Translations under genes and position numbers: made by a program
Part shown: one piece after another, positions 1-64,000 of the stretch
Position numbering within the stretch: the first letter of the stretch is position 1
How the letters are laid out: each line of letters begins with the position of its first letter
The notes under the pieces: model-generated
What the model was told of the DNA's origin: nothing
Seen by the model: the letters and a program-made list of their open reading frames with translations, nothing else
Databases searched by the model: none
NCBI RefSeq assembly: GCF_007746795.1
Contig: NZ_CP036343.1
Span: 792,480-856,479 of the forward strand
Direction: 5' to 3'
Length of the DNA: 64,000 nt
From: Gimesia algae
GTDB lineage: Bacteria > Planctomycetota > Planctomycetia > Planctomycetales > Planctomycetaceae

Positions 1-1338
1 GCGAACAGTCCTTCTGTCTCCCATCAGAATCCACTGGCACCCCAGGAGCCGATGTTTCCCCCCCGCGCCAAACGGATCATCTTTATCTTCATGCAAGGCG
101 GTCCCAGTCAGGTTGATACCTTCGACTATAAACCGCTGCTGGCCAGTAAGGATGGGGAAGAACTGGAGTTCAAGGATTCCCGCAAGATCGCCAAGACAGG
201 CGGCTATGGCAAAGAAAAGGTCATGCAGTCCCTCTGGAAATTCCGCCAGTACGGTGAAACCGGTCACTGGGTCTCCGATCTGTTTCCGGAAATCGGCAAA
301 CAGGTGGACGATCTGTGCTTCGTGCACAGCATGCACACCAACGGCGTAGCGCATGGTCCGAGTACACTGTTTCTGCATACGGGGACAACCAATCTGATTA
401 TGCCCTCGGTGGGTTCATGGGTCACTTACGGACTGGGAACCGAGAACGAGAACATTCCCGGTTTCATAACCATTTCTCCTTCTTCCTCGAACGGCGGCCC
501 CCGCAATTATTCAAACGCGTTTCTGCCTTCCCATTACCAGGGAACCGCACTGGGACGCGCTGCTCAACCGGCGAAAGAAGCCCGCTTTAATAATGTCAAA
601 AATCAACAGTGGTCACTCGCCAGGCAGCGTCAGCAGTTGAAGCTGCTGCAGTCACTCAACCAGAGCCAGTTGCAGTCCAACCAGGACGATGACGAGCTGG
701 CGGCAGTCGTTAGTTCTTTTGAACTGGCATTCCGAATGCAGCAGCATGCACCGGGTCTGACTGATCTGTCGGGAGAATCAAAGGCCACATTTGATCTGTA
801 TGGTATCGGACAGCCAGAAACCGATGATTTTGGACGCCAGTGCCTGTTGGCCCGTCGCATGGCAGAAGCCGGAACGCGCTACATCCAGGTGAATTACGCC
901 GACAATGGCAATACACCCCGCTGGGACCAGCACAGTAAAATCCAGAAACACGAAATTCATGCGAAAGCAAGCGACAAGCCAGTCGCCGGATTAATCCAGG
1001 ATATGAAGCAGCGTGGTCTGCTGGAAGACACACTGATCTGGTGGGGCGGGGAGTTCGGTCGTAATCCATTCAAGCAGGGTGTTGACGGCCGCGACCATAA
1101 CCCCAAAGGCTTCACACACTTCCTGTGTGGTGCGGGCGTCAAAGCTGGTTTCTCGTATGGCGCGACCGATGAATTTGGCCACGAAGCAGTCGAAAACAAG
1201 GTGCACATGCATGACATGCACGCCACGCTGCTGCATCTGCTGGGCATTGACCACGAGCGATTAACCTATCGCCACGCCGGCCGGGATTTCCGGCTGACCG
1301 ATGTGGAAGGCCGCGTTGTTTCAGAACTATTTTCCTGA
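1..1338 (+). CDS. DUF1501 family secreted protein (5' end outside window)
   Basis: The reading frame is open from base 1, so the gene starts upstream and its expected Tat signal is missing. An internal ATG at 52 is not the true start. The visible part shows the DUF1501 core: AKRIIFIFMQGGPSQVDTFD near the start, WWGGEFGRNPF, GRDHNPKGF, and the C-terminal HDMHATLLHLLGIDHERLTY ending in GRDFRLTDVEG. DUF1501 belongs to the alkaline-phosphatase/sulfatase-like fold. In planctomycetes it usually follows a PSCyt1/DUF1549/DUF1553 gene, so that partner probably lies just upstream. The substrate is unknown. Two full-length relatives lie at 31601-32992 and 49572-51020. Confidence 0.93.
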   Translation, partial: ANSPSVSHQNPLAPQEPMFPPRAKRIIFIFMQGGPSQVDTFDYKPLLASKDGEELEFKDSRKIAKTGGYGKEKVMQSLWKFRQYGETGHWVSDLFPEIGKQVDDLCFVHSMHTNGVAHGPSTLFLHTGTTNLIMPSVGSWVTYGLGTENENIPGFITISPSSSNGGPRNYSNAFLPSHYQGTALGRAAQPAKEARFNNVKNQQWSLARQRQQLKLLQSLNQSQLQSNQDDDELAAVVSSFELAFRMQQHAPGLTDLSGESKATFDLYGIGQPETDDFGRQCLLARRMAEAGTRYIQVNYADNGNTPRWDQHSKIQKHEIHAKASDKPVAGLIQDMKQRGLLEDTLIWWGGEFGRNPFKQGVDGRDHNPKGFTHFLCGAGVKAGFSYGATDEFGHEAVENKVHMHDMHATLLHLLGIDHERLTYRHAGRDFRLTDVEGRVVSELFS

Positions 1339-1505
1339 AGCAATTGCTGTCACTCTCAATGAAGATTCGATGAAATCAGCCACATCCGCAGTCCGTAGAC
1401 TTAATCTGTCATATCCCTGCGCGATATAACCAGACTGACAATCACCGTCAGGCTCCTGCCATTCTACAGTATTCATACTCGCTGTTTCACAGTCCAAGGC
1501 ACACC

Positions 1506-2861
1506 ATGTCCCACCACTCCTGTATCCTGTTTCTCACACTCATTCTGCTCGGCTTCACTTTGCCAGCTCAAAATATAACCTATGCTAAGGAACCGGGCGC
1601 ACAGATTTATCAGCCAACTCCCGTTCCAGACCGAATCATGCTGACATGGAAACAGGACCCCGCTCATACTCAATCAGTCACCTGGCGAACCGACACTTCC
1701 GTTACTAAATGTTATGGAGAAATCGCCGTCGCTGAAGCAGGGCCGGACTTTGTCAAAACAGCGCGTCAGCTCAAGGCGGAAACCAGTCAGTTGAAAACAG
1801 ATCTGGGGGACTGTCATTTTCATGCAATCACATTTACCGACCTCAAACCGGACACACTTTATGCCTACCGGGTCGGTGCTGATGACATCTGGAGTGAGTG
1901 GATGCAGTTTCGCACCTTGAGTGATCAAGACGACCCGATTACCTTTATCTACTTCGGCGATGCACAGAATCAGATCAAATCGCTCTGGTCACGCGTGATC
2001 CGACAGGCGGTACTCACCGCTCCCGAAGCCCGTTTTCTGCTGCATGCGGGAGATCTGGTTAATCGCGGTAATAAAGATGAAGAATGGGGGGGATGGAATT
2101 ATTCGGGAGGCTGGATTAACGGGATGCTGACTAATATGGCTATCCCGGGGAATCATGAGTATGACATCAACCGGGTGAACCCGACAGCTGCGGAAAAGAA
2201 GAGGGCTAAAAAACATCTGGCACGACGCTGGCGACAGCGGTTTGAATTTCCGGAGAACGGTCCTGGAGGTCTGGAAGAGACTGTTTATTATCTCGACTTC
2301 CAGGGAATACGCTTCATTGGCCTGAACTCGATGGACGACATTGAGGCACAGGCCAAATGGCTGGAAACCGTCCTCAAAGAAAACCCAAACCGCTGGACGA
2401 TCATCACACATCACCACCCCATTAATTCCGTCAGTGAAGGGCGGGACAACCCGGAACTTCGCAAGCACTGGCAGCCGCTCTATGACAAATATCAAGTCGA
2501 CCTGGTGCTGCAGGGGCACGACCACTCTTATGGTCGCACGGGATTAAAACTACAGCGCAACACCAAACGCAAGGCATCGCATCAATCGGCTGGAGGAACA
2601 GTCTATGCTGTCTCGGTGAGTGGACCCAAAATGTATGAGCTCAAGGCAAAGAATGAATTTTTAAGACGGGCGGCTGAAACCCAGCTCTACCAGGTGATAA
2701 CAGTTGAGCCGAAAGAAATTCGCTACCAGGCATTTACTGCAACAGGCACCCTGTACGATGCGTTTACGCTGCGAAAGAATTCTCGCGTGGGGGGGCCGAA
2801 TAAGCTGATCAATCAGATTCCCGATACGCCGGAACGGACAGGCTCTACGAAAAAAGATTGA
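1506..2861 (+). CDS. Purple acid phosphatase-like metallophosphoesterase, secreted
   Basis: 451 residues. A hydrophobic signal peptide covers about residues 5-27. A fibronectin-III-like N-terminal domain (about 40-138) has the typical VTWRT and LKPDTLYAYRVG patterns. The calcineurin-like metal site follows: GDAQ (151), GDLVNRG (182), GNHEYD (216), THHHP (301) and GHDHSYGR (337). This order matches purple acid phosphatases and related phosphodiesterases that hydrolyse phosphate esters outside the cytoplasm with a two-metal centre. The exact substrate cannot be told. It stands alone, with a strong terminator directly after it. Confidence 0.9.
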   Translation: MSHHSCILFLTLILLGFTLPAQNITYAKEPGAQIYQPTPVPDRIMLTWKQDPAHTQSVTWRTDTSVTKCYGEIAVAEAGPDFVKTARQLKAETSQLKTDLGDCHFHAITFTDLKPDTLYAYRVGADDIWSEWMQFRTLSDQDDPITFIYFGDAQNQIKSLWSRVIRQAVLTAPEARFLLHAGDLVNRGNKDEEWGGWNYSGGWINGMLTNMAIPGNHEYDINRVNPTAAEKKRAKKHLARRWRQRFEFPENGPGGLEETVYYLDFQGIRFIGLNSMDDIEAQAKWLETVLKENPNRWTIITHHHPINSVSEGRDNPELRKHWQPLYDKYQVDLVLQGHDHSYGRTGLKLQRNTKRKASHQSAGGTVYAVSVSGPKMYELKAKNEFLRRAAETQLYQVITVEPKEIRYQAFTATGTLYDAFTLRKNSRVGGPNKLINQIPDTPERTGSTKKD

Positions 2862-2870
2862 ATCAATAAA

Positions 2871-2899
2871 AAAACGCCCGGAAGAAATCCGGGCGTTTT
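2871..2899 (+). terminator. Rho-independent terminator of the phosphoesterase gene
   Basis: A perfect 11-bp stem (AAAACGCCCGG / CCGGGCGTTTT) with a 7-base loop begins 10 bases after the stop codon at 2861 and ends in TTTT. Confidence 0.9.
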
Positions 2900-2961
2900 G
2901 GCTTTTCAGTCCAGTAGTCGATACCTAATGAGTATCACATTTAACCATAGCGTCTCTCAAT

Positions 2962-3073
2962 CTAGTGCTTTGTCAAGCTACAAATTGAGGGTTGGGGGAC
3001 GTTGTTTACGTGCTCCGCTGTCGCACTCTCGTGATATCTATCAACCCAAGTTTTAAAAATGACACTCCACTAG
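2962..3073. repeat. MITE-like repeat, copy 1
   Basis: A 112-base element runs from CTAGTG to CACTAG, so its ends are 6-bp inverted repeats. A second copy lies in reverse orientation at 60261-60376. The two share long blocks, for example TTGAGGGTTGGGGG, TGTCGCACTCTCGT and ATATCTATCAAC. It carries no reading frame. It sits between two genes pointing towards each other. A short non-autonomous transposable element is the simplest reading; a conserved structured RNA is the alternative. Confidence 0.7.
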
Positions 3074-3124
3074 TATACTCGGTCCAAATGGCCCTGGAGA
3101 CGCTACAGTAAAACTGGACACAGT

Positions 3125-3325
3125 CTAGTCGACGACTTTCACGCCTGTCGCACAGGGACCTTTACGACCCTGACCGACTTCGTATTCGACCATCTGACCT
3201 TCCTGAAGTTCTTCGAGTGTCACACCCTGTACTTCAGAATAATGAAAAAACAGGTCGCCCCGTTCGCCTTCAATGAACCCGAATCCGCGATCTGAAACAA
3301 TTCTCTTAATCTTACCTTGTGGCAT
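3125..3325 (-). CDS. Cold-shock domain protein (CspA family)
   Basis: 66 residues starting MPQGKIKRIVSDRGFGFIEG. RNP-1 (RGFGFIE) and RNP-2 (DLFFHYS) are both present, which defines the single OB-fold cold-shock domain binding single-stranded RNA and DNA. The start chosen has GGAGAG about nine bases upstream. A longer frame to 3391 exists, but its extra residues do not belong to the family. A near-consensus promoter lies about 210 bases upstream, giving a long untranslated leader as in many cold-shock genes. Confidence 0.93.
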   Translation of the reverse strand: MPQGKIKRIVSDRGFGFIEGERGDLFFHYSEVQGVTLEELQEGQMVEYEVGQGRKGPCATGVKVVD

Positions 3326-3531
3326 TTCTGCTCTCCAACCAAATAAACCGGTGACACACGACAGCTCACATACAGAGCCCGCGATGGTCAAATAATGAAA
3401 GCAGATAAAGCTACAAAAATCGAAGCGGATACTTACGTAGTAGGCCAGCTACGCACAATGGAGCGGGAAGAGATGAACGACCCGAAGGAGGTTATTCTAC
3501 ACCTTGTCTCTGCTCGTCATACTATCATGAC
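3326..3531 (-). promoter_or_regulatory. Long 5' leader of the cold-shock gene
   Basis: About 200 bases separate the predicted transcription start from the cold-shock ATG, with no convincing gene on either strand. Long leaders in cspA-type mRNAs act as temperature-responsive structures; that role here is inference. The 3566-3777 stretch beyond the promoter holds no recognisable feature. Confidence 0.45.
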
Positions 3532-3537
3532 AGGTTC

Positions 3538-3565
3538 ATTATACTTGGTACTGTTTTTTTGTAAA
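3538..3565 (-). promoter_or_regulatory. Sigma70-type promoter of the cold-shock gene
   Basis: On the minus strand TTTACA, a 16-base spacer and a perfect TATAAT are visible. The only gene downstream is the cold-shock protein. Confidence 0.65.
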
Positions 3566-3777
3566 GTTCGACTAAACTGCTTTAGCCTATTTCTGACAGT
3601 CCCATAAGTACTGTCCAGAACCACCAGACAGGCATAAAAATGAGAAGATTTTCGCAGGGACCCCTATTTACCGAACTACTGGTTGATCCTGCTGGTCTAT
3701 TTGAAGTTGAAACATTTCCCCAGCAGAGGCCAGATGGCGAAATCCCGGCATGATTCTCTCTATCCTGTATTGATACA

Positions 3778-4026
3778 TCAGATGATTTTCTCCCAGAGTC
3801 CGATGTAAAATTCCACGATCGGCACCAACATCGGTACTTCAAACAGGGGCGTGTAAAACATACCGATATAATACATGGCAGGGGACGGCCCGACAGGACT
3901 GGCGGCAAACTGTCGACAAACCGCGATGACTGGTCCCACACTCAGCAGATAGAGTGCCAGCAGGATAGCGATACTGTAACCGCAGCGACGAATGATTTTC
4001 CTGGTGAGTTCATGACTGATTTTCAC
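3778..4026 (-). CDS. Small one-helix membrane protein, family copy 1
   Basis: 82 residues of unknown function. A basic N-terminus is followed by one transmembrane helix (about 15-38) containing YLLSVGPVIAV, then a soluble tail with MFYTPLFEVP and an aromatic end (FYIGLWEKII). It belongs to a four-member set in this window (4105-4353, 6962-7219, 10274-10531) sharing the pattern Y-x-x-S-x-G-P-V, then F-Y-x-P, then a Y/W-rich end. The conserved layout and repeated occurrence argue for a real gene. The function is unknown. Confidence 0.7.
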   Translation of the reverse strand: MKISHELTRKIIRRCGYSIAILLALYLLSVGPVIAVCRQFAASPVGPSPAMYYIGMFYTPLFEVPMLVPIVEFYIGLWEKII

Positions 4027-4104
4027 AGATCCTGACTCCTCAATAAAACAGAAACAGCGGAACTGGATTCGTGCAGGGAATGATTCTCCCGGGATTACCG
4101 AGTT

Positions 4105-4353
4105 TCATTTCCTGAAACGAATGAGCTCGTAATACTCAGTATAGAACCTTGCGAATAAATCGCTTCTGTCCAGTGTCCCAATCACAGGTGCGTAGAACAT
4201 TTCCAGCCGCGCATGATACACACGGGGCACTTGTCCGTATTGGTCTTCCAGAAAGACCAGTACCGGTCCGAAACTCATGACATAGATCACCAGTAAAATA
4301 ATCATCAATGAGCCGCATGATCGCAGTATTTTCAATTTCCCGTTCTCGGACAT
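4105..4353 (-). CDS. Small one-helix membrane protein, family copy 2
   Basis: 82 residues, directly upstream of copy 1 on the same strand with a 78-base gap, so the two may be co-transcribed. One helix (about 14-36) carries VIYVMSFGPVLV; the tail carries MFYAPVIG and ends FYTEYYELIRFRK. Same layout as its three relatives. The function is unknown. It may be a tandem duplicate that diverged in its tail. Confidence 0.7.
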   Translation of the reverse strand: MSENGKLKILRSCGSLMIILLVIYVMSFGPVLVFLEDQYGQVPRVYHARLEMFYAPVIGTLDRSDLFARFYTEYYELIRFRK

Positions 4354-4627
4354 GCAGGATTTCTCCAGACAAGAACAATCGAAACGTATCTGATTATTTT
4401 AGCGGTCCTGCTTCAGAAAGATATCACAATTCTCGATATTCAGCGACAACCTGCGACAACTGCTTTCCGTCATCATGCCGGTTTCCTTATCATATAAGAT
4501 CACAATGATTCTTTCTCATCGATCGAAGTCGTCTGGGATCATTCGACAAACCAGGAACCAGCTGCTACAGTTTCTATCAGGCAATTTGAGACTTTCCCAC
4601 ACATATTGCCCCTGCGGAATATTGAAT

Positions 4628-5425
4628 ATGGAACCATTAGTATTCAGTGAGGACCTGCTGACCCGTCAGCCTCCCCGGGGGATAGACGTCGATACGACGC
4701 TGGCCCACTTCGCCATCATCACCTGTCTGGTGGATCCTGAAGTCGCCCGCCTGCAGCTGCATCCCCGCTTTGAACTTGATCTCATTTACGTCGATGGCCA
4801 GGAATGGGCGCTGGTGTCTGTGGTGCCTTTCGTCGATCAGGACTTTCGCTTCGCCCACATCCCGTGGCTCAAGTGGCGGTTCGGGCAGACGAACTATCGA
4901 ATGTATGCGACAGATACTGAAACCGGCGAACACATTGCCTGGTTCTTTGGAACGTCGCTTGCTTCCTGGACTGTTTCTGTCCCGCGATTTTTCTGGAAAC
5001 TTCCCTGGCATCGCGCTCACATTGAATTCGATTGTGTCTTCGATAACACGTTACAACGTTACACGACCTATCGCATGCAGGCCACGAACAGTTGGGCCGA
5101 CGCGGAAGTAGAACTGACCGATACAGGCCAGCCGCCGACGCAGCTCACCGGCTTTGACGATCTGGAATCGGGTCTGGTACTGCTGACGCATCCACGGAAA
5201 GGCTTTTTTTATCGGCGGGATGGCCAGCTCGGCTCCTATTCCATCTGGCACGACCGTTTGCAGACGACCGTCGGCAGCGTGAAATCTGCCCGCTTCGATC
5301 TGCTCACAACACTGGGTCTGGCTGAACCGGGTGAGGCACTCCATGTACACAGCGTTCTGATGCAGCACCAGACCGACTTCACGATCTATCTGCCGCCGCA
5401 TCGTGTGAAATCAACGATGCGGTGA
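4628..5425 (+). CDS. DUF2071 (YqjF-like) family protein
   Basis: 265 residues from the ATG at 4628, where family similarity starts; the frame extends back to 4475 without adding recognisable sequence. The segments DLIYVDGQEWALVSVVPF, RFGQTNYRMYATD and the later WHDRLQTTVGSVKSARFDLL fit the DUF2071/YqjF family, which is structurally related to acetoacetate decarboxylase. No enzymatic activity is established for the family. It converges on dgt with only 50 bases between, and no strong terminator is seen there. Confidence 0.75.
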   Translation: MEPLVFSEDLLTRQPPRGIDVDTTLAHFAIITCLVDPEVARLQLHPRFELDLIYVDGQEWALVSVVPFVDQDFRFAHIPWLKWRFGQTNYRMYATDTETGEHIAWFFGTSLASWTVSVPRFFWKLPWHRAHIEFDCVFDNTLQRYTTYRMQATNSWADAEVELTDTGQPPTQLTGFDDLESGLVLLTHPRKGFFYRRDGQLGSYSIWHDRLQTTVGSVKSARFDLLTTLGLAEPGEALHVHSVLMQHQTDFTIYLPPHRVKSTMR

Positions 5426-5475
5426 ACTGGAACTGCTGACTCACAGCATCACACACAAGTATGTCTGCTCCGAAT

Positions 5476-6813
5476 TCAGAACTGATCAAATAATGACCCG
5501 GACTGGGGCAGAAACAGGCTGCTGTAGAGGCGACTGGCGTACAGGTCGGTCATCCCCGAGACATAGTCAGACAGGACCCGTTTCGAGTTAGATGTTTTAT
5601 AAAGCTCATACTCGTCCGGCTTCAACAGTCGTTCTGGATTTTCGAGCAGGGCCTCGAACAGTTTATCGACAATCATCTGGCCTTTGATTTCCAGAATCTG
5701 GTTCTGACGCTGACGGATCACATGTTTGAGCACGAATGTTTTGAGGATATCAAGAATGGCAGCCGAGTCGGCTTTGAGGCAGGCATTATAACGGATCAAC
5801 TCATGATTGCCCGATTGCAGATCCCGGATTTCGGTATCGCGAATCAGTCCGCCGACGACATTACTGATGCCGTGCTTTAATTGTTTATGGGAACCGGAAA
5901 ACAGTTTTTCCGTATAACGGGTGACGACATCCGCCAGGTAAGAGTCTTCAAACGACTGAATCTGCTCCATGACTTCGGCATCCCAGATCTTCTGCGACAC
6001 GAGTCCGAGTGCGATGGCATCTTCGAGGTCATGTACGCCATACGCGATATCGTCTGCCAGTTCCATGATCGATGTATCGAATGACTTGCGGACCGTTTTC
6101 GCATGGCCGCCTGGCTTTGTCTTGATCTCTGAGAGAATCGCTTTGTCACTGTCGGAGAAGGGCTGCAGAATCCATTCCAGGAGATCGGCGTCATCATCGT
6201 GAATGCATTTGGGGGGACGATAGAGCGAAAGCTTCGAGGGAGAATCGTCGCTGTGGTTCTGCAGTTTTTCATAATTGGCCACCTGCGAATGGGTGGCGGG
6301 ATATTTTAACAATCCCAGCAGGGTTCGTCTGGTGAGATCCAGGCCATGATGATCGGAAAATTCTCCCAGGCGGCAGACAATGCGCAGGGTCTGTCCGTTG
6401 CCTTCGAAGCCGCCATCTTTGTGCATGTGCTTATTCAGTGAATATTCACCGCCATGCCCATAAGGGGGGTGTCCCAGATCGTGCGCCAGACAGATCGCTT
6501 CGATCAGACTGCTGGAGGGGATCAGGTTCGAAAGCTGTTTCTGAGGCGACGAGAACCGCAGGTGCGAGGCAATACTGGCGCCGATCTGAGCCACTTCGAG
6601 GGAATGCGTAAGACGCGTGCGGTAGAAGTCACTGTCGCCCAGAGAAAAGACCTGCGTTTTGGACTGCAGGCGGCGAAACGCGGACGAATGAATAATCCGG
6701 GCTTTGTCGCGCAGGAACTGTGACTCAAAGTTTTCCGAGTCGGGATCGTTAAACGTTTTTCGCGGGTGGCCTTCTTCGTCCTCGCGTCTGCGTAATATCC
6801 AGTGATCTTCCAT
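5476..6813 (-). CDS. dgt: dGTP triphosphohydrolase-like HD protein
   Basis: 445 residues. This family cleaves dGTP or other dNTPs to the nucleoside and triphosphate, controlling nucleotide pools. The HD metal site is complete: H70 in RLTHSLEVAQIG, H111-D112 in AHDLGHPPYGHGGE and D254/D255 in ELADDIAYGVHDLEDA. The N-terminal SSAFRRLQSKTQVF is the family signature. Length fits the Dgt-like group. The start at 6813 has only a weak ribosome site. It is transcribed alone. Confidence 0.93.
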   Translation of the reverse strand: MEDHWILRRREDEEGHPRKTFNDPDSENFESQFLRDKARIIHSSAFRRLQSKTQVFSLGDSDFYRTRLTHSLEVAQIGASIASHLRFSSPQKQLSNLIPSSSLIEAICLAHDLGHPPYGHGGEYSLNKHMHKDGGFEGNGQTLRIVCRLGEFSDHHGLDLTRRTLLGLLKYPATHSQVANYEKLQNHSDDSPSKLSLYRPPKCIHDDDADLLEWILQPFSDSDKAILSEIKTKPGGHAKTVRKSFDTSIMELADDIAYGVHDLEDAIALGLVSQKIWDAEVMEQIQSFEDSYLADVVTRYTEKLFSGSHKQLKHGISNVVGGLIRDTEIRDLQSGNHELIRYNACLKADSAAILDILKTFVLKHVIRQRQNQILEIKGQMIVDKLFEALLENPERLLKPDEYELYKTSNSKRVLSDYVSGMTDLYASRLYSSLFLPQSGSLFDQF

Positions 6814-6961
6814 CGTAGCCCTGAAGCGGTTTTCCTGTGAATTTGTGGTCTTGTTATGTCAGCACGGTGCAGGATTATACACACATCCGGCGTAAATCAG
6901 AAGCATGGCCGGAACAGGGGGCCGATCACTGTTTTTTTTGGGGGAAGGGGAATCAGTGTAG

Positions 6962-7219
6962 TCAGATCAGCCTTAACCAGAGATCAACGTAAGACTGGAA
7001 CAGACTTCGATACGAGGCACTGCACTCGACGGGCCAGCTGAGCGGTGCGTAGAGAAAATTGACGAGCCGAATCTGATCGGGGGACATATAACCATCGGAA
7101 TAACTGAAAATGGCAATTACCGGTCCCACGCTGAGTACATAAATCACCACAAACAAACCCAACATACAACAAAGCGAGCGCAGAATGCTGATGACTTTCG
7201 TTTGGTGATGTGTGGACAT
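6962..7219 (-). CDS. Small one-helix membrane protein, family copy 3
   Basis: 85 residues. One helix (about 17-40) contains VIYVLSVGPVIAI, followed by FLYAPLSWPV and an aromatic end SYVDLWLRLI. It is a clear relative of 3778-4026, 4105-4353 and 10274-10531. It lies alone between dgt and an SMI1/KNR4 gene. No known domain. Confidence 0.72.
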   Translation of the reverse strand: MSTHHQTKVISILRSLCCMLGLFVVIYVLSVGPVIAIFSYSDGYMSPDQIRLVNFLYAPLSWPVECSASYRSLFQSYVDLWLRLI

Positions 7220-7345
7220 GTTCGGATTCCCTTTAGAGTTGCTGATCAGGCAGATAGTTTAACTAATTCTGAAAATCAGGTAAGAGTAATCTCTGCTTTC
7301 CGCGCAGGCAGAGAATGATTTCACTCATAGAACAGGCCACGAAGC

Positions 7346-7978
7346 TTACGAAACGAGCCTGCTCCAGAAGGGGATATTCCGATGCGCAGCGAAATATTGT
7401 GCTTCTGTAAATTCGGCATAACGTTCCCCCGCATACCAGCCTTCTTCGTGCTCACCGAACTCCTGCTCGATATAATCCCACAGATTCTGACCATAATAGA
7501 TGATGTCGGTCTGATGCACCGAAAAGATGGGATTACCGGCTTCGGAAGGAGTCGCGGGTATGTAGCGGTGACTATAGACGGGAATCAATGTGGGAGCCTG
7601 TGACACATACCGATGTGCTATATCAATCGCATCCTGGAGCTCATCTGGTTTTATTCCCCATTCGTCCAGCCAGAACGCATTCTGTTCGATATCAAAGACC
7701 ATCCCCTCCCAGGGCCCGTCGAATCGCTTTTGCAGATCACTTTGATTTCCTGCTCGCCAGTCGGGGAAGGGTTGTCGATTCCCTGCTGTCTTCAGGGAAA
7801 CCGGCAAAGCGATTTGCAGAAACGCCCGAAGATCGGGTGGAAAACAGAAACCAAACGTCGTTTCTATCTGTTCTACTTCCTGATCCGTCAGGCCCGGTCC
7901 GAAGTGAACGCCCCGGTTCTGCATCAACTCAACCGCTGCTCGGATTTCAGATTCAAACGGGCTACTCATCGGTTCCAT
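7346..7978 (-). CDS. SMI1/KNR4 (SUKH) family protein
   Basis: 210 residues. The N-terminal pattern LTDQEVEQIETTFGFCFPPD followed by LRAFLQ is the hallmark of the SMI1/KNR4 fold, and the family aromatic and acidic blocks follow. In bacteria SUKH proteins are often immunity proteins for nuclease toxins, but many are of unknown role and no toxin gene is seen nearby. Its start overlaps the end of the broken lipoprotein gene upstream (7962-8309), so the two were translationally coupled. A second ATG at 7969 is an alternative start. Confidence 0.85.
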   Translation of the reverse strand: MEPMSSPFESEIRAAVELMQNRGVHFGPGLTDQEVEQIETTFGFCFPPDLRAFLQIALPVSLKTAGNRQPFPDWRAGNQSDLQKRFDGPWEGMVFDIEQNAFWLDEWGIKPDELQDAIDIAHRYVSQAPTLIPVYSHRYIPATPSEAGNPIFSVHQTDIIYYGQNLWDYIEQEFGEHEEGWYAGERYAEFTEAQYFAAHRNIPFWSRLVS

Positions 7979-8309
7979 TTTCTTTTTCTTTCAACCGCCT
8001 GCTGATCTCATCCCGCATTTTCTGCTGGTCCTCTATGACTGCCTTTATGATTTTTGCCGCCTCGGTATCTTCATCTTTCAGCGCATCGACGGCCAATGCC
8101 AGCTGTTTCTGATCCGCAGTTAACAGATCCAGGACCTTTTGATCGCGCTCTGAAATGACCTTTGTGATATTTTCGATCTATTCCTCTAAGACAGTTGTCT
8201 GATATTCCAGCGATTCGAGTTGCGCTTTGATGCCTGGCTCAGAACGGCAGGAGACAGCACCTGGTAGGAGCAGGGCCATTAAAAACAGGATTGCATATTG
8301 TGTTTTCAT
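7962..8309 (-). pseudogene. Small lipoprotein/coiled-coil gene interrupted by an amber codon
   Basis: From ATG 8309 the frame encodes MKTQYAILFLMALLLPGAVS followed by Cys, a lipobox-like signal, then a charged helical stretch. After 43 residues there is a TAG at 8180-8178. The same frame then continues for about 70 more residues rich in K, E, Q, D and R (for example ISERDQKVLDLLTADQKQLA and DEISRRLKEKENG) to a TAG at 7962. Composition and helical pattern match on both sides, so one substitution (a CAG-to-TAG change would do) most likely broke one gene of about 115 codons. Its end overlaps the SMI1/KNR4 start. Confidence 0.7.
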
Positions 8310-8422
8310 TTTCCCTTCCCTGATGTTTTGTTCGTTATTTGTGTACGTATTACTACACAATCCAGTCAATCAAATCCGACACAGCTCTCGATCCCGTCGT
8401 AGGCATTTTAACCTGATTATTT

Positions 8423-9097
8423 TTACGCCGGCTGGACTTTAATGTCGCAGTTAGATTCAGGAAAGCACAGGAGTAATAACGTGAATGCAGGCATACATAT
8501 CAAGAACAGAAAAAAGAGCACTAATGATACATCGGCTCCGAGAAATCCGAGAAAGGAACTATGATTCCTGTACTTTGCAGGAGCGGGATAGCGTTGCTTG
8601 ACGAAGTTTGTCGACTCGTAAGCAATGCCGAGGTCGGCAATGGAGTGAAAGGGTTTGACAATCTCTTCGAAAGGCCGGACTTCTGAACTGGGTGACTGAA
8701 GAAAAGCCAGCAGAATGGATGCGAGCCCTATCGGGATAAAGTACAGGAATAAATGAAATGTGAAACCGGTTAACAGTGCGATGACTAGACAGATAACTAA
8801 CAGCACCTCGGCGACAGGCTGTGTCCAGAGTCGGTAAGGGGAAGCTTTCCAAAGAACTGTTGAATTGGACTCCAGCAGCAGAAGCAGGCGTTGAATATAA
8901 TCCCACTTCTGTTTTGTGAGGGCGTTCGCATCGTTCTCCAGTTGAAGCGGGAGTTCCTCAGCAACAAAATAAAGTGCTGGGTCATCTGACTTGTAATTTT
9001 CATACTCACACTTTTCGAAATCAGAAGCATCCGCTTTTCCCTCCAGGTAGCGGCGTATCAGTGCCGCCAGCTGGTTGCGCCTTTCGCGATCGATCAT
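8423..9097 (-). CDS. Hypothetical membrane protein
   Basis: 224 residues, not recognised. The N-terminal 80 residues are soluble and helical (MIDRERRNQLAALIRRYLEG, then acidic). Two adjacent transmembrane helices follow (about 93-130: VAEVLLVICLVIALLTGF and LFLYFIPIGLASILLAFL), then a polar segment and a last helix (about 190-214). The N-terminal segment resembles the helical start of other planctomycete membrane proteins of unknown role. Confidence 0.7.
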   Translation of the reverse strand: MIDRERRNQLAALIRRYLEGKADASDFEKCEYENYKSDDPALYFVAEELPLQLENDANALTKQKWDYIQRLLLLLESNSTVLWKASPYRLWTQPVAEVLLVICLVIALLTGFTFHLFLYFIPIGLASILLAFLQSPSSEVRPFEEIVKPFHSIADLGIAYESTNFVKQRYPAPAKYRNHSSFLGFLGADVSLVLFFLFLICMPAFTLLLLCFPESNCDIKVQPA

Positions 9098-9138
9098 CGT
9101 CTGTCTTCCCGTTATGAGAGGGGGCTCTAAAAAAGGAT

Positions 9139-9591
9139 TCAGCAGCGCACGTCATAAAACAGAGAGTAGCAGTTGACGGTGCCATCCTGATCGTAAACAA
9201 CCATGATCAATCCACCCGGATTCCTGAACTGGATCTGTCCTGCCTCTTTGTCACACTTCCAGTAGAGCCCCCCTTTGCGGGTAAATTCGTCCTGATCGGC
9301 GTTGGCGCGAAAGATCCGCATCGAAGCGGGCAGCATACTCACTCCTTCCTTGGGATCAGTCGGTTTGCGTACGGCGGAAGTAAAGATCAGACGGTATCCG
9401 GGTGAATTCGTCTTGAAAGTCCGCTGGGCGGTAAACATAAAACGGGAAGGGTTCGCGAGGGCATCCTGCAGCATTTTGTCTTCCGCTTGAGTGGTCTCCG
9501 CGCCTGCTGCATCTTGTGCCGCCAGTGTCCCCATTCCGATTCCGAGGCCTGCGACCAGTTTGACTGCCTCTCTTCTGCTTAAATCACTCAT
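9139..9591 (-). CDS. Secreted hypothetical protein with a Tat signal
   Basis: 150 residues. The N-terminus MSDLSRREAVKLVAGLGIGM has the twin-arginine pattern S-R-R-E-A and a hydrophobic stretch ending in an Ala-rich cleavage site near residue 31. The mature part is small, beta-rich and polar (GGLYWKCDKEAGQIQFRNPG, VVYDQDGTVNCYSLFYD). No known domain is recognised. A Tat signal suggests export of a folded protein. Confidence 0.72.
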   Translation of the reverse strand: MSDLSRREAVKLVAGLGIGMGTLAAQDAAGAETTQAEDKMLQDALANPSRFMFTAQRTFKTNSPGYRLIFTSAVRKPTDPKEGVSMLPASMRIFRANADQDEFTRKGGLYWKCDKEAGQIQFRNPGGLIMVVYDQDGTVNCYSLFYDVRC

Positions 9592-9719
9592 GTCTGTCTC
9601 CCGAGGCCAGGCATCGATCGCCTGTCAAATCGTTATGAAAGAAACTGTTCCTCTGATCGAACCGCGTGTCGATTGAATCTGTTTTCTCTCCCTGAATCAT
9701 ATCAGATAGGGGGCAGCAA

Positions 9720-10250
9720 TCAACGTTTTTCCGCTGGAGGTTCGTAGCGGGAGAGAAACAGCTGATAGTTCACTTTCGACTTGGAGCTGGTCGTAGTCGA
9801 TCCCTGTGTTCTGATTGAGTCTGTTTCAAACCCACCCACCGAAGTTGACTGGTCGACTTCCAGATCAACGGTCGTCTGTATCTCGCTTCGATCCAGTACC
9901 GGTTCAGTGATGACGGTCCCCTCGCTGTCAATGGCAACGGGTACAACAGTCCCCACATTAACCAGTCGCCGATAGTGCAGGCGGACTTTTAATTCCCCTT
10001 CCTCAGCATAGAATTTTCCCGACAGCATTTGCGTCTCAGGACCGGTTTTGACTTTACTGTGAAACAGCTCATCGAGGCGCGCTACCACTTCGATACTTTG
10101 CATAACCTCCTCCTGAGGGGGCTCCTCGGAAGATTTGTCATAACCGACTGCGTCCAGGCGCAGCAGATAGAGATCCTCGGCTGCCGCCGTTACACAGGTG
10201 CTGAAAAAGCTGAGAATGAGCAAGATTGTTAATTTCAATGGGAACTCCAT
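9720..10250 (-). CDS. Secreted hypothetical protein
   Basis: 176 residues. The first 22 form a signal peptide (LTILLILSFFSTCVTAAAED). The mature protein is beta-rich (VVARLDELFHSKV, GELKVRLHYRRL, QTTVDLEVDQSTSVGGFETD) and ends in a short basic tail. No domain recognised. It is followed closely upstream by small-membrane-protein copy 4, with 23 bases between. Confidence 0.68.
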   Translation of the reverse strand: MEFPLKLTILLILSFFSTCVTAAAEDLYLLRLDAVGYDKSSEEPPQEEVMQSIEVVARLDELFHSKVKTGPETQMLSGKFYAEEGELKVRLHYRRLVNVGTVVPVAIDSEGTVITEPVLDRSEIQTTVDLEVDQSTSVGGFETDSIRTQGSTTTSSKSKVNYQLFLSRYEPPAEKR

Positions 10251-10273
10251 TTCCTGTCAGACGCCAGGCAACG

Positions 10274-10531
10274 CTAAAGAATGCGATGCCAGAACTGCGC
10301 GTATTTACCAGCGATGATCATCAAAGAATCGTTGCTGTTGACGGCCCAATTTACAGGGGCATAGAAAGACTTGAGACGAGCAATCGCCTCAGGAGAGACA
10401 TCAGCCCGCAATCCGGAAGGGGTATGTAGATACCCGGAAACAGGGCCGATACTCAAGACATACAGCATCGGCAGTAAGAGAATAAACCCATACACAAAAT
10501 CCTTGAGGAAGGATCTTTTATTTTCTGACAT
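10274..10531 (-). CDS. Small one-helix membrane protein, family copy 4
   Basis: 85 residues. The helix (about 12-34) contains PMLYVLSIGPVSGY, the tail contains KSFYAPVNWAV, and the end is AQFWHRIL. It shares the Y-V-L-S-x-G-P-V and F-Y-A-P-x-x-W elements with the other three copies, copy 3 being closest. It sits 23 bases upstream of the secreted protein at 9720-10250 and may be co-transcribed with it. The function is unknown. Confidence 0.72.
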   Translation of the reverse strand: MSENKRSFLKDFVYGFILLLPMLYVLSIGPVSGYLHTPSGLRADVSPEAIARLKSFYAPVNWAVNSNDSLMIIAGKYAQFWHRIL

Positions 10532-10671
10532 CGAAATGTCTCCTGCGGTGATCAGTATGAACGGGTTTATTTTAATCGATGACAGGAGAAACGTAACCTC
10601 AATTCTTCAAAAAGAGTGGAGCAGGTCCAATAGGCGGAATTTCTCATACCGGGAATACCCTAATGACTGGT

Positions 10672-10889
10672 TTCGTGTCATTTCGTGTCTTTGGTGGTAG
10701 AAAAATCAAATTCGAGCGTTTCATCTGTTCCCATACCAGTGTGAAACCGGGTCGAACATCGCCAGGCGGGCGGACACATGGGTGCCGCCCCTACAGCAGA
10801 GAAGGTGGGTAACGTAAAACTGAATTGTGGGATTTCACTGACAGTTTCCTGTTGTCTGCGACAACCCCGGATTGCATCCGGGGGGCACC
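10672..10889 (+). repeat. Intergenic repeat family A, copy 1
   Basis: A composite repeat of about 218 bases. It starts with a TTTCGTGTC-rich block, passes through CGCCAGGCGGGCGGACACAT and ends with the hairpin GTTGTCTGCGACAAC and CCCCGGATTGCATCCGGGG. Further copies lie at 14164-14356 (shorter, diverged middle) and 14593-14809. No protein-coding potential. Confidence 0.8.
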
Positions 10890-11129
10890 CTTTCATTCAT
10901 TCCAACAGCCTTATCAGGTGTGACTTGGAATGATGCCTGCTCAATCATTATAGGCTCAGGGTCAACGATTGCGACCGCTAACAGTGTAGGTGACTCACCT
11001 GTAATACTTGCCATTGAGGCTACCGGGGATAGTTTTGTGATGCTTTCATGGGATGCTAATATTTGGAATAGTGACATAACTAATTGTGGTGCTAACCCTG
11101 ATAATTGTTCATTTTTCGAAGATGCATAG
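10872..11129 (+). other. Possible gene remnant after repeat A (doubtful ORF)
   Basis: An 85-codon frame begins inside the repeat. From about 10905 it reads like real protein (SGVTWNDACSIIIGSGSTIA, VILAIEATGDSFVMLSWDAN) and ends at 11129. No ribosome site is visible and the first codons come from the repeat, so it may be the tail of a gene cut by the repeat rather than an intact gene. The family is not recognised. The following 11130-11335 holds no gene that I can support. Confidence 0.25.
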
Positions 11130-11335
11130 AGCCTAAAGATAGTGAGGTGAATTCATACAGTGCGATTTTGAGTTTAGGAAAGACTTGTCTTGCTTTATCT
11201 GCTCTGTTTGTTGCTTCCAATCTAGGGAGCAGACAGAGAGGGAATGCAGACTGTCTGAGGCTCAGAGGTTGCAGATTCAAAGGGCAGGGCAAAAGCAGAA
11301 ACGAAAGCCTTGCGGTTGTGGGAAAAAGAAAGCAC

Positions 11336-12112
11336 TTAATTAATGGTTACTCTGTCTAAGGCTTCTGCTACATCATCGCCTCGCCAAGTAACTTCATAGG
11401 AAAAACCAGCCCCGGTATCTTCAATCAGATCCAAATCTAAAAGTTGTGCAAATGCCTCTTTGGCATTCCGATAATCTGACATGTAACCGGTATTACAGAA
11501 TTCTCTATCGCCTACCTTAATTTCAGTTTCGGTGAGAGTTTCAGCATGGATAATCTCATGTGCAGGATGGTTGGCAGCATACATCAGCATATCACGTGCG
11601 GGATAAGTTAGACGTTTTAAACCTTCCTTATTCTGGAAAGAATCAAAGCGGATGTTATCAGCGAGTGAAACGCCCACATTTGTGATTTCAAACTTTTCTT
11701 TACCTACACGTCTAATCATACCATATTGTTCAAGCGATGAAATAGCGTTTACCCAAAGGTCTTCGCCTGACTCTTTTTTACCTTTGAATAATTCAACCTT
11801 GCCTGCTTCAAGAATTGTGAAATGCATATTCTTTGTGAGGTGCAAGTATCGATCTGGTGTGCGAGTGCAACCCAGTAGAACGGTATGAGCTTCTGCTGAA
11901 AGTGATATTTCGTGACTGCCTTTTGCGGTTGTAGTTTCTGACCTATAAGAATCATAGATATAATGAAAAAACGATAGTACGAAAATAGCAGCAGATATCC
12001 ACAATGTTATAAGTGATTCAGTAGATTCCGTAACGTAATATGTCGCTACGCTGCCAATCACAACAATCAAGGCTCCAACAGCTGTACGGAATGAATTAAT
12101 GTGTTCGCTCAT
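11336..12112 (-). CDS. Hypothetical membrane protein, possible winged-helix tail
   Basis: 258 residues. Two transmembrane helices at the N-terminus (about 11-30 and 36-53) are followed by a cytoplasmic region. Residues 120-155 (ISSLEQYGMIRRVGKEKFEI) read like the recognition helix and wing of a winged-helix domain, as does the C-terminal EAFAQLLDLDLIEDTGAGFS. This is suggestive only; no family is recognised. AT-rich compared with the genes around 16-24 kb. First gene of the accessory stretch ending near the tRNA-Lys fragment. Confidence 0.7.
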   Translation of the reverse strand: MSEHINSFRTAVGALIVVIGSVATYYVTESTESLITLWISAAIFVLSFFHYIYDSYRSETTTAKGSHEISLSAEAHTVLLGCTRTPDRYLHLTKNMHFTILEAGKVELFKGKKESGEDLWVNAISSLEQYGMIRRVGKEKFEITNVGVSLADNIRFDSFQNKEGLKRLTYPARDMLMYAANHPAHEIIHAETLTETEIKVGDREFCNTGYMSDYRNAKEAFAQLLDLDLIEDTGAGFSYEVTWRGDDVAEALDRVTIN

Positions 12113-12165
12113 GCTCTGTTAATTTCGTTTATTGACGTTGAAGTACAGGTCAGCACCTATAAAAA

Positions 12166-12197
12166 AAGCCTTGCTTAAATTGAATCAAGCAAGGCTT
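12166..12197 (-). terminator. Hairpin terminator of the gene at 12279-12770
   Basis: Perfect 11-bp stem AAGCCTTGCTT / AAGCAAGGCTT with a 10-base spacer. The A-run at 12161-12167 gives a U-tract on the minus strand. Confidence 0.85.
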
Positions 12198-12278
12198 AGA
12201 GAATGTTTCTATTGCACATTAAAAATAGCACCGGAATAAAATATGCGGTTGCCTTCTCGGAAATATGGTGCCAATTTT

Positions 12279-12770
12279 TTAGCCAATATCTAAGCCAGAA
12301 CTACTCATACCGGAAGGTGGTGGAGGCGGGGATGTTGCCCTACTATGCCAATACGGATAATCGTATCCTTCTTCTCTATCAGGCAAATCCACTGGAGCTC
12401 CATCATTGAAGCCATCGTAGACTGCAACAATGTACTCTCTTGCTTTGATAGTCAATGTAACCTGACTGGGAATAATTTCCTGTCCAGTAACTGCTGCTGC
12501 TAATATTGCGAATGATCCGATCGGTCCTACAAGCTTTTTAGTCATAGCATCAATCTTATTTAATGTATTCAAAGCAAGCACCACACAATCACCGACTTTA
12601 CCAATAAAAGAAACCCCCGATTCTTCAAGGATCTTAGGATCATCCGTTATATTTATTTCGGAAGGCTCAACAACCTGCCCTGTCTTCTCTTGGATCAAAC
12701 GTAGAGACTGTTGAATTCTTTCCGTATCTTCCCTTAACTTTTCAATCTCTTTTTTGGTTTCAGAGTCCAT
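12279..12770 (-). CDS. Hypothetical protein with coiled-coil start and proline-rich end
   Basis: 163 residues from MDSETKKEIEKLREDTERIQ; GGAGAA lies about 10 bases upstream of this start. The first 30 residues are a charged coiled coil. The middle (about 55-105) is hydrophobic (KLVGPIGSFAILAAAVTGQE). The end is PPPPP followed by GMSSSGLDIG. No family recognised. It lies in the AT-rich accessory stretch and has its own terminator. Confidence 0.65.
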   Translation of the reverse strand: MDSETKKEIEKLREDTERIQQSLRLIQEKTGQVVEPSEINITDDPKILEESGVSFIGKVGDCVVLALNTLNKIDAMTKKLVGPIGSFAILAAAVTGQEIIPSQVTLTIKAREYIVAVYDGFNDGAPVDLPDREEGYDYPYWHSRATSPPPPPSGMSSSGLDIG

Positions 12771-12793
12771 AATGAATTGTTCTCCACAAAATG

Positions 12794-12825
12794 AAATCCC
12801 CACAACATATATGTTGTGGGGATTT
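12794..12825 (-). terminator. Perfect 32-base palindrome, terminator hairpin
   Basis: AAATCCCCACAACATA is followed directly by its exact reverse complement, 5 bases beyond the stop of the gene at 12831-13031. It can end transcription on either strand. It lies just upstream of the ATG at 12770, so a protein-binding palindrome cannot be excluded. Confidence 0.75.
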
Positions 12826-12830
12826 AGATT

Positions 12831-13031
12831 TTAAAGTTGTCCGTTATGCCCTGCTATGACTGCTCTTCCAATTTCAGCTTCTTGATTTGGTCCTGCGTCA
12901 ATATGTCGTTCAATATGCTGATTATCATTATCAGAACAGACTACATACCTACCATTTCTAAGTTGTGTCTGCTTAATAATAACCACACCATCATTCATTC
13001 GATACGTACGTGTCGCATACTTCGAAGTCAT
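12831..13031 (-). CDS. Small hypothetical protein
   Basis: 66 residues, polar, not recognised. AAAAGGAG lies about 6 bases before the ATG and a perfect hairpin follows the stop, which together support a real gene. The sequence has RTYRMNDGVVIIKQTQLRNG and a His/Asn-rich middle. No membrane segment or cysteine pair; a single Cys is at about residue 32. Confidence 0.6.
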   Translation of the reverse strand: MTSKYATRTYRMNDGVVIIKQTQLRNGRYVVCSDNDNQHIERHIDAGPNQEAEIGRAVIAGHNGQL

Positions 13032-13082
13032 TACATGCTCCTTTTCAAACGAGAACTATAAACTCGGAGGACGCCCCCCCTT

Positions 13083-13412
13083 TCAATCATCGATATTTTC
13101 ATCTTCAGAGGATTCGCTTTTCTTATCCTCATCAATCGCATCAGATAAGCCTTGACTGAAATAAATCGTATCACACAAATCCACTCTGTGTACTAGACCG
13201 ACATACCGTCCATCCTTCTTTGAATATTCAATCATACCTAATTTTTCAAACGTACGGAGTATAAGAATATTCATTTTATGTACATCATTCGTTGCTTCAT
13301 GCAATTTCCTTGCTTCATTCCGCAGTTGTCGTCCAGATGCAATATGATAAATTATACCAGTAATTAGACCTGCAATAATCCCACTAATAATTGAGACACC
13401 CCAATCATTCAT
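13083..13412 (-). CDS. Small membrane protein, unknown
   Basis: 109 residues from the ATG at 13412, preceded by GGAGAGAG; an upstream in-frame ATG at 13502 lacks a ribosome site. One transmembrane helix (about 5-25, VSIISGIIAGLITGIIYHIA) is followed by a charged helix, then LRTFEKLGMIEYSKKDGRY, a pattern similar to the winged-helix-like segment of the protein at 11336-12112. The C-terminus is strongly acidic. No family recognised. Confidence 0.65.
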   Translation of the reverse strand: MNDWGVSIISGIIAGLITGIIYHIASGRQLRNEARKLHEATNDVHKMNILILRTFEKLGMIEYSKKDGRYVGLVHRVDLCDTIYFSQGLSDAIDEDKKSESSEDENIDD

Positions 13413-13532
13413 ACTCTCTCCATTTAAATACCGTAAAATAGTAATGCAGGCTCCTAATAAGTAGAACGAATTTCCCCCAGGTAAGATCACAGTATTTATC
13501 ATTTTTTAAAATTCGACTGGTACAAGAAAAAA

Positions 13533-13556
13533 AGACCACTGAATAAGCAGCGGTCT
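13533..13556 (-). terminator. Hairpin terminator of the zinc-ribbon gene
   Basis: AGACCACTG and CAGCGGTCT pair with one mismatch around a 6-base loop. An A-run on the plus strand just before it gives a U-tract on the minus strand. It lies 27 bases past the stop of 13583-13840. Confidence 0.7.
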
Positions 13557-13582
13557 CTTCAGGTGTTCCGTCCTCAACATAG

Positions 13583-13840
13583 TCAAGAATTCTGCTGGCG
13601 GCTTGTCGTGTGTGGTCTTGTCATGAATTTATGACCGTTTTCACAAAGAAAATCAGTGTAACCAGTCCCGCCATTTGTGATGACAGCAGGTGCACCACCA
13701 CAGACATCACAGGTTGCAAATTCATGATGATATGACCTGATGCACCTGCTATTAGGGCAGCACCAGTTTTCAGGCTCAGACATATCACGCTGACGATTTA
13801 TAAGTGTTTCGCCACACTCATCACAGATAGGTAATTCCAT
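13583..13840 (-). CDS. Small zinc-ribbon-like protein, copy 1
   Basis: 85 residues with AAGGAG upstream. Cysteines occur as CDEC (6-9), CCPNSRC (27-33), CDVC (44-47) and one C near 65, enough for two zinc-binding knuckles. The C-terminal pattern CGGAPA, then FLCENGHKF, is repeated almost exactly in the protein at 15481-15729 (CGAPPA, YLCENNHEF). It is probably a DNA/RNA- or protein-binding zinc protein; the function is not known. Confidence 0.7.
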   Translation of the reverse strand: MELPICDECGETLINRQRDMSEPENWCCPNSRCIRSYHHEFATCDVCGGAPAVITNGGTGYTDFLCENGHKFMTRPHTTSRQQNS

Positions 13841-14060
13841 TGGATAATCTCCTTATTATGGAATACGAAAAATAAGAAACTTCCTGATCTCTCAGTATAT
13901 CAATTTTTTCTGATGAGAGAAGAACCTATTTTCCAATTGTGACTTATAAGTTACGACGCTTCCGTCTGTCTGCTTGCTACTTATGCACAACCGAAAACCA
14001 ATCAGGTTGAAACAGAAAGCCTTGCCATCATCGTAAATATCTTGATAGCAATGTTTTAAG
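13841..14060. other. Gap without a supported gene
   Basis: AT-rich sequence upstream of the zinc-ribbon gene. From about 14013 it reads GAAAGCCTTGCC, resembling the start of the tRNA-Lys terminator at 15848, so the flank of the tRNA was probably duplicated together with the fragment at 14061. Confidence 0.4.
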
Positions 14061-14113
14061 AGTGCCCGCCAAGAACCGAACCTAGAACCTACTCATTGAA
14101 GAGTCGGTTGCTC
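14061..14113 (-). pseudogene. tRNA-Lys fragment (degraded)
   Basis: The segment from AGTGCCCGCC through AACCTAGAACCTACT to AGAGTCGGTTGCTC matches the T-arm, variable loop, anticodon arm and part of the D-arm of the intact tRNA-Lys at 15895-15967, with several changes, and then stops before the acceptor 5' half. Partial tRNA copies of this sort are typical scars of integration at a tRNA 3' end. The anticodon region is altered, so it is not functional. Confidence 0.65.
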
Positions 14114-14163
14114 GAAGGAGTTTCTTCTAACAGGAATACGTCCCTATGATTGTTTTGCTGTCA

Positions 14164-14356
14164 GTTAGTGTCTTTTCGTGGAAGAAATATCAAATTCGAG
14201 CGTTTCATCGGTTCCCATACCGGTGTGAAACCGGGTCGAACATCGCCAGGCGGGCGGACACATGGGTGCCGCCCCTACGACAGGGGAGGTTGGAACTGAT
14301 GAGTTGGATCGAGAGTCTGCTCTGACAGTTTCCTGTTGTCTGCGACAACCCCGAGA
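14164..14356 (+). repeat. Intergenic repeat family A, copy 2
   Basis: Matches 10672-10889 from TTAGTGTCTTTTCGTGG through CGCCAGGCGGGCGGACACAT to GTTGTCTGCGACAACCCCG. The middle is replaced by unrelated sequence and the final CCGGATT hairpin is missing. Confidence 0.75.
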
Positions 14357-14400
14357 GTGGTTCTCTTAAATCATAGCGGCACCGTCGGTCAAGCCGAGCG

Positions 14401-14466
14401 GTGGCACACGGACGACTGATCTAATAAGGATGATTACCCAACTCTAGATAGATTTCCGTGTGCCAC
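14401..14466. repeat. Inverted repeat between repeat-A copies
   Basis: GTGGCACACGGA at 14401-14412 and its exact complement TCCGTGTGCCAC at 14455-14466 enclose 42 bases. It could form a stem-loop. The flanks contain further GC-rich short inversions (GTCCGGCTCGTCCGGC). Confidence 0.55.
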
Positions 14467-14592
14467 GGTCCGGCTCGTCCGGCCGTGCCTGGTAAATATA
14501 GGACGCTCGGTTCTGAAACAAACGCGGCAGCGGCAACCTCCTGCTCGCTCCGCTCGGCCCGAATTGCATTCGGACTTACCCACTTTTACTTT

Positions 14593-14809
14593 CGTGTGGT
14601 TTCGTGTCTTTTCGTGGTAGAAAAATCAAATCCGAGAGGTTCATCTGTGCCCATACCGGTGTGAAACTGGTTTGAACATCGCCAGGCGGGCGGACACATG
14701 GGTGCCGCCCCTACGGCAGAGAAGGTGGGTAACGTAAAACTGAATTGTGTGATTTCCCTGACAGTTTCCTGCTGTCTGCGACAACCCCGGATTACATCCG
14801 GGGGCACCC
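14593..14809 (+). repeat. Intergenic repeat family A, copy 3
   Basis: A nearly full copy of 10672-10889, including GGTGGGTAACGTAAAACTGA and the terminal GTTTCC, TGTCTGCGACA and CCCCGGATTACATCCGGGG. An inverted partial copy of its left end (CCACGAAAAGTACGAAACCA) follows at about 14968-15000. Confidence 0.78.
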
Positions 14810-14813
14810 TCTG

Positions 14814-15480
14814 TGTTTATTGGTTCGGTATTTTCATCTGCGGGGCTGAGGGGCAGATCGTTTATAATGCTTTGTGAAACCTGGATATTTCACCATCACT
14901 GTTGGACGAGGAATTACAACGAGCCAACAGTGCCACCAGGGGATTTGCTTTTTCAGTTTTTTGCTACCACGAAAAGTACGAAACCACACGAACATTTTTG
15001 GGAGAGTTTATCTTACTCCAGGAGGAACGTAGGAAGATGAGTCGCTGTTTCAAACTAATCTTTATTTATGTTTACTTTGTGAGCGCTGATTTCAGGCTTT
15101 GTCTGATTTCTTTGATTGAAGGAATATTTTCTGCAAAGGCACGGGGGCGTCAAGGGGGGCTGAACAGAATCGGGTGGCGATACTGGTTGACAGGGGTCCG
15201 ATCTGGTGCAACGCCGGGGCGGTTTCGAGACGAAACTCTGCGAAGTGCGGCGACCCGCAGGCATACATTGGGAACCAGTGTTGTTGTGCGAGCTGATTAT
15301 CTGGAAAAAAGGGGTCGATTTGCGATGAACACCGGGAACAAGTGGCGTGTGTTTCAGTGCACTGTAAACTGGTCACGCGCGCGACTCAATCAGGCGCTTA
15401 TTCTGGCTGGTGGCAAGACCTTATCAAGTCCAATTTATTCAGTGAAAATCGGGAGCAGGTTCGGATGAATCAAGCAGGAA
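14814..15480. other. Gap without a supported gene
   Basis: A plus-strand frame of 188 codons spans 14902-15468. It has no ribosome site, no recognisable domain and an uneven composition, and it begins inside repeat-derived sequence, so I do not call it. The stretch may hold decayed gene fragments. Confidence 0.4.
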
Positions 15481-15729
15481 TTATTTATAAAGTTCCGGTC
15501 TGGGCTTGAGCTGTTCGGAAAACTCGTGATTGTTCTCACAGAGATAAGAGGTGTAGTGGTTACTGCCTCTCAATATTTTCGCAGGAGGAGCGCCACAGTC
15601 AGGACATTTGGCATCAGAATGAAAGATCGATTTCAGACAGCGGTTATTTTTACAAACCTGTTTTTCGGACTCGTCTGAATCAGACTTGATTTTAACCAGC
15701 GTCTTAAAGCAGGCAGGACAAGTGCGCAT
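15481..15729 (-). CDS. Small zinc-ribbon-like protein, copy 2
   Basis: 82 residues, AAGGAG about 9 bases before the ATG. Cysteines: CPAC (4-7), CKNNRC (26-31), CPDC (42-45), and C64 in YLCENNHEF. The layout and the C-terminal CGAPPA and LCENNHEF match the protein at 13583-13840, so the two are paralogues lying on either side of the tRNA-Lys fragment and repeat-A copies. Function unknown; metal binding is likely. Confidence 0.72.
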   Translation of the reverse strand: MRTCPACFKTLVKIKSDSDESEKQVCKNNRCLKSIFHSDAKCPDCGAPPAKILRGSNHYTSYLCENNHEFSEQLKPRPELYK

Positions 15730-15847
15730 CTTGTCTAACTCCTTGATTGACCCTTTATAATAAAGCTTGGAACCCCACTACAATCATTTTAAACCGAAAC
15801 TTGAACACAGGTCACTGAGCAGCCACACTGAAGCCGGATAAAAAATG

Positions 15848-15889
15848 AAAGCCTTGGGATTGCCGCAAATGCAGCAAACACAAGGCTTT
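15848..15889 (-). terminator. Terminator after tRNA-Lys
   Basis: AAAGCCTTG and CAAGGCTTT form a 9-bp stem directly downstream of the tRNA 3' end, with A-rich plus-strand sequence giving U's on the minus strand. Confidence 0.75.
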
Positions 15890-15894
15890 AAAAG

Positions 15895-15967
<73 letters not shown>

Positions 15968-15982
15968 GTTGTTGTTATTCGT

Positions 15983-16011
15983 ATTCTAGTTCGGTGAAAT
16001 TCATCCGACAA
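15983..16011 (-). promoter_or_regulatory. Promoter of tRNA-Lys
   Basis: TTGTCG, 17 bases, TAGAAT on the minus strand, ending 15 bases before the tRNA 5' end. The same TAGAAT -10 box is seen before the tRNA cluster at 30.4 kb. Confidence 0.6.
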
Positions 16012-16162
16012 GAGTATGCGGCACCTTCTCTCAGGTGATAACAATAATTATCGTCCGAGAGGTCGTCAAACATCGATAAACTTATCTGAAAATCAGGAAC
16101 CGGCTGCGATTTCACAGCCGACTCCTGCATAAAATCTGAACTTCAAGTCAAGCAGGCCGGGA

Positions 16163-17866
<1,704 letters not shown>

Positions 17867-18943
17867 ATGAGACGCTTACCATCTGTGAAACTGTCGGCTT
17901 GCCTGATGTCTGCTCTGGCTTTGTGTTTTGTCAGCCAGACTGAATCGTTTGGAAAAGGACCTGAGAAAACGACTCCCGAACAACCGGGGCTCGTCATGCA
18001 GGAATTTATCTACGATCAGGCTCCCTTTCCGTCGTGCCATGCTTCGACGATTGCTGAGACACCTGAAGGGCTGGTTTGTGCATTTTTTGGTGGAACGGCT
18101 GAGAAAAATCCGGATGTCGAAATCTGGTTGTCTCGCAATCAGGGGGAGGGCTGGTCGGCTCCTGTCAGTGTCGCAGATGGGGTTAAAGACTCATCCAAAC
18201 GCTGGCCGTGCTGGAACCCGGTCCTGTTTCAAACTAAGCCCGGCACGCTACTGCTGTTTTATAAGGTCGGCCCTAATCCGAGTGAATGGTGGGGCATGCT
18301 CAAGATTTCTCACGACAATGGCAAGACCTGGGGCAAAGCGCGACGTCTGCCCGAGGGCTTTGTCGGCCCGGTCAAGAACAAGCCGTTCCTGCTGTCTGAT
18401 GGCACCTTACTCTGCCCGGCCAGTACGGAGCACGATGGCTGGCAGTTGCAGATGGAATGGACGCCCGATCTGGGAAAGACCTGGCATCGTACGGGGCCGT
18501 TGAACGACGGACGTGAAATTGGTGCAATCCAGCCTTCGATACTTCAATATGGCGACAAACTGCAGATTCTCTGTCGCAGTCGTCAGGGTAAGATCGTAGA
18601 AGCCTGGTCGGAAGACAATGGACGATCCTGGAGCAAAGTCACGCCGACTTCGCTGCCTAATCCGAACAGCGGAACTGATGCGGTCACTCTCAAAGATGGC
18701 CGGGCGCTATTGGTTTATAATCCCACCCAAAAGGGACGTAGCCCACTGCATGTCGCGATTTCTGAGGATGGCAAACACTGGAAAACCGGACTGGTTCTGG
18801 AAGACCAGAAAGGGGAATACTCTTATCCGGCTGTAATCCAGACGTCCGACGGAAAAGTGCATATCACTTACACCTGGAGACGAGAGCTGGTTAAGCATGT
18901 GGTCATTGACCCCGACCAACTGGAACTCAAAGAGATTGATTGA
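17867..18943 (+). CDS. Secreted BNR/sialidase-fold protein
   Basis: 358 residues from MRRLPSVKLSACLMSALALC, a signal peptide; GAAGAAGG lies upstream. The mature part has repeated Asp-box-like blocks (SRNQGEGWSAPV, SHDNGKTWGKA, TPDLGKTWHRTG, SEDNGRSWSKV, SEDGKHWKTG) of a six-bladed propeller as in exo-alpha-sialidase-like proteins. The catalytic Arg/Tyr/Glu set of true sialidases cannot be confirmed, so the sugar target is open. It is followed after 12 bases by an acyltransferase gene. Confidence 0.88.
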   Translation: MRRLPSVKLSACLMSALALCFVSQTESFGKGPEKTTPEQPGLVMQEFIYDQAPFPSCHASTIAETPEGLVCAFFGGTAEKNPDVEIWLSRNQGEGWSAPVSVADGVKDSSKRWPCWNPVLFQTKPGTLLLFYKVGPNPSEWWGMLKISHDNGKTWGKARRLPEGFVGPVKNKPFLLSDGTLLCPASTEHDGWQLQMEWTPDLGKTWHRTGPLNDGREIGAIQPSILQYGDKLQILCRSRQGKIVEAWSEDNGRSWSKVTPTSLPNPNSGTDAVTLKDGRALLVYNPTQKGRSPLHVAISEDGKHWKTGLVLEDQKGEYSYPAVIQTSDGKVHITYTWRRELVKHVVIDPDQLELKEID

Positions 18944-18955
18944 GAGGCGGAGAAA

Positions 18956-19642
18956 TTGGCTGAAGTAAATCAGGTTTCTCCTCCCCGCAGTAATCGCAGG
19001 AATTTTCTCTGGATTCTGTTTCAATGGATCCTGCAGGGATTCTTTGCGATCTGGCTGCGCTATCAGTCACGGGGCAAGGAGAATTTACCAGCTAAGGGAG
19101 GCGGCCTGCTGATCAGTAATCATCAGAGTTTTCTCGACCCGCTGTTGATTTGTCTGCCTCTGACTCGGCCGGTCAGTTTTATGGCCCGGGATTCACTGTT
19201 TCGGATTCCGATTCTGGGCCCGTTCATGCGATATGAATTCGTGATACCGATTAATCGTCGGACTACCAGTTCTCAAAGTTTTCGTGCTGCCATTGAGAAT
19301 ATCGAAAACGGGAACTACGTAGGCATTTTCCCCGAAGGAACACGAACGACCGATGGTTCGGTCGAACGATTTAAACCGGGATTTCTGGCTCTATTAAAGC
19401 GGACTGACATTGCAATTTACCCCATTGGAATTGCCGGGGCTGATCGTGCGTTACCACGGGGGGCGTACTTTCTGCGTCCCCGTTCGGTACGGGTTGTTTT
19501 TGGCGAACCGATTTCCGCAGAACTGATTCGGGAATACTGTGAACGCGGTGCCCAGAAAGCGCTGCTGGAGTTGACCCACCAGCGGGTGATCTCATGTCAG
19601 CAGCAGGCAGAATCCTGGCTGAATCCTGATCTTACCAGCTGA
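18956..19642 (+). CDS. plsC: 1-acyl-sn-glycerol-3-phosphate acyltransferase family
   Basis: 228 residues with a TTG start preceded by GGCGGAG. The PlsC signature is complete: NHQSFLDPLL (H56, D61 of the HX4D motif), the middle block around FVIPINRR (95-102), and FPEGTR (125-130), then YPIGIAGAD. The enzyme transfers an acyl chain to lysophosphatidic acid at the membrane during phospholipid synthesis. It is probably co-transcribed with the BNR gene 12 bases upstream, although no functional link is evident. Confidence 0.9.
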   Translation: MAEVNQVSPPRSNRRNFLWILFQWILQGFFAIWLRYQSRGKENLPAKGGGLLISNHQSFLDPLLICLPLTRPVSFMARDSLFRIPILGPFMRYEFVIPINRRTTSSQSFRAAIENIENGNYVGIFPEGTRTTDGSVERFKPGFLALLKRTDIAIYPIGIAGADRALPRGAYFLRPRSVRVVFGEPISAELIREYCERGAQKALLELTHQRVISCQQQAESWLNPDLTS

Positions 19643-19758
19643 TTTCTGACTGAGATGGGATTGTCAATCAAAGCGAACTCTACTATGTTTTGCGTAATAT
19701 CGATTTAAGAGCACATTCACCCCGATTCACTTCAACTCCAGCTTGATCAGGTATATTT

Positions 19759-21108
19759 ATGTCAGAACGGATTCTCAGTATTTCCGGTTTACGCGGTGTG
19801 GTTGGCAACGGTTTGACTCCCGATTATTTAACCAGGTTCGCCGCCGCCGTCGGTACGATTGCGAACCAGGGAACGGTCGTTCTCTCGCGTGATGGCCGCG
19901 GCAGTGGTGAGATGGTACGTCATGCCGTGATAGGCGGATTACTGGCAACCGGCTGCCGGGTGATTGATGCAGGGATCGCCACAACTCCGACCTGCGGCGT
20001 GCTGGTGACTCATTTGAAAGCAGCCGGGGGAATTCAAATCACCGCCAGCCACAATCCGATTCCATGGAATGGTTTGAAACCGTTTTCGTCCGAAGGTTCC
20101 GTATATAATCAGGAGCAGGGCGAAAAGCTGCTGTCTGTATTGAATAATGAAGATTTTAACTATGTCAGCTGGGATCAGTTAGGAGCTGTTGAAACACTGG
20201 AAGATGCCGCCGGACCGCATGTGGCCCGTGTCTTAGAGTTGATCGACCGGGACCAGATCAAACAACGAAAGTTCAAGGTCGTACTGGACTGCAACCATGG
20301 ATCGGGAGCCGTTTCGACTCCCCGATTTCTCGAGTCGCTGGGCTGCGAAGTTATCGTACTCGGGGGTACTGCAGATGGAAATTTTTCTCACACGCCCGAA
20401 CCGTTAAAAGAAAATCTAACGGGCTTGAGTGAGGCTGTTGTGAAAGAGGGCGCCGATGCTGGCTTCGCGCAAGACCCTGATGCGGATCGCCTGGCAATCG
20501 TTGATGAAACAGGCCGCTATATCGGTGAAGAACTCACCCTGGCTCTAGCCGCTGATTATGTACTCGCCCGGACTCCCGGTCCTGTGGTCGTGAATGGATC
20601 GACCAGTCGCGTGACCGCTGACATCGCTGCGAAATACAACTGTCCCTTCTTTCGTTCCTATGTAGGGGAAGCCCATGTCTGTGCCAAAATGAAGCAGGAA
20701 TCGGCGATTCTTGGTGGAGAAGGGAACGGAGGAGTGATCGATCCCAAAGTAGGTTATGTGCGTGACAGCTATGTGAGCATGGCCTATGTACTGGCGGGAC
20801 TGGCGTCATCGGGACAGACTTTGAGCCGTTGGGCAGACTCGCTACCGCAATATCGTATTGTAAAAAACAAAATCACCTGCCCGCGCGAAAAAGTGCAAGA
20901 CGCCTGCAAAGCGCTTGAGTCTCATTTTGACAGCGCGAGCGCATCCCAAGGCGATGGTCTGCGACTGGACTGGGATGATCGCTGGGTACAGGTTCGAGCC
21001 AGTAATACCGAACCGATCATTCGCGTGATTGCGGAAGCCCCGGAGAATGAAACAGCCGAGTCACTCTGTGAATCAGCAATGCAGATCGTTGCGGACGCGG
21101 TCAAATAG
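19759..21108 (+). CDS. Phosphoglucosamine/phosphomannomutase family protein
   Basis: 449 residues, the usual length for alpha-D-phosphohexomutases. It has the phosphoserine loop TASHNPIPWNG (S97), the metal loop DPDADRLAIVD, the sugar loop GEGNGGVI and the phosphate-binding loop RASNTEPIIRV, in the correct order. It interconverts hexose 1- and 6-phosphates. Whether the substrate is glucosamine (GlmM, for cell envelope precursors) or mannose/glucose cannot be told from motifs alone. A strong terminator follows. Confidence 0.9.
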   Translation: MSERILSISGLRGVVGNGLTPDYLTRFAAAVGTIANQGTVVLSRDGRGSGEMVRHAVIGGLLATGCRVIDAGIATTPTCGVLVTHLKAAGGIQITASHNPIPWNGLKPFSSEGSVYNQEQGEKLLSVLNNEDFNYVSWDQLGAVETLEDAAGPHVARVLELIDRDQIKQRKFKVVLDCNHGSGAVSTPRFLESLGCEVIVLGGTADGNFSHTPEPLKENLTGLSEAVVKEGADAGFAQDPDADRLAIVDETGRYIGEELTLALAADYVLARTPGPVVVNGSTSRVTADIAAKYNCPFFRSYVGEAHVCAKMKQESAILGGEGNGGVIDPKVGYVRDSYVSMAYVLAGLASSGQTLSRWADSLPQYRIVKNKITCPREKVQDACKALESHFDSASASQGDGLRLDWDDRWVQVRASNTEPIIRVIAEAPENETAESLCESAMQIVADAVK

Positions 21109-21127
21109 CTCACCAGTACATAAAAAT

Positions 21128-21163
21128 AATGGAGTAAACATTCAAAACGATGTTTACTCCATT
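21128..21163. terminator. Bidirectional terminator
   Basis: AATGGAGTAAACAT and ATGTTTACTCCATT form a perfect 14-bp stem with an 8-base loop between two convergent genes (mutase and sugar isomerase). Confidence 0.9.
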
Positions 21164-21192
21164 TTCAATTGGAATGTAGACCGGGTGGGTGG

Positions 21193-22035
21193 TTAACCTT
21201 CCCAGCGTGTTTTCATGAATTCCAGACCTTTGGTTGCCAGATGTTCTTCGGAAGGGAACATTTTACGCCAGATGCGCGTGGCAGCGGCAAGATCGGGCAG
21301 AGCCAGACCGAAGGCTTCAATTGTCAACCAGCCATCGTAGTTCACTTCTTTCAGAGCAGAAAAGGTCTCATCCCAGTTCACGCCTCCTTCGCCAGGAGTG
21401 GAGCGATCATTTTCAGAAATATGCACGTGTACCATCTGGTCAGCACAGACTTTGACGGCAGAGGTAATACTTTTTTCTTCAATGTTTGCATGAAAGGAAT
21501 CGTACATCATTTTGAGATAGGGATGATTCACTTCGCGCGTGAACTGTGAGCAGTCTTCCGCAGTATTCAGGAAGTAGCATTCAAAGCGATTCAGGTATTC
21601 GCAGACCAGCATGACTTTGTGTTCCTGAGCATAGTCGGCTGCTTTGGCCAGCGTGTCTTTTCCATACTTCCATTCATCGGCAGTACGACCCGCGCCGGAA
21701 AATTCCCCCAGCGCTGAATGGATCGGACCACACAGATGGGTGGAACCTGCGGCGGCGCACATATCAATCATGCGTTTCAGTCGTTCCAGGCCGGCTTCTC
21801 GGATTTTCGCATCACCGGAGATCGGGTTTTCTTCCGGAGTACAAACGGTAACCGCCGTACTTTCCAGGCCCAGTTCGGACAATTTCTTTCCCACCTGAGC
21901 AAACTTCTTTTCATCTGCTTCAAACACGGGAAGTTCAACACCATCGTATCCCCAGCCTTTAATCTGTTCCAGGAGTCCAAAATGGGATTCGTTGACGTCC
22001 GAGGTCCAGAGCAGCATGTTCAAGCCGTACTTCAT
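21193..22035 (-). CDS. Sugar phosphate isomerase/epimerase (AP endonuclease 2 fold)
   Basis: 280 residues. A TIM-barrel of the xylose-isomerase-like type: KYGLNMLLWT at the start, GYDGVELPVF, EYLNRFECYFLNT, MMYDSFHANIEE, VHVHISENDRSTPGEGGVNW and LTIEAFG. The metal ligands E, D, H and E of the D-tagatose/psicose 3-epimerase group are visible in the blocks EYLNRFE, YDSFHAN, HISENDR and IEAFG. The likely reaction is ketose epimerisation; the exact sugar is unknown. Its start is 26 bases from the convergent stop-side of the next minus gene, so the two may form an operon. Confidence 0.85.
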   Translation of the reverse strand: MKYGLNMLLWTSDVNESHFGLLEQIKGWGYDGVELPVFEADEKKFAQVGKKLSELGLESTAVTVCTPEENPISGDAKIREAGLERLKRMIDMCAAAGSTHLCGPIHSALGEFSGAGRTADEWKYGKDTLAKAADYAQEHKVMLVCEYLNRFECYFLNTAEDCSQFTREVNHPYLKMMYDSFHANIEEKSITSAVKVCADQMVHVHISENDRSTPGEGGVNWDETFSALKEVNYDGWLTIEAFGLALPDLAAATRIWRKMFPSEEHLATKGLEFMKTRWEG

Positions 22036-22061
22036 CGTTGGTATCTTTCAATCAATTGAGT

Positions 22062-22715
22062 TTAAAAATGCTCAGGCGGCAATAAATCGTTGAGACGCTT
22101 TTCGACGATCTTCCGCCCTGTATTTAAAACTGAAATCGTTTCTGCGGGCAATGATTGTAGTTTGACCCGATTCATGACCTGATTCAAGCGTACCAGCATT
22201 CTTTGTGAATCAAGGTAATCCCTTAAAAAAGCTTCTTTCGAAAAACGGGCCAGCCAGAGCTTCAGCTTGTCGGTCTCTTTCGTCGCCATTTTATTAGTCA
22301 GGATCTCGGTCTGCAGTGGATCAATTTCATTGAAGGCAGCGTAATACTGGTCTATGAGTCCTGGATTTTGCTCAATCAACACACGATCCAGTAATAATTC
22401 GGTGACGATATGTCCCAGGAAACCGACCCGGGCAGACTCATCATTGGCAAAGATCTGGCGGAATAAAATTGACATGTCAGTACTGATTTCCAGAAATCCC
22501 TGAGTGGAATGAAACCAGTGATCGTCGTCGAGATGCTGCTTGATGCCCGAAGCGAGTTCCGCTTCGATTGACGGTTCATCGCTGACAAAGGGAGCGACGT
22601 TCCTGATACGCAGCCGCGCGCGTCGATCAACCACCGCCATCAGATCGGGCAGGGCAGTTCCTACCATAAAATAAGGACGGTCGACAAACCGCATTCCATG
22701 TGCAAAATAATTCAT
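22062..22715 (-). CDS. Conserved hypothetical protein
   Basis: 217 residues. The start MNYFAHGMRF and the following GTALPDLM resemble the beginning of acyl-carrier-protein phosphodiesterase-like HD-related proteins, and conserved His/Asp positions follow (DDDHWFHST, FLGHIVTELLLDR). That relation is tentative. It lies 26 bases upstream of the sugar isomerase gene on the same strand and may be co-transcribed. Confidence 0.7.
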   Translation of the reverse strand: MNYFAHGMRFVDRPYFMVGTALPDLMAVVDRRARLRIRNVAPFVSDEPSIEAELASGIKQHLDDDHWFHSTQGFLEISTDMSILFRQIFANDESARVGFLGHIVTELLLDRVLIEQNPGLIDQYYAAFNEIDPLQTEILTNKMATKETDKLKLWLARFSKEAFLRDYLDSQRMLVRLNQVMNRVKLQSLPAETISVLNTGRKIVEKRLNDLLPPEHF

Positions 22716-22955
22716 TTAGACGTATTACCGTTTGACTTCAGTCATAATTCAAGAGTTTATTCAATCCTAGCTCATCTGAATTCAAATTCACAGTTTGTCA
22801 CCGGGATATCCTCTGCTGACAGAGGTTTTGTCGAAATTTCATCGCTCGTTTAAATCAGAAGCAGAGTCTCTTGATTGGATACTGATTCCTGTCTGCGTAT
22901 AATGCCTGACAACACCTGTGTCCAAAACTCTTTGATTTCGTGCTGAAAGTGGGAT

Positions 22956-23816
22956 ATGTCTGAATCGCCTTTAAACCTGATGTTTCTGCTGCGGGATCAA
23001 AGTACGCACATTCAGACGGCCTGGGAACAAATTCACCAATATATTCAGGCACAAACTTCTGTTTACGTTTCATCCGTTTCTGTGATTGAGGATTTTATTC
23101 CCGATGATTCCGCAGCCGACCTGGTTGTGGTTCTGGGAGGAGACGGTGCCATACTCCGGGCGTGCCGCCAGATGCGTCTCAAACAGCTACCAATGATTGG
23201 TGTCAATCTGGGGCGACTGGGGTTCCTGGCTGACCTGACTCCGGAGGGATTCTGCAAAAATTTCTCTCTACTGCTGGATCGAAAATACCGCATCGTCGAA
23301 CATCTGATGTTTGAATGCAAGCATTTTCACTCTGATGGAACGGTGAATACTTACCTGGGATTGAACGAAGTGGTAATCAGTTCCGCAGGAGCAATGGCTA
23401 TGATTGATGTCGAGCTGGCCATCGATAATGAGATGGTGACTACCTATAGTGGCGATGGGTTGATTATCAGCACACCTGTTGGCTCGACTGCCCACAGCCT
23501 GTCTGCAGGCGGTCCCATCTTAAAACAGGACTTGCAGGCGTTTGTTATCACACCGATCTGTCCGCATACTCCCTCTAACCGTCCGCTGGTCGATAACGCC
23601 AATGCCCTGTATTCACTGACTGCAGGGAACGTTCCCGATGGGGCCATGCTGGTGATTGATGGACAGATTAAAGTGCCTTACTCCTCCGGTGATCGCCTGG
23701 AGCTGACACGCGCTCCCGTCACATTCAAACTCGCACGAATTCCCGGATTCAACTACTACTCTCGGCTCAATCGTAAACTCGGCTGGGGGGGACAGCCCAA
23801 ATACGGGGCTGAATAG
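22956..23816 (+). CDS. nadK: NAD kinase
   Basis: 286 residues. It phosphorylates NAD to NADP. It has VVVLGGDGAILRACR (GGDG at 61-64), GVNLGRLGFLADL, the NE pair in GLNEVVISS, and the diagnostic YSGDGLIISTPVGSTAHSLS with GGPI. Length is normal for the bacterial enzyme. The gene appears to be monocistronic. Confidence 0.95.
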   Translation: MSESPLNLMFLLRDQSTHIQTAWEQIHQYIQAQTSVYVSSVSVIEDFIPDDSAADLVVVLGGDGAILRACRQMRLKQLPMIGVNLGRLGFLADLTPEGFCKNFSLLLDRKYRIVEHLMFECKHFHSDGTVNTYLGLNEVVISSAGAMAMIDVELAIDNEMVTTYSGDGLIISTPVGSTAHSLSAGGPILKQDLQAFVITPICPHTPSNRPLVDNANALYSLTAGNVPDGAMLVIDGQIKVPYSSGDRLELTRAPVTFKLARIPGFNYYSRLNRKLGWGGQPKYGAE

Positions 23817-23939
23817 GTTTTTCTGACAGAAAATCTTCCTTCTTCCTCAATAATGCCCTCCCCATAAATTTCTGGATCTGCTAACTTCCTCACACGTTAA
23901 GGAGATTTATCAACCAGTTTTATAGGGAAGGAGTCCCTG

Positions 23940-24884
23940 ATGCGGTCCTTTGTGTTCTGTGTGTTGTCACTTTTTGTCTGCCTTTTTCTGGCACCTGTTT
24001 CTGTCTCACACGCGGAAGAAGACGCAACGACCTACTCCCTGCGTTTTAAATTCACTCCCGGTGAATTTGCCCATTATCTGGTTGACTCTCAAAATCAGTT
24101 TACGGTCCAGTTAAATCAGGATAAAGAGGTTACTGTTAATTCCACGCAAACCCAAAAACACTATCGTGTGGTTGCGGTCGACGAAACAGGCAACGCAACT
24201 CTTGAAACCATGATTGATCGCGTGCAGATGAGTGTGCAGTTTAACGATGATGTGCCTAAGACGTTTGACAGCATCCAGCCACAAAAAAAAGATCTGGATC
24301 AGTTTGCCCCTATCCGTAAGAACATCGGTCACCCTTCACGCATCGTTTACTCTCCAGTCGGTGAAGTCATCTCGGTTTTAGAGTTGCACACAACATCGAA
24401 AGGTTCCACCTTCAAAGAAGTCTCCAAAAAAGTACCTGCCAAGCTGACGGATGAGAAATCTCGTAACCTGGGTTTCTTAATTCCACTGCCGGAACAATCT
24501 GTGAAAATCGGTGAAAGCTGGAATGAAGACTTTGATGTCGAAGTCTCCGTCAGCCCCGCATTACGTAAAAAAGTCCCCATTCGTCGTATTTTCACGCTGG
24601 ATTCTGTGGAAGATCAACTGGCGGTCATCTCCTTCAAAACCAAGATTATGGAACGGCTGAATGACCCCAAATTTAGCATTCAGCTGATTCAAAAGACTCC
24701 ATCTGGAACAATCAAGCTAGATCTGGAGAAAGGTCTGATCATCTCACAAAATGTCTCACTGGATAAAGCCCAGGTTGGTGTATTCAATGGGAAGGGCGCC
24801 ATGCGGGCGATTTCCACTCTCAGCGAAACACTGGTTGATCCAGCAGAACTGGCTCAGAAAACTGCAGAGACTGCCGCAGAGTGA
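23940..24884 (+). CDS. Secreted hypothetical protein (DUF6263-like)
   Basis: 314 residues with a signal peptide at 1-25 (LSLFVCLFLAPVSVSHAEE) and a good ribosome site (AAGGAG). The mature part is beta-rich with YSLRFKFTPGEFAHYLVDSQ, VVAVDETGNATLETMIDRVQ and the later PLPEQSVKIGESWNEDFDV; such patterns occur in DUF6263-type proteins of planctomycetes. The role is unknown; export to the periplasm or cell surface is likely. Confidence 0.78.
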   Translation: MRSFVFCVLSLFVCLFLAPVSVSHAEEDATTYSLRFKFTPGEFAHYLVDSQNQFTVQLNQDKEVTVNSTQTQKHYRVVAVDETGNATLETMIDRVQMSVQFNDDVPKTFDSIQPQKKDLDQFAPIRKNIGHPSRIVYSPVGEVISVLELHTTSKGSTFKEVSKKVPAKLTDEKSRNLGFLIPLPEQSVKIGESWNEDFDVEVSVSPALRKKVPIRRIFTLDSVEDQLAVISFKTKIMERLNDPKFSIQLIQKTPSGTIKLDLEKGLIISQNVSLDKAQVGVFNGKGAMRAISTLSETLVDPAELAQKTAETAAE

Positions 24885-25226
24885 ATCATAACCAGGTTCC
24901 TGAACAACAAAAATCGTTCGGACCTGAGGAAACGTCTCCTTTTTTAAGAGCCGATCAGTCCCTGTGTGTTGACGCTGGCGATAAATATTTTACACTTAGA
25001 GATCGCCGTAAAGGTATGTAAATCCTTGCATTCAACCATTTCACGTAGCCAACAGCTCTGTCCCACACTCAAGTGAACACAGACTGAACACTATTCCTGC
25101 CTGCAATATTCGTACATCAGGAATGATGCAGCTAACGCTATCTTAATAAATGGTCAACTACCTGAAATGGCACGAGCAATGAAATCACTGTGTCATTAAC
25201 CATCAGCGCTGCGATTGAGATCGGAT
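24885..25226. other. Gap without a gene
   Basis: No gene, tRNA or strong hairpin is seen. A TTGACG box near 24968 has no convincing -10 partner. It includes the leader of the diadenylate cyclase gene. Confidence 0.35.
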
Positions 25227-26156
25227 ATGAAACGGGTAGAGCTTTCTCCACAATTGACCAGCTTATTAAAAGCGGCCAAGCGCCTGGCCAGTGATTGTGA
25301 GATTGAGGTCGTCTTCCTGTTAGCAGACATTCCTTATGACTTCCTTGAAATCAGTAAATCTTTGAGCAAACTGCGACTGGTCGTTTCCTCTGACAAGCCG
25401 GATGTCCAACGCGCCGCTCAGGAAGATGGAATCGCTTTGGTTCCCTTGATTCACGAACCCCAGACACGACAGGTTCAGATTAGCCAGGCCATCTTAGAAG
25501 CGATCGCTGATGAAATTCTGGCTTCAGGTGATCGAATCATTGCACTTTATGCAGGTTTCGAACGGGAACACGCAGATTCACTCAGCATTGTTAGCCTTGC
25601 TGACCACCTGGCAAAACTGACTTCGCGAGATTTACAACGCCTGGAAACCAAGGTCCCGCTACAGACATTAAGGGCAGTTGTCGATCTGGCTGTTGAGATT
25701 GGCCGAGAAGGCCGTGAAGGAAAACCCGTTGGTGCATTATTTGTTGTTGGCAACCACCGGAAGGTTATCGCGGCGTCACATGAACAGGTTCACGATCCGT
25801 TCAAAGGCTATTCGCAAAAAGAGCGCATGGTCAACAATCCGCGCGTTAAAGAGAGCATGAAAGAACTGGCCCAGATTGACGGAGCCTTCATCATCAGTTC
25901 CGATGGAGTCGTGCAATCTGCAGGACGGATTTTAAACGCCTCAGCCGAAGGGTTAACCCTTTCCAAAGGCCTGGGAGCCCGGCACTGGGCGGCAGCCGCA
26001 ATCTCAAAAGAAACCGGTGCCATCGCCATTGCCGTTTCAGAGTCGACCGGCACTGTACGAATATTTCAGGATGGCTATGTGGTTCTGCGAATCGAGCCTA
26101 TGAGTAGTGCGATGAAATGGTTCGATTTTGATACTGAACCTCCCCAGTCAGAATAA
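25227..26156 (+). CDS. Diadenylate cyclase (DisA_N/DAC domain), DacZ-like
   Basis: 309 residues from ATG 25227; an in-frame TTG at 25215 is a possible alternative start. The N-terminal half (about 1-150) is an alpha/beta domain of unknown type. The C-terminal half is a DAC domain: GALFVVGNHRKV, IDGAFIISSDGVV (DGA at 218-220) and GLGARHWAAAAISKETGA. DAC enzymes make c-di-AMP from two ATP. The classical RHR motif reads RHW here (252-254). The domain order resembles archaeal DacZ rather than DisA, CdaA or CdaS. There is no transmembrane helix, so it should be cytoplasmic. Confidence 0.87.
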   Translation: MKRVELSPQLTSLLKAAKRLASDCEIEVVFLLADIPYDFLEISKSLSKLRLVVSSDKPDVQRAAQEDGIALVPLIHEPQTRQVQISQAILEAIADEILASGDRIIALYAGFEREHADSLSIVSLADHLAKLTSRDLQRLETKVPLQTLRAVVDLAVEIGREGREGKPVGALFVVGNHRKVIAASHEQVHDPFKGYSQKERMVNNPRVKESMKELAQIDGAFIISSDGVVQSAGRILNASAEGLTLSKGLGARHWAAAAISKETGAIAIAVSESTGTVRIFQDGYVVLRIEPMSSAMKWFDFDTEPPQSE

Positions 26157-26426
26157 GCTCCAGGTTTTCTGAATGACGTGCTGATAGCTCTATCATCATC
26201 TTTTGCAAGCAGATACGTAAATTTTCGCAAATATCCTCTTCCCTTGAATTGTAAATTTTGCTATGAAACCCCCGCATGTTGTGGTGTTCCAGTTTAAATT
26301 TAGAGGGGGACCACATTTTGCAGCATCCGAAGTAGCAGAAAACGATCTGAATATCGTGGAATAACATTGATACCAGTCGTTGAATTCTGCAGAACTTAAG
26401 AGCTTATTCATCGGGAAGGGAGTCCC

Positions 26427-29150
26427 ATGTCGAATGTAGCAATCAAGCTGGTCGCTGTCGCCGGAGTCGTAGGTCTTGGCGTATTAATGTTTCTTCAGGC
26501 GCAAAAAGGAATTCAGTCCGGCAGCCTGGAACAACAAATGAGTCAATTGAACCCTCTCGACTCAGAGCAGACTTCAGATCCAACAGAACTGTCTCCTGAT
26601 GACTCTGATTCAGTTGCCTTAGATCAGGTACCCGCTGAGCTTTCAGAATTGGCAGCACGTGATGCACTCCCACTTAAAGCAGAGAAATCAAAAAAAGATG
26701 ATTCTCCCTTTGCCCCTAATTCGAATTCGCCACTCTCTAAAATAAAACTCACCGCAGCGACCGATGAACCTGCTATCGGCGATCATGAATCAGCGGCGGC
26801 CAGTGAATTTGAACCCGCCGAAAAAGCAGAACTCCTTTCGTCGGCGAAAGGGTTGGATTTTCGCGAGCCACCGGAAATGAAAACTCCTGATCCGTCAGAG
26901 AATCCTTTCACCATCCCTGCAGAAACACCAGTTGTTACTCAGAAAGAAGTTGTCACTCCATCAACACCGGTTCTCCCGGAATTTGATGCTGGTCCCCAAT
27001 TTGGACCTGTCACAACAGCAGATGCTGCTACTATCAAAGAAAACCCGGTTACTCACATCCCCCCGCGAGAAGCATTTACTGAAGTTTCAAATTTGGCAAA
27101 TCCGTTTGGCGAATCGGCTGATAAAAAACCAGTAACATTCCCAGAACCTGACAGAGAAAACCTGGAACCTGAAACGGAAGAAATTCCCTTCTCACCAGGC
27201 AGTTTACCGCCAAAAATGGAGTTATCTGAAAACAGTCCCGAGCCTGTGGAATCTATTGAAACACCGACACCTGCGATTGAGCTCAATCCCTTTGGAGATG
27301 CCCCAAAGAATGAGCCGAAACCGGTTCCTGTACCAACTCTCGAACCAGAAACTCCGGCGCTCACTCCAACCATTGAACCTGAGTTCAATCCATTTCAATC
27401 CGAAACAGCAACCGCTCCTGCAAAACCGGCGATGGAACCGACGTTTAATTCGACTGCCACTCCCGAACCGGAGCCAGTGAAATTACCTGAAACGCAGCCT
27501 GTACCATTCACAGTGCAACCAGCTGGGAAAATCGAATCAAAGCCTGTCCCGGTCCAAGAAGAATCTGATGTCGTCATCATCAAAAAACGCCAGCCGGAAT
27601 CAAATCTGCAAGAGCCACCTTTATTTCCGATTGAGGGTAAGGGGGAAACCGCTCACGCTTCACAGCCGCAACCAATTGAGATATCACCGGCTGAAGAGCC
27701 CAAACCACTGAGTCTCATCGAAGGCAACCAGGCGCTTACCCGGGAACCGACAATTGCCGCAATCCACCTGAAAACTCAGTCCCCAAAAATGACCATTCAG
27801 AAGATGGCACCCCCGGAAGCGGTGCTTGGCCAGCCATTCATTTATCATGTTCTTGTGAAGAACAGTGGAACGACGTCTGCCCAGTCCGTGATTGTGGAAG
27901 ACCGGATCCCCAAAGGTGCAAAGTTAACCGGAACCATTCCCCGTGCTGAGCAAATAGAGGACCGAATCATCTGGCGACTGGGAGAGATGGGACCGGGAGC
28001 AGAAAAGAAAATTTCGATCCGCGTCATCCCGGAACACGCTGGGCAGATCGGCAGTGTAGCCACTGTCAATTTTGTGACGGAAGTCGCATCGGAAACAAAA
28101 ATCACTTCTCCCAGACTGGTTATTAAATCGGATCAACCGGAAGCTGTAAAACCAGGGGAAATTGCTGTCGTCAACTATACGATTACCAATAACGGAACAG
28201 GCGATGCCAAAAATGTATTCGTCCGCAGCATCATTCCTCCCCAGTTTACACATCCTGGAGGAGATGACCTCGAATACAGCGTTGGTATCATTCCTGCTGG
28301 GGAAACCAAACAGATCCAACTGCAGCTCAAAGCTGTGAAACCAGGTGCAGGCAAAAATATTTCCAGCGTGGTCGGTGATGGAAATCTGAAAGCAGAAACC
28401 GAAGTCCCCCTGAAAGTCATTGGGAATGGAGAGCAGTTTTTATTGACTCGCAAAGGTCCGAAAAATAGATATCTGGGCAGCAAAGGTGAGTATGAGAACT
28501 CAATTACCAATAACACTGAAAAAACGATCGAAAATATCTCGATTTTCGAATCCATTCCGCCGGGCATGAAGTTTCTTTCCGCATCAGCAAACGGCAAATT
28601 TGATCAGATTCGAAAGGTAGTCCAATGGGATCTCAAAGAATTGCCAGCCGGTAGTACTCAGGCATTGAAAGTAGAACTCGAACCAACCGAAGTCGGCAAG
28701 ATGATCAGTACTCTCCAGGTAGTAACAGATAATAACACTCAGTTTTCTGCCAATCTCCAATCGGAAACCGTCGTGATTGGGCAGCCATTGCTCAAAGTGG
28801 AAACAAGTGAGTTAAAAGGGCCGCTGGAAGTCGGCGAGAAGATGGCAATGCAGGTGCAGCTCATTAATCAGGGAAGCGCCTCAGCCACAAATGTCGAATT
28901 CCGGATCAAAATTCCTCAGGAACTGGTTTTCGTAGCCGCAAAAGGTCCCGGACGTTATCAGCAGGCTGGTTCTTATATCATCTTCGAACCGGCTCAGGAA
29001 CTGGCAGCGAAACAGACTCTGAATTTCGAACTCACACTGGTAGCCCGTAATAAGGGAGACGCCCGGGTTTTAGTCCAGGTACAGTCCAAACAGATGGAAA
29101 AGCCTCTCAATCAGGAAGAAGCGATTCCCATATTGGATAAACTGCAATAA
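26427..29150 (+). CDS. DUF11-repeat surface protein with proline-rich stalk
   Basis: 907 residues. An N-terminal hydrophobic helix (about 5-24) anchors or exports it. Residues about 45-430 are Pro/Glu/Thr-rich and of low complexity (PAKPAMEP-type runs, repeated NPF). From about 450 three to four DUF11/CARDB-like Ig-type repeats follow, each with a pattern like PGQPVTYxVxVxNxG: EAVLGQPFIYHVLVKNSGTT, PGEIAVVNYTITNNGTGDAK, and later ENSITNNTEKTIENISIFES and MAMQVQLINQGSASATNVEF. It is probably an outer-surface or cell-wall-associated protein. A terminator follows. Confidence 0.85.
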   Translation: MSNVAIKLVAVAGVVGLGVLMFLQAQKGIQSGSLEQQMSQLNPLDSEQTSDPTELSPDDSDSVALDQVPAELSELAARDALPLKAEKSKKDDSPFAPNSNSPLSKIKLTAATDEPAIGDHESAAASEFEPAEKAELLSSAKGLDFREPPEMKTPDPSENPFTIPAETPVVTQKEVVTPSTPVLPEFDAGPQFGPVTTADAATIKENPVTHIPPREAFTEVSNLANPFGESADKKPVTFPEPDRENLEPETEEIPFSPGSLPPKMELSENSPEPVESIETPTPAIELNPFGDAPKNEPKPVPVPTLEPETPALTPTIEPEFNPFQSETATAPAKPAMEPTFNSTATPEPEPVKLPETQPVPFTVQPAGKIESKPVPVQEESDVVIIKKRQPESNLQEPPLFPIEGKGETAHASQPQPIEISPAEEPKPLSLIEGNQALTREPTIAAIHLKTQSPKMTIQKMAPPEAVLGQPFIYHVLVKNSGTTSAQSVIVEDRIPKGAKLTGTIPRAEQIEDRIIWRLGEMGPGAEKKISIRVIPEHAGQIGSVATVNFVTEVASETKITSPRLVIKSDQPEAVKPGEIAVVNYTITNNGTGDAKNVFVRSIIPPQFTHPGGDDLEYSVGIIPAGETKQIQLQLKAVKPGAGKNISSVVGDGNLKAETEVPLKVIGNGEQFLLTRKGPKNRYLGSKGEYENSITNNTEKTIENISIFESIPPGMKFLSASANGKFDQIRKVVQWDLKELPAGSTQALKVELEPTEVGKMISTLQVVTDNNTQFSANLQSETVVIGQPLLKVETSELKGPLEVGEKMAMQVQLINQGSASATNVEFRIKIPQELVFVAAKGPGRYQQAGSYIIFEPAQELAAKQTLNFELTLVARNKGDARVLVQVQSKQMEKPLNQEEAIPILDKLQ

Positions 29151-29155
29151 AAAGA

Positions 29156-29185
29156 AGTCCCCCTGAGCTTAAACTCAAGGGGACT
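29156..29185. terminator. Bidirectional terminator
   Basis: AGTCCCCCTGAG and CTCAAGGGGACT form a stem (one bulge) with an AT loop between the convergent DUF11 and HNH genes. Confidence 0.85.
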
Positions 29186-29193
29186 GATCTGCT

Positions 29194-29790
29194 TTAAGTT
29201 TCCAGTTCTACATTCCAGTAGGTCTCGCTGATAAATCGAGACCAGCTGTCGATCCGCATGTTCTGCATTGCATAGAATGGTTTCCATTTCGGACGAACCG
29301 GTTCCTTCTGCAGTTTCATCCCTGCCTGTCCTGGCGTTCGGGCTGCTTTACGTGAATTGCATTCCACGCAAGCCAGCACACAGTTACTCCAGGAAGTCTC
29401 CCCCCCCTGGGCACGGGGAGTGACGTGGTCGATCGTCAACTCTTCACTACCGGGCTGACAACCACAATACTGGCAGGTGAAATGGTCACGTTTAAAAACA
29501 TTTCGTCGACTGAATGTCACCACGTTGCGGGGCACTCGGTCGTACTTCAATAGTGTGATCACTTCCGGAACCCGGAATCGGGAATGACTGCTCTGGATCG
29601 CCAGTTCGTCATCCTCTGGTTTGAGCTGTGCCCAATCGGCCCAGGAATAGGTCTGGTAGTCAGACGGATCAACAATCCGTGCCGTCTCATTCCAGATTTT
29701 GACCACAGCCCGGGCAACCGTCGTTACACCGACGGGCTGCCAGTTTCGGTTGAGTATCAGCGTTGGCCGCTCCAGCGTTGATGACACCAT
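29194..29790 (-). CDS. HNH endonuclease family protein
   Basis: 198 residues from MVSSTLERPTLILNRNWQPV, with AGGAA upstream. The open frame continues into tRNA-His, but that extension cannot be translated usefully. The C-terminal half has the zinc-binding HNH domain: CQYCGCQPGSEELTIDHVTP, then GGETSWSNCVLACVECNSRK (two CxxC pairs, DH in the middle, N later). The N-terminal block is that of the widespread stand-alone HNH family whose cellular role is unclear. It lies just downstream of the tRNA cluster. Confidence 0.88.
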   Translation of the reverse strand: MVSSTLERPTLILNRNWQPVGVTTVARAVVKIWNETARIVDPSDYQTYSWADWAQLKPEDDELAIQSSHSRFRVPEVITLLKYDRVPRNVVTFSRRNVFKRDHFTCQYCGCQPGSEELTIDHVTPRAQGGETSWSNCVLACVECNSRKAARTPGQAGMKLQKEPVRPKWKPFYAMQNMRIDSWSRFISETYWNVELET

Positions 29791-29816
29791 GTTGGGATTC
29801 CTGTCTTTAGTAAAGG

Positions 29817-29891
29817 GGTGTTCGGGGGGAATTGAACCCGCCTCTTTAACAGTCACAGTGTTATGTGCGAAACCATTACACTACGAACACC
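29817..29891 (-). tRNA. tRNA-His (anticodon GTG)
   Basis: Anticodon stem TAACA/TGTTA with loop CTGTGAC gives GTG. The acceptor is eight pairs (GGTGTTCG/CGAACACC), including the extra G-1:C73 pair specific to tRNA-His. The T-stem GCGGG/CCCCC has one mismatch. CCA is not encoded. Confidence 0.92.
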
Positions 29892-29912
29892 ATATCGAAT
29901 CTGATTACAAAG

Positions 29913-29998
29913 CGGAAGGCATGGGATTCGAACCCACACACCCTGGCAGGCACACGCATTAGCAGTGCGGTCCGGCAAACCGTATCCGGCTACCTTCC
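29913..29998 (-). tRNA. tRNA-Ser (anticodon GCT)
   Basis: Loop CTGCTAA on a CGCA/TGCG stem, long variable arm, acceptor GGAAGGT/GCCTTCC, discriminator G. Class II length (86 bases). Confidence 0.94.
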
Positions 29999-30083
29999 AA
30001 TCTCATAAAATTTACGGTTTTTTCATCTTTTCCACCCAGGTTCTTCTCTCTTTTCAAACCGGTAGACCAGCACCTATCTCCAG

Positions 30084-30169
30084 CGGAAGCCGTGGGACTC
30101 GAACCCACAAGCACTTTTTCAGCGCCCTCTGTTTTCAAGACAGAGCCCTCATCCAGCCGGATGACTTCC
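30084..30169 (-). tRNA. tRNA-Ser (anticodon TGA)
   Basis: Anticodon stem TCTGT/ACAGA, loop CTTGAAA, long variable arm, acceptor GGAAGTC/GGCTTCC with one G-U pair, discriminator G. Class II length (86 bases). Confidence 0.94.
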
Positions 30170-30211
30170 TGATCTCTTTCAACGATTAACTGACATTTGA
30201 CACGACTTGAA

Positions 30212-30284
30212 TACCCCGTGCGGGAATTGAACCCTGCGTCTCCGGCGTGAAAGGCCAGTATCCTGTCCGTTAGAAGAACGGGGC
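30212..30284 (-). tRNA. tRNA-Glu (anticodon TTC)
   Basis: Anticodon stem CTGGC/GCCGG, loop CTTTCAC, T-arm GCAGGG-TTCAATT-CCCGC, acceptor GCCCCGT/ACGGGGT with a terminal G-U pair, discriminator A. Confidence 0.93.
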
Positions 30285-30303
30285 GTATTTTCTGATTATG
30301 AAG

Positions 30304-30375
30304 TGGATCGGGAGGTGCTCGAATCCTCGTCTGCGGTTCTTCAGACCGCCGCTAAACCATCTCAGCTACCGATCC
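30304..30375 (-). tRNA. tRNA-Phe (anticodon GAA)
   Basis: Anticodon stem GCGGT/ACCGC, loop CTGAAGA, acceptor GGATCGG/CCGATCC, discriminator A. The T-stem closing pair appears to be A-A instead of G-C. First gene of the cluster Phe-Glu-Ser-Ser-His, probably one transcript. Confidence 0.92.
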
Positions 30376-30420
30376 CTGTAAAAAAAGCCTGATGTCGCTG
30401 AACACCAGACCGATATGACG

Positions 30421-30448
30421 ATTCTAATGGAACGACCTGTAGCTACAA
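30421..30448 (-). promoter_or_regulatory. Candidate promoter of the tRNA cluster
   Basis: TTGTAG, 16 bases, TAGAAT on the minus strand, about 45 bases before tRNA-Phe. Its -10 box is identical to the one before tRNA-Lys. Confidence 0.4.
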
Positions 30449-30756
30449 CGCGAGCGAAAATTCTCCGATGGACTTTTCGCTTCTGAAACGAAGGGATTCA
30501 TGACTGCCGTTCCGTGAATCAAGATATCGCATGTTGAGTTAAACCCTCTATCTACTTTACAACTCATTCAGACGTTAATAACAACTGTCGTCTGATTTAC
30601 ATAAAGACATCGCAGATGTAGGAAAAGTTCGCACCAGTCAGTGATTTTTTTTGGGTATTGGCGAAAATGAATAGCGGTAGAAACAACATCACAAAACAAG
30701 CGCAGCGAAAACAGAACCACCTGGAATTCGTTCTTAAATAGCAGATGAAGCTTAGA
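30449..30756. other. Gap without a gene
   Basis: AT-rich sequence between the tRNA promoter and the end of the GntR gene. Frames crossing it are shadows of the regulator gene. No hairpin of note is seen. Confidence 0.35.
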
Positions 30757-31452
30757 CTACTTATTGAGAATTCGTTCCTGCATATGTTTCTCAACCACTT
30801 CAGCTGTCTTGCGAATATGCTGTTCCATCTCTGCCGCGGCCTTATCACAGTCCTGAGACTGCAGGGCGGCAATGATTGCAGTATGATCAGACAGCGCGAT
30901 TTCCTGAGCCTGGCTTTCATTATCGACGACTTCGCGAATCGCCTGTACCAGCGTATTATAACGCTGTAATTCATCCTGCAATCTCATGCTGCCACAATGT
31001 GCTGCAATCAACGAATGCAACCGAATATCCAGTGACATTGCTTTCTGCGACCAGTTGCTATTGCGTTTTTCATTGCTGATCGACACAAACTCATCTGAAA
31101 GTTCCGCCAGAAATCGTGATTCAATTTTCCCGCAAGAAGTTCGGACCGCTTCCACTTCAAGAATCCGTCGCAACTGGTAAATCTCGCGAATCTGGGTGAC
31201 ACCAAATTCCCGCATCACGGCACCCCGATTGGGAAGATTCTCCACAATTCCAATGGACGCCAGTTCGACCAGCGCCTCCCGCACCGGCGTTGCACTCACT
31301 CCAAACTGTTCTGCCAGATTCTGGATAACCATCCGATGCCCAACGGGGAAATCACCGCGGATCACTGCCGCCAGAATTCTCTGTACAACAACTTCGCGAA
31401 TATTCCCCCGAGGCACGAGAGCGAAGGAACCAGGTAGATTGGATGTCGACAT
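30757..31452 (-). CDS. GntR-family regulator (FCD/FadR type)
   Basis: 231 residues. The N-terminal winged helix (about 15-82) contains VVQRILAAVIRGDFPVGHRM, AEQFGVSATPVREALVELAS and the wing PNRGAVM. An all-helical FCD ligand domain follows, with the metal/ligand residues of the family (R in IYQLRRILEVEAV, DIRLHSLIAAHCG, SDHTAIIAALQ). It likely represses a nearby catabolic operon in response to a carboxylic acid or sugar acid. The gene pair directly upstream of its own promoter region is DUF1501/PSD1, on the same strand. Confidence 0.92.
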   Translation of the reverse strand: MSTSNLPGSFALVPRGNIREVVVQRILAAVIRGDFPVGHRMVIQNLAEQFGVSATPVREALVELASIGIVENLPNRGAVMREFGVTQIREIYQLRRILEVEAVRTSCGKIESRFLAELSDEFVSISNEKRNSNWSQKAMSLDIRLHSLIAAHCGSMRLQDELQRYNTLVQAIREVVDNESQAQEIALSDHTAIIAALQSQDCDKAAAEMEQHIRKTAEVVEKHMQERILNK

Positions 31453-31600
31453 AACACTTCCTCAAACAGCCTTGTAAAGGCTTATCATAAATAGACTAAG
31501 ACGTCGTGTATATTATATATGATTCGTTGAGGAGAGAAAAGGAGTGTCTGGAAAGAACTCGAAAGAGGAGGACGACAAAGAAAGCAGGTAACGCCTGGTA

Positions 31601-32992
31601 TCAGGCAATGATGTTTTGTACAACCTCGCCAGCGACATCCGTCAGTCGGAAATCCCGACCGGAATAATGATAGGTCAATCGCTCGTGATTGATACCCATC
31701 AGATGCAAAATCGTCGCGTGCAGATCGTGGACATGAACCTTATCCTGCATCGCGCGGAAGCCAAATTCATCCGACTCCCCATGCACGGTTCCCCCTTTGA
31801 TGCCACCGCCGGCCAGCCACATACAGAATCCGAATGGATTATGATCACGACCGTTGATGCCTCCCTGTGCAGTCGGGGTACGACCAAATTCGCCTCCCCA
31901 GACAACCAGCGTTTCGTCCAGCAGTCCGCGCTGCTTCAGGTCGGTCAACAGTTGTGCGATTGGCTGATCAATGTCTTTACACAAACGTTCATTGCTCTTA
32001 TCGTGATTGCTGTGCGTATCCCAGGGCTGTCGATTCCCATAGTAAACCTGCACAAACCGCACGCCACGCTCACTCAAACGACGAGATAATAAACAGGCCT
32101 TGGAGAACTCACTCTTCCCGTATGCTTCCTGAAGCTTCTCGGGTTCGCGCGAGATATCAAACGCATCGGTCGCCGCGAACTGCATCCGGTAAGCCAGTTC
32201 CATCGATTTGATCCGTGTCTCCAGTTCATTATCGCCGGCTCGTTTTGCCAGATGCTGCTGATTGATCGCCTGAACCAGATCCAGCTGCTTCTTCTGCTCA
32301 GTAGAAGACATCACTTCATTTTTCAGATACGGAATCATCTGTTCGGGAGTCAGGTCTTTATTGTTGATATGTGTTGCCTGATGTTTGCCAGGGAGAAAGG
32401 CACTGCCCCAGAGTTTGGGGCCCACCACTGGTTTACCCGGGCATAACGCCAGGAATCCGGGCAGATTCTGATTTTCTGTTCCCAGTCCGTAAGTCAGCCA
32501 TGATCCCAGACTGGGGCGTGTGGGCGTCAATGTCCCCAGATTCATCATGCATAACGCTGGCGCATGATTCGGGAAGTCAGTGTGCATCGAGCGAATCACT
32601 GCCATGTCGTCGATGTGCTTTGCAATTTTCGAAAAATGCTCTGAGACCGGTATCCCGGATTTTCCCGCTTTAACGAATTTCACCGGGGAAGGCATCAACC
32701 CCATTGTTTTGGATGCAGTCCGAATATTCGCCGAAGCAGGCCGCTGGCCTTCATATTTCTTCAACAATGGTTTCGGATCAAAGGTGTCCATCTGAGAAGG
32801 ACCACCGCTCATAAACAGAAAGATCACTCGCTTCGCTTTGGGGGCGAAATGAGGCGTCTGCTGGGGAACTTTCTGAGAGGCCCCCTCGGCTGAAGCCAGC
32901 ATGCCAGCCAGGCTCATCATGCCAAAGCCACTACCGACTTTCTCCAGGATTTCACGACGATTGAACAGGTCCTGTCCGTTGAAATTCATCAT
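31601..32992 (-). CDS. DUF1501 family secreted protein
   Basis: 463 residues. The N-terminus has a Tat-like start (LFNRREILEKVGSGFGMMSL) followed by AKRVIFLFMSGGPSQMDTFD, then WGGEFGRTPTAQGGINGRDH and the end HDLHATILHLMGINHERLTY with HYSGRDFRLTDVAG. The family has the alkaline-phosphatase/sulfatase-like fold and unknown substrates. It lies 58 bases downstream of the PSD1 gene 33051-36284, the usual planctomycete pairing, so they form an operon. Function is probably periplasmic. Confidence 0.93.
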   Translation of the reverse strand: MMNFNGQDLFNRREILEKVGSGFGMMSLAGMLASAEGASQKVPQQTPHFAPKAKRVIFLFMSGGPSQMDTFDPKPLLKKYEGQRPASANIRTASKTMGLMPSPVKFVKAGKSGIPVSEHFSKIAKHIDDMAVIRSMHTDFPNHAPALCMMNLGTLTPTRPSLGSWLTYGLGTENQNLPGFLALCPGKPVVGPKLWGSAFLPGKHQATHINNKDLTPEQMIPYLKNEVMSSTEQKKQLDLVQAINQQHLAKRAGDNELETRIKSMELAYRMQFAATDAFDISREPEKLQEAYGKSEFSKACLLSRRLSERGVRFVQVYYGNRQPWDTHSNHDKSNERLCKDIDQPIAQLLTDLKQRGLLDETLVVWGGEFGRTPTAQGGINGRDHNPFGFCMWLAGGGIKGGTVHGESDEFGFRAMQDKVHVHDLHATILHLMGINHERLTYHYSGRDFRLTDVAGEVVQNIIA

Positions 32993-33050
32993 AGCTCAGA
33001 TCTCGTTATTAATTCGAAAGAATCGCTGACTGACTGGAATCACTCCATCA

Positions 33051-36000
33051 TCAGTCAACATACATCATTTCATTACTGCACAATAACGCCAGGCAGTATC
33101 GCTGCCAGCTTGTCAATTGTTTCGGGTCGATATCCTGACGTCCTTCATAGACTCCGTTATGTTTGTTACCCGTGATATCTGCCGCCTGTGACAAGTTTGG
33201 ATTGTCTGTCCGCAAAGGCCAGCAGGAAAGGGGATCGGAAGCCAAAATCGAAGCCACATAATCTGCATGCGCCAGTTGATCCTGTTTCAGTTTTGCAGCA
33301 GCGAAATGTTTCTGCACTTCCTCTGTATTCAAAACACGATTGAAAACGGCCACTGCTCCCAGTTGTCCCTGGAAATTCGAGAAATTATCATTGCGGCCGG
33401 CGATGATCAACTCCGCCACACCATCTGCATACCCGGGTTCTGCTTCGCCTATGATTTCCGGTTTAGGGTCGCCATTCAGATAGACGGCAATCTGCTTCTG
33501 ATCGCGAATCAACACCACATGATTCCACGTACCTGGCTGAATCACCGTCGTTCCAAATAAGGAATCCCGCTTCAAATCGCCGTTATAAAAGAACAGGCGT
33601 CCGGCTTTTTTCGGTCGATACTTCCCGGCAATTCCCAGATGATCTCCAGCAGCCTTCGCAGCAGAATCTTTCCCCCGCGAGAAGAAGTAGCCAGTAATAA
33701 TCCGCTGCTCATTGGGAATCTGGTTCTTGACCCAGAGCTCCACCGAGTAGGAATCTCCCAGCGATTTCACATCTGCCTTCATTCGCTTGCCGGCAAATGT
33801 GGGAATCTGCTCGATTTGATTGTCTGACTCACCCGCAGTATCACTGTTTTCCAGGAATTTCAGACCAATCTGCATTTCGGACGAAGTCGGTTCCCGCGAG
33901 AACAATAATTGATAAACACCATCAATCCGCTTTTCAGAAGACTCACCTTCCAGTCGGGTCGCCAGTTGCTGTGCCTGCTGTCTGACAAAAGGAGAATTCA
34001 ACACAAACAGCTGCTGTAGCGGTGTCGTCGTTTTTGAGCGACGAGCCGCATGAATCGCGGGATCGGGAAAATCATAAGACTGCAGGAACGTGCTCAATTT
34101 ATGCCGGGAAACCGTGGCATAAATGCCACGTCGCTGAAACGTGGGATCATCAATATCACCAGAGGGACCTGCCTGTCTCGCATCCAAATTATTTCCTGCT
34201 GCCAGTAATGCATCACGATAAATCTCGGCTTCCAGTCGCCGACGATTGAAATACGAGAGCAACCTGTTGTTTGGATCCTGCTTCTTTTGAGTTTCCGACA
34301 GTTCGATATTGGAGGACTGTTGATACGTCGCCGACAGCATGATCAGTCGGTGCAGTTTTTTCAGCGACCAGCCCTCATCCATAAACCAGACAGACAGATC
34401 GTCCAGCAGTTCCGGATGACTGGGCAGGGAACCGGTTTTCCCATAATTACTCGGCGTATCGACCAGTCCTTCCCCAAAATGATGCTGCCAGATCCGATTC
34501 ACCATCACCCGAGCGGTGAGGGGATTCTCGCGACTGGCGATTTTCTGAGCCAGCTCCAGACGACCACTGCCTTTCTGGAATGGTTCCGGCTGTCCCTCAG
34601 ACAGCACACGTACAAAACGACGGGGAACCAGATCTCCCAGATTGGCCGCATTTCCTCGAATGAATACATTCAGGTCGCGAGGCTTGGGATAATACACGAT
34701 CTTCATCTTATCTTCAGTGATCTCTTCCACCCGCACCTGTTCTTCGGTCAAAGCATTCGCCAGAGGCAACTCAAAACCGGGTGTCGATTTCTTGATCTCT
34801 GCCGCCTGCGCTTTATTCTCTTTGATCGTCTTATTATGAGCGGCGATCAACGCTGTATTCTGCTTCAATTCTTCCGGAGGAACCGGAAATTTGATTGTCG
34901 TCTGTTTTTTCAGATCCGGTCGCGAAGCAATCAACGGGAACTCGGCTTTGCCGGCCTGTTTGATGATCTGCTTCAGCTCTGTATTCCGCTTCGTCAATGT
35001 TTTGACTTTCGCAGCCAGGTCTGTATTCACTTTGTTTAAAGCTTCTACTTTATCTCGGGCTGGTTGAGTCTTCGCGACTTCTTCATCAGGGATAATCGGT
35101 CGCGTCGTCTGCCTGATAGATGCGAAGACACCGGCGATGCCATAATAGTCTTCCACGGTTAACGGATCATATTTGTGATCGTGACAGCGGGCACAGGCCA
35201 TCGTCAGGCCCAGTAATCCCCGACACAAACTGTCAACACGATCTTCCCAGTCATCTGCATAGCGATTTTCCAGAGTGAGCTGTGACAGAGCGACTTCCTT
35301 GTGATAGGAAGGCCCCAGCCCCATGAACCCCAGGGCAGGGTAGTCCTCGGGCCCCGTCTCCGGCAGAAAGTCAGTTGCCAGCTGACGAATCACAAATTCA
35401 TCGTAAGGCATATCTTCATTGAACGCCTTGACCACCCAGTCACGATAACGATAGGCGTAAGGAAACGGACCATTGTGTGGGCCCATGTTCGTATTATCTT
35501 CCGCGTAACGCGCGACATCCAACCAGTGTCGACCCCAGCGTTCGCCGTAGTGGGGTGACTGTAACAGCTGATCGATCACCCGAGCATACGCGTCCGGAGA
35601 TTGATCTTTCACAAACGCATTTACCTCAGCAGGCGTGGGAGGCAGACCGATCAAATCAAAATACGCACGACGAATCAGAGTCTGTTTCGTAGCAGCGGGC
35701 GCAGGCGAGAAGCCTTTCGCTTCCTGCGCTGCTAAAATGAATGTATCAATTTTATTTTGAGGCCAGGCTTTCTGTTTCACCTTGGGAGCAGGGTAATGGC
35801 GTGGAGATTGAAACGACCAGAACTCGCGGGCCTTGTCGAAATCGATTTCCGTCTTTGCCGTTTTCTTTGATTTCTCTGTCCGCGGGTCAGCGGCCCCCAT
35901 CGCGATCCATTTTTCGAAGTCCGCAATAATCGCATCAGACAGCTTCCCCTTGGGAGGCATCTGATAGCTGTCTTCGCCATACTTCATCGTTTCCAGCAGC

Positions 36001-36284
36001 AGGCTCTCATCTGGTTTTCCAGGAACCAGAGCCGTACCCGAATCACCGCCATCCAGCAGTCCCTGCTGTGAATCAACAAGCAGACTGCCTTTCAGGTTTT
36101 TCGAATCCGCGGAATGGCATTCGTAACAATGCTTTATCAGAACCGGTCGGATCTTCTTCTCGAAGAAATCCAACTGCTGCTGAGTCGGTTCAGAACCGGC
36201 AGCCGAGAGCGAAACAGCGGAGCAGAGAAACAGGCTCGTGCATACGATGACAGCTGTCACTTTTCGCAAAGTTTTCATAGTCAT
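33051..36284 (-). CDS. PSCyt1-DUF1549-DUF1553 protein with nested LamG domain
   Basis: 1077 residues. After a signal peptide comes the planctomycete cytochrome C domain (about 38-135) with heme motif CYECH and LVPGKPDESLLLE. DUF1549 (about 165-400) has RRAYFDLIGLPPTPAEV, YGERWGRHWLDVARYAED and [11 protein letters not shown] (a second CxxCH). DUF1553 (about 575-1077) has NPLTARVMVNRIWQHHFGEG and TPLQQLFVLNSPFVRQQA. A LamG/concanavalin-like domain (about 835-1005: SYSVELWVKN, GTWNHVVLIRDQKQIAVYLN) lies just before the DUF1553 end motif ALLCSNEMMYVD. Probably a periplasmic glycan-processing or redox protein; activity unproven. Confidence 0.93.
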   Translation of the reverse strand: MTMKTLRKVTAVIVCTSLFLCSAVSLSAAGSEPTQQQLDFFEKKIRPVLIKHCYECHSADSKNLKGSLLVDSQQGLLDGGDSGTALVPGKPDESLLLETMKYGEDSYQMPPKGKLSDAIIADFEKWIAMGAADPRTEKSKKTAKTEIDFDKAREFWSFQSPRHYPAPKVKQKAWPQNKIDTFILAAQEAKGFSPAPAATKQTLIRRAYFDLIGLPPTPAEVNAFVKDQSPDAYARVIDQLLQSPHYGERWGRHWLDVARYAEDNTNMGPHNGPFPYAYRYRDWVVKAFNEDMPYDEFVIRQLATDFLPETGPEDYPALGFMGLGPSYHKEVALSQLTLENRYADDWEDRVDSLCRGLLGLTMACARCHDHKYDPLTVEDYYGIAGVFASIRQTTRPIIPDEEVAKTQPARDKVEALNKVNTDLAAKVKTLTKRNTELKQIIKQAGKAEFPLIASRPDLKKQTTIKFPVPPEELKQNTALIAAHNKTIKENKAQAAEIKKSTPGFELPLANALTEEQVRVEEITEDKMKIVYYPKPRDLNVFIRGNAANLGDLVPRRFVRVLSEGQPEPFQKGSGRLELAQKIASRENPLTARVMVNRIWQHHFGEGLVDTPSNYGKTGSLPSHPELLDDLSVWFMDEGWSLKKLHRLIMLSATYQQSSNIELSETQKKQDPNNRLLSYFNRRRLEAEIYRDALLAAGNNLDARQAGPSGDIDDPTFQRRGIYATVSRHKLSTFLQSYDFPDPAIHAARRSKTTTPLQQLFVLNSPFVRQQAQQLATRLEGESSEKRIDGVYQLLFSREPTSSEMQIGLKFLENSDTAGESDNQIEQIPTFAGKRMKADVKSLGDSYSVELWVKNQIPNEQRIITGYFFSRGKDSAAKAAGDHLGIAGKYRPKKAGRLFFYNGDLKRDSLFGTTVIQPGTWNHVVLIRDQKQIAVYLNGDPKPEIIGEAEPGYADGVAELIIAGRNDNFSNFQGQLGAVAVFNRVLNTEEVQKHFAAAKLKQDQLAHADYVASILASDPLSCWPLRTDNPNLSQAADITGNKHNGVYEGRQDIDPKQLTSWQRYCLALLCSNEMMYVD

Positions 36285-36623
36285 GTCTACGATGTTAAAG
36301 TCAGGTGGGAAAAAGCCGCGCAGGCTGGGGATGATTCAACTGTATCTCGTTAATTCACAATCAGATACATCAAGTCATTTTTATATCGTATCGGGAATTC
36401 CGTCGGATAACAATATAATATTTAAAAAAGGCTCAGCAATAGGGAAAGATTCACAGAATTCCACTGTTTCACAGTATTTACTCTGATAACCTGTATTGAA
36501 CCTCCCCCAACGCGACGTTAGTCTTGAAAATACATGTTGGTCAAGAAAACAACCGGCATGCAGGGCATTGTGATCCAGGTCGATTTACTCTGATTTAAAA
36601 CACCTCTGACGTAAGGACTTGCC
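36285..36623. other. Divergent intergenic region PSD1 / BNR protein
   Basis: An AT-rich stretch holding the leaders of both genes. A ribosome site (AAGGA) precedes the ATG at 36624. I see no small gene and no repeat family member. Confidence 0.4.
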
Positions 36624-37814
36624 ATGATTCCTCAAGTGGACCTCTCTGCAAAACTGGCAGTGATCTTCGCCCTGAGCTTCAGCAGTCACATCAACTGCCT
36701 GAACGCAGCCGATCCCCCCAGACAGGCTCCCAAAGCTCCCGGGTTCACCATTCCTTATATCGATCTCGATGCTCAGTCGCATCGCCAGACCGTCGTTGAT
36801 CGCGAAGAAAATCAGTACCTCGGCCATCCTACCACCGTTCTTCTTGAAGACAACAAAACCATACTCTGCGTTTATCCCAAAGGTCACGGGAAGGGGGGCA
36901 TTGTTTATAAACGCTCCACCGATGCCGGAAAAACCTGGAGCGATCGTCTGCCCACTCCCGCTTCCTGGGCCACCTCGCGCGAAGTCCCCACGCTGCATCG
37001 CGTTGTCGATGCCTCCGGTAAAAAACGTATCATCATGTTCTCCGGACTGTATCCCGCTCGCATGGCAGTCACCGAAGATGACGGCAAAACCTGGAGCGAA
37101 CTCAAACCGATCGGCGACTGGGGCGGCATCGTCGTCATGGGTGGTGTCGAACCACTCAACACCGGCAAAGGCCATTACATGGCTCTGTTCCACGATGACG
37201 GTCGCTTCATCTCTAATGATTCCAAACAGGAATCACCGGTCGTGTTCACCCTGTATAAAACACTCTCCACCGATGGCGGCTTAACCTGGTCCGCCCCGGA
37301 AGCGATTCACAAATCATCCGAATATCATATCTGCGAGCCCGGCATCATTCGCTCGCCCGATGGCAAACAACTCGCCGTCCTCCTCCGCGAAAACAGTCGC
37401 CGCCACAATTCACAAATCATCTTCTCCAACGATGAAGGTAAAACCTGGACCGCACCCCGCGATCTACCCGGTTCATTGAACGGCGATCGCCACACCGGCA
37501 AATACGATCCCGTCAGCGGTCGTTTGCTCATCTCCTTTCGCAGTAACACACCCAAAGGGCACACCGCTCCCACCGAAGGAGACTGGGTCGCCTGGGTGGG
37601 AACTTACGATGATCTCGTCAACGGCAAAGAAGGCCAGTACCACGTCCGTCTCAAAGACAACACCAAAGGCGCCGACTGCGCCTATCCCGGCGTCGAAGTC
37701 CTCCCCGATGGCACCTTCATTATCACCACCTACGGTCACTGGGAAAAAAACAAAGCTCCTTTTATCCTCAGTATCCAACTCAAACTGGCGGAACTAGACG
37801 AACTGGCAAAATAA
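36624..37814 (+). CDS. Secreted BNR/sialidase-fold protein
   Basis: 396 residues with a signal peptide (about 1-28, LAVIFALSFSSHINCLNAAD). Propeller blades with Asp-boxes: STDAGKTWSDRL, TEDDGKTWSEL, STDGGLTWSAPE and SNDEGKTWTAPR. Also an FRIP-like HPTTVLLED start and R in LLREN. It belongs to the exo-alpha-sialidase-like group common in planctomycetes; the true substrate is open. It is divergent from the PSD1 gene and convergent with the MFS transporter. Confidence 0.87.
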   Translation: MIPQVDLSAKLAVIFALSFSSHINCLNAADPPRQAPKAPGFTIPYIDLDAQSHRQTVVDREENQYLGHPTTVLLEDNKTILCVYPKGHGKGGIVYKRSTDAGKTWSDRLPTPASWATSREVPTLHRVVDASGKKRIIMFSGLYPARMAVTEDDGKTWSELKPIGDWGGIVVMGGVEPLNTGKGHYMALFHDDGRFISNDSKQESPVVFTLYKTLSTDGGLTWSAPEAIHKSSEYHICEPGIIRSPDGKQLAVLLRENSRRHNSQIIFSNDEGKTWTAPRDLPGSLNGDRHTGKYDPVSGRLLISFRSNTPKGHTAPTEGDWVAWVGTYDDLVNGKEGQYHVRLKDNTKGADCAYPGVEVLPDGTFIITTYGHWEKNKAPFILSIQLKLAELDELAK

Positions 37815-37847
37815 TCAATCAACGGTTGCACTAAACCTCTTCCAACA

Positions 37848-37906
37848 AAAAAGGGGTGGTCCCGAATGTAATTCGGGATTGCCGCAGGCAACAGGAAGCT
37901 GACAGT
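37848..37906 (+). repeat. Partial repeat-B-like element
   Basis: GGGGTGGTCCCGAATGTAAT and TTCGGG form the same hairpin type as the repeat-B left end. It is followed by TTGCCGCAGGCAACAGG. It ends near the stop of the MFS gene. Confidence 0.5.
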
Positions 37907-38063
37907 GTAAGCCCGCAATGAAGTGTAACTTTCCCATCTTCAATCTCATTCACAAACTACAGGTCCATAAATCCTGTATTGACAGGTAGTCAATATCAGG
38001 TGAGCACACCAACGAGTGTGCGTACCACTTGAACCAACGTGCCATTCCAAGTCTGAAAAGACA

Positions 38064-39986
38064 CTACGCTGTTTCCAACATCCCATCCTCATCATCCACA
38101 ACCAACTTCCGGGAAGAATCCACAAACAGCGACGCCACCCCCGCAATGAAAAAAGCAATCGCACACGTGACAAACGCCATGTCCCAGTGATGCTCCTCGC
38201 CACTCGCGGTATTCACGGTAATTACTGCAATCATCAACGAAGGCGCGACAGCCGCCCCCAGGTTGCCCCACATGTTTCCCCAGCCCAGCACCGAACCCAC
38301 GTGCTTGCCGGCGATATCCTGGTTGAACGCCCACATCGCAGGCGAACCAAAGTCAGTAGAAAACGCCACAATCGAAAACATGATCACGGAAGTCCAGGGA
38401 GAGATATCCAGCAGACAGACCAGGTACGCCGCCATCGCAGTAAATCGCGAGAGCGCAATCGGCAGCACACGACTCCAGCGCAAACTGATCCGTTTCATCA
38501 ACCAGTCTGTCACTTTCCCTCCTGACAAAGTTCCAAACCAGCCCACTGCCAAAGCAATCGTCACCATTTTCCCGCGTTCTTCCAGCGGAACCTGGTACTC
38601 CTCATCCAGAAATCGTGGCAGCCACGTCACCAGAAACAGCCAACCCACATTCGTGCAGAATTGCGACAACGACAGCAGCCACAAACTCTGGTTTTTCACG
38701 ATCGCCTTAAAGGGAATCCCGCCGATCTGCTTCGAATGATCTTTATCCGACTCCAGACGACCATGTTCAATCAGTGCGAGTTCCTGTTCAGAACAGGCGG
38801 GATGCGCACGCGGATAATCGCGAATCACCCACCAGAAAATCCCGGCAATCAGAATTCCTACCAGGCCGTAGGTCATCATCATCTTACGCCAGCCTTTTCC
38901 CTGCACCTTGCGTACGTGGGCTGAATAGCGTGCTTCAAACAGCAATCGATTCAACCGGGAGCGTTGCTCAACATTAAGCTCTCCAGGACTCACATTTAAC
39001 AGCTGTTCCGCCTGCTGATTGAGCGTCAACCCTTCAAAGTCTGCCGGATCATAAAGCTGCTGTTCCTGCAAAATGGGATTCAGATTCTCCAGGAACGAAC
39101 TCTCTGCTTTCGTAAATGATGCCACCAGCGATTTAGCTTCAACTGCCGCATCAGCGGCAGCAGTTGCTTCTGTCACCGCTGACTCCGCTGCATTGGCCGC
39201 ATTCTTAGCTTGGGTTTCAGCCAGGACTTTATTCTCACCACTGGCATTTGCAGCTATGGTTGCAGCATCCTTAGCTGCAATCTTAGCCCTAGTCGCAGCT
39301 TCAGCGGCAGCATCCGCCTTAGCGGCAAGAGCCTCCGCATTGAGATAGTTTCTACTTTCCGACGTCAGTCCCCCATAGATCTTTGTTTCAAATTCCTGTT
39401 TCTCATCCACTCGTTCCAGAAACGTCGTCGCCAGGCCGTGCGGGTTCATAATGTCCCCCGACTTCAGATCAGAAGACTCTGTCATGGGCACATAGAGGAT
39501 AATCAGAAACGCAGTCAACACCGGCGCCAAGGCACCACCAATCCGTCCGCCGACAGTAACCATACTGCTGGCAAAGCCGCGCTCTGTCAAAGGCATCCAC
39601 TTACTGACAATGTTGGCACTCGTGGGATAGGCACCGGCCTGACTCAGACCAAAGCCCAGTCGAAAGATCAGCAGCATGATGAAACCGGTCGCCAGCCCCG
39701 TCATCGCCGTAAACAGGGACCACATCAGAATGTAAATCGTCAACATTTTTCGCGCACCGAAGCGGTCACTGAACCACCCGGAAGGGACCTGGCATAATGC
39801 ATAAGACACAAAAAAAGAACCGAGCAGAATACCGATCTGCTCGTCACTCAATCCCAGCTCATCTTTGATAAAGACCTCGGCGAAGGAGATGCAGAACCGG
39901 TCCAGGTACAACAGCACCGCCATCAGCATGCAGACAAAGATCACACGATAACGAACATACGAACTGGTCGGTTCCACACTGGCCAT
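38064..39986 (-). CDS. MFS transporter (ACS-like) with large Ala-rich insert
   Basis: 640 residues against about 430 for the family. The N-terminal helices carry DRFCISFAEVFIKDELGLSD and the loop motif GWFSDRFGARKML, typical of the anion:cation symporter group. Between predicted helices 5 and 6 (about 168-366), on the periplasmic side by topology, lies an insert. Its core (216-290) is an Ala-rich helical repeat (AAKADAAAEAATRAKIAAKD, NAANAAESAVTEATAAADAA), probably coiled-coil. Normal helices follow from about 371. The transported solute is unknown; the neighbouring BNR and PSD1 genes suggest a sugar acid. No terminator is evident. Confidence 0.88.
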   Translation of the reverse strand: MASVEPTSSYVRYRVIFVCMLMAVLLYLDRFCISFAEVFIKDELGLSDEQIGILLGSFFVSYALCQVPSGWFSDRFGARKMLTIYILMWSLFTAMTGLATGFIMLLIFRLGFGLSQAGAYPTSANIVSKWMPLTERGFASSMVTVGGRIGGALAPVLTAFLIILYVPMTESSDLKSGDIMNPHGLATTFLERVDEKQEFETKIYGGLTSESRNYLNAEALAAKADAAAEAATRAKIAAKDAATIAANASGENKVLAETQAKNAANAAESAVTEATAAADAAVEAKSLVASFTKAESSFLENLNPILQEQQLYDPADFEGLTLNQQAEQLLNVSPGELNVEQRSRLNRLLFEARYSAHVRKVQGKGWRKMMMTYGLVGILIAGIFWWVIRDYPRAHPACSEQELALIEHGRLESDKDHSKQIGGIPFKAIVKNQSLWLLSLSQFCTNVGWLFLVTWLPRFLDEEYQVPLEERGKMVTIALAVGWFGTLSGGKVTDWLMKRISLRWSRVLPIALSRFTAMAAYLVCLLDISPWTSVIMFSIVAFSTDFGSPAMWAFNQDIAGKHVGSVLGWGNMWGNLGAAVAPSLMIAVITVNTASGEEHHWDMAFVTCAIAFFIAGVASLFVDSSRKLVVDDEDGMLETA

Positions 39987-40624
39987 AAGTCATTCAGCTT
40001 TCATTCAGAGTCGGTGCGCATTGATTGAGTGGCAGCAGTATAACAGCAGATTTTCCTGAAAACGAGCATCAAATCCGTTCCTCTCTCCCAGTTTCTCAAC
40101 GAAATTCACTGCACTTCACCTGAACTTACTGGCGTCTCTTCAGCTTGACTGCCAGCCGCACCTCGATAACTTATGCGATAAGCGCGTCGCGCGCGTGGCT
40201 TAATTTTCGATCAGGTCTATCGTCATGAGAATTCAGCAGTTACCACAATCGAGTCTCAAACCGCATCAACCACTTTCATTCCCTGTTACTCTCTATGTGA
40301 AAGGTTTTCCGTGCTGTCATAGTAGATTATATTCAATGTCACGAACCGTGTTAGTTCACTCTCTTCACTACCAGATCACCGCAGTTATCGACGCACATCG
40401 GCACGCCATCGCTGCCTGTCACACCCATATCGCCCATGGATCGTCCCTATATCAAAACATATCAACCGCTCCTTTTATCCACCTGCTCAAAACAGACCGT
40501 TATAGTTCACGATCAATCAAATTGAACGCTCTCATTTCGATCTGGTCAACTGGACGTATTTTTCTTACTATTCGTCGGCGCGATCTCACGAACGGATTTA
40601 ACATCGGCAACGAAAGGATTCACG
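39987..40624. other. Gap without a gene
   Basis: 638 bases with no supported gene. A plus-strand frame from 40225 runs into the next gene in another frame and reads as noise. A GC-rich CGCGTCGCGCGCGTG patch lies near 40185. AAAGGA is a likely ribosome site just before 40625. Confidence 0.4.
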
Positions 40625-41587
40625 ATGCTCCCTCGTCATCGAATTTATTTAGTCGCATTTCTGTTTCTGGGCAGCGTGTTACCCACAACACAGGCAGCCG
40701 ATCAGCAGCCCCTGACGATCCAAGTCATCAACCAGACCTGGAAAGCACGACGCGAGCGCCTGCAGGCGATGCGGATCGAACTTTCTGTGGATATCACGCG
40801 CAGCACACTTCCTTATATGAGATTTGCTGCAGGTGGTGACGATGAAGAAGTACCGCTGACGGAAGAAGAAACACTGCATTATCTGAATCAGACAGTCAAT
40901 TTTAAAACACACTATTCACTGATCCTGGATAGTCCCCGCATCCGCTGCCGTCACTGGGGAGATTTTCCAAGCCCCCAGTTAGAGTCTATGCAAAACCTTG
41001 ACTTAACCGTGACAACCGACGGAAAAACCGCTGCCCTTGCCTATACATACAAAGGCATCCGCAACCTGACTATCTTTAAATCACCGGAACCTCCCATGAG
41101 TGCTCTTTCGAATCTGACTCTGCTTCGCTGGTCACTGCTGGCAGGCGATTCTGTTTGTGGATTCACACTTGATCAATTCAGAGTCTGCCCGCAGCTCGAA
41201 CAGGTACAGGGCATCCCTTGCACGGTCCTGGAAAAAAACGGTACGCATGGGTTACAACGCTTGTGGGTCTCACCGACAGATCGGGAATGTGTCGTCATGA
41301 AATATTCGGTTGAGCGATCCGGCCAATCTCTCTCTCAGCATGATTTCCATTATGTCGATATCCCGAACGAAGGTCCGGAACCGAAATACTGGACCACAAA
41401 AGTGTATCAACATAAATCGAACCAGGTTATCTTCACTTACGGTCGTCGCATCAATGTTGATTCTTTTGAGTCCCGGGCGACCGTCACCCCCGCCGACTTT
41501 CAACTGGAATTAACAACCGGTACGCACGTGACAGATACCAGAAAACGAAATCCCCAGGGCGGGGAACTCATCTATGATGTGAAATAA
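40625..41587 (+). CDS. Secreted hypothetical protein
   Basis: 320 residues with a signal peptide (LVAFLFLGSVLPTTQAAD), then a beta-rich body with Cys pairs (FTLDQFRVCPQLEQVQGIPC). The pattern resembles LolA/outer-membrane-lipoprotein-sorting-like planctomycete proteins only weakly (VDIPNEGPEPKYWTTKVYQ). Function unknown. It is 36 bases upstream of the alcohol dehydrogenase gene and may be co-transcribed. Confidence 0.72.
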   Translation: MLPRHRIYLVAFLFLGSVLPTTQAADQQPLTIQVINQTWKARRERLQAMRIELSVDITRSTLPYMRFAAGGDDEEVPLTEEETLHYLNQTVNFKTHYSLILDSPRIRCRHWGDFPSPQLESMQNLDLTVTTDGKTAALAYTYKGIRNLTIFKSPEPPMSALSNLTLLRWSLLAGDSVCGFTLDQFRVCPQLEQVQGIPCTVLEKNGTHGLQRLWVSPTDRECVVMKYSVERSGQSLSQHDFHYVDIPNEGPEPKYWTTKVYQHKSNQVIFTYGRRINVDSFESRATVTPADFQLELTTGTHVTDTRKRNPQGGELIYDVK

Positions 41588-41623
41588 ACAATTTCTCTCC
41601 TCCTTCAATCTGGAACGCTCACC

Positions 41624-42754
41624 ATGTTAACCCGCGCCGCTGTTCTCCATGAAATGCAACGTCCGACTCCCTACGCGATTTCCAAGCCGCTGGTCATTGA
41701 AGAACTCAATCTCGCCGATCCCGGCCCCGGTGAAGTCCTCGTGGAAATGGCCGGCGCCGGCCTCTGTCACTCCGACCTCTCCACGATTGACGGTTCGCGC
41801 CCCCGCGTGATGCCGATGGTGATGGGACACGAAGCCAGTGGCATCGTCCGTGAAGTCGGTCCCGGCGTTCACGATCTCCAGCCCGATGATCACGTCGTCT
41901 TTTCGTTCGTCCCCCTCTGTGGTCACTGCATTCCCTGCGCCACGGGTCGCCCCGCGTTATGCGAACCCGGCGCAGCAGCAAATACCGCCGGCACATTACT
42001 TTCCGGCCGCCGTCCTTTCAGTAGCATCTCTGGTCAGGAAATCAACCACCATCTCGGCGTCGCCGCCTTTGCCGAACACACGGTCGTCGCCCAGGAATCG
42101 CTGATCAAAATCGATTCCCAACTCCCTCTCAGCACCGCGGCCCTGTTTGGCTGCGCCGTGATGACGGGCGTCGGCGCGGTCGTCAATACAGCGAAGATAG
42201 AACCCGGTTCCAGCGTCGCCGTCTTCGGTCTGGGTGGCGTCGGCTTAAGTACCGTCATGGGCGCCCGCGCCGCGGGGGCTGAAACCATCTTCGCCATCGA
42301 TCTGCTCCCCGATAAACTCGAACGCGCCACCCAGGTCGGCGCGACACATACGATCAACGCCAGTGAAGAAGATCCGGTCCAGCTGATCAAAGACATCCAG
42401 AACGGCGTCGATTATACCTTCGAAAGCGTTGGTAACGAGTTGGTCCTCCAGCAGGCTTACGCTGCCACTAAAAGAGGCGGCACCACCATCACCATCGGCC
42501 TGCCACATCCCGGCAAAATGTTCTCCGTCCCCGCCGTCAGCCTGGTCGCGGAAGAACGCACGATCAAAGGCTCCTACATGGGCTCCGCCGTCCCCCGCCG
42601 CGATTTACCCCGCTTCATCGCCGCGTACCAGGCCGTTCTGTTCCCCGTCGACAAACTGCTGACCAGTACCATTCAGCTGGCTGAAATTAATGAAGCCTTC
42701 GACGCCCTCGCCACCGGCACCGCCGTTCGACAGGTGATTACGTTTGAGAAGTAA
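41624..42754 (+). CDS. Zinc-dependent alcohol dehydrogenase
   Basis: 376 residues, medium-chain dehydrogenase fold. Catalytic zinc: C48 in GLCHSDL, H69-E70 in MGHEASG. Structural zinc: C99, C102, C105 and C113 (CGHCIPCATGRPALC). Rossmann motif GLGGVGLSTV near 198. It resembles the class III/mycothiol-type branch of NAD-dependent alcohol dehydrogenases. The natural alcohol cannot be told. Codon use is much richer in GCC/CGC than in the islands. Confidence 0.92.
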   Translation: MLTRAAVLHEMQRPTPYAISKPLVIEELNLADPGPGEVLVEMAGAGLCHSDLSTIDGSRPRVMPMVMGHEASGIVREVGPGVHDLQPDDHVVFSFVPLCGHCIPCATGRPALCEPGAAANTAGTLLSGRRPFSSISGQEINHHLGVAAFAEHTVVAQESLIKIDSQLPLSTAALFGCAVMTGVGAVVNTAKIEPGSSVAVFGLGGVGLSTVMGARAAGAETIFAIDLLPDKLERATQVGATHTINASEEDPVQLIKDIQNGVDYTFESVGNELVLQQAYAATKRGGTTITIGLPHPGKMFSVPAVSLVAEERTIKGSYMGSAVPRRDLPRFIAAYQAVLFPVDKLLTSTIQLAEINEAFDALATGTAVRQVITFEK

Positions 42755-42795
42755 CCGACCGGTAATTCTACGCAATCTTAATCAGGTTCGACATG

Positions 42796-42923
42796 AACCG
42801 CGGCTAACGCCGTGCGGCTGATTTTGTCTACAGGCATCTTCCATTTGTTGTTCCCTGTACCAATACGCCGACGACTACGAACGAGGCATACCTGATTAGC
42901 CGAAGGGCGTTAGCCCCGGTTGT
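42796..42923. repeat. Inverted GGCTAACGCC repeat
   Basis: ACCGCGGCTAACGCCGTGCG and the opposite arm AGCCGAAGGGCGTTAGCCCC are imperfect inverted copies separated by about 75 bases. The same arms occur as a compact perfect hairpin at 60154-60219, so this is a dispersed REP-like element. Confidence 0.6.
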
Positions 42924-43824
42924 CTCTCAATCCATTTTTGACTGCATATTTTGAATTATTGTTCGATTTAATCAGACGAATAACCCGACCCCACAATCCC
43001 CCACACCACATCCGCCATCTTCTGCTGTCCCGCCTGAGAAGATGAATCGAATCCAGCGTCGCATCTCCCCCCGCGAGGATTGACAGCAACACCCGTTTCG
43101 GCACCAGCTTCACTCCATGTTTTTTCGCCAGTCTCCGTTGAATCCGGCCAAACGCATGATAAAACGGAGGTAGTGGCAATTCCAGCATCACCAGCTGACG
43201 TCCCGGCGATGCCAGCTGGGTCAACAACAAATCCAGGTGGGTCGCAAACTCAGCCGGCGTGGTACTCCCCAGGACATCATTCCCGCCAATTTCCAGCAAC
43301 ACCAGCGGCGCATCGATGTTTGTCTCAGCGACCCGCCGCCTTGCCGTAAACACCGTATCCCCCACATGCGATAAGTCCTGTACTTCAATGTCATGCTCCC
43401 GCGCCAGAATGCGCGGCCACGTTTCCGTCTGTGCATCTCCCAGTCCCGCCGTCACCGAGTCCCCAATCACCGCCAGACGTCGCGTAGAAACCGGTTCCAC
43501 TCCCGGCGTCAGATGATACGGCACTTCCAACAGCAGCCCCAGCAGCCAGATTCCCACCATGGCCTCCGCCGCTGCCTTCCGCCAGCGTTTCTTATAAGCG
43601 GTTCCCAGCCAGACCAGCGTCACCAGCGTCGCGACCCCATAAAACCACCAGGGCAGGGGAGTCGAAGAGACCGCCATCGCCAGCCCACCAATCACCAGCG
43701 AAAACACCATCCCCCGCCGCGCAAGTGAACTCTCACGCAGCGACAACAACGCCGACAGCAGCACCAGCGTCACCCCCGTAAAAAACGCCTGTCCCGAGGC
43801 ACAGTGATAAACTATCGGATTCAT
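42910..43824 (-). CDS. SGNH/GDSL hydrolase, C-terminus frameshifted
   Basis: 304 residues as read. Three or four N-terminal transmembrane helices (about 15-110) are followed by an SGNH domain: VIGDSVTAGLGD, LSHVGDTV, EIGGNDVLG and the catalytic DSIHL. From there the frame reads RRDSRRWRMWCGG, which is not family-like. One base later the frame reads HLSQAGQQKMADVVW, exactly the expected end, stopping at 42968. One base is missing near 43036-43041 (GAGAAG on the plus strand). The natural gene would be 42968-43824. Likely an esterase or acetyl-hydrolase. Confidence 0.82.
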   Translation of the reverse strand: MNPIVYHCASGQAFFTGVTLVLLSALLSLRESSLARRGMVFSLVIGGLAMAVSSTPLPWWFYGVATLVTLVWLGTAYKKRWRKAAAEAMVGIWLLGLLLEVPYHLTPGVEPVSTRRLAVIGDSVTAGLGDAQTETWPRILAREHDIEVQDLSHVGDTVFTARRRVAETNIDAPLVLLEIGGNDVLGSTTPAEFATHLDLLLTQLASPGRQLVMLELPLPPFYHAFGRIQRRLAKKHGVKLVPKRVLLSILAGGDATLDSIHLLRRDSRRWRMWCGGLWGRVIRLIKSNNNSKYAVKNGLRDNRG

Positions 43825-43884
43825 AAATGGATTTGAACTTCACACTTTCGATTAGAGAATTACTTCACCTGACTGATAACTCTA

Positions 43885-44445
43885 TTAATCCGACTTAAAA
43901 TAGCGTTTCTTGTTCAACAGCGTTCCAATGCACATATTCAGTCCCCAACCAAGGGCGATTAAAGAAAACACCAGTTCCGCAAGAAAGCGACTGGGGCGAG
44001 ACGAATTATCAATAACTGACTCAGCAGGATTCTGCGGATTTACATAACAGACTAATTCGTCACTCTTATTTTCCTGAAACAACTTGATCCTCTGATACAG
44101 GTCGCGGTGAAAAGAACCAAAATTGTCTCTCCCACGATATATGGATGCGCGATCGCCAGTGTAGATTTTTCCGTTAGTTTTGTATTCATAATTCACACAA
44201 ACCTCTTCCGTATTATCTTCACCAACAGAGAGTTCGACCTTCAATACCTTGATCACGGGTGTGGGAACAGTGTCCTTAAATTTGTAATAATCCTGTATGT
44301 CAGACAGAAAATGAAAAATGAATAAATCTAGCCCGACTAAAGTCAGCACCGGACCAATCGAGATTCCCAGATAAAAATTCCGCGGACAATACAATTCCTT
44401 TTCTGTAGGAGGTTTCTCACTTGAACTGGTATTCCACCCCGACAT
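43885..44445 (-). CDS. DUF3592 membrane protein
   Basis: 186 residues. Two transmembrane helices (about 23-46 and 160-180) bracket an extracytoplasmic region with VCVNYEYKTNGKIYTGDRAS and DELVCYVNPQNPAESVI, the core of DUF3592. Function unknown. It may belong to the minus-strand run with 44502-45164 and 45161-45661. Confidence 0.82.
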   Translation of the reverse strand: MSGWNTSSSEKPPTEKELYCPRNFYLGISIGPVLTLVGLDLFIFHFLSDIQDYYKFKDTVPTPVIKVLKVELSVGEDNTEEVCVNYEYKTNGKIYTGDRASIYRGRDNFGSFHRDLYQRIKLFQENKSDELVCYVNPQNPAESVIDNSSRPSRFLAELVFSLIALGWGLNMCIGTLLNKKRYFKSD

Positions 44446-44501
44446 TGATCACGACCTTTTATCAAACCATAAACCGTTTATTTTGAAATAACATCCACGC
44501 T

Positions 44502-45164
44502 TTAAGTCCCCCGATAACTGCGGATCGTCAGACAGATCCCGGAGATGAAAACGACCAGCCACTGCCACCCTGATTCAGTCCACCACTGATATCCCATGGA
44601 AACAGTACTCATTAACCAGAATGCTGTCACAAATCGTTCCCAGTGAGTGAGTGGCATATCGGGATCAATACTGCGCCGCCGGACTTCCGAAAACGGTTCC
44701 CACTTTTCCTGTTTTTCAAGAGGCACCGCATCACGCAGAAACGCAATGATAGCGTGTTGATCTCTTCGCTTGAAATGATCCAGATTGATTTCCAGCTTGT
44801 CAGTCGGCGAATTAAGAATGATCTCGTCTGACATCGATAACCAGTTGAGGCCTGTAATCTCATCCTTCGCAAGCACGTTTGTCTCAGGACCGATCACCTG
44901 GGTAATCGCCTGCGGCGAGAGCGTCAGCCGAAACTGCCTCCAGTAAGCCAGCCCCTGCCAGATACCTGACACACTGATTAGTACCATGACGACACTACCG
45001 AAAAGCGTAACCAACACTGATTTACTGGTGAAACTGCCTGTTTTAGAGTAGAAATAATTGATCAGAAAAATACCGGCACCAATCCAGAAAACCATCACCA
45101 CAACAGTCAATACAGCATACCAGGGTTTAGCTCGATATCTCTGTTCCGATAAGATTTCATTCAT
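44502..45164 (-). CDS. Membrane protein with PH-like middle domain
   Basis: 220 residues. Helices near 15-38 and 48-70, then a soluble stretch (RLTLSPQAITQVIGPETNVL, EITGLNWLSMSDEIILNSPT) typical of bacterial PH-like membrane proteins, and helices near the end. Its ATG overlaps the stop of the gene at 45161-45661 by 4 bases (ATGA), so the two are translationally coupled. Confidence 0.72.
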   Translation of the reverse strand: MNEILSEQRYRAKPWYAVLTVVVMVFWIGAGIFLINYFYSKTGSFTSKSVLVTLFGSVVMVLISVSGIWQGLAYWRQFRLTLSPQAITQVIGPETNVLAKDEITGLNWLSMSDEIILNSPTDKLEINLDHFKRRDQHAIIAFLRDAVPLEKQEKWEPFSEVRRRSIDPDMPLTHWERFVTAFWLMSTVSMGYQWWTESGWQWLVVFISGICLTIRSYRGT

Positions 45165-45661
45165 GACAGTATTCTCGTCGATGATTCGATGTTACCAGGC
45201 TCCTGTCTGTACCACTTCTCACGAGCCCCGCCAATCATGATTCCCACGATCGGCCCCAACACAAACGCAGCCGGAATCCCGTACAGCCGCGCCGCATCAA
45301 TGCAGGTGGTATCAGCCATTTTTGAATTATAAACCAGTGGCTCATTCCTGAGCCTGCTGCCCAGCAGCGCCCCACCCACGACCAGGGCCAGGCAACCCAC
45401 CAGACCATACACCGCATGCCGCAACCAGGGTCCAAACTCAGCCGCCACAATAAAGGGACCCACCAGAGCCAGGATGCCCATACAGCCCAGCATGACAACC
45501 TGCGTAAAACGGACTTGTCCCTGCTCGAACAATACGTCCGTTTGAAAATGACCTGGCTCAATCACATAATCCCTGGTCAATACAGTCAGGTAAAAGCCCA
45601 GAATGAACCCGGTAAAGACGCCGCCTAACACACCTTTCAGAATAGTTTCCACGAGCTTCAT
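45161..45661 (-). CDS. Hypothetical integral membrane protein
   Basis: 166 residues from MKLVETILKGVLGGVFTGFI, with AAAGAGA upstream; an earlier ATG at 45703 has no ribosome site. Four predicted helices (near 8-28, 50-75, 80-105, 130-150). No family recognised. The 4-base overlap with the next gene marks an operon. Confidence 0.68.
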   Translation of the reverse strand: MKLVETILKGVLGGVFTGFILGFYLTVLTRDYVIEPGHFQTDVLFEQGQVRFTQVVMLGCMGILALVGPFIVAAEFGPWLRHAVYGLVGCLALVVGGALLGSRLRNEPLVYNSKMADTTCIDAARLYGIPAAFVLGPIVGIMIGGAREKWYRQEPGNIESSTRILS

Positions 45662-45818
45662 CGTTACAGTCTCTTTCAGAAAAGACTCTTTAAATATCCA
45701 CATAGTAGTCTAACAGAAATATCGCCCACTTCGAGAAATATCTGGCACGCCTCCCGGTAATTCAGTTATGATAATAGACGAGGATTTTGACTCGCTTCCA
45801 CCAACAAAGGTTCTGTCC

Positions 45819-46274
45819 ATGCGACGTATCATCTTCTGCTATCTTGTCTTCAGTTTACTGGCCATCGCATTCCTCTCCATTACGCCAGTCAGCGGCCAGA
45901 AACACCCGCCGAAAAACTCTGCCACATTCACCCCCTGGCCGTGGCCCGTCGCGCTCCCCACAAACAGTTCCGCGGAAATCAAAGTCGCCGCCGACCTGTT
46001 GGCAAAATCACTCAACAGCCCGCTCGGGGTACATCAGTCGAATCAGAACCCGGGCTGTGCACTCTGGCTGGAAGTAGGCTCCTGGAAACCCAATCCGTCC
46101 ACACCCGGGTATCTCATCCTCATTCAACCCGGCGGCGGAAGGATCATGGCCTCCGACCTGAAACAGCTTCAGCTGGCCATCGAGCAGTTGAAGCAGAAAA
46201 AACATGTCCGCGACGGGAAAACCGAACTCCCTGTCGGCGTCATTACCAGTTACCCAATTCACCCTACACACTGA
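45819..46274 (+). CDS. Secreted hypothetical protein, hexosaminidase-N-like
   Basis: 151 residues from MRRIIFCYLVFSLLAIAFLS, a signal peptide. The mature part WPWPVALPTNSSAEIKVAAD, then YLILIQPGGGRIMASDLKQL followed by QLAIEQLKQ, resembles the N-terminal domain that precedes glycoside hydrolase family 20 and 67 catalytic domains. No catalytic domain follows, so it is either a stand-alone domain or a remnant. It precedes the PSD1 gene by 108 bases. Confidence 0.6.
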   Translation: MRRIIFCYLVFSLLAIAFLSITPVSGQKHPPKNSATFTPWPWPVALPTNSSAEIKVAADLLAKSLNSPLGVHQSNQNPGCALWLEVGSWKPNPSTPGYLILIQPGGGRIMASDLKQLQLAIEQLKQKKHVRDGKTELPVGVITSYPIHPTH

Positions 46275-46382
46275 TTTCCTGCAAACAATCCGTGACAAAT
46301 CCATCAACGCCTGCTAATATTTAAACTAACTTAAATATTATTCTGACCCTCGCCAAATCTTCCCCCCGTAGAGAGCTGGTCC

Positions 46383-49300
46383 ATGCCTGTACCAATACGG
46401 AACCTGATCCTGCCTGCAATCATCACGGTCTGCCTGAGTTCGTCTTTCTGGACGACACTTCAGACCGTTTCGGCAGCCGAGCCTTCGAAAAAAACGCCGC
46501 GCATCGAATTCAACCGCGACATCCGCCCGATCCTCTCTGAAAAATGTCTGCACTGTCACGGCCCCGATCCCGCTACCCGGGAAGCCGACCTGCGACTCGA
46601 TGATCCGACAGACGTGAAACAGCCTCGCGACGGTTATGCCATCATCAATCAAAAGTCACCTGCAGACAGTGAACTGCTCGAACGACTGCTGACATTAGAC
46701 ACCGATCTCAAAATGCCTCCCGCCGATTCCGGAAAAGAAATTTCCGCAGCGGAAATCAAATTGATACAGGCCTGGGTCGAGCAGGGGGCAGAGTATCAGC
46801 AGCACTGGTCCTTCATTCCGCCACAACGGCCCGAATTGCCTGCGGTAAAAGAAACGAACTGGTCTCAAACTCCCCTTGATCATTTCGTACTCGCTCGTCT
46901 GAAACGGGAACAGTTACCACCGTCCCCCCGCGCGGATAAAGCCACACTCTGCCGTCGGCTTTCACTTGATCTGACCGGTCTACCTCCCACGCTCGACGAA
47001 CTGGAAACGTTCCTCAACGATCATACTCCCCAGGCGTACGAGAAGCTGGTCGACCGTCTGCTTAGCTCTCCCCATTACGGCGAACACCGGGCCCGCTACT
47101 GGCTCGACGCCGCCCGTTACGCCGACACCAGCGGATATTTCACCGACGAAGCATGGGAGATGTGGCACTGGCGGGACTGGGTCATCAACGCCTTCAATCA
47201 GAACATGCCCTTCGATCAGTTTACCATCGAACAACTGGCGGGTGACCTGCTACCCACGCCCACCCAAGACCAGCTCATCGCCACCGGCTTCCACCGCAAT
47301 CACATGACTACCTTGGAGACTGGCATCATCGATGAAGAATACCGCGTCGAATACATCGTCGACCGGATCGATACCACGTCCACCGTCTGGATGGGCCTGA
47401 CCGCCGGCTGTGCCCGCTGCCACGATCACAAATACGACCCGCTCTCCCAGAAAGAGTTCTATCAGCTCTTCGCCTTTTTCAATAACACACCCGAAACCGG
47501 CAACACCCACACGGTCGGCAATGCCAAACCGATTCTCAAGATTCCCACGAAAGATTATCTCAACCGCGAACAGCAGCTCAAAGACGAACTCGCAGCGCTG
47601 GAACAAGCACACCAACAGCGCGAGACACAACTCAAATCGCAACAGAAACAGTGGGAAGAAACTGCGCGCAACAATCTCACGTCTCCGGCCTCCGATCAAC
47701 TGGTGATCCACGAACCGCTGGACGAAATCACCAACAGCAAGTCGCTGACTTCAATGGGACCGGTCGAAATCAAACCGGGGTTTGTCGGTTCCGCTGCGAA
47801 CTTCGACGGCACCGCACTGTTGGAAAGTAACACGCCATTCCGCTTCACACGCGACAAACCGTTTACGCTGGCTGCCTGGATCAACCCCGCCTCCGGTGGC
47901 CCCATCTGTCTGTTCTCTCAGAACGACGATACCAACCAGCTCCGCGGCTTCGATATCATGCTCCGCAAAGGCAAACTCTCCGTCCACCTGATCCACAAAT
48001 GGAATTCCAACGCCATCCAGGTCGTCACCGACGCCGGCATCCGCACCGGTCGCTGGCAACATCTGCTCGTCACCTATGACGGCTCCTCCTCCGCAGCCGG
48101 CGTTCACATTTTTATCAACGGCGAACCGCAGACCACCTCCGCCCCTTACGACAGACTCACCGGCGACATTGCCGTCGACGAACCATTCCGCATCGGCCGC
48201 CGCAGCACCAGTGCCTTCTACAAAGGCGCACTCGACGACCTGCGAATTTATCAGCGTCCATTCTCACCCGACGAAGCCCGGGAACTCGCCGACGGACAAT
48301 TCCTCAACGGCCTGCTTTCCATCCCTGCCGAAAAACGCACTACGCAACAGCAGCAGGAACTCCGCGACTATTTCCTTAAAAACGCCGCCCCTGATTCCCT
48401 GCGTACCGCCGAGAATCAACTGGCTAAACTCCGCAGCCGACTCACCAAGCTGCAGAAGAACATTCCCACCACGATGATCATGCATGAAAACGAAAAACCG
48501 CGGGAGACCTTCGTTCTGCTGCGAGGCGTTTACGATCAGCATGGCGAAAAAGTGACCGCCGCTGTGCCCCAGGTCCTGCCCGCATTCTCCACGCAACTCC
48601 CCACCAATCGTCTCGGCCTGGCCCGCTGGCTCACCAGTCCCGATCATCCGCTGACCGCCCGCGTGTATGTGAACCGTCTCTGGCAGCAGTTGTTCGGTGT
48701 CGGCCTCGTCAAAACCGTCGGCGACTTCGGTTCGCAGGGGGAATGGCCCAGTCATCCGGAACTGCTCGACTGGCTGGCCGTCGAATTCCAGCAAAGTGGC
48801 TGGGATGTCAAACACCTGCTGAAACAGATCGTCCTCTCGTCCACTTATCAACAATCCTCCCGCGTGACCGATGAACTTTACGAACGCGATCCCGAAAACC
48901 GTCTGCTGGCCCGCGGCCCCCGTTTCCGTCTCGACGCCGAAACCGTCCGCGATAACGCCCTGCAGATCAGCGGCCTGCTCGTGGCGAAGCAGGGGGGACC
49001 GAGCGTCAAACCATATCAGCCCCCCGGCCTCTGGGAAGCGGTCTCTTACGATGGCAATGTCACTTACAAACAAAGCACTGGCGACGGACTCTACCGCCGC
49101 AGCCTGTATACTTACTGGAAGCGTCAGAGCCCACCCCCCGGGCTGATGGCCTTCGATGCCCCCACACGCGAAACCTGCACCGTCTCTCGCCCTCGCACCA
49201 ACACGCCGCTGCAGGCGCTCGTATTAATGAACGATCCTACTTACATCGAAGCGGCTCGCGTCCTTGCCACGCAGACATTAAAACGACAGGCAACCGCTGC

Positions 49301-49547
49301 CGAACGCATCGAGTTCCTGTTCCGCGCCGCCACCAGTCGCCCGCCCACTAAAGCCGAACAGCAGATTCTCAGCCGCATCCTCCAGCAGCAAACGAGCATC
49401 TATCAACACAACCCCGCAGCCGCTGCAAAACTGATCAATGTCGGCGAAACTCCGGTCGACAAAACACTGAAACCAAACGAACTCGCTGCCTGGACGATGC
49501 TGGCCAGCATGATTTTCAACATGGATGAAACCCTGACCAAACAATAA
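46383..49547 (+). CDS. PSCyt1-DUF1549-LamG-DUF1553 protein
   Basis: 1054 residues. Signal peptide; cytochrome C-like domain with [20 protein letters not shown] (heme motif CxxCH). DUF1549 (about 160-390) has [35 protein letters not shown] and [12 protein letters not shown] coiled segment is followed by LamG (about 445-620: [45 protein letters not shown]). DUF1553 (about 730-1040) has [20 protein letters not shown] and [20 protein letters not shown]. Here LamG lies between the two DUFs, unlike in 33051-36284. It forms an operon with the DUF1501 gene 24 bases downstream. Confidence 0.93.
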
Positions 49548-49571
49548 CCGTGTTCACTCACAGGAACCGTC

Positions 49572-51020
49572 ATGCAGATAGACCTGAATCAATTACAACA
49601 CGATTTCACCCGCCGCCAGTTCTTCCGCTCCAGCGCAACCGGCATCGGTGCGGCGGCCCTGGGTTCGCTGCTGAACCCCGATCTGTTCGCCAGCGAAACA
49701 CCGTCCGTCAGCAGTTCGCATTTCCCGGGCAAAGCCAAACGCGTGATCTATCTCTTCATGCATGGCGGCCCGTCACAGATGGAACTGTTCGACTATAAAC
49801 CCCGGCTCAAACAGTTGAATTCTGAGCCGCTCCCCGATTCCGTTCGCGGCGATCAGCGTTTGACCGGCATGACTTCCGGCCAGAAGTCGTTCCCCATCGC
49901 CGCCCCCAATCAGTTCCGCTTTCAGCAGCATGGCGAAAGTGGCACCTGGGTCAGCGATGCCCTGCCGCACTTCGCGAAAGTCATCGACGATGTCTGCGTG
50001 ATCAAATCGATGCACACCGAAGCCATCAACCACGACCCCGCCGTCACCCTGATGCAGACCGGACACCAGCAACCGGGCCGCCCCAGTTTCGGCGCCTGGT
50101 CGAGTTACGGCTTAGGCAGCGAGAACCAGAATCTCCCCTCGTTCGTCGTCCTCATCTCCGATGGCAGCGCGTCACGTCCTGCTGACCCGCTGTATGCGCG
50201 CCTGTGGGGCACCGGCTTTCTGCCTTCCAGCCATCAGGGGGTCAACTTCCGCAAGAACGGCGATCCCGTGCTCTACCTCTCCAATCCGCCGGGCATCAAC
50301 GACGCCAGCCGTCGCGGCATGCTGGATGGGCTCGCCCAACTCAATCAGCGACAGTTCGACGATTACCGCGATCCCGAAATCCAAACCCGCATCGCGCAGT
50401 ACGAAATGGCGTATCGCATGCAGACCTCGGTCCCCGATCTGACCGACTTCTCCAGTGAAACCGAACAGACGTTCGACCTCTACGGCGACGCCTCCCGCAA
50501 ACCGGGCACCTACGCCGCCAACTGCCTGCTCGCTCGTCGCATGGCAGAGCGGGGCGTGCGATTCATTCAACTCTACCACAGAGGCTGGGACCAGCATTAC
50601 AACCTCCCCAGCGATCTCCGCCTGCAATGTGGCGACATTGACCAGCCCACCGCAGCACTGCTGACCGACCTCAAGCAGCGCGGTCTGCTCGACGACACCC
50701 TCATCGTCTGGGGCGGCGAATTTGGTCGCACGATCTACAGCCAGGGCACCCTCACCAGCACCGATTACGGCCGAGACCATCACGGCCGCTGCTTCACCAT
50801 GTGGCTGGCCGGCGGCGGCATCAAGCCCGGCATCTCGTATGGTGCGACCGACGACTTCTGCTACAACGTCGCCGAAAACCCCGTCCACGTCCACGATCTC
50901 AACGCGACGCTGCTACATTGTATGGGCCTGAACCACGAACGCCTGATCTTCAAACACCAGGGCCGCGACTACCGCCTGACCGACGTCCACGGCACCGTGA
51001 TTGACAAGATCCTCGCATAG
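49572..51020 (+). CDS. DUF1501 family secreted protein
   Basis: 482 residues. Tat-like start (FTRRQFFRSSATGIGAAALG), then AKRVIYLFMHGGPSQMELFD, VWGGEFGRTIYSQG, YGRDHHGRCFTMWL and the end HDLNATLLHCMGLNHERLIF. It is translated 24 bases after the PSD1 gene, the usual partner. Residues differ from 31601-32992 enough to suggest a different substrate. Confidence 0.93.
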   Translation: MQIDLNQLQHDFTRRQFFRSSATGIGAAALGSLLNPDLFASETPSVSSSHFPGKAKRVIYLFMHGGPSQMELFDYKPRLKQLNSEPLPDSVRGDQRLTGMTSGQKSFPIAAPNQFRFQQHGESGTWVSDALPHFAKVIDDVCVIKSMHTEAINHDPAVTLMQTGHQQPGRPSFGAWSSYGLGSENQNLPSFVVLISDGSASRPADPLYARLWGTGFLPSSHQGVNFRKNGDPVLYLSNPPGINDASRRGMLDGLAQLNQRQFDDYRDPEIQTRIAQYEMAYRMQTSVPDLTDFSSETEQTFDLYGDASRKPGTYAANCLLARRMAERGVRFIQLYHRGWDQHYNLPSDLRLQCGDIDQPTAALLTDLKQRGLLDDTLIVWGGEFGRTIYSQGTLTSTDYGRDHHGRCFTMWLAGGGIKPGISYGATDDFCYNVAENPVHVHDLNATLLHCMGLNHERLIFKHQGRDYRLTDVHGTVIDKILA

Positions 51021-51096
51021 ATTGATTAGACTACCGGGTGGTACTGTCGGCTTGCCCGACAGTGATAAATCAACGCCAATAAAGCAGCCGCGGTGG

Positions 51097-51322
51097 CACT
51101 GGTGGCTCGCCACCAGTGAAATCAATATCGATACCAGAACAACTAAAAAAGGGTGGGCTCGAATAAAATTCGGGCCGAGCGCAGCGAGCAGGAAACAGTC
51201 AGAGAAGGCAATCAATTCAGAACCGGATATCCAACCTGTACAGGATCTGCCTTCGAAAACATTCTCTTAATTCGAAAATACCCCACTCAGTTTCCCGTTG
51301 TCTGCGACGACACCGAATTGCT
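51097..51322 (+). repeat. Intergenic repeat family B, diverged copy 1
   Basis: It opens with the hairpin CACTGGTGGC/GCCACCAGTG, then GGGTGGGCTCGAATAAAATT and CGGGCCGAGCGCAGCGAGCA. The middle is unlike the other copies. It closes with GTTGTCTGCGACGACACCGA. The end touches the stop codon of the next minus gene. The rest of the 51021-51322 gap holds nothing else. Confidence 0.7.
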
Positions 51323-52114
51323 TCAGACATAATATGCGGCAGTCCGGATGACCAATACTTCTAAACCGGGTTTCAGTTGCTTCAACTCTTCAATTTGCTC
51401 GTCGTCACAGACTGGGTTTCGCCAGACAAATCGAGATACTGGAGAGAATGACTTCGATGCAAACAATTCACGAAAACTCTCAATCGCAGTACATCTCTCT
51501 GAATAGTCTTCCATGTCAGTCTCATGGTACTCCCCCCATTCAAAGCAGCTCAGCTGCGGAAAGCAGGTAGACTTCGCCAGATTTAAAATGAAATCCTGCG
51601 TATCAAAGCCAGCATCCACACTGAGAAACTGCAGCGGACGTGCTCCCACTTCAAAAAAACGGGCACTCGGAGCAGAAGGAATTGTCAACTCGGCTAAACG
51701 CGGCGCTTGTTCGAGTAATTTCGCAATGACTCCATCTTCTTCATATTCGGCGCCGATGATCGAACAGTTATGATCACCCGGTTTATTCTGCTGGATCGAA
51801 ACTGATTCCAGATTCGAAAACGAGACTTCTGCCTCCAGCATCGGCTCAAGATCCCAACTCAGTGTTCCATTGGCCCCCTCATCAGGACTGCGAAGAATCA
51901 ATGAGCGAATGTAGGGAGCTATCCCAGACTGTGAGAGCGCCTGCATTAATTCCAGGCAGCCTTCTCCAAAAGAATCGCCAAAAAAATCCAGATCGAACAA
52001 TTCTTCTGACTGAATGACATTCAGACGTTGTAGATGACTGGCAGGATCCTCAGGTTCATTACAGGAGAAAATTCGCTGCCTTAAAGACTCTAACTGTTTC
52101 GCAACTTTTGACAT
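51323..52114 (-). CDS. Hypothetical protein, leucine-rich-repeat-like
   Basis: 263 residues with alternating leucines (LRSLILRSPDEG, EAEVSFSNLESVSIQQNKPG, LAELTIPSAPSA, PGLEVLVIRTAAYYV) as in the LRR-like proteins often found with TIGR02996 domains in planctomycetes. No signal peptide and no membrane helix, so probably cytoplasmic. Function unknown; an interaction scaffold is a guess. Confidence 0.7.
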   Translation of the reverse strand: MSKVAKQLESLRQRIFSCNEPEDPASHLQRLNVIQSEELFDLDFFGDSFGEGCLELMQALSQSGIAPYIRSLILRSPDEGANGTLSWDLEPMLEAEVSFSNLESVSIQQNKPGDHNCSIIGAEYEEDGVIAKLLEQAPRLAELTIPSAPSARFFEVGARPLQFLSVDAGFDTQDFILNLAKSTCFPQLSCFEWGEYHETDMEDYSERCTAIESFRELFASKSFSPVSRFVWRNPVCDDEQIEELKQLKPGLEVLVIRTAAYYV

Positions 52115-52316
52115 AGAACTGCTCCTGGTTCGTTTTTGCTTTCAATTCGCTTTATTCAGGGGGGAGAAATACCCCACTAAGAATGTGACTCTGTTTTCCC
52201 ATGCTCAACCGGGTCCGGTTCTCTCGGCTCACTCAGTTCCCTATCCTAATTCTCACAAGTCCATTCATAAATGAAGATCAATCGATAATATCGGGGAAAC
52301 TGGAATCGTATGAAAT

Positions 52317-52757
52317 TTAATCAACCTGTCTGAGTTCCCCGCGTACCCTCACCAGGATCTCACCCAGCCGATTGAGCCCGGTTCCCTCCTTGCCGCAGCC
52401 CCAGTAGTAGTCACCGGGAGCATTCTCCACAATCTCCTGTTCCCCGGTCGATAGCAACAATGTTTTCAGTTCCGCGTGTGTCTGAAATTTCTGGAGCACC
52501 CCCTGGTACATGACCTCATCCTTGACCTCTTCCCAGTCCGCCCGCAGGGGAACCTTGCGGCTCCGGCCCAGATTGGCCGCCTGCTTGGCATCATGTGCAG
52601 TCCTGATCCGTTCGCGGTACACGTCATCTGCAAACTTCTGCGCCTGAAAATAATGCTCTACTGTCGGCCACCAGAGTCCGTCCCGTTCCACTCCGTGCGG
52701 CGAGAAGTTCGAAAATTCGCCGTACGTATCGTTTTTCGTGTAGAAATAAATCGTCAT
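52317..52757 (-). CDS. NADAR family protein (YbiA-like)
   Basis: 146 residues. It has the family signature FSNFSPHGVERDGLWWPTVE then HYFQAQKF, AKQAANLGRSRKVPLRADWE and GDYYWGCGKEGTGLNRLGEI with LVRVRG. NADAR proteins are N-glycosidases; YbiA cleaves harmful riboflavin intermediates, and others remove ADP-ribose-type marks. The role here is not resolved. It lies 22 bases downstream of the gene at 52780-53160. Confidence 0.92.
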   Translation of the reverse strand: MTIYFYTKNDTYGEFSNFSPHGVERDGLWWPTVEHYFQAQKFADDVYRERIRTAHDAKQAANLGRSRKVPLRADWEEVKDEVMYQGVLQKFQTHAELKTLLLSTGEQEIVENAPGDYYWGCGKEGTGLNRLGEILVRVRGELRQVD

Positions 52758-52779
52758 CTTATCATTTCAAAAGCATTAA

Positions 52780-53160
52780 TCAGAAATCACGCAGAGGATT
52801 ATTCTCCTCAGGATGAAAATGGAGTCGATAATGATAGTAACGAAACCAGTCGACGGCATCTTCTACACTCTGACAAGCCCCCGCACCAAAAGTTCGGTCG
52901 ATATACTGAGCCGTGACAAAATTATATCCTGCCCGATACGAATTCTGCTGATGAGTAGTTATATCGCTGATATGCTCTACCGTCACCTGAAAACGTTCGG
53001 CCATCAGGTACGTCAGCAGTTCTCCCCAGCGACTGCGCGTCTGGATGTACAATACAGGTCGTCCCTCCGCAATATCGGCTTCACTCTGTTGTTGACCGCG
53101 CTCCAACTCAACCGGATCCATTTCCTGTAACGCACTGCATTCCTTTTTAATAACAAACAT
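52780..53160 (-). CDS. Hypothetical protein
   Basis: 126 residues from MFVIKKECSALQEMDPVELE, with AGGAGT upstream; the longer frame runs into a repeat-B element and is rejected. It contains ADIAEGRPVLYIQTRSRWGE, then LSDITTHQQNSYRAG-like and RTFGAGACQSVEDAVDWFRY. No family recognised. Possible operon with the NADAR gene. Confidence 0.65.
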   Translation of the reverse strand: MFVIKKECSALQEMDPVELERGQQQSEADIAEGRPVLYIQTRSRWGELLTYLMAERFQVTVEHISDITTHQQNSYRAGYNFVTAQYIDRTFGAGACQSVEDAVDWFRYYHYRLHFHPEENNPLRDF

Positions 53161-53210
53161 AATACTCCTTACTATTTTCAAATGAAGAACAACCATAATT
53201 TTTTTTTGTG

Positions 53211-53387
53211 TGGGGGGGGGGGAGCCCGAATGCAATTCGGGCCGAGCGCAGCGAGCAGGATGTCGCAGCTCAAGCGTTCGAATCATCCAGACGAATCCGA
53301 CTTACTATCGAAAACAGAGTGAGGTACGACTCTTCACCAGACAGCAGCCACACTACCACCTCCCGTTGTCTGCGACAACACCGATTT
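53211..53387 (+). repeat. Intergenic repeat family B, copy 2
   Basis: It starts with a run of G's and CCCGAATGCAATTCGGG, then CCGAGCGCAGCGAGCAGGA, TCAAGCGTTCGAATCATCCA, ACTTACTATCGAAAACAGAG and CTCCCGTTGTCTGCGACAAC. Long, highly similar copies lie at 53944 and 54289. Confidence 0.82.
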
Positions 53388-53445
53388 TGGTGTAGAAGAA
53401 GATAGTCATGGTTCAATACAGATCAATAGGGAACAGGAAATTGAT

Positions 53446-53862
53446 TCAGACCAGAGAATCGGTCTCATCCCTCTCGACAAGAAACGCACGCACCAGGTTC
53501 GTTATCTGAAACAGGTTATCAGGATCGGTTTCATCCCTCATGCTCCAGTATTCAAATTCGTGAGCATGAATCACTCGATCATCCCACAGCATTGCGAGGC
53601 AGGTGCGAACACGTTGTTCGGAAATCATCTCCGGTAATAGGTTTTCCAGCGATTGAATCACAAAACAGCCCAGCACACGTTTTTCCTGATCTGTTGTTTG
53701 CGGCTGTTGATATAAATCGATGTAATCCGAAAGCCGGGTTTCATCCGCCAGCAGATACTCCCAGTCCTGTGGAATCATATCAAGCTGACTTTCATCCATA
53801 TCAAGTTTCTTTAACACCAAAAGACAGGCTCCTTCACTCGGAAATTCAAATTGACTCTTCAT
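53446..53862 (-). CDS. Hypothetical protein
   Basis: 138 residues, acidic, all-helical by composition (LVLKKLDMDESQLDMIPQDW, QTTDQEKRVLGCFVIQSLEN). No signal or membrane segment. Not recognised. Bracketed by repeat-B copies on both sides, which marks a recently mobile or duplicated accessory stretch. Confidence 0.65.
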   Translation of the reverse strand: MKSQFEFPSEGACLLVLKKLDMDESQLDMIPQDWEYLLADETRLSDYIDLYQQPQTTDQEKRVLGCFVIQSLENLLPEMISEQRVRTCLAMLWDDRVIHAHEFEYWSMRDETDPDNLFQITNLVRAFLVERDETDSLV

Positions 53863-53943
53863 TGAACAACTTCTTCAAAGGAGGACCTGCTAAAATCAAC
53901 ACAGAAAACTTACTTTATTAAACAGCCTCGACTCCCCAAATGG

Positions 53944-54130
53944 GGTGTGGGCCCGAATAAAATTCGGGCCGAGCGCAGCGAGCAGGAGGTCACAGCTCCA
54001 ACGTTCGAATCATCCAGACGAATCCGACTTACTATCGAAAACAGAGTGAGGGACGACTCTTCACCAGACAGCAGCCACACTACCACCTCCCGTTGTCTGC
54101 GACAACACCGAATTGCATTCGGTGCCACCC
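53944..54130 (+). repeat. Intergenic repeat family B, copy 3
   Basis: About 187 bases, nearly identical to 54289-54475: CCCGAATAAAATTCGGG hairpin, CCGAGCGCAGCGAGCAGGAG, TTCACCAGACAGCAGCCACA, GTTGTCTGCGACAACACCGA and GAATTGCATTCGGTG. Confidence 0.88.
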
Positions 54131-54288
54131 GCGACTTTCAAATGTACCAGGCAGTCTTCACAAAAAATGTGAATCAATCTGCACGGCCGGCCAAGCCGAC
54201 AGTAATGAAACAACATCAATGCCCCCCCAGGTGGCTCTGGTGGTTCGCCACCAGTGAAATAAATCTCGACACCCGAATAACAAAAAAA

Positions 54289-54475
54289 GGGTGGGCCCGA
54301 ATAAAATTCGGGCCGAGCGCAGCGAGCAGGAGGTCGCAGCTCCAACGTTCGAATCATCCAGACGAATCCGACTTACTATCGAAAACAGAGTGAGGGACGA
54401 CTCTTCACCAGACAGCAGCCACACTACCACCTCCCGTTGTCTGCGACAACACTGAATTGCATTCGGTGCTACCCG
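54289..54475 (+). repeat. Intergenic repeat family B, copy 4
   Basis: It differs from copy 3 at only a few positions over 187 bases. It is preceded at about 54228 by the CTGGTGG/CCACCAG hairpin also present before copy 1. Between copies 3 and 4 (54131-54288) no gene is supported. Confidence 0.88.
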
Positions 54476-54487
54476 GAGGTTGGTTGA

Positions 54488-54775
54488 TTATGAATGATGC
54501 ATCTCAATCAACGCAGCGATTTTCCGGACCAGCTTTTCCGCGGACTTCGTTTTCGCGACCACGCTATAGCCCGACCAGAAATCCCATTCCAGGCCGATCA
54601 CTTTTCTCAGGTGTTGAAAATCCTGGAAGCGTTCCTCCGCGCCCGTCACCGGTTCCCCCACGGGCTGCAGTTGAAACTGGTTCACCACGATCTGTGTGAT
54701 TTGCTGATACAGGACGGCGTCGATGTTAAAAAACTCAATCGTCAGCCGCTGGCTGGCATCCCGATATTTATGCAT
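54488..54775 (-). CDS. Conserved hypothetical protein, last gene of YbjQ operon
   Basis: 95 residues from MHKYRDASQRLTIEFFNIDA, whose ATG begins one base after the YbjQ-family stop (TAA-G-ATG), so the genes are coupled. It contains QITQIVVNQFQLQPVGEPVT, FQDFQHLRKVIGLEWDFWSG and AEKLVRKIAALIEMHHS. It looks like a small alpha/beta protein. Function unknown. Confidence 0.7.
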   Translation of the reverse strand: MHKYRDASQRLTIEFFNIDAVLYQQITQIVVNQFQLQPVGEPVTGAEERFQDFQHLRKVIGLEWDFWSGYSVVAKTKSAEKLVRKIAALIEMHHS

Positions 54776-54776
54776 C

Positions 54777-55109
54777 TTACTCAGGCTCAATCACCACCGC
54801 GGTTCCGTAACACAACACCTCCGTCGCCGAGCCTTTGCTGACCACTTCCGAAGCGTCGTACCGCAGACCGACAATCGCATTCGCCCCCTGTTCCCGGGCA
54901 TGGGCGAGTAGACGATCATACGCCTGCTGCCGGGCCTGCTCGCACATTTCGGTATAGGCACCAATCTGCCCGCCTACGATATTCTTCAACCCTCCCAGAA
55001 ATCCCTGCGCAATCGTCGGCGACCGCACGATGATCCCCCGCACAATGCCCTTGTATTCCTTAATTTTATAGCCTTCGATCGTAAACGTCGTCGTGACCGG
55101 CATGCTCAT
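54777..55109 (-). CDS. YbjQ (UPF0145) family protein
   Basis: 110 residues from MSMPVTTTFTIEGYKIKEYK, with AGGAAAC upstream. Typical UPF0145 features: GIVRGIIVRSPTIAQGFLGG, EMCEQARQQAYDRLLAHARE, QGANAIVGLRYDASEV and the final EVLCYGTAVVIEP. It folds as a small pentameric protein; a heavy-metal-binding role is often annotated but not firmly shown. Third gene of a four-gene minus-strand operon. Confidence 0.9.
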   Translation of the reverse strand: MSMPVTTTFTIEGYKIKEYKGIVRGIIVRSPTIAQGFLGGLKNIVGGQIGAYTEMCEQARQQAYDRLLAHAREQGANAIVGLRYDASEVVSKGSATEVLCYGTAVVIEPE

Positions 55110-55131
55110 GTTGATGTTTCCTGGCTGGTTT

Positions 55132-55644
55132 CTACTTCTGATCGCTGGCGGGAACACTCACGATTTGAATCAGCGTTTGCGTATCCGCTTTGCCACGCGT
55201 GATTGAAATCGAAACCGTCCCCAAATCAGGCTGGTTCGTCAGCAGCAACTGAACCGAGGCCGCCTGTTCGCGTATGAAATGTTGAATGATCACAGTTTGC
55301 AGTTTCCCGTCCACTTCACGCTGTTGTGTCCAGTGGGCCGGCAGATAGAGATCAGTCCCGGGGAATTCGCGGCCCAGAATCGACCAGTTGGGTGGCTCAA
55401 ATCCGCTCTTCTTCACATAAAACGCCACGACTTCCTGAAACGGTTTTTCGGACAGGTACTGTCCCGTATCAGTTCTTCTGCTGACACTCTCCACCTGATC
55501 CGGTTCTTTGACAGAATAAGTCGTTGCCCCCTGTTCCCTGGCTTCCGCACCGGGAATCACCCACGCTTCCAGTGGACTTTTCTCTTCAGCGGCCTGCAGG
55601 GGAGTCAGCATCAGACAGAATAAACACAGAAAAACAGACCGCAT
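55132..55644 (-). CDS. Secreted hypothetical protein
   Basis: 170 residues with a signal peptide (MRSVFLCLFCLMLTPLQAAE). The mature part has EVVAFYVKKSGFEPPNWSIL and HFIREQAASVQLLLTNQPDL, a small alpha/beta domain, unrecognised. 22 bases upstream of the YbjQ-family gene on the same strand. Confidence 0.72.
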   Translation of the reverse strand: MRSVFLCLFCLMLTPLQAAEEKSPLEAWVIPGAEAREQGATTYSVKEPDQVESVSRRTDTGQYLSEKPFQEVVAFYVKKSGFEPPNWSILGREFPGTDLYLPAHWTQQREVDGKLQTVIIQHFIREQAASVQLLLTNQPDLGTVSISITRGKADTQTLIQIVSVPASDQK

Positions 55645-55684
55645 TCCAAACTCCTGGTAAAATTCTCAAAAAAAGAACCACGGA

Positions 55685-56110
55685 CTACTCCAAAGGTTCG
55701 CTTACTTTCGTTATTCCCGCAACGATATTTTCAGGCAGCATGAACAGCCCGACTGCGGTCGGCCCCGGATTTCCTTCGGCGGGCTGCCACTGTTTCACGA
55801 TGGTTTTTCCCGCGCTGCTTTTGAACGTGGTCTGAAACCGGTGTGGTTTCCCGTTCGGATAAGTCACTTCGACAATGCCGATCACATGTTGGGGATACCG
55901 GGTATCCACATCGATCGCATCGACCGAACCGGACGGCAGCGCCTGGGCAATTTCCATCAGAGGCAGTTCCCGATACAGGCTGTGGACGGCCCCCGCATTC
56001 TCCATCACCACAAACGGCTTCGCCTGCTTCTCAACTTTGTGGCTCCGATTGAATCCGAACAACGCAACCACAACAACCAACACAGCCAGCTTCACAAATA
56101 ACCGCGTCAC
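55685..56110 (-). CDS. Small membrane-anchored hypothetical protein
   Basis: 141 residues from a GTG start (56110) preceded by GGGGGAG. The frame runs back to 56215, but that extension has no ribosome site and lacks features. One N-terminal helix (about 5-22, FVKLAVLVVVVALFGFN), then a beta-rich periplasmic part (VDTRYPQHVIGIVEVTYPNG, KPHRFQTTFKSSAGKTIVKQ). First gene of the operon with 55132, 54777 and 54488. Confidence 0.65.
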   Translation of the reverse strand: MTRLFVKLAVLVVVVALFGFNRSHKVEKQAKPFVVMENAGAVHSLYRELPLMEIAQALPSGSVDAIDVDTRYPQHVIGIVEVTYPNGKPHRFQTTFKSSAGKTIVKQWQPAEGNPGPTAVGLFMLPENIVAGITKVSEPLE

Positions 56111-56280
56111 AGCAACTCCCCCTAACTTCCGTTTCGGGACGTGAATAAAAGGTGCGACACACATAGAAGAAGACATGCGTGTGTCTGGACCAGAACCAAG
56201 GCCGGAACAGAACAACCTGAATCAACCAGTCCCCATCATGACACGCTATCCACCTGAACACAAGCGAAGCTTCAGACTAT

Positions 56281-56331
56281 GAGCAACACATTCGTAATGC
56301 GTAGGTCAGGAGTTCAACTCTTCTTTATGCG
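56281..56331 (+). pseudogene. tRNA-Thr-like 3' fragment (anticodon CGT)
   Basis: GAGCA, then ACACA-TTCGTAA-TGCGT (anticodon loop, CGT), GTAGGTC-like variable loop and a well-paired T-arm AGGAG-TTCAACT-CTTCT. The acceptor 5' half and most of the D-arm are absent. One anticodon-stem mismatch. It reads as a decayed tRNA 3' portion, the usual mark of a tRNA-targeted insertion, right beside the TIR-like gene island. The 56111-56491 gap contains nothing else that I can name. Confidence 0.5.
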
Positions 56332-56491
56332 GTGAAGTGGTGTAATATCCCAGCGGCAATAGGATCGCTTAAATTAATTCACTTAAGGTTCGCGCGAGTT
56401 AAGCTGATATGTTTAATAATTTCTAGCTCATCAATTAGAGGCTAAGCTTATGGCGTACTGTTGACTTCTTTTATTTGGCTTTTTGTAGTAT

Positions 56492-57298
56492 CTAAATAAT
56501 ACTTGCAATAACATACCCACAAGCCTTTAGTTCTTTTGCCACATCTGTTTTCCAAGCGCCGTTTTCATCAAGGGCAACGTACACGAGTCCACCAATATCA
56601 TTAGGGGTTTCAATTTTGCCCTTAACGAGTGAGCAAACATTTTCTCTCCCTAGTTTTGCCATCAGATAACCATGTTCAAATACCACATTTTGACGGGCTC
56701 TATTTCTTGGTGGAATTTTGGTCTCATGAACGCCGCGACCATGATCACATGCCGTATACAGAACTAGTGCGAAATCCGCATCATTGGAGTAGTGCTCAAT
56801 TTTTTCAATGATGGTTTTTCCAGTACTGGCTTGTTCATGAAGAATAATCGCCTCTAAACCTAACTTTTCGATAAAACGGCTAACTTCTTGTTTTGCTTCA
56901 TTATCATGACCATGAACAATAAAGACCTTGCGCTTATTTCTTGCGACAACTTGTGTTGGAGGTGTTGTTGTTGAGGTGATTGTTTGTGCCTTTTCTGGTT
57001 GCGTCATTTGACCAAACTCTAGAGCATCAAGAATTGGGGTGAACTGCTCCGATAAATAGGTTCTCCGCTCGGCATAAGTACTGTATTTATGCTTTATGAA
57101 CCCCCAGAAAGATCCGAGATTTCGATGTTGGCGTAACCACTGGGGTAGCATTGGAGCTAGTGTAGTATCACTTAGTAACTCTCGGCGTAGTTCTTCGAAT
57201 TCTCGATTATCAGCATCAAGACCAGTTGCACTAGCAGTAAGCAGGTTCAGGAGATAACTTACCTTATCGAAATCGCTTTCTAATAACTCGATATTCAA
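56492..57298 (-). CDS. TIR-like nucleotide-binding effector (PF10137 type)
   Basis: 268 residues with a TTG start; AAGGAG lies 7 bases upstream, and an ATG-GTT-TGA mini-frame overlaps the TTG. Residues 1-118 are helical and unrecognised. Residues 122-268 match the TIR-like family: KRKVFIVHGHDNEAKQEVSR, IILHEQASTGKTIIEKIEHY, FALVLYTACDHGR, RARQNVVFEHGYLMAKLGRE, VCSLVKG and GGLVYVALDENGAWKTDVAK. Such domains are NAD-degrading effectors in anti-phage systems (Cap12/Pycsar type). The conserved acidic residues E155 and E208 are present. It probably kills or halts the infected cell. Confidence 0.88.
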   Translation of the reverse strand: MNIELLESDFDKVSYLLNLLTASATGLDADNREFEELRRELLSDTTLAPMLPQWLRQHRNLGSFWGFIKHKYSTYAERRTYLSEQFTPILDALEFGQMTQPEKAQTITSTTTPPTQVVARNKRKVFIVHGHDNEAKQEVSRFIEKLGLEAIILHEQASTGKTIIEKIEHYSNDADFALVLYTACDHGRGVHETKIPPRNRARQNVVFEHGYLMAKLGRENVCSLVKGKIETPNDIGGLVYVALDENGAWKTDVAKELKACGYVIASII

Positions 57299-57383
57299 AC
57301 CATTTCTCCTTGTTAGCTCTGGTAACCTAAATCGCTATTCATCAGCATTGTATTTGGAATTGCCACTTGGACTCACGCAAATG

Positions 57384-58157
57384 TTATACCTCTTTTTGTA
57401 CTGATCGAGGGGGTGTAACTGTAAACTTTTCAGCGTTCAATGCCCACCAAATATTAAATCTGGTACTGTGACATTCCCACCAGTTTGAAAGATTACAATC
57501 TTTAACACCAAATACACCGAGTGGATGGTCAAACAAGCGTGAAATAATAATGTTACGGCATTCATAGGGAACGTCGCGTAACAGTTTGCTGAATGCCCAC
57601 GGGTTGTATCCGGCTTGTGCTGTATCCAACATCTTGGCAGATATTAGAGCCAAGTCGCAGACTCCGCTGTAAATTATCGCTAGAAGTAGGCCCGCAACGG
57701 AATGAATCGCGTGCGACAACGTGGCTTCAGTCTGGTTGCTAAATCTGTCGTGTTTAAGTTTGTTATAGGCTTTCCACCAAGGCGGCGAATCACATGTGGA
57801 ACTACTCCAAACAGAAAACGGTTCAATTACTGCAGGGTTTGCCCCACCGAAAAACACGACCTTTTGGGCGGAGACCAAACCACGATAGCGGCTGTAATGG
57901 TCTTTGATATTTAGTTTTGATTTAGATGAAGATAGATTATTTGTTTTCTCTGCGGCGTTCCACAATGAATCAATTTGGCTTGCGCATTCGAGAATAATAT
58001 GTGCGAATTGTGGCGACCAGACATTTAAGTGATCTGTGCAATATGGTACGAACTTTACAGCTTCTTCAAGCGCAGACTCAGCTGCAGAAAGACCTTCAAG
58101 TGCAGTAATTCCGTATGGTGGTGCATCCCTTAACTGGTGAATGTCGCGTATGTTCAA
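57384..58157 (-). CDS. Hypothetical protein of the TIR island, HEPN-like pattern
   Basis: 257 residues; TTG start without a clear ribosome site, so the start is uncertain. Mostly helical. The segment WWKAYNKLKHDRFSN followed by a hydrophobic helix (AIHSVAGLLLAIIYSGVC) recalls proteins with a YNxxKHxR core that are often annotated as HEPN-like; that link is weak. Trp-rich C-terminus (NLSNWWECHSTRFNIWWALN). AT-rich. It lies between the TIR-like and Trypco2 genes on one strand, with 85- and 130-base gaps. Confidence 0.7.
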   Translation of the reverse strand: MNIRDIHQLRDAPPYGITALEGLSAAESALEEAVKFVPYCTDHLNVWSPQFAHIILECASQIDSLWNAAEKTNNLSSSKSKLNIKDHYSRYRGLVSAQKVVFFGGANPAVIEPFSVWSSSTCDSPPWWKAYNKLKHDRFSNQTEATLSHAIHSVAGLLLAIIYSGVCDLALISAKMLDTAQAGYNPWAFSKLLRDVPYECRNIIISRLFDHPLGVFGVKDCNLSNWWECHSTRFNIWWALNAEKFTVTPPRSVQKEV

Positions 58158-58287
58158 ATTCTATTGAATCCAATATAGTAATAATTAACAATGATCACCG
58201 GGAACAACGCCAGATTTCCTGATTCAGTGTTCCCGAACTATTCTCTAAGATATCACTGAGTCTGATTCCACTTGTTTTGAATCTGAC

Positions 58288-58641
58288 TCATCTATTATTG
58301 ATCGAGTGTATTTCAGGAATTGGAACTGATGCACTGAATTGAATTCTATTACAAGAGACAACCTCTTCCTCTTTGGAACCTTTTGCCCCTAAGCTTAATA
58401 CACTCAGAAACACTCCAGCACCTGCCTCACTGGTGGTAGATGCCGTGTCTGTCACTACGATATCAAAATGAATCGTTTGTATTGTATCCAATTGACTGGT
58501 AGTGCTTACACTTTCTGTCCCTGGGTCATTTTCAGAACTTGGTAAAATCCCCACCTCATGGGTGACAAGATCGAGCCTCGATTCAGAAACAGCTTCAACA
58601 ACCTCTGTAATAGTCGCTTTGATAAAAGATTTTAATTCCAT
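58288..58641 (-). CDS. Trypco2-domain protein
   Basis: 117 residues preceded by the strong site AAGGAGGT. The start MELKSFIKATITEVVEAVSE, the core IHFDIVVTDTASTTSEAGAG, VFLSVLSLGAKGSKEEEVVS and NRIQFSASVPIP match the small domain named trypsin-co-occurring domain 2, known from bacterial conflict systems with trypsin-like peptidases and NTPases. No such protease is visible here. It heads the minus-strand run with the unknown gene and the TIR-like effector. Confidence 0.8.
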   Translation of the reverse strand: MELKSFIKATITEVVEAVSESRLDLVTHEVGILPSSENDPGTESVSTTSQLDTIQTIHFDIVVTDTASTTSEAGAGVFLSVLSLGAKGSKEEEVVSCNRIQFSASVPIPEIHSINNR

Positions 58642-59195
58642 GTCTTACCTGACCTCCTTGAAAGTAAAGAAGAGAAAATGGCCTTCAAGACATCTCTCCC
58701 CGAGAAGACCAGTCACACACACAATTAAATGAAGAGATTATGTAACTAAAATTCAAGCACTTTTAGAATCAGAGCCTGATCCCCCATATTAGCCAGCAGT
58801 TGTCTCTGCACTTTACCGTTTTTTCGTTTTTACCGAGTACTCATTTTTAAGAGTGCTGGTGAAATCACAATGTAATGTAGATAGGACTGACATAGATTGC
58901 TGGAGAGGTCATAGAGATTCCTCCTGAATGCATATGAAGAATTAAGAATTTCCAATTCCTAACACACAATATAGTGTGCATCCCTAACTGATCACCATAA
59001 CATATTGCGTGAACAAAATCAAGTAGTGTTCACAAAATAACACCATAACACTTTGTATAATTAGCACTTATGACATAATTTAATTTCAACCACAAATATT
59101 CTAAAATACAGCATAGTTCTTGAAACACCACCCGCCATTTACATTGTCACCAATATCACATACAATCGCCTCGACAGTTATTCGACCGAGGGGCG
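58642..59195. promoter_or_regulatory. Divergent region with candidate operators
   Basis: AT-rich 554 bases between the Trypco2 gene and a GntR regulator. They contain two inverted repeats: CACAC-6-GTGTG at 58963-58978 and GTGAACA-11-TGTTCAC at 59009-59033, followed by ATAACACCATAACACTTTGT. These are plausible binding sites for the adjacent regulator. No gene is seen. Confidence 0.5.
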
Positions 59196-60062
59196 ATGAT
59201 GCAGATTTTGACACTCACCAGTTATATCAAAGCCGATCTGATTGCGCGGCTGTCGCGGGATGAGCTTCCGCCGGAATCGCTGACGCTCGCTGCGCTCTCG
59301 GATCATTACAAGGTGAGCGTCACTCCCATCTATCATGCCATCAATGAGCTGATCGAAGAAGGGTACCTCTATCGCGAAAAGAACCGGCGGCTCTGCGTCA
59401 ATAGTGATCGAATCGGCGATGCCCGCACTGCGGCGCTGTCACCACAGCCAGCCCCTCCCGAAGATCATTTCAAACGGATCACCGATGACCTGCTCACGAT
59501 GAGCCTCAAAGGGGAATCGCTGTTTCTGCGGGAGATGGCGTCTGCGAAAAAGTATGGCATCAGCCGCACCAGTCTGCGGAATATTTTCAATCGACTGGCG
59601 GGCGACGGCATGCTCGAACATGTGCCCCGGCGCGGCTGGAAACTGCGGTCGTTTAATCAGCACGATCTCGACGCCTTCATCGAAGTTCGCGTGGTGCTGG
59701 AACTCAAGGCCCTGGATCTGGCAAAGGGGAGACTTGACAGACAGGTATTGCAGAAGATTCTCGCCGGCAACCAGGTCCCCGCCACGGATGACGAGCCATT
59801 ACAGATCGACAACAGTCTGCACGAGTATCTGATCAAGCAGTCGGACAACTATTACATCATCAGTTTCTTCGATCGGCACGGCCGCTATTTCGACCTGCTG
59901 TTCCTCTGGGAATCGAACGATCGCGCCGCCGCGATTCAGGAAATCCAGCAGCATCAGCGGATTCTCACGGCGTTACTCGAGGAAGACTGGACGACCGCCC
60001 GCAAAGAACTGGAGTTCCACCTCCGCAGCAATCATCCCGTATTATCGCAGCTGAAACGCTGA
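59196..60062 (+). CDS. GntR-type regulator with two winged helices and FCD-like domain
   Basis: 288 residues. The first winged helix (about 8-70) is LIARLSRDELPPESLTLAAL, then DHYKVSVTPIYHAINELIEE. The second (about 90-150) is LFLREMASAKKYGISRTSLR, then NIFNRLAGDGMLEHVPRRGW. A helical ligand domain follows (EVRVVLELKALDLA, LHEYLIKQSDNYYIISFFDR). A normal FadR-type protein has only one winged helix. The ligand is unknown. A perfect hairpin terminator follows. It likely binds the inverted repeats upstream. Confidence 0.85.
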   Translation: MMQILTLTSYIKADLIARLSRDELPPESLTLAALSDHYKVSVTPIYHAINELIEEGYLYREKNRRLCVNSDRIGDARTAALSPQPAPPEDHFKRITDDLLTMSLKGESLFLREMASAKKYGISRTSLRNIFNRLAGDGMLEHVPRRGWKLRSFNQHDLDAFIEVRVVLELKALDLAKGRLDRQVLQKILAGNQVPATDDEPLQIDNSLHEYLIKQSDNYYIISFFDRHGRYFDLLFLWESNDRAAAIQEIQQHQRILTALLEEDWTTARKELEFHLRSNHPVLSQLKR

Positions 60063-60153
60063 GTTCGTTAACATCACGTGGTGACCAGATAGCGTTTATT
60101 TGATCGCTTTGATTGTGATGCTCAAGAAAGCGACCTTTATCGACATTTGTATT

Positions 60154-60219
60154 AACCGGGGCTAACGCCCTGCGGCTGATCTTTTTTTGGTCATTAGCCG
60201 CAGGGCGTTAGCCCCGGTT
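60154..60219 (+). terminator. Terminator / REP-like hairpin
   Basis: Perfect 24-bp arms (start AACCGGGGCTAACGCC, end GGCGTTAGCCCCGGTT) with an 18-base loop, followed by TTTTT. Same arms as the dispersed repeat at 42796-42923. Confidence 0.85.
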
Positions 60220-60260
60220 TTTTCTCATTGCAAAGACAAATTCGAATTCAGAAACACTAT

Positions 60261-60376
60261 CTAGTGGTGAGTCATTTTAAATTGGGAGTTGATAGATATA
60301 ACGAGAGTGCGACAACAGAGCACGTAAACGTAAACACTACCCCCAACCCTCAAATTTCTGCTTGATTAAGCACTAG
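60261..60376. repeat. MITE-like repeat, copy 2 (inverted relative to copy 1)
   Basis: 116 bases from CTAGTG to CACTAG, the reverse orientation of 2962-3073. Its last four bases, CTAG, include the stop codon of queF (TAG on the minus strand). Blocks GAGAGTGCGACA, CCCCCAACCCTCAA and TTAAGCACTAG match copy 1. Confidence 0.72.
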
Positions 60377-60738
60377 TCTTCTTTGTGATGCGAAACGGTG
60401 ACCGTACTGCTGATTCCGCCGCGGGGAGTGAACTCGGCTCGCAGTTCCATCCAGCGGGGATCGGTGGCAGCGACCAGGTCATCCAGAATACGGTTGGTCA
60501 CGTCTTCATAAAAGGCACCGACGTTGCGGTAACTCTGCAGATACATTTTTAACGACTTGAGTTCGAAGCAGACCTTGTCCGGAATGTAGGCGATCATCAG
60601 CGTACCAAAATCGGGCTGGCCGGTTTTGGGGCAGACCGATGTGAATTCCGGGCACACGGTTTCCATGACATAGTCGCGGTGGGGGTAGGGGTTTTCAAAT
60701 GTTTCCAGCAGTTCGCGGGAGGCTTCGTTTTCGCTCAT
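60373..60738 (-). CDS. queF: NADPH-dependent 7-cyano-7-deazaguanine reductase
   Basis: 121 residues, type I QueF. It reduces preQ0 to preQ1 in queuosine synthesis. Catalytic cysteine in [20 protein letters not shown]; the substrate-binding block is [20 protein letters not shown] followed by YEDVTNRI. The C-terminal [13 protein letters not shown] is normal. The stop codon lies in a MITE-like repeat. No preQ1 riboswitch is seen upstream. It appears monocistronic. Confidence 0.93.
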
Positions 60739-60846
60739 GATCGTCTGTTTCTAAAGTAAAATGAATCTGTTTTTAAAGGTGAACGAGTTCTATAGGCATT
60801 CCGCAGCGCGTGCAAGCAAAGCCAACCTGTTTTCAGGTAAATCGGC

Positions 60847-62319
60847 TCAAATCTTGATAAAGATCCGTTGCAGATACATCCAGAGACAGATCAGCCACAA
60901 TACAAACAGCACGGTCGCTGAAACCGCGATGGGAGAATACGGACAGTCAGCGACGAACAGGGAATCATACACGGTCCAGCCGGTCGCCTGGTCCAATGTG
61001 TTCAGATGAATCTTGAGCGATTTTGTGATCCAGGGTCGCATCAACTGGGCCATACAGTACATGGCAATCGAGTTCATGCCGACCACCACAAGCGGGAAGG
61101 CCCATCTTTTGTACCCTTTGACATCAATGATCCAGTAAAAGACCGCCAGGAACCAGAAGGCCCAGCCGGCACTGAAGAGCGCCCAGCCGGGAGACCAGAT
61201 GCGTTTCACAATCGGCACCAGATGCCATTCCCAGTTGTTGATATTCACGGGCCAGATGGACGTATCCAGCAGCATCGAAATTCCAAAGCAGATCAGCCCC
61301 GCCTGCAGCAGCCATTTGATCTTCCTTTTCTCCAGTCGATTCGAAATCAGCAGTTGTCCCGCCATCAGTCCGAACAGCATCGTGGCAATCGACGGGATGA
61401 AATTGAGCGTCTGATAGCCGCCGTTATTCACCCAGAACGTATCCCCCTGGTCGGGGTCATCTTTCGGGTTATCATACCGCGGAAACATATTCAGAAACTG
61501 ACGATCGACGGCGGCCGCTGCGTTAGTATGTTTATTCCAGGCACTGCCGATCCCGGAAAACTGCGACCACTCCGCTTCGTCCTTATGCTGGACTTCCTTG
61601 AGATACGTTTTGACGGCGGCCAGTTCGTCCTCAGGGGGCATGTACTGATAGAAAAAGAACCAGTAGCCACCCAGAATGGTGGCCACGCCAATCAGCTGCG
61701 TCACAAACGAGCGGTTCACATAAAAGAAGACCACCAGGTATCCCAGGCCGATCTGACATAAGACATTCGCAAACGTGAAATTCGTCTGTGGTCCGGCTTG
61801 CGAAGAGAGAAAAACGCCCAGCGCCACCAGCAGGACGGCACGAAAGATTGCGTGCATCCAGATCTTGAACGTGGAATCTCCCTTCTGTTTGCGTTTACGG
61901 ACGGAGAAGGGCATCGACACGCCGACCATGAACATGAACGAAGGTTGAATCAGGTCCCAGAAGGCGGACCCCGTCCATTCGACGTGACTCAACTGATAGG
62001 AGAGCGTCTGCCAGAGCGTTTTCCAGGAGGTCTCCCACTGTGTGCCGTTATACTGATCCAGCACTTCGGGGGAATTCCGCACGACACTGGCAACCGCCAG
62101 CCCGCCCGAGGCCATCGCCAGCATCACAAAGCCGCGATAGGCGTCCAGTGAGACCAGACGCTGATTGGCTTCCGGCTTTTTCTTTTCTTTCAGACGTAGA
62201 TCCTGCTCCGTCACTGCTCTGGCCGGTTCGACCTCAGCGGAGACTTCCACGCCCGGCGTTTTCTGCAGCGGGATGGTTTCGGAGTTTTGCGAGTCGGAAT
62301 TGGGATTATTTTGCGACAT
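60847..62319 (-). CDS. DUF5009/HGSNAT-like membrane acyltransferase
   Basis: 490 residues from MSQNNPNSDSQNSETIPLQ; an in-frame ATG at 62373 is an equally weak alternative start. After an acidic and basic N-terminal tail comes LVSLDAYRGFVMLAMASGGL, the family signature of heparan-alpha-glucosaminide N-acetyltransferase-like proteins, followed by about ten transmembrane helices. A long polar loop follows residue 230 (PPEDELAAVKTYLKEVQHKD). It probably transfers acetyl groups to glycans across the membrane; substrate unknown. Confidence 0.85.
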   Translation of the reverse strand: MSQNNPNSDSQNSETIPLQKTPGVEVSAEVEPARAVTEQDLRLKEKKKPEANQRLVSLDAYRGFVMLAMASGGLAVASVVRNSPEVLDQYNGTQWETSWKTLWQTLSYQLSHVEWTGSAFWDLIQPSFMFMVGVSMPFSVRKRKQKGDSTFKIWMHAIFRAVLLVALGVFLSSQAGPQTNFTFANVLCQIGLGYLVVFFYVNRSFVTQLIGVATILGGYWFFFYQYMPPEDELAAVKTYLKEVQHKDEAEWSQFSGIGSAWNKHTNAAAAVDRQFLNMFPRYDNPKDDPDQGDTFWVNNGGYQTLNFIPSIATMLFGLMAGQLLISNRLEKRKIKWLLQAGLICFGISMLLDTSIWPVNINNWEWHLVPIVKRIWSPGWALFSAGWAFWFLAVFYWIIDVKGYKRWAFPLVVVGMNSIAMYCMAQLMRPWITKSLKIHLNTLDQATGWTVYDSLFVADCPYSPIAVSATVLFVLWLICLWMYLQRIFIKI

Positions 62320-62477
62320 CTGATTTACCGATGACTGAAAAGTAGCTAATGTATGGCAGGAATCACTCAGCATGATCGATTCTAAGACCGATGGCTACTG
62401 TTATCCTAACCTTTTTGGAATTCAACGTAAATCATCTATCATTAACCCTCGATTGACTTTCAGTTTAAGAAGACCTC

Positions 62478-63509
62478 ATGACGATCCTTGTCACTGGCGG
62501 AGCGGGCTATATCGGCTCACATTGTGTTCAGCAACTGCTCGCCGCCGGGCAGAAAGTATGTGTAATCGATAATCTGTCCCGCGGCCATCGCGCAGCGGTT
62601 CCCTCCCAGGCCTCGTTTTTTCAACTCGATCTGAGCGAGACCGATGAGTTAATCGACGTCATGAAATCGCAGCGGATCGAAAAAGTCATCCACTTCGCGG
62701 CACTCGCCTATGTTGGAGAATCGGTCGAAAATCCGCTGCCCTATTATGCGAATAACACGGCGGGCACGCTGTCACTGCTGCAGGCGATGCGACAGTCGCG
62801 CGTCAGCCAGATTGTGTTCAGCTCCACCTGCGCCACTTATGGGATTCCGGAGACCATTCCCGTTACGGAAGAAAGCGCACAGAGCCCTATCAATCCTTAT
62901 GGCTGGTCGAAACTCTTCATCGAACAGATTCTGACCGACTGCGCCCACAGTTACCCCAACTTCGGGTTTATCGGCCTGCGGTACTTCAACGTCGCCGGTT
63001 GCGCCATCAATGGTTCACTGGGCGAAGACCACAGTCCCGAAACGCATTTGATTCCCAATTGCCTGAATACGGCGCTTGGCAAGCAGTCGCATGTGACTAT
63101 TCTGGGAAATGACTATCCGACGGCGGACGGGACCTGCATCCGCGACTATATTCACGTCGAAGATATCTGCCAGGCGCATCTGCTGGCGTTGAACGCGCTC
63201 ACGCCGCAGGCAAACCGGTTTTACAACGTGGGTCTGAGCAGCGGATTTTCCGTGCTCGACGTTGTCCAAACAACAGAGCAGGTGACCGGTCGTGCAATCC
63301 CGATCGAATATCAGGCCCGTCGTCCCGGAGATCCGCCAGTGCTCTCCGCCTCGCATGAAAAAATCACTCGAGAGCTGGGCTGGTCGCCACGCCATACTTC
63401 GCTGACCGAGATTATTGAATCGGCGTGGAACTGGTTTCAGAAACATCCTGACGGTTATCAGAGTAAGGGCCCAGCCGCCTCTTCCAGCGAATCCGGGGAG
63501 AACACGTGA
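62478..63509 (+). CDS. galE: UDP-glucose 4-epimerase
   Basis: 343 residues. Extended short-chain dehydrogenase fold with GGAGYIGSHC (7-16), catalytic S116/T117 in VFSSTCATYG and Y141-x-x-x-K145 in NPYGWSKLFIEQ, then GLRYFNVAG and GTCIRDYIHVEDICQAHLLA. It interconverts UDP-glucose and UDP-galactose for envelope glycans. Its stop overlaps the GTG start of the next gene (GTGA), so the two are coupled. Confidence 0.94.
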   Translation: MTILVTGGAGYIGSHCVQQLLAAGQKVCVIDNLSRGHRAAVPSQASFFQLDLSETDELIDVMKSQRIEKVIHFAALAYVGESVENPLPYYANNTAGTLSLLQAMRQSRVSQIVFSSTCATYGIPETIPVTEESAQSPINPYGWSKLFIEQILTDCAHSYPNFGFIGLRYFNVAGCAINGSLGEDHSPETHLIPNCLNTALGKQSHVTILGNDYPTADGTCIRDYIHVEDICQAHLLALNALTPQANRFYNVGLSSGFSVLDVVQTTEQVTGRAIPIEYQARRPGDPPVLSASHEKITRELGWSPRHTSLTEIIESAWNWFQKHPDGYQSKGPAASSSESGENT

Positions 63510-64000
63510 GCAACGGTTTTCCTGAAATCCGGTTTCAGGGACAACTCCGCCCCTCCCAGGCCGAGGCGATTGCGATCATCGAACAACAGCTGGCGGCGGG
63601 ACAAAAACGCCTGCATGTTGTCGCGCCTCCCGGTTCCGGGAAAACAGTATTAGGCCTGTTTCTGTGGGCGCATCATATCCGCAGACCGGCGCTGGTACTC
63701 TCACCCAATTCCGCGATTCAGTCCCAGTGGGCGGCCCGCACCGACCTGTTTCATTCAACGCTCACGCCAAAGCAACTGGTCTCGACAGAAACCGACAGCA
63801 GTGCGCTGTTGACGTCTCTCACATACCAGTCCGTCACGCTGCCGCGACGGGGAGATGCCGACCTGGAAGCCGACGCGCTGGACTTCTGGATTGATGTACT
63901 CATCTATAAAGAGCAGGCACAGGATCCGGTGGAAGCAGAGATCTGGATCAACGATCTCAAAGTGCATAACCCCGATTACTATGAAAAGCGGATGCGCGTC
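63506..64000 (+). CDS. DEAD/DEAH-type helicase, N-terminus only (runs off the window)
   Basis: The frame starts with GTG at 63506, overlapping the galE stop, and stays open for 165 codons to the window end. The start reads VSNGFPEIRFQGQLRPSQAE, a Q-motif-like region, followed by HVVAPPGSGKTVLGLFLWAH (Walker A), then ALVLSPNSAIQSQW. Superfamily 2 helicase N-terminal features are clear; whether it acts on DNA or RNA needs the remainder. The later segment (YKEQAQDPVEAEIWINDLKV) is insert-like. Confidence 0.85.
   Translation, partial: MSNGFPEIRFQGQLRPSQAEAIAIIEQQLAAGQKRLHVVAPPGSGKTVLGLFLWAHHIRRPALVLSPNSAIQSQWAARTDLFHSTLTPKQLVSTETDSSALLTSLTYQSVTLPRRGDADLEADALDFWIDVLIYKEQAQDPVEAEIWINDLKVHNPDYYEKRMRV

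Follow-up and report, generated by a model that had tools for sequence, protein, structure and literature searches.

The Rickettsia palindromic elements (RPE) reportedly go back to a description by Ogata et al. in 2000. RPE are 105–146 bp long, palindromic, bear terminal inverted repeats and also occur in intergenic DNA (PMC2229807). PARCEL motifs consist of 25-residue tandem repeats with dyad symmetry of the DNA (PMC2996958), while domains that interrupt other domains had a median size of ~115 residues in a survey (PMC13114784). Here, we compare these systems and inteins with an insert in a transporter of Gimesia algae encoded in the window, i.e. the whole stretch of 64 000 nucleotides that was analyzed. 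Profile comparisons demonstrate, at the level of sequence, that the core of this insert (~125 residues) is homologous to a module residing inside unrelated planctomycete proteins.

Like RPE, the module is coding DNA that occurs in frame within numerous genes that are unrelated and often conserved, and it is tolerated and translated together with its host. It differs from RPE in that its core spans ~345–390 bp, is non-palindromic, lies in open frames and encodes a predicted folded domain conserved at the protein level. While in-frame insertions into many unrelated ORFs were observed, a palindrome, terminal repeats, a length of 105–146 bp and intergenic copies were not; the module resembles RPE in effect and lacks the features by which they are defined. 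With PARCEL it shares the dispersal of a protein-coding motif among unrelated ORFs and the link to membrane proteins and mobile elements, but it is one ~125-residue domain, mostly present in a single copy per host, and no tandem repeats were detected at the locus. Inteins similarly interrupt conserved proteins in frame and at clean sites. In contrast to inteins, the module possesses no splicing motifs (a C-terminal His-Asn and a Cys, Ser or Thr at position +1 were sought at the ends of the copies and not found), is predicted to be all-helical and would be tolerated rather than excised. As with inserted domains in general, it interrupts other domains and is typical in size, but it represents one family that, among the sequences sampled, was restricted to one phylum and its virus-like contigs and whose hosts, cytoplasmic and extracytoplasmic, belong to at least 25 families.

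The transporter and its insert

The transporter frame begins with an ATG and includes its stop codon within the coordinates given in Table 1. Its comparison with Pfam yielded MFS_1 (1e-49, 169.8 bits at a curated cut-off of 33.4) in two stretches, the first covering residues 20–162, such that both halves of the 12-TM core are matched. The best NCBIfam entry was TIGR00893 (D-galactonate/ACS, 1.5e-65), which at 221.7 bits against a curated cut-off of 395 is to be read as the nearest subfamily only. The closest solved structure is DgoT (6e9o, Z 44.2). Within the MFS, the protein is hence closest to the anion:cation symporter (D-galactonate) group.

Both proteins have the same 12-helix core, but the TM5–TM6 loop of DgoT is short while ~190 residues are inserted in the window transporter. 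Residues 157 and 365 of the latter pair with DgoT residues 175 and 183, leaving about 200 extra residues, located at about 165–362, exactly between TM5 and TM6. This alignment bears out an earlier note, made from the sequence alone, in which the protein was described as an ACS-type transporter with a ~200-residue insert between helices 5 and 6. In MFS transporters the TM5–TM6 loop is periplasmic, and the extracytoplasmic location that the earlier note had assigned to the insert agrees with this topology. A paralogue in the same genome (453–462 aa) does not contain the insert. Orthologues across the Planctomycetaceae, surveyed as the note had suggested, carry inserts of 100–220 residues whose ends are conserved, above all ...RLNRLLLEa.f...iRKvy..GWRp. 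An assembly or frame error as the source of the insert is ruled out by its retention in orthologues: all intact orthologues checked within Gimesia possess a ~134-residue form, and two further genomes of the genus have the long Ala-rich form as well.

Table 1. Features of the transporter gene in the window; residue numbers are those of the transporter
Feature	Position	Strand	Basis
MFS transporter ORF with insert, ACS / D-galactonate-transporter-like	38064..39986	(-)	640 aa, read from 39986 to 38064; profile matches and fold match to DgoT
N-terminal transporter half TM1–TM5, residues 11–164	39495..39956	(-)	MFS_1 stretch 20–162; AF2 helices 11–164
Inserted module, residues about 171–362, periplasmic TM5–TM6 loop	38901..39476	(-)	Non-MFS-only profile aligned to 171–362; AF2 of 163–364 alone
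Ala-rich helical hairpin (predicted) within module, residues 209–287 (net addition about 218–281)	39126..39362	(-)	Orthologue comparison, AF2; L001, L005, L038/L035 only
Signature helix ...RLNRLLFEA... of module, residues 339–353	38928..38972	(-)	Conservation; AF2 helix 339–353
C-terminal transporter half TM6–TM12, residues 363–640	38067..38900	(-)	MFS_1, DgoT alignment, AF2, fold match

Predicted fold of the module

The structure of the full-length transporter was predicted with AlphaFold2 (AF2) from a 30-sequence alignment (pLDDT 87.6), and the model contains an ordered insert with a helical hairpin. Modeled alone, residues 163–364 reach a pLDDT of 90.8 and a pTM of 0.81, i.e. better values than the whole protein, and are all-helical. 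As AF2 folds the insert confidently and orthologues conserve it, we can dismiss the alternative that it is disordered and not conserved. The models, which were built from the family alignment, predict that the module folds autonomously. Since the only two β-bridge residues of the insert model are located near its two ends, these ends would lie adjacent to each other. A search of the PDB found no clear relative of the module; the closest matches to the insert model had a best Foldseek E-value of 0.84 and VIA Z-scores of at most 10.7, mostly over the helical hairpin 53–132 only.

Homologues of the insert in unrelated proteins

A profile built from the MFS inserts only (A2) was run on 392 genomes of the phylum and matched many non-MFS planctomycete proteins with E-values down to 4e-16, the E-values of all genome searches being per genome. 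Conversely, a profile derived from 11 non-MFS copies aligned to a short Gimesia transporter end to end (1.2e-18) and to residues 171–362 of the window protein (2.5e-13, Z=10,000), and returned zero matches among 2,727 reversed and 2,727 shuffled ORFs. The cross-host alignment (A3) comprises ~125 positions with the pattern (S)(S)(L/F)L..xDi.D...L...L.......vw..L...........LN.ll....LY....f..i.L..ea..LL......L......RLNRLLLEaaFP.eI. Within the signature helix, R347 and E351 are invariant among the MFS members, and its N and R are conserved to >90% across all hosts.

Using A3 at E<=1e-4, we detected the module in 79 of the 392 genomes; these searches covered the Planctomycetota, and many of the host genomes are fragmented MAGs. 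Genomes in which all candidates were scored contain up to about 12 copies. The window genome (single contig, 7.93 Mb) has one only, namely the transporter insert. Nineteen module members searched against Pfam and NCBIfam gave nothing below 0.01 in the former and no match at 0.01 in the latter, and a literature search found no described module or family with such a spread. The module is a previously unannotated family for which no existing entry was found.

Hosts and insertion sites

Some 75 proteins other than MFS transporters, assigned to at least 25 Pfam families, harbor the module in their interior. Among 83 non-MFS copies that were extracted, 75 are interior and seven are located at the C-terminus. 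According to Pfam, the hosts include members of the SSF, SNF, cytosine-permease, nucleoside, DctM (TRAP), AI-2E, TLC, RND and VTT families and a second kind of MFS, MalG- and OppC-type permeases, ABC-2 permeases, a GldG-like ABC auxiliary protein, SecA, DNA topoisomerase I, Ser/Thr kinases, a sigma-70 factor, a UvrD-like and a PRK/uridine-kinase-type protein, Baseplate J, LptC, ResB, FtsX, MotA/ExbB, a CHASE2 cyclase and cytochrome c. Both cytoplasmic and extracytoplasmic proteins are among them.

In four hosts, both flanks of the module align normally to the solved homologue. SecA is interrupted between the TDIVLG motif and GGLH, topoisomerase I (TopA) between positions 266 and 284 in the numbering of the E. 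coli protein, an Mhp1-like permease between 232 and 289 and an RND pump between 821 and 840. The SecA site could be compared in its filled and its empty state. The filled site of genome G532 reads ...MMPLTLC-[SPFRPADM...AYPQEIAP]-ESVSALGGLH, while three genomes of the same family (G527, G518 and G178) read ...PLKLCERVADLGGLH, ...PLRLCESVAELGGLH and ...PMHMCETVAELGGLY, respectively. In these empty sites the residues that flank the module are contiguous, with neither loss nor duplication at the protein level, and the alignment thereby shows a clean insertion site as far as the protein sequence tells. TopA likewise contains the module in G591 and lacks it in G587 of the same family.

The ABC-2 permeases of several planctomycete families (L096, L102, L105, L120, L122, L128 and L195) carry the module directly after TM1, and this insertion seems to be old and inherited vertically. 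A propeller-like C-terminal region is also present in several of these permeases.

Insert alleles and the Ala-rich hairpin in Gimesia

The Ala-rich helical element at residues 216–290 that had been noted before is 44% Ala and was confirmed by the AF2 model, in which helices 209–247 and 251–287 are joined by a tight turn (pLDDT ~90). It is therein predicted to be an intramolecular helical hairpin and not an oligomerizing rod. The closest Gimesia orthologues have a 134-residue insert without the Ala-rich stretch, and the long ~198-residue insert is restricted to G126, one MAG (L035/L038) and the window genome. The Ala-rich part thus lengthens 3 of the 15 Gimesia orthologues by a net 64 residues, and this stretch and the remainder of the insert have separate histories. 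Neither a DNA tandem repeat at the locus nor a related repeat elsewhere in the genome (nothing below E 0.94) was found for the Ala-rich segment.

Synonymous divergence (dS, given for TM1–5/insert/TM6–12) differs between the insert and its flanks. It amounts to 0.09/0.48/0.19 between the window gene and that of G136, its nearest relative, and to 0.48/1.95/0.54 between G126 and G141. The insert is closer than the flanks in two pairs of long forms (1.06/0.67/0.99 and 0.86/0.51/1.28), while the remaining pair of long forms, from the window and L038, shows roughly equal values (0.55/0.51/0.41). In the tree of the flanks, a single clade of long forms is rejected (p-AU 2.5e-6) and three state changes are required. 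The tree of the shared insert parts, by contrast, unites the long forms (91/99) with a single state change, and the pairings of the flank tree are rejected (p 0.036 and 0.019). The deviating insert dS and the conflicting trees therefore indicate, on the basis of sequence comparison, that homologous recombination has transferred insert alleles, long as well as short, from one Gimesia species to another. Such swapping would use the conserved transmembrane flanks, and the module would have gained its 64-residue hairpin later, within Gimesia. With a dN/dS of about 0.1–0.2 in most Gimesia pairs, the insert evolves faster than the membrane core yet under purifying selection. The orthologous transporter of G150 (C1:64975-66665; L041, L055) is split into two frames of 499 and 154 aa, i.e. 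it carries a frameshift or is a broken gene.

Signs of movement

For 20 of 76 copies the nearest other copy resided in the same genome, compared to 4.3 expected, with orthologous hosts and same-protein pairs excluded; none of 5000 label shuffles reached 20, and these counts rest on one sampling of genomes. Mean amino acid identity among copies is 28% within and 22% between genomes. A permease of G250 contains two tandem copies that are 64% identical, and plain tblastn with a permease of G223 retrieved the module in other G223 proteins with E-values to 1.5e-20. The divergence of the copies implies that conservation must act at the protein level, as would also fit an ordinary but very promiscuous domain.

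All matches listed by six-frame searches at E<=1e-4 lie in a stop-free open frame, and one weak match with a stop was seen in the six-frame scoring of candidates. Palindromic or MITE-like DNA was considered as well: in 58 copies, the RNA folding energy and the longest inverted repeat equaled those of the adjacent host DNA. The copies also showed no foreign base composition (GC3 difference of -0.008 relative to the host). We saw no near-identical and no recent copies with identity at the DNA level, and no transposase or integrase was tied to the module. Since DNA-level identity, transposase or integrase and inverted repeats are lacking and GC3 equals that of the host, the jumps of the module are old, with no mechanism seen, and the evidence speaks against a currently active DNA element.

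Tblastn searches of sequenced plasmids and phages with one module copy each found none. Two virus-like IMG/VR contigs (L207 and L208), found by a profile-derived scan, carry the same module gene, a large tail-region ORF (L208:1048-3741:+) beside a tape-measure-like gene.

Weighing the explanations

We estimate at roughly 60% the probability that the insert is one copy of a 110–130-residue, self-folding, all-α module whose coding sequence entered the interior of genes for many unrelated Planctomycetota proteins, in frame and unspliced. This coding sequence would move as a unit at a low rate, candidate routes being phage-borne copies and illegitimate or homologous recombination. Hosts may tolerate the module owing to its independent folding and the proximity of its termini, which would allow insertions to survive, and a site in a surface loop would leave the host fold undisturbed. 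The module would stay in the mature protein. The transporter would then have acquired its insert long ago and, under purifying selection, retained it as an appendage in the periplasm off the transport path. We infer that the module spread as a mobile coding cassette, phages possibly being one vehicle. The wider proposition that mobile coding cassettes operate phylum-wide, bringing complete folded, non-splicing domains into unrelated and even essential cytoplasmic hosts with phages as a possible carrier, is tentative, and we place it somewhat below even odds. The seven C-terminal copies are positioned as a normal fused domain would be and count against a cassette.

The main rival is an adaptor that binds a common planctomycete partner or structure, has been recruited adaptively and tethers or regulates the transporter. 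The retention of the module in family-wide transporter orthologues with conserved residues under purifying selection, the polar near-invariant N and R of RLNRLLLE across hosts and the abundance of membrane and envelope proteins among the hosts are all consistent with such a role, but the hosts (SecA, TopA, sigma-70, PRK-type kinase, cytochrome c, permeases) share neither a pathway nor one side of the membrane, related genomes encode module-free versions of the same host and the distribution is patchy (79/392 genomes), so that we consider this reading unlikely. The earlier note had instead proposed a transporter-specific periplasmic coiled coil for oligomerization or for contact with a cell-surface partner. 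The location in the periplasmic TM5–6 loop and the long, confidently predicted Ala-rich helices would suit this idea; against it, the module is homologous to inserts of unrelated proteins, and the Ala-rich part is a predicted intramolecular hairpin absent from 12 of 15 Gimesia orthologues. Because most Gimesia orthologues are devoid of it, the Ala-rich part cannot be the general function, and a cell-surface partner does not define the module, which also resides inside the cytoplasmic SecA, TopA and sigma factor. We therefore regard the coiled coil as improbable. Still less credible is a self-removing element, intein-like or excised by a protease and absent from the mature protein. Although its in-frame, clean-edged insertion into essential, highly conserved proteins is reminiscent of inteins, the copies end in AYPQEIAKS-like sequences rather than His-Asn and show no constant Cys, Ser or Thr at +1. 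The Hint domain of inteins is β-rich, as opposed to the all-helical fold predicted here.

If the inserted-module reading is correct, the mobile coding elements that keep entering unrelated genes, essential ones included, comprise whole folded domains besides short peptides and self-splicing inteins. The sites of the module would constitute a natural catalogue of insertion-tolerant positions in dozens of proteins, and the module itself a ready insertion-tolerant scaffold for protein engineering. It would also explain unexplained extra stretches in planctomycete proteins, and the question for the transporter would shift from the role of one loop to the role of the module everywhere.

Genomic neighborhood

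The transporter gene lies in a neighborhood (30760–42751) that is conserved in Gimesia and encodes a GntR/FCD regulator, DUF1501, PSD1, a BNR-repeat protein, the MFS transporter and a Zn-dehydrogenase; its conservation did not extend to the other genera inspected. Judged by gene content, it would fit the use of sugar acids, with the substrate not identified by it. The window contains two pairs of PSD1/PSCyt (DUF1553/DUF1549) and DUF1501 genes (46383–49544 with 49572–51017, and 33054–36284 with 31604–32992), and both PSD1 proteins have Laminin_G_3 domains. A 320-aa ORF without Pfam match is located at 40625–41584; some Gimesia lack a match to it at the corresponding position, and in G136 two relatives lie adjacent to each other (L057:5582-6667, 82% identical to it, and 6734-7699, 41% identical).
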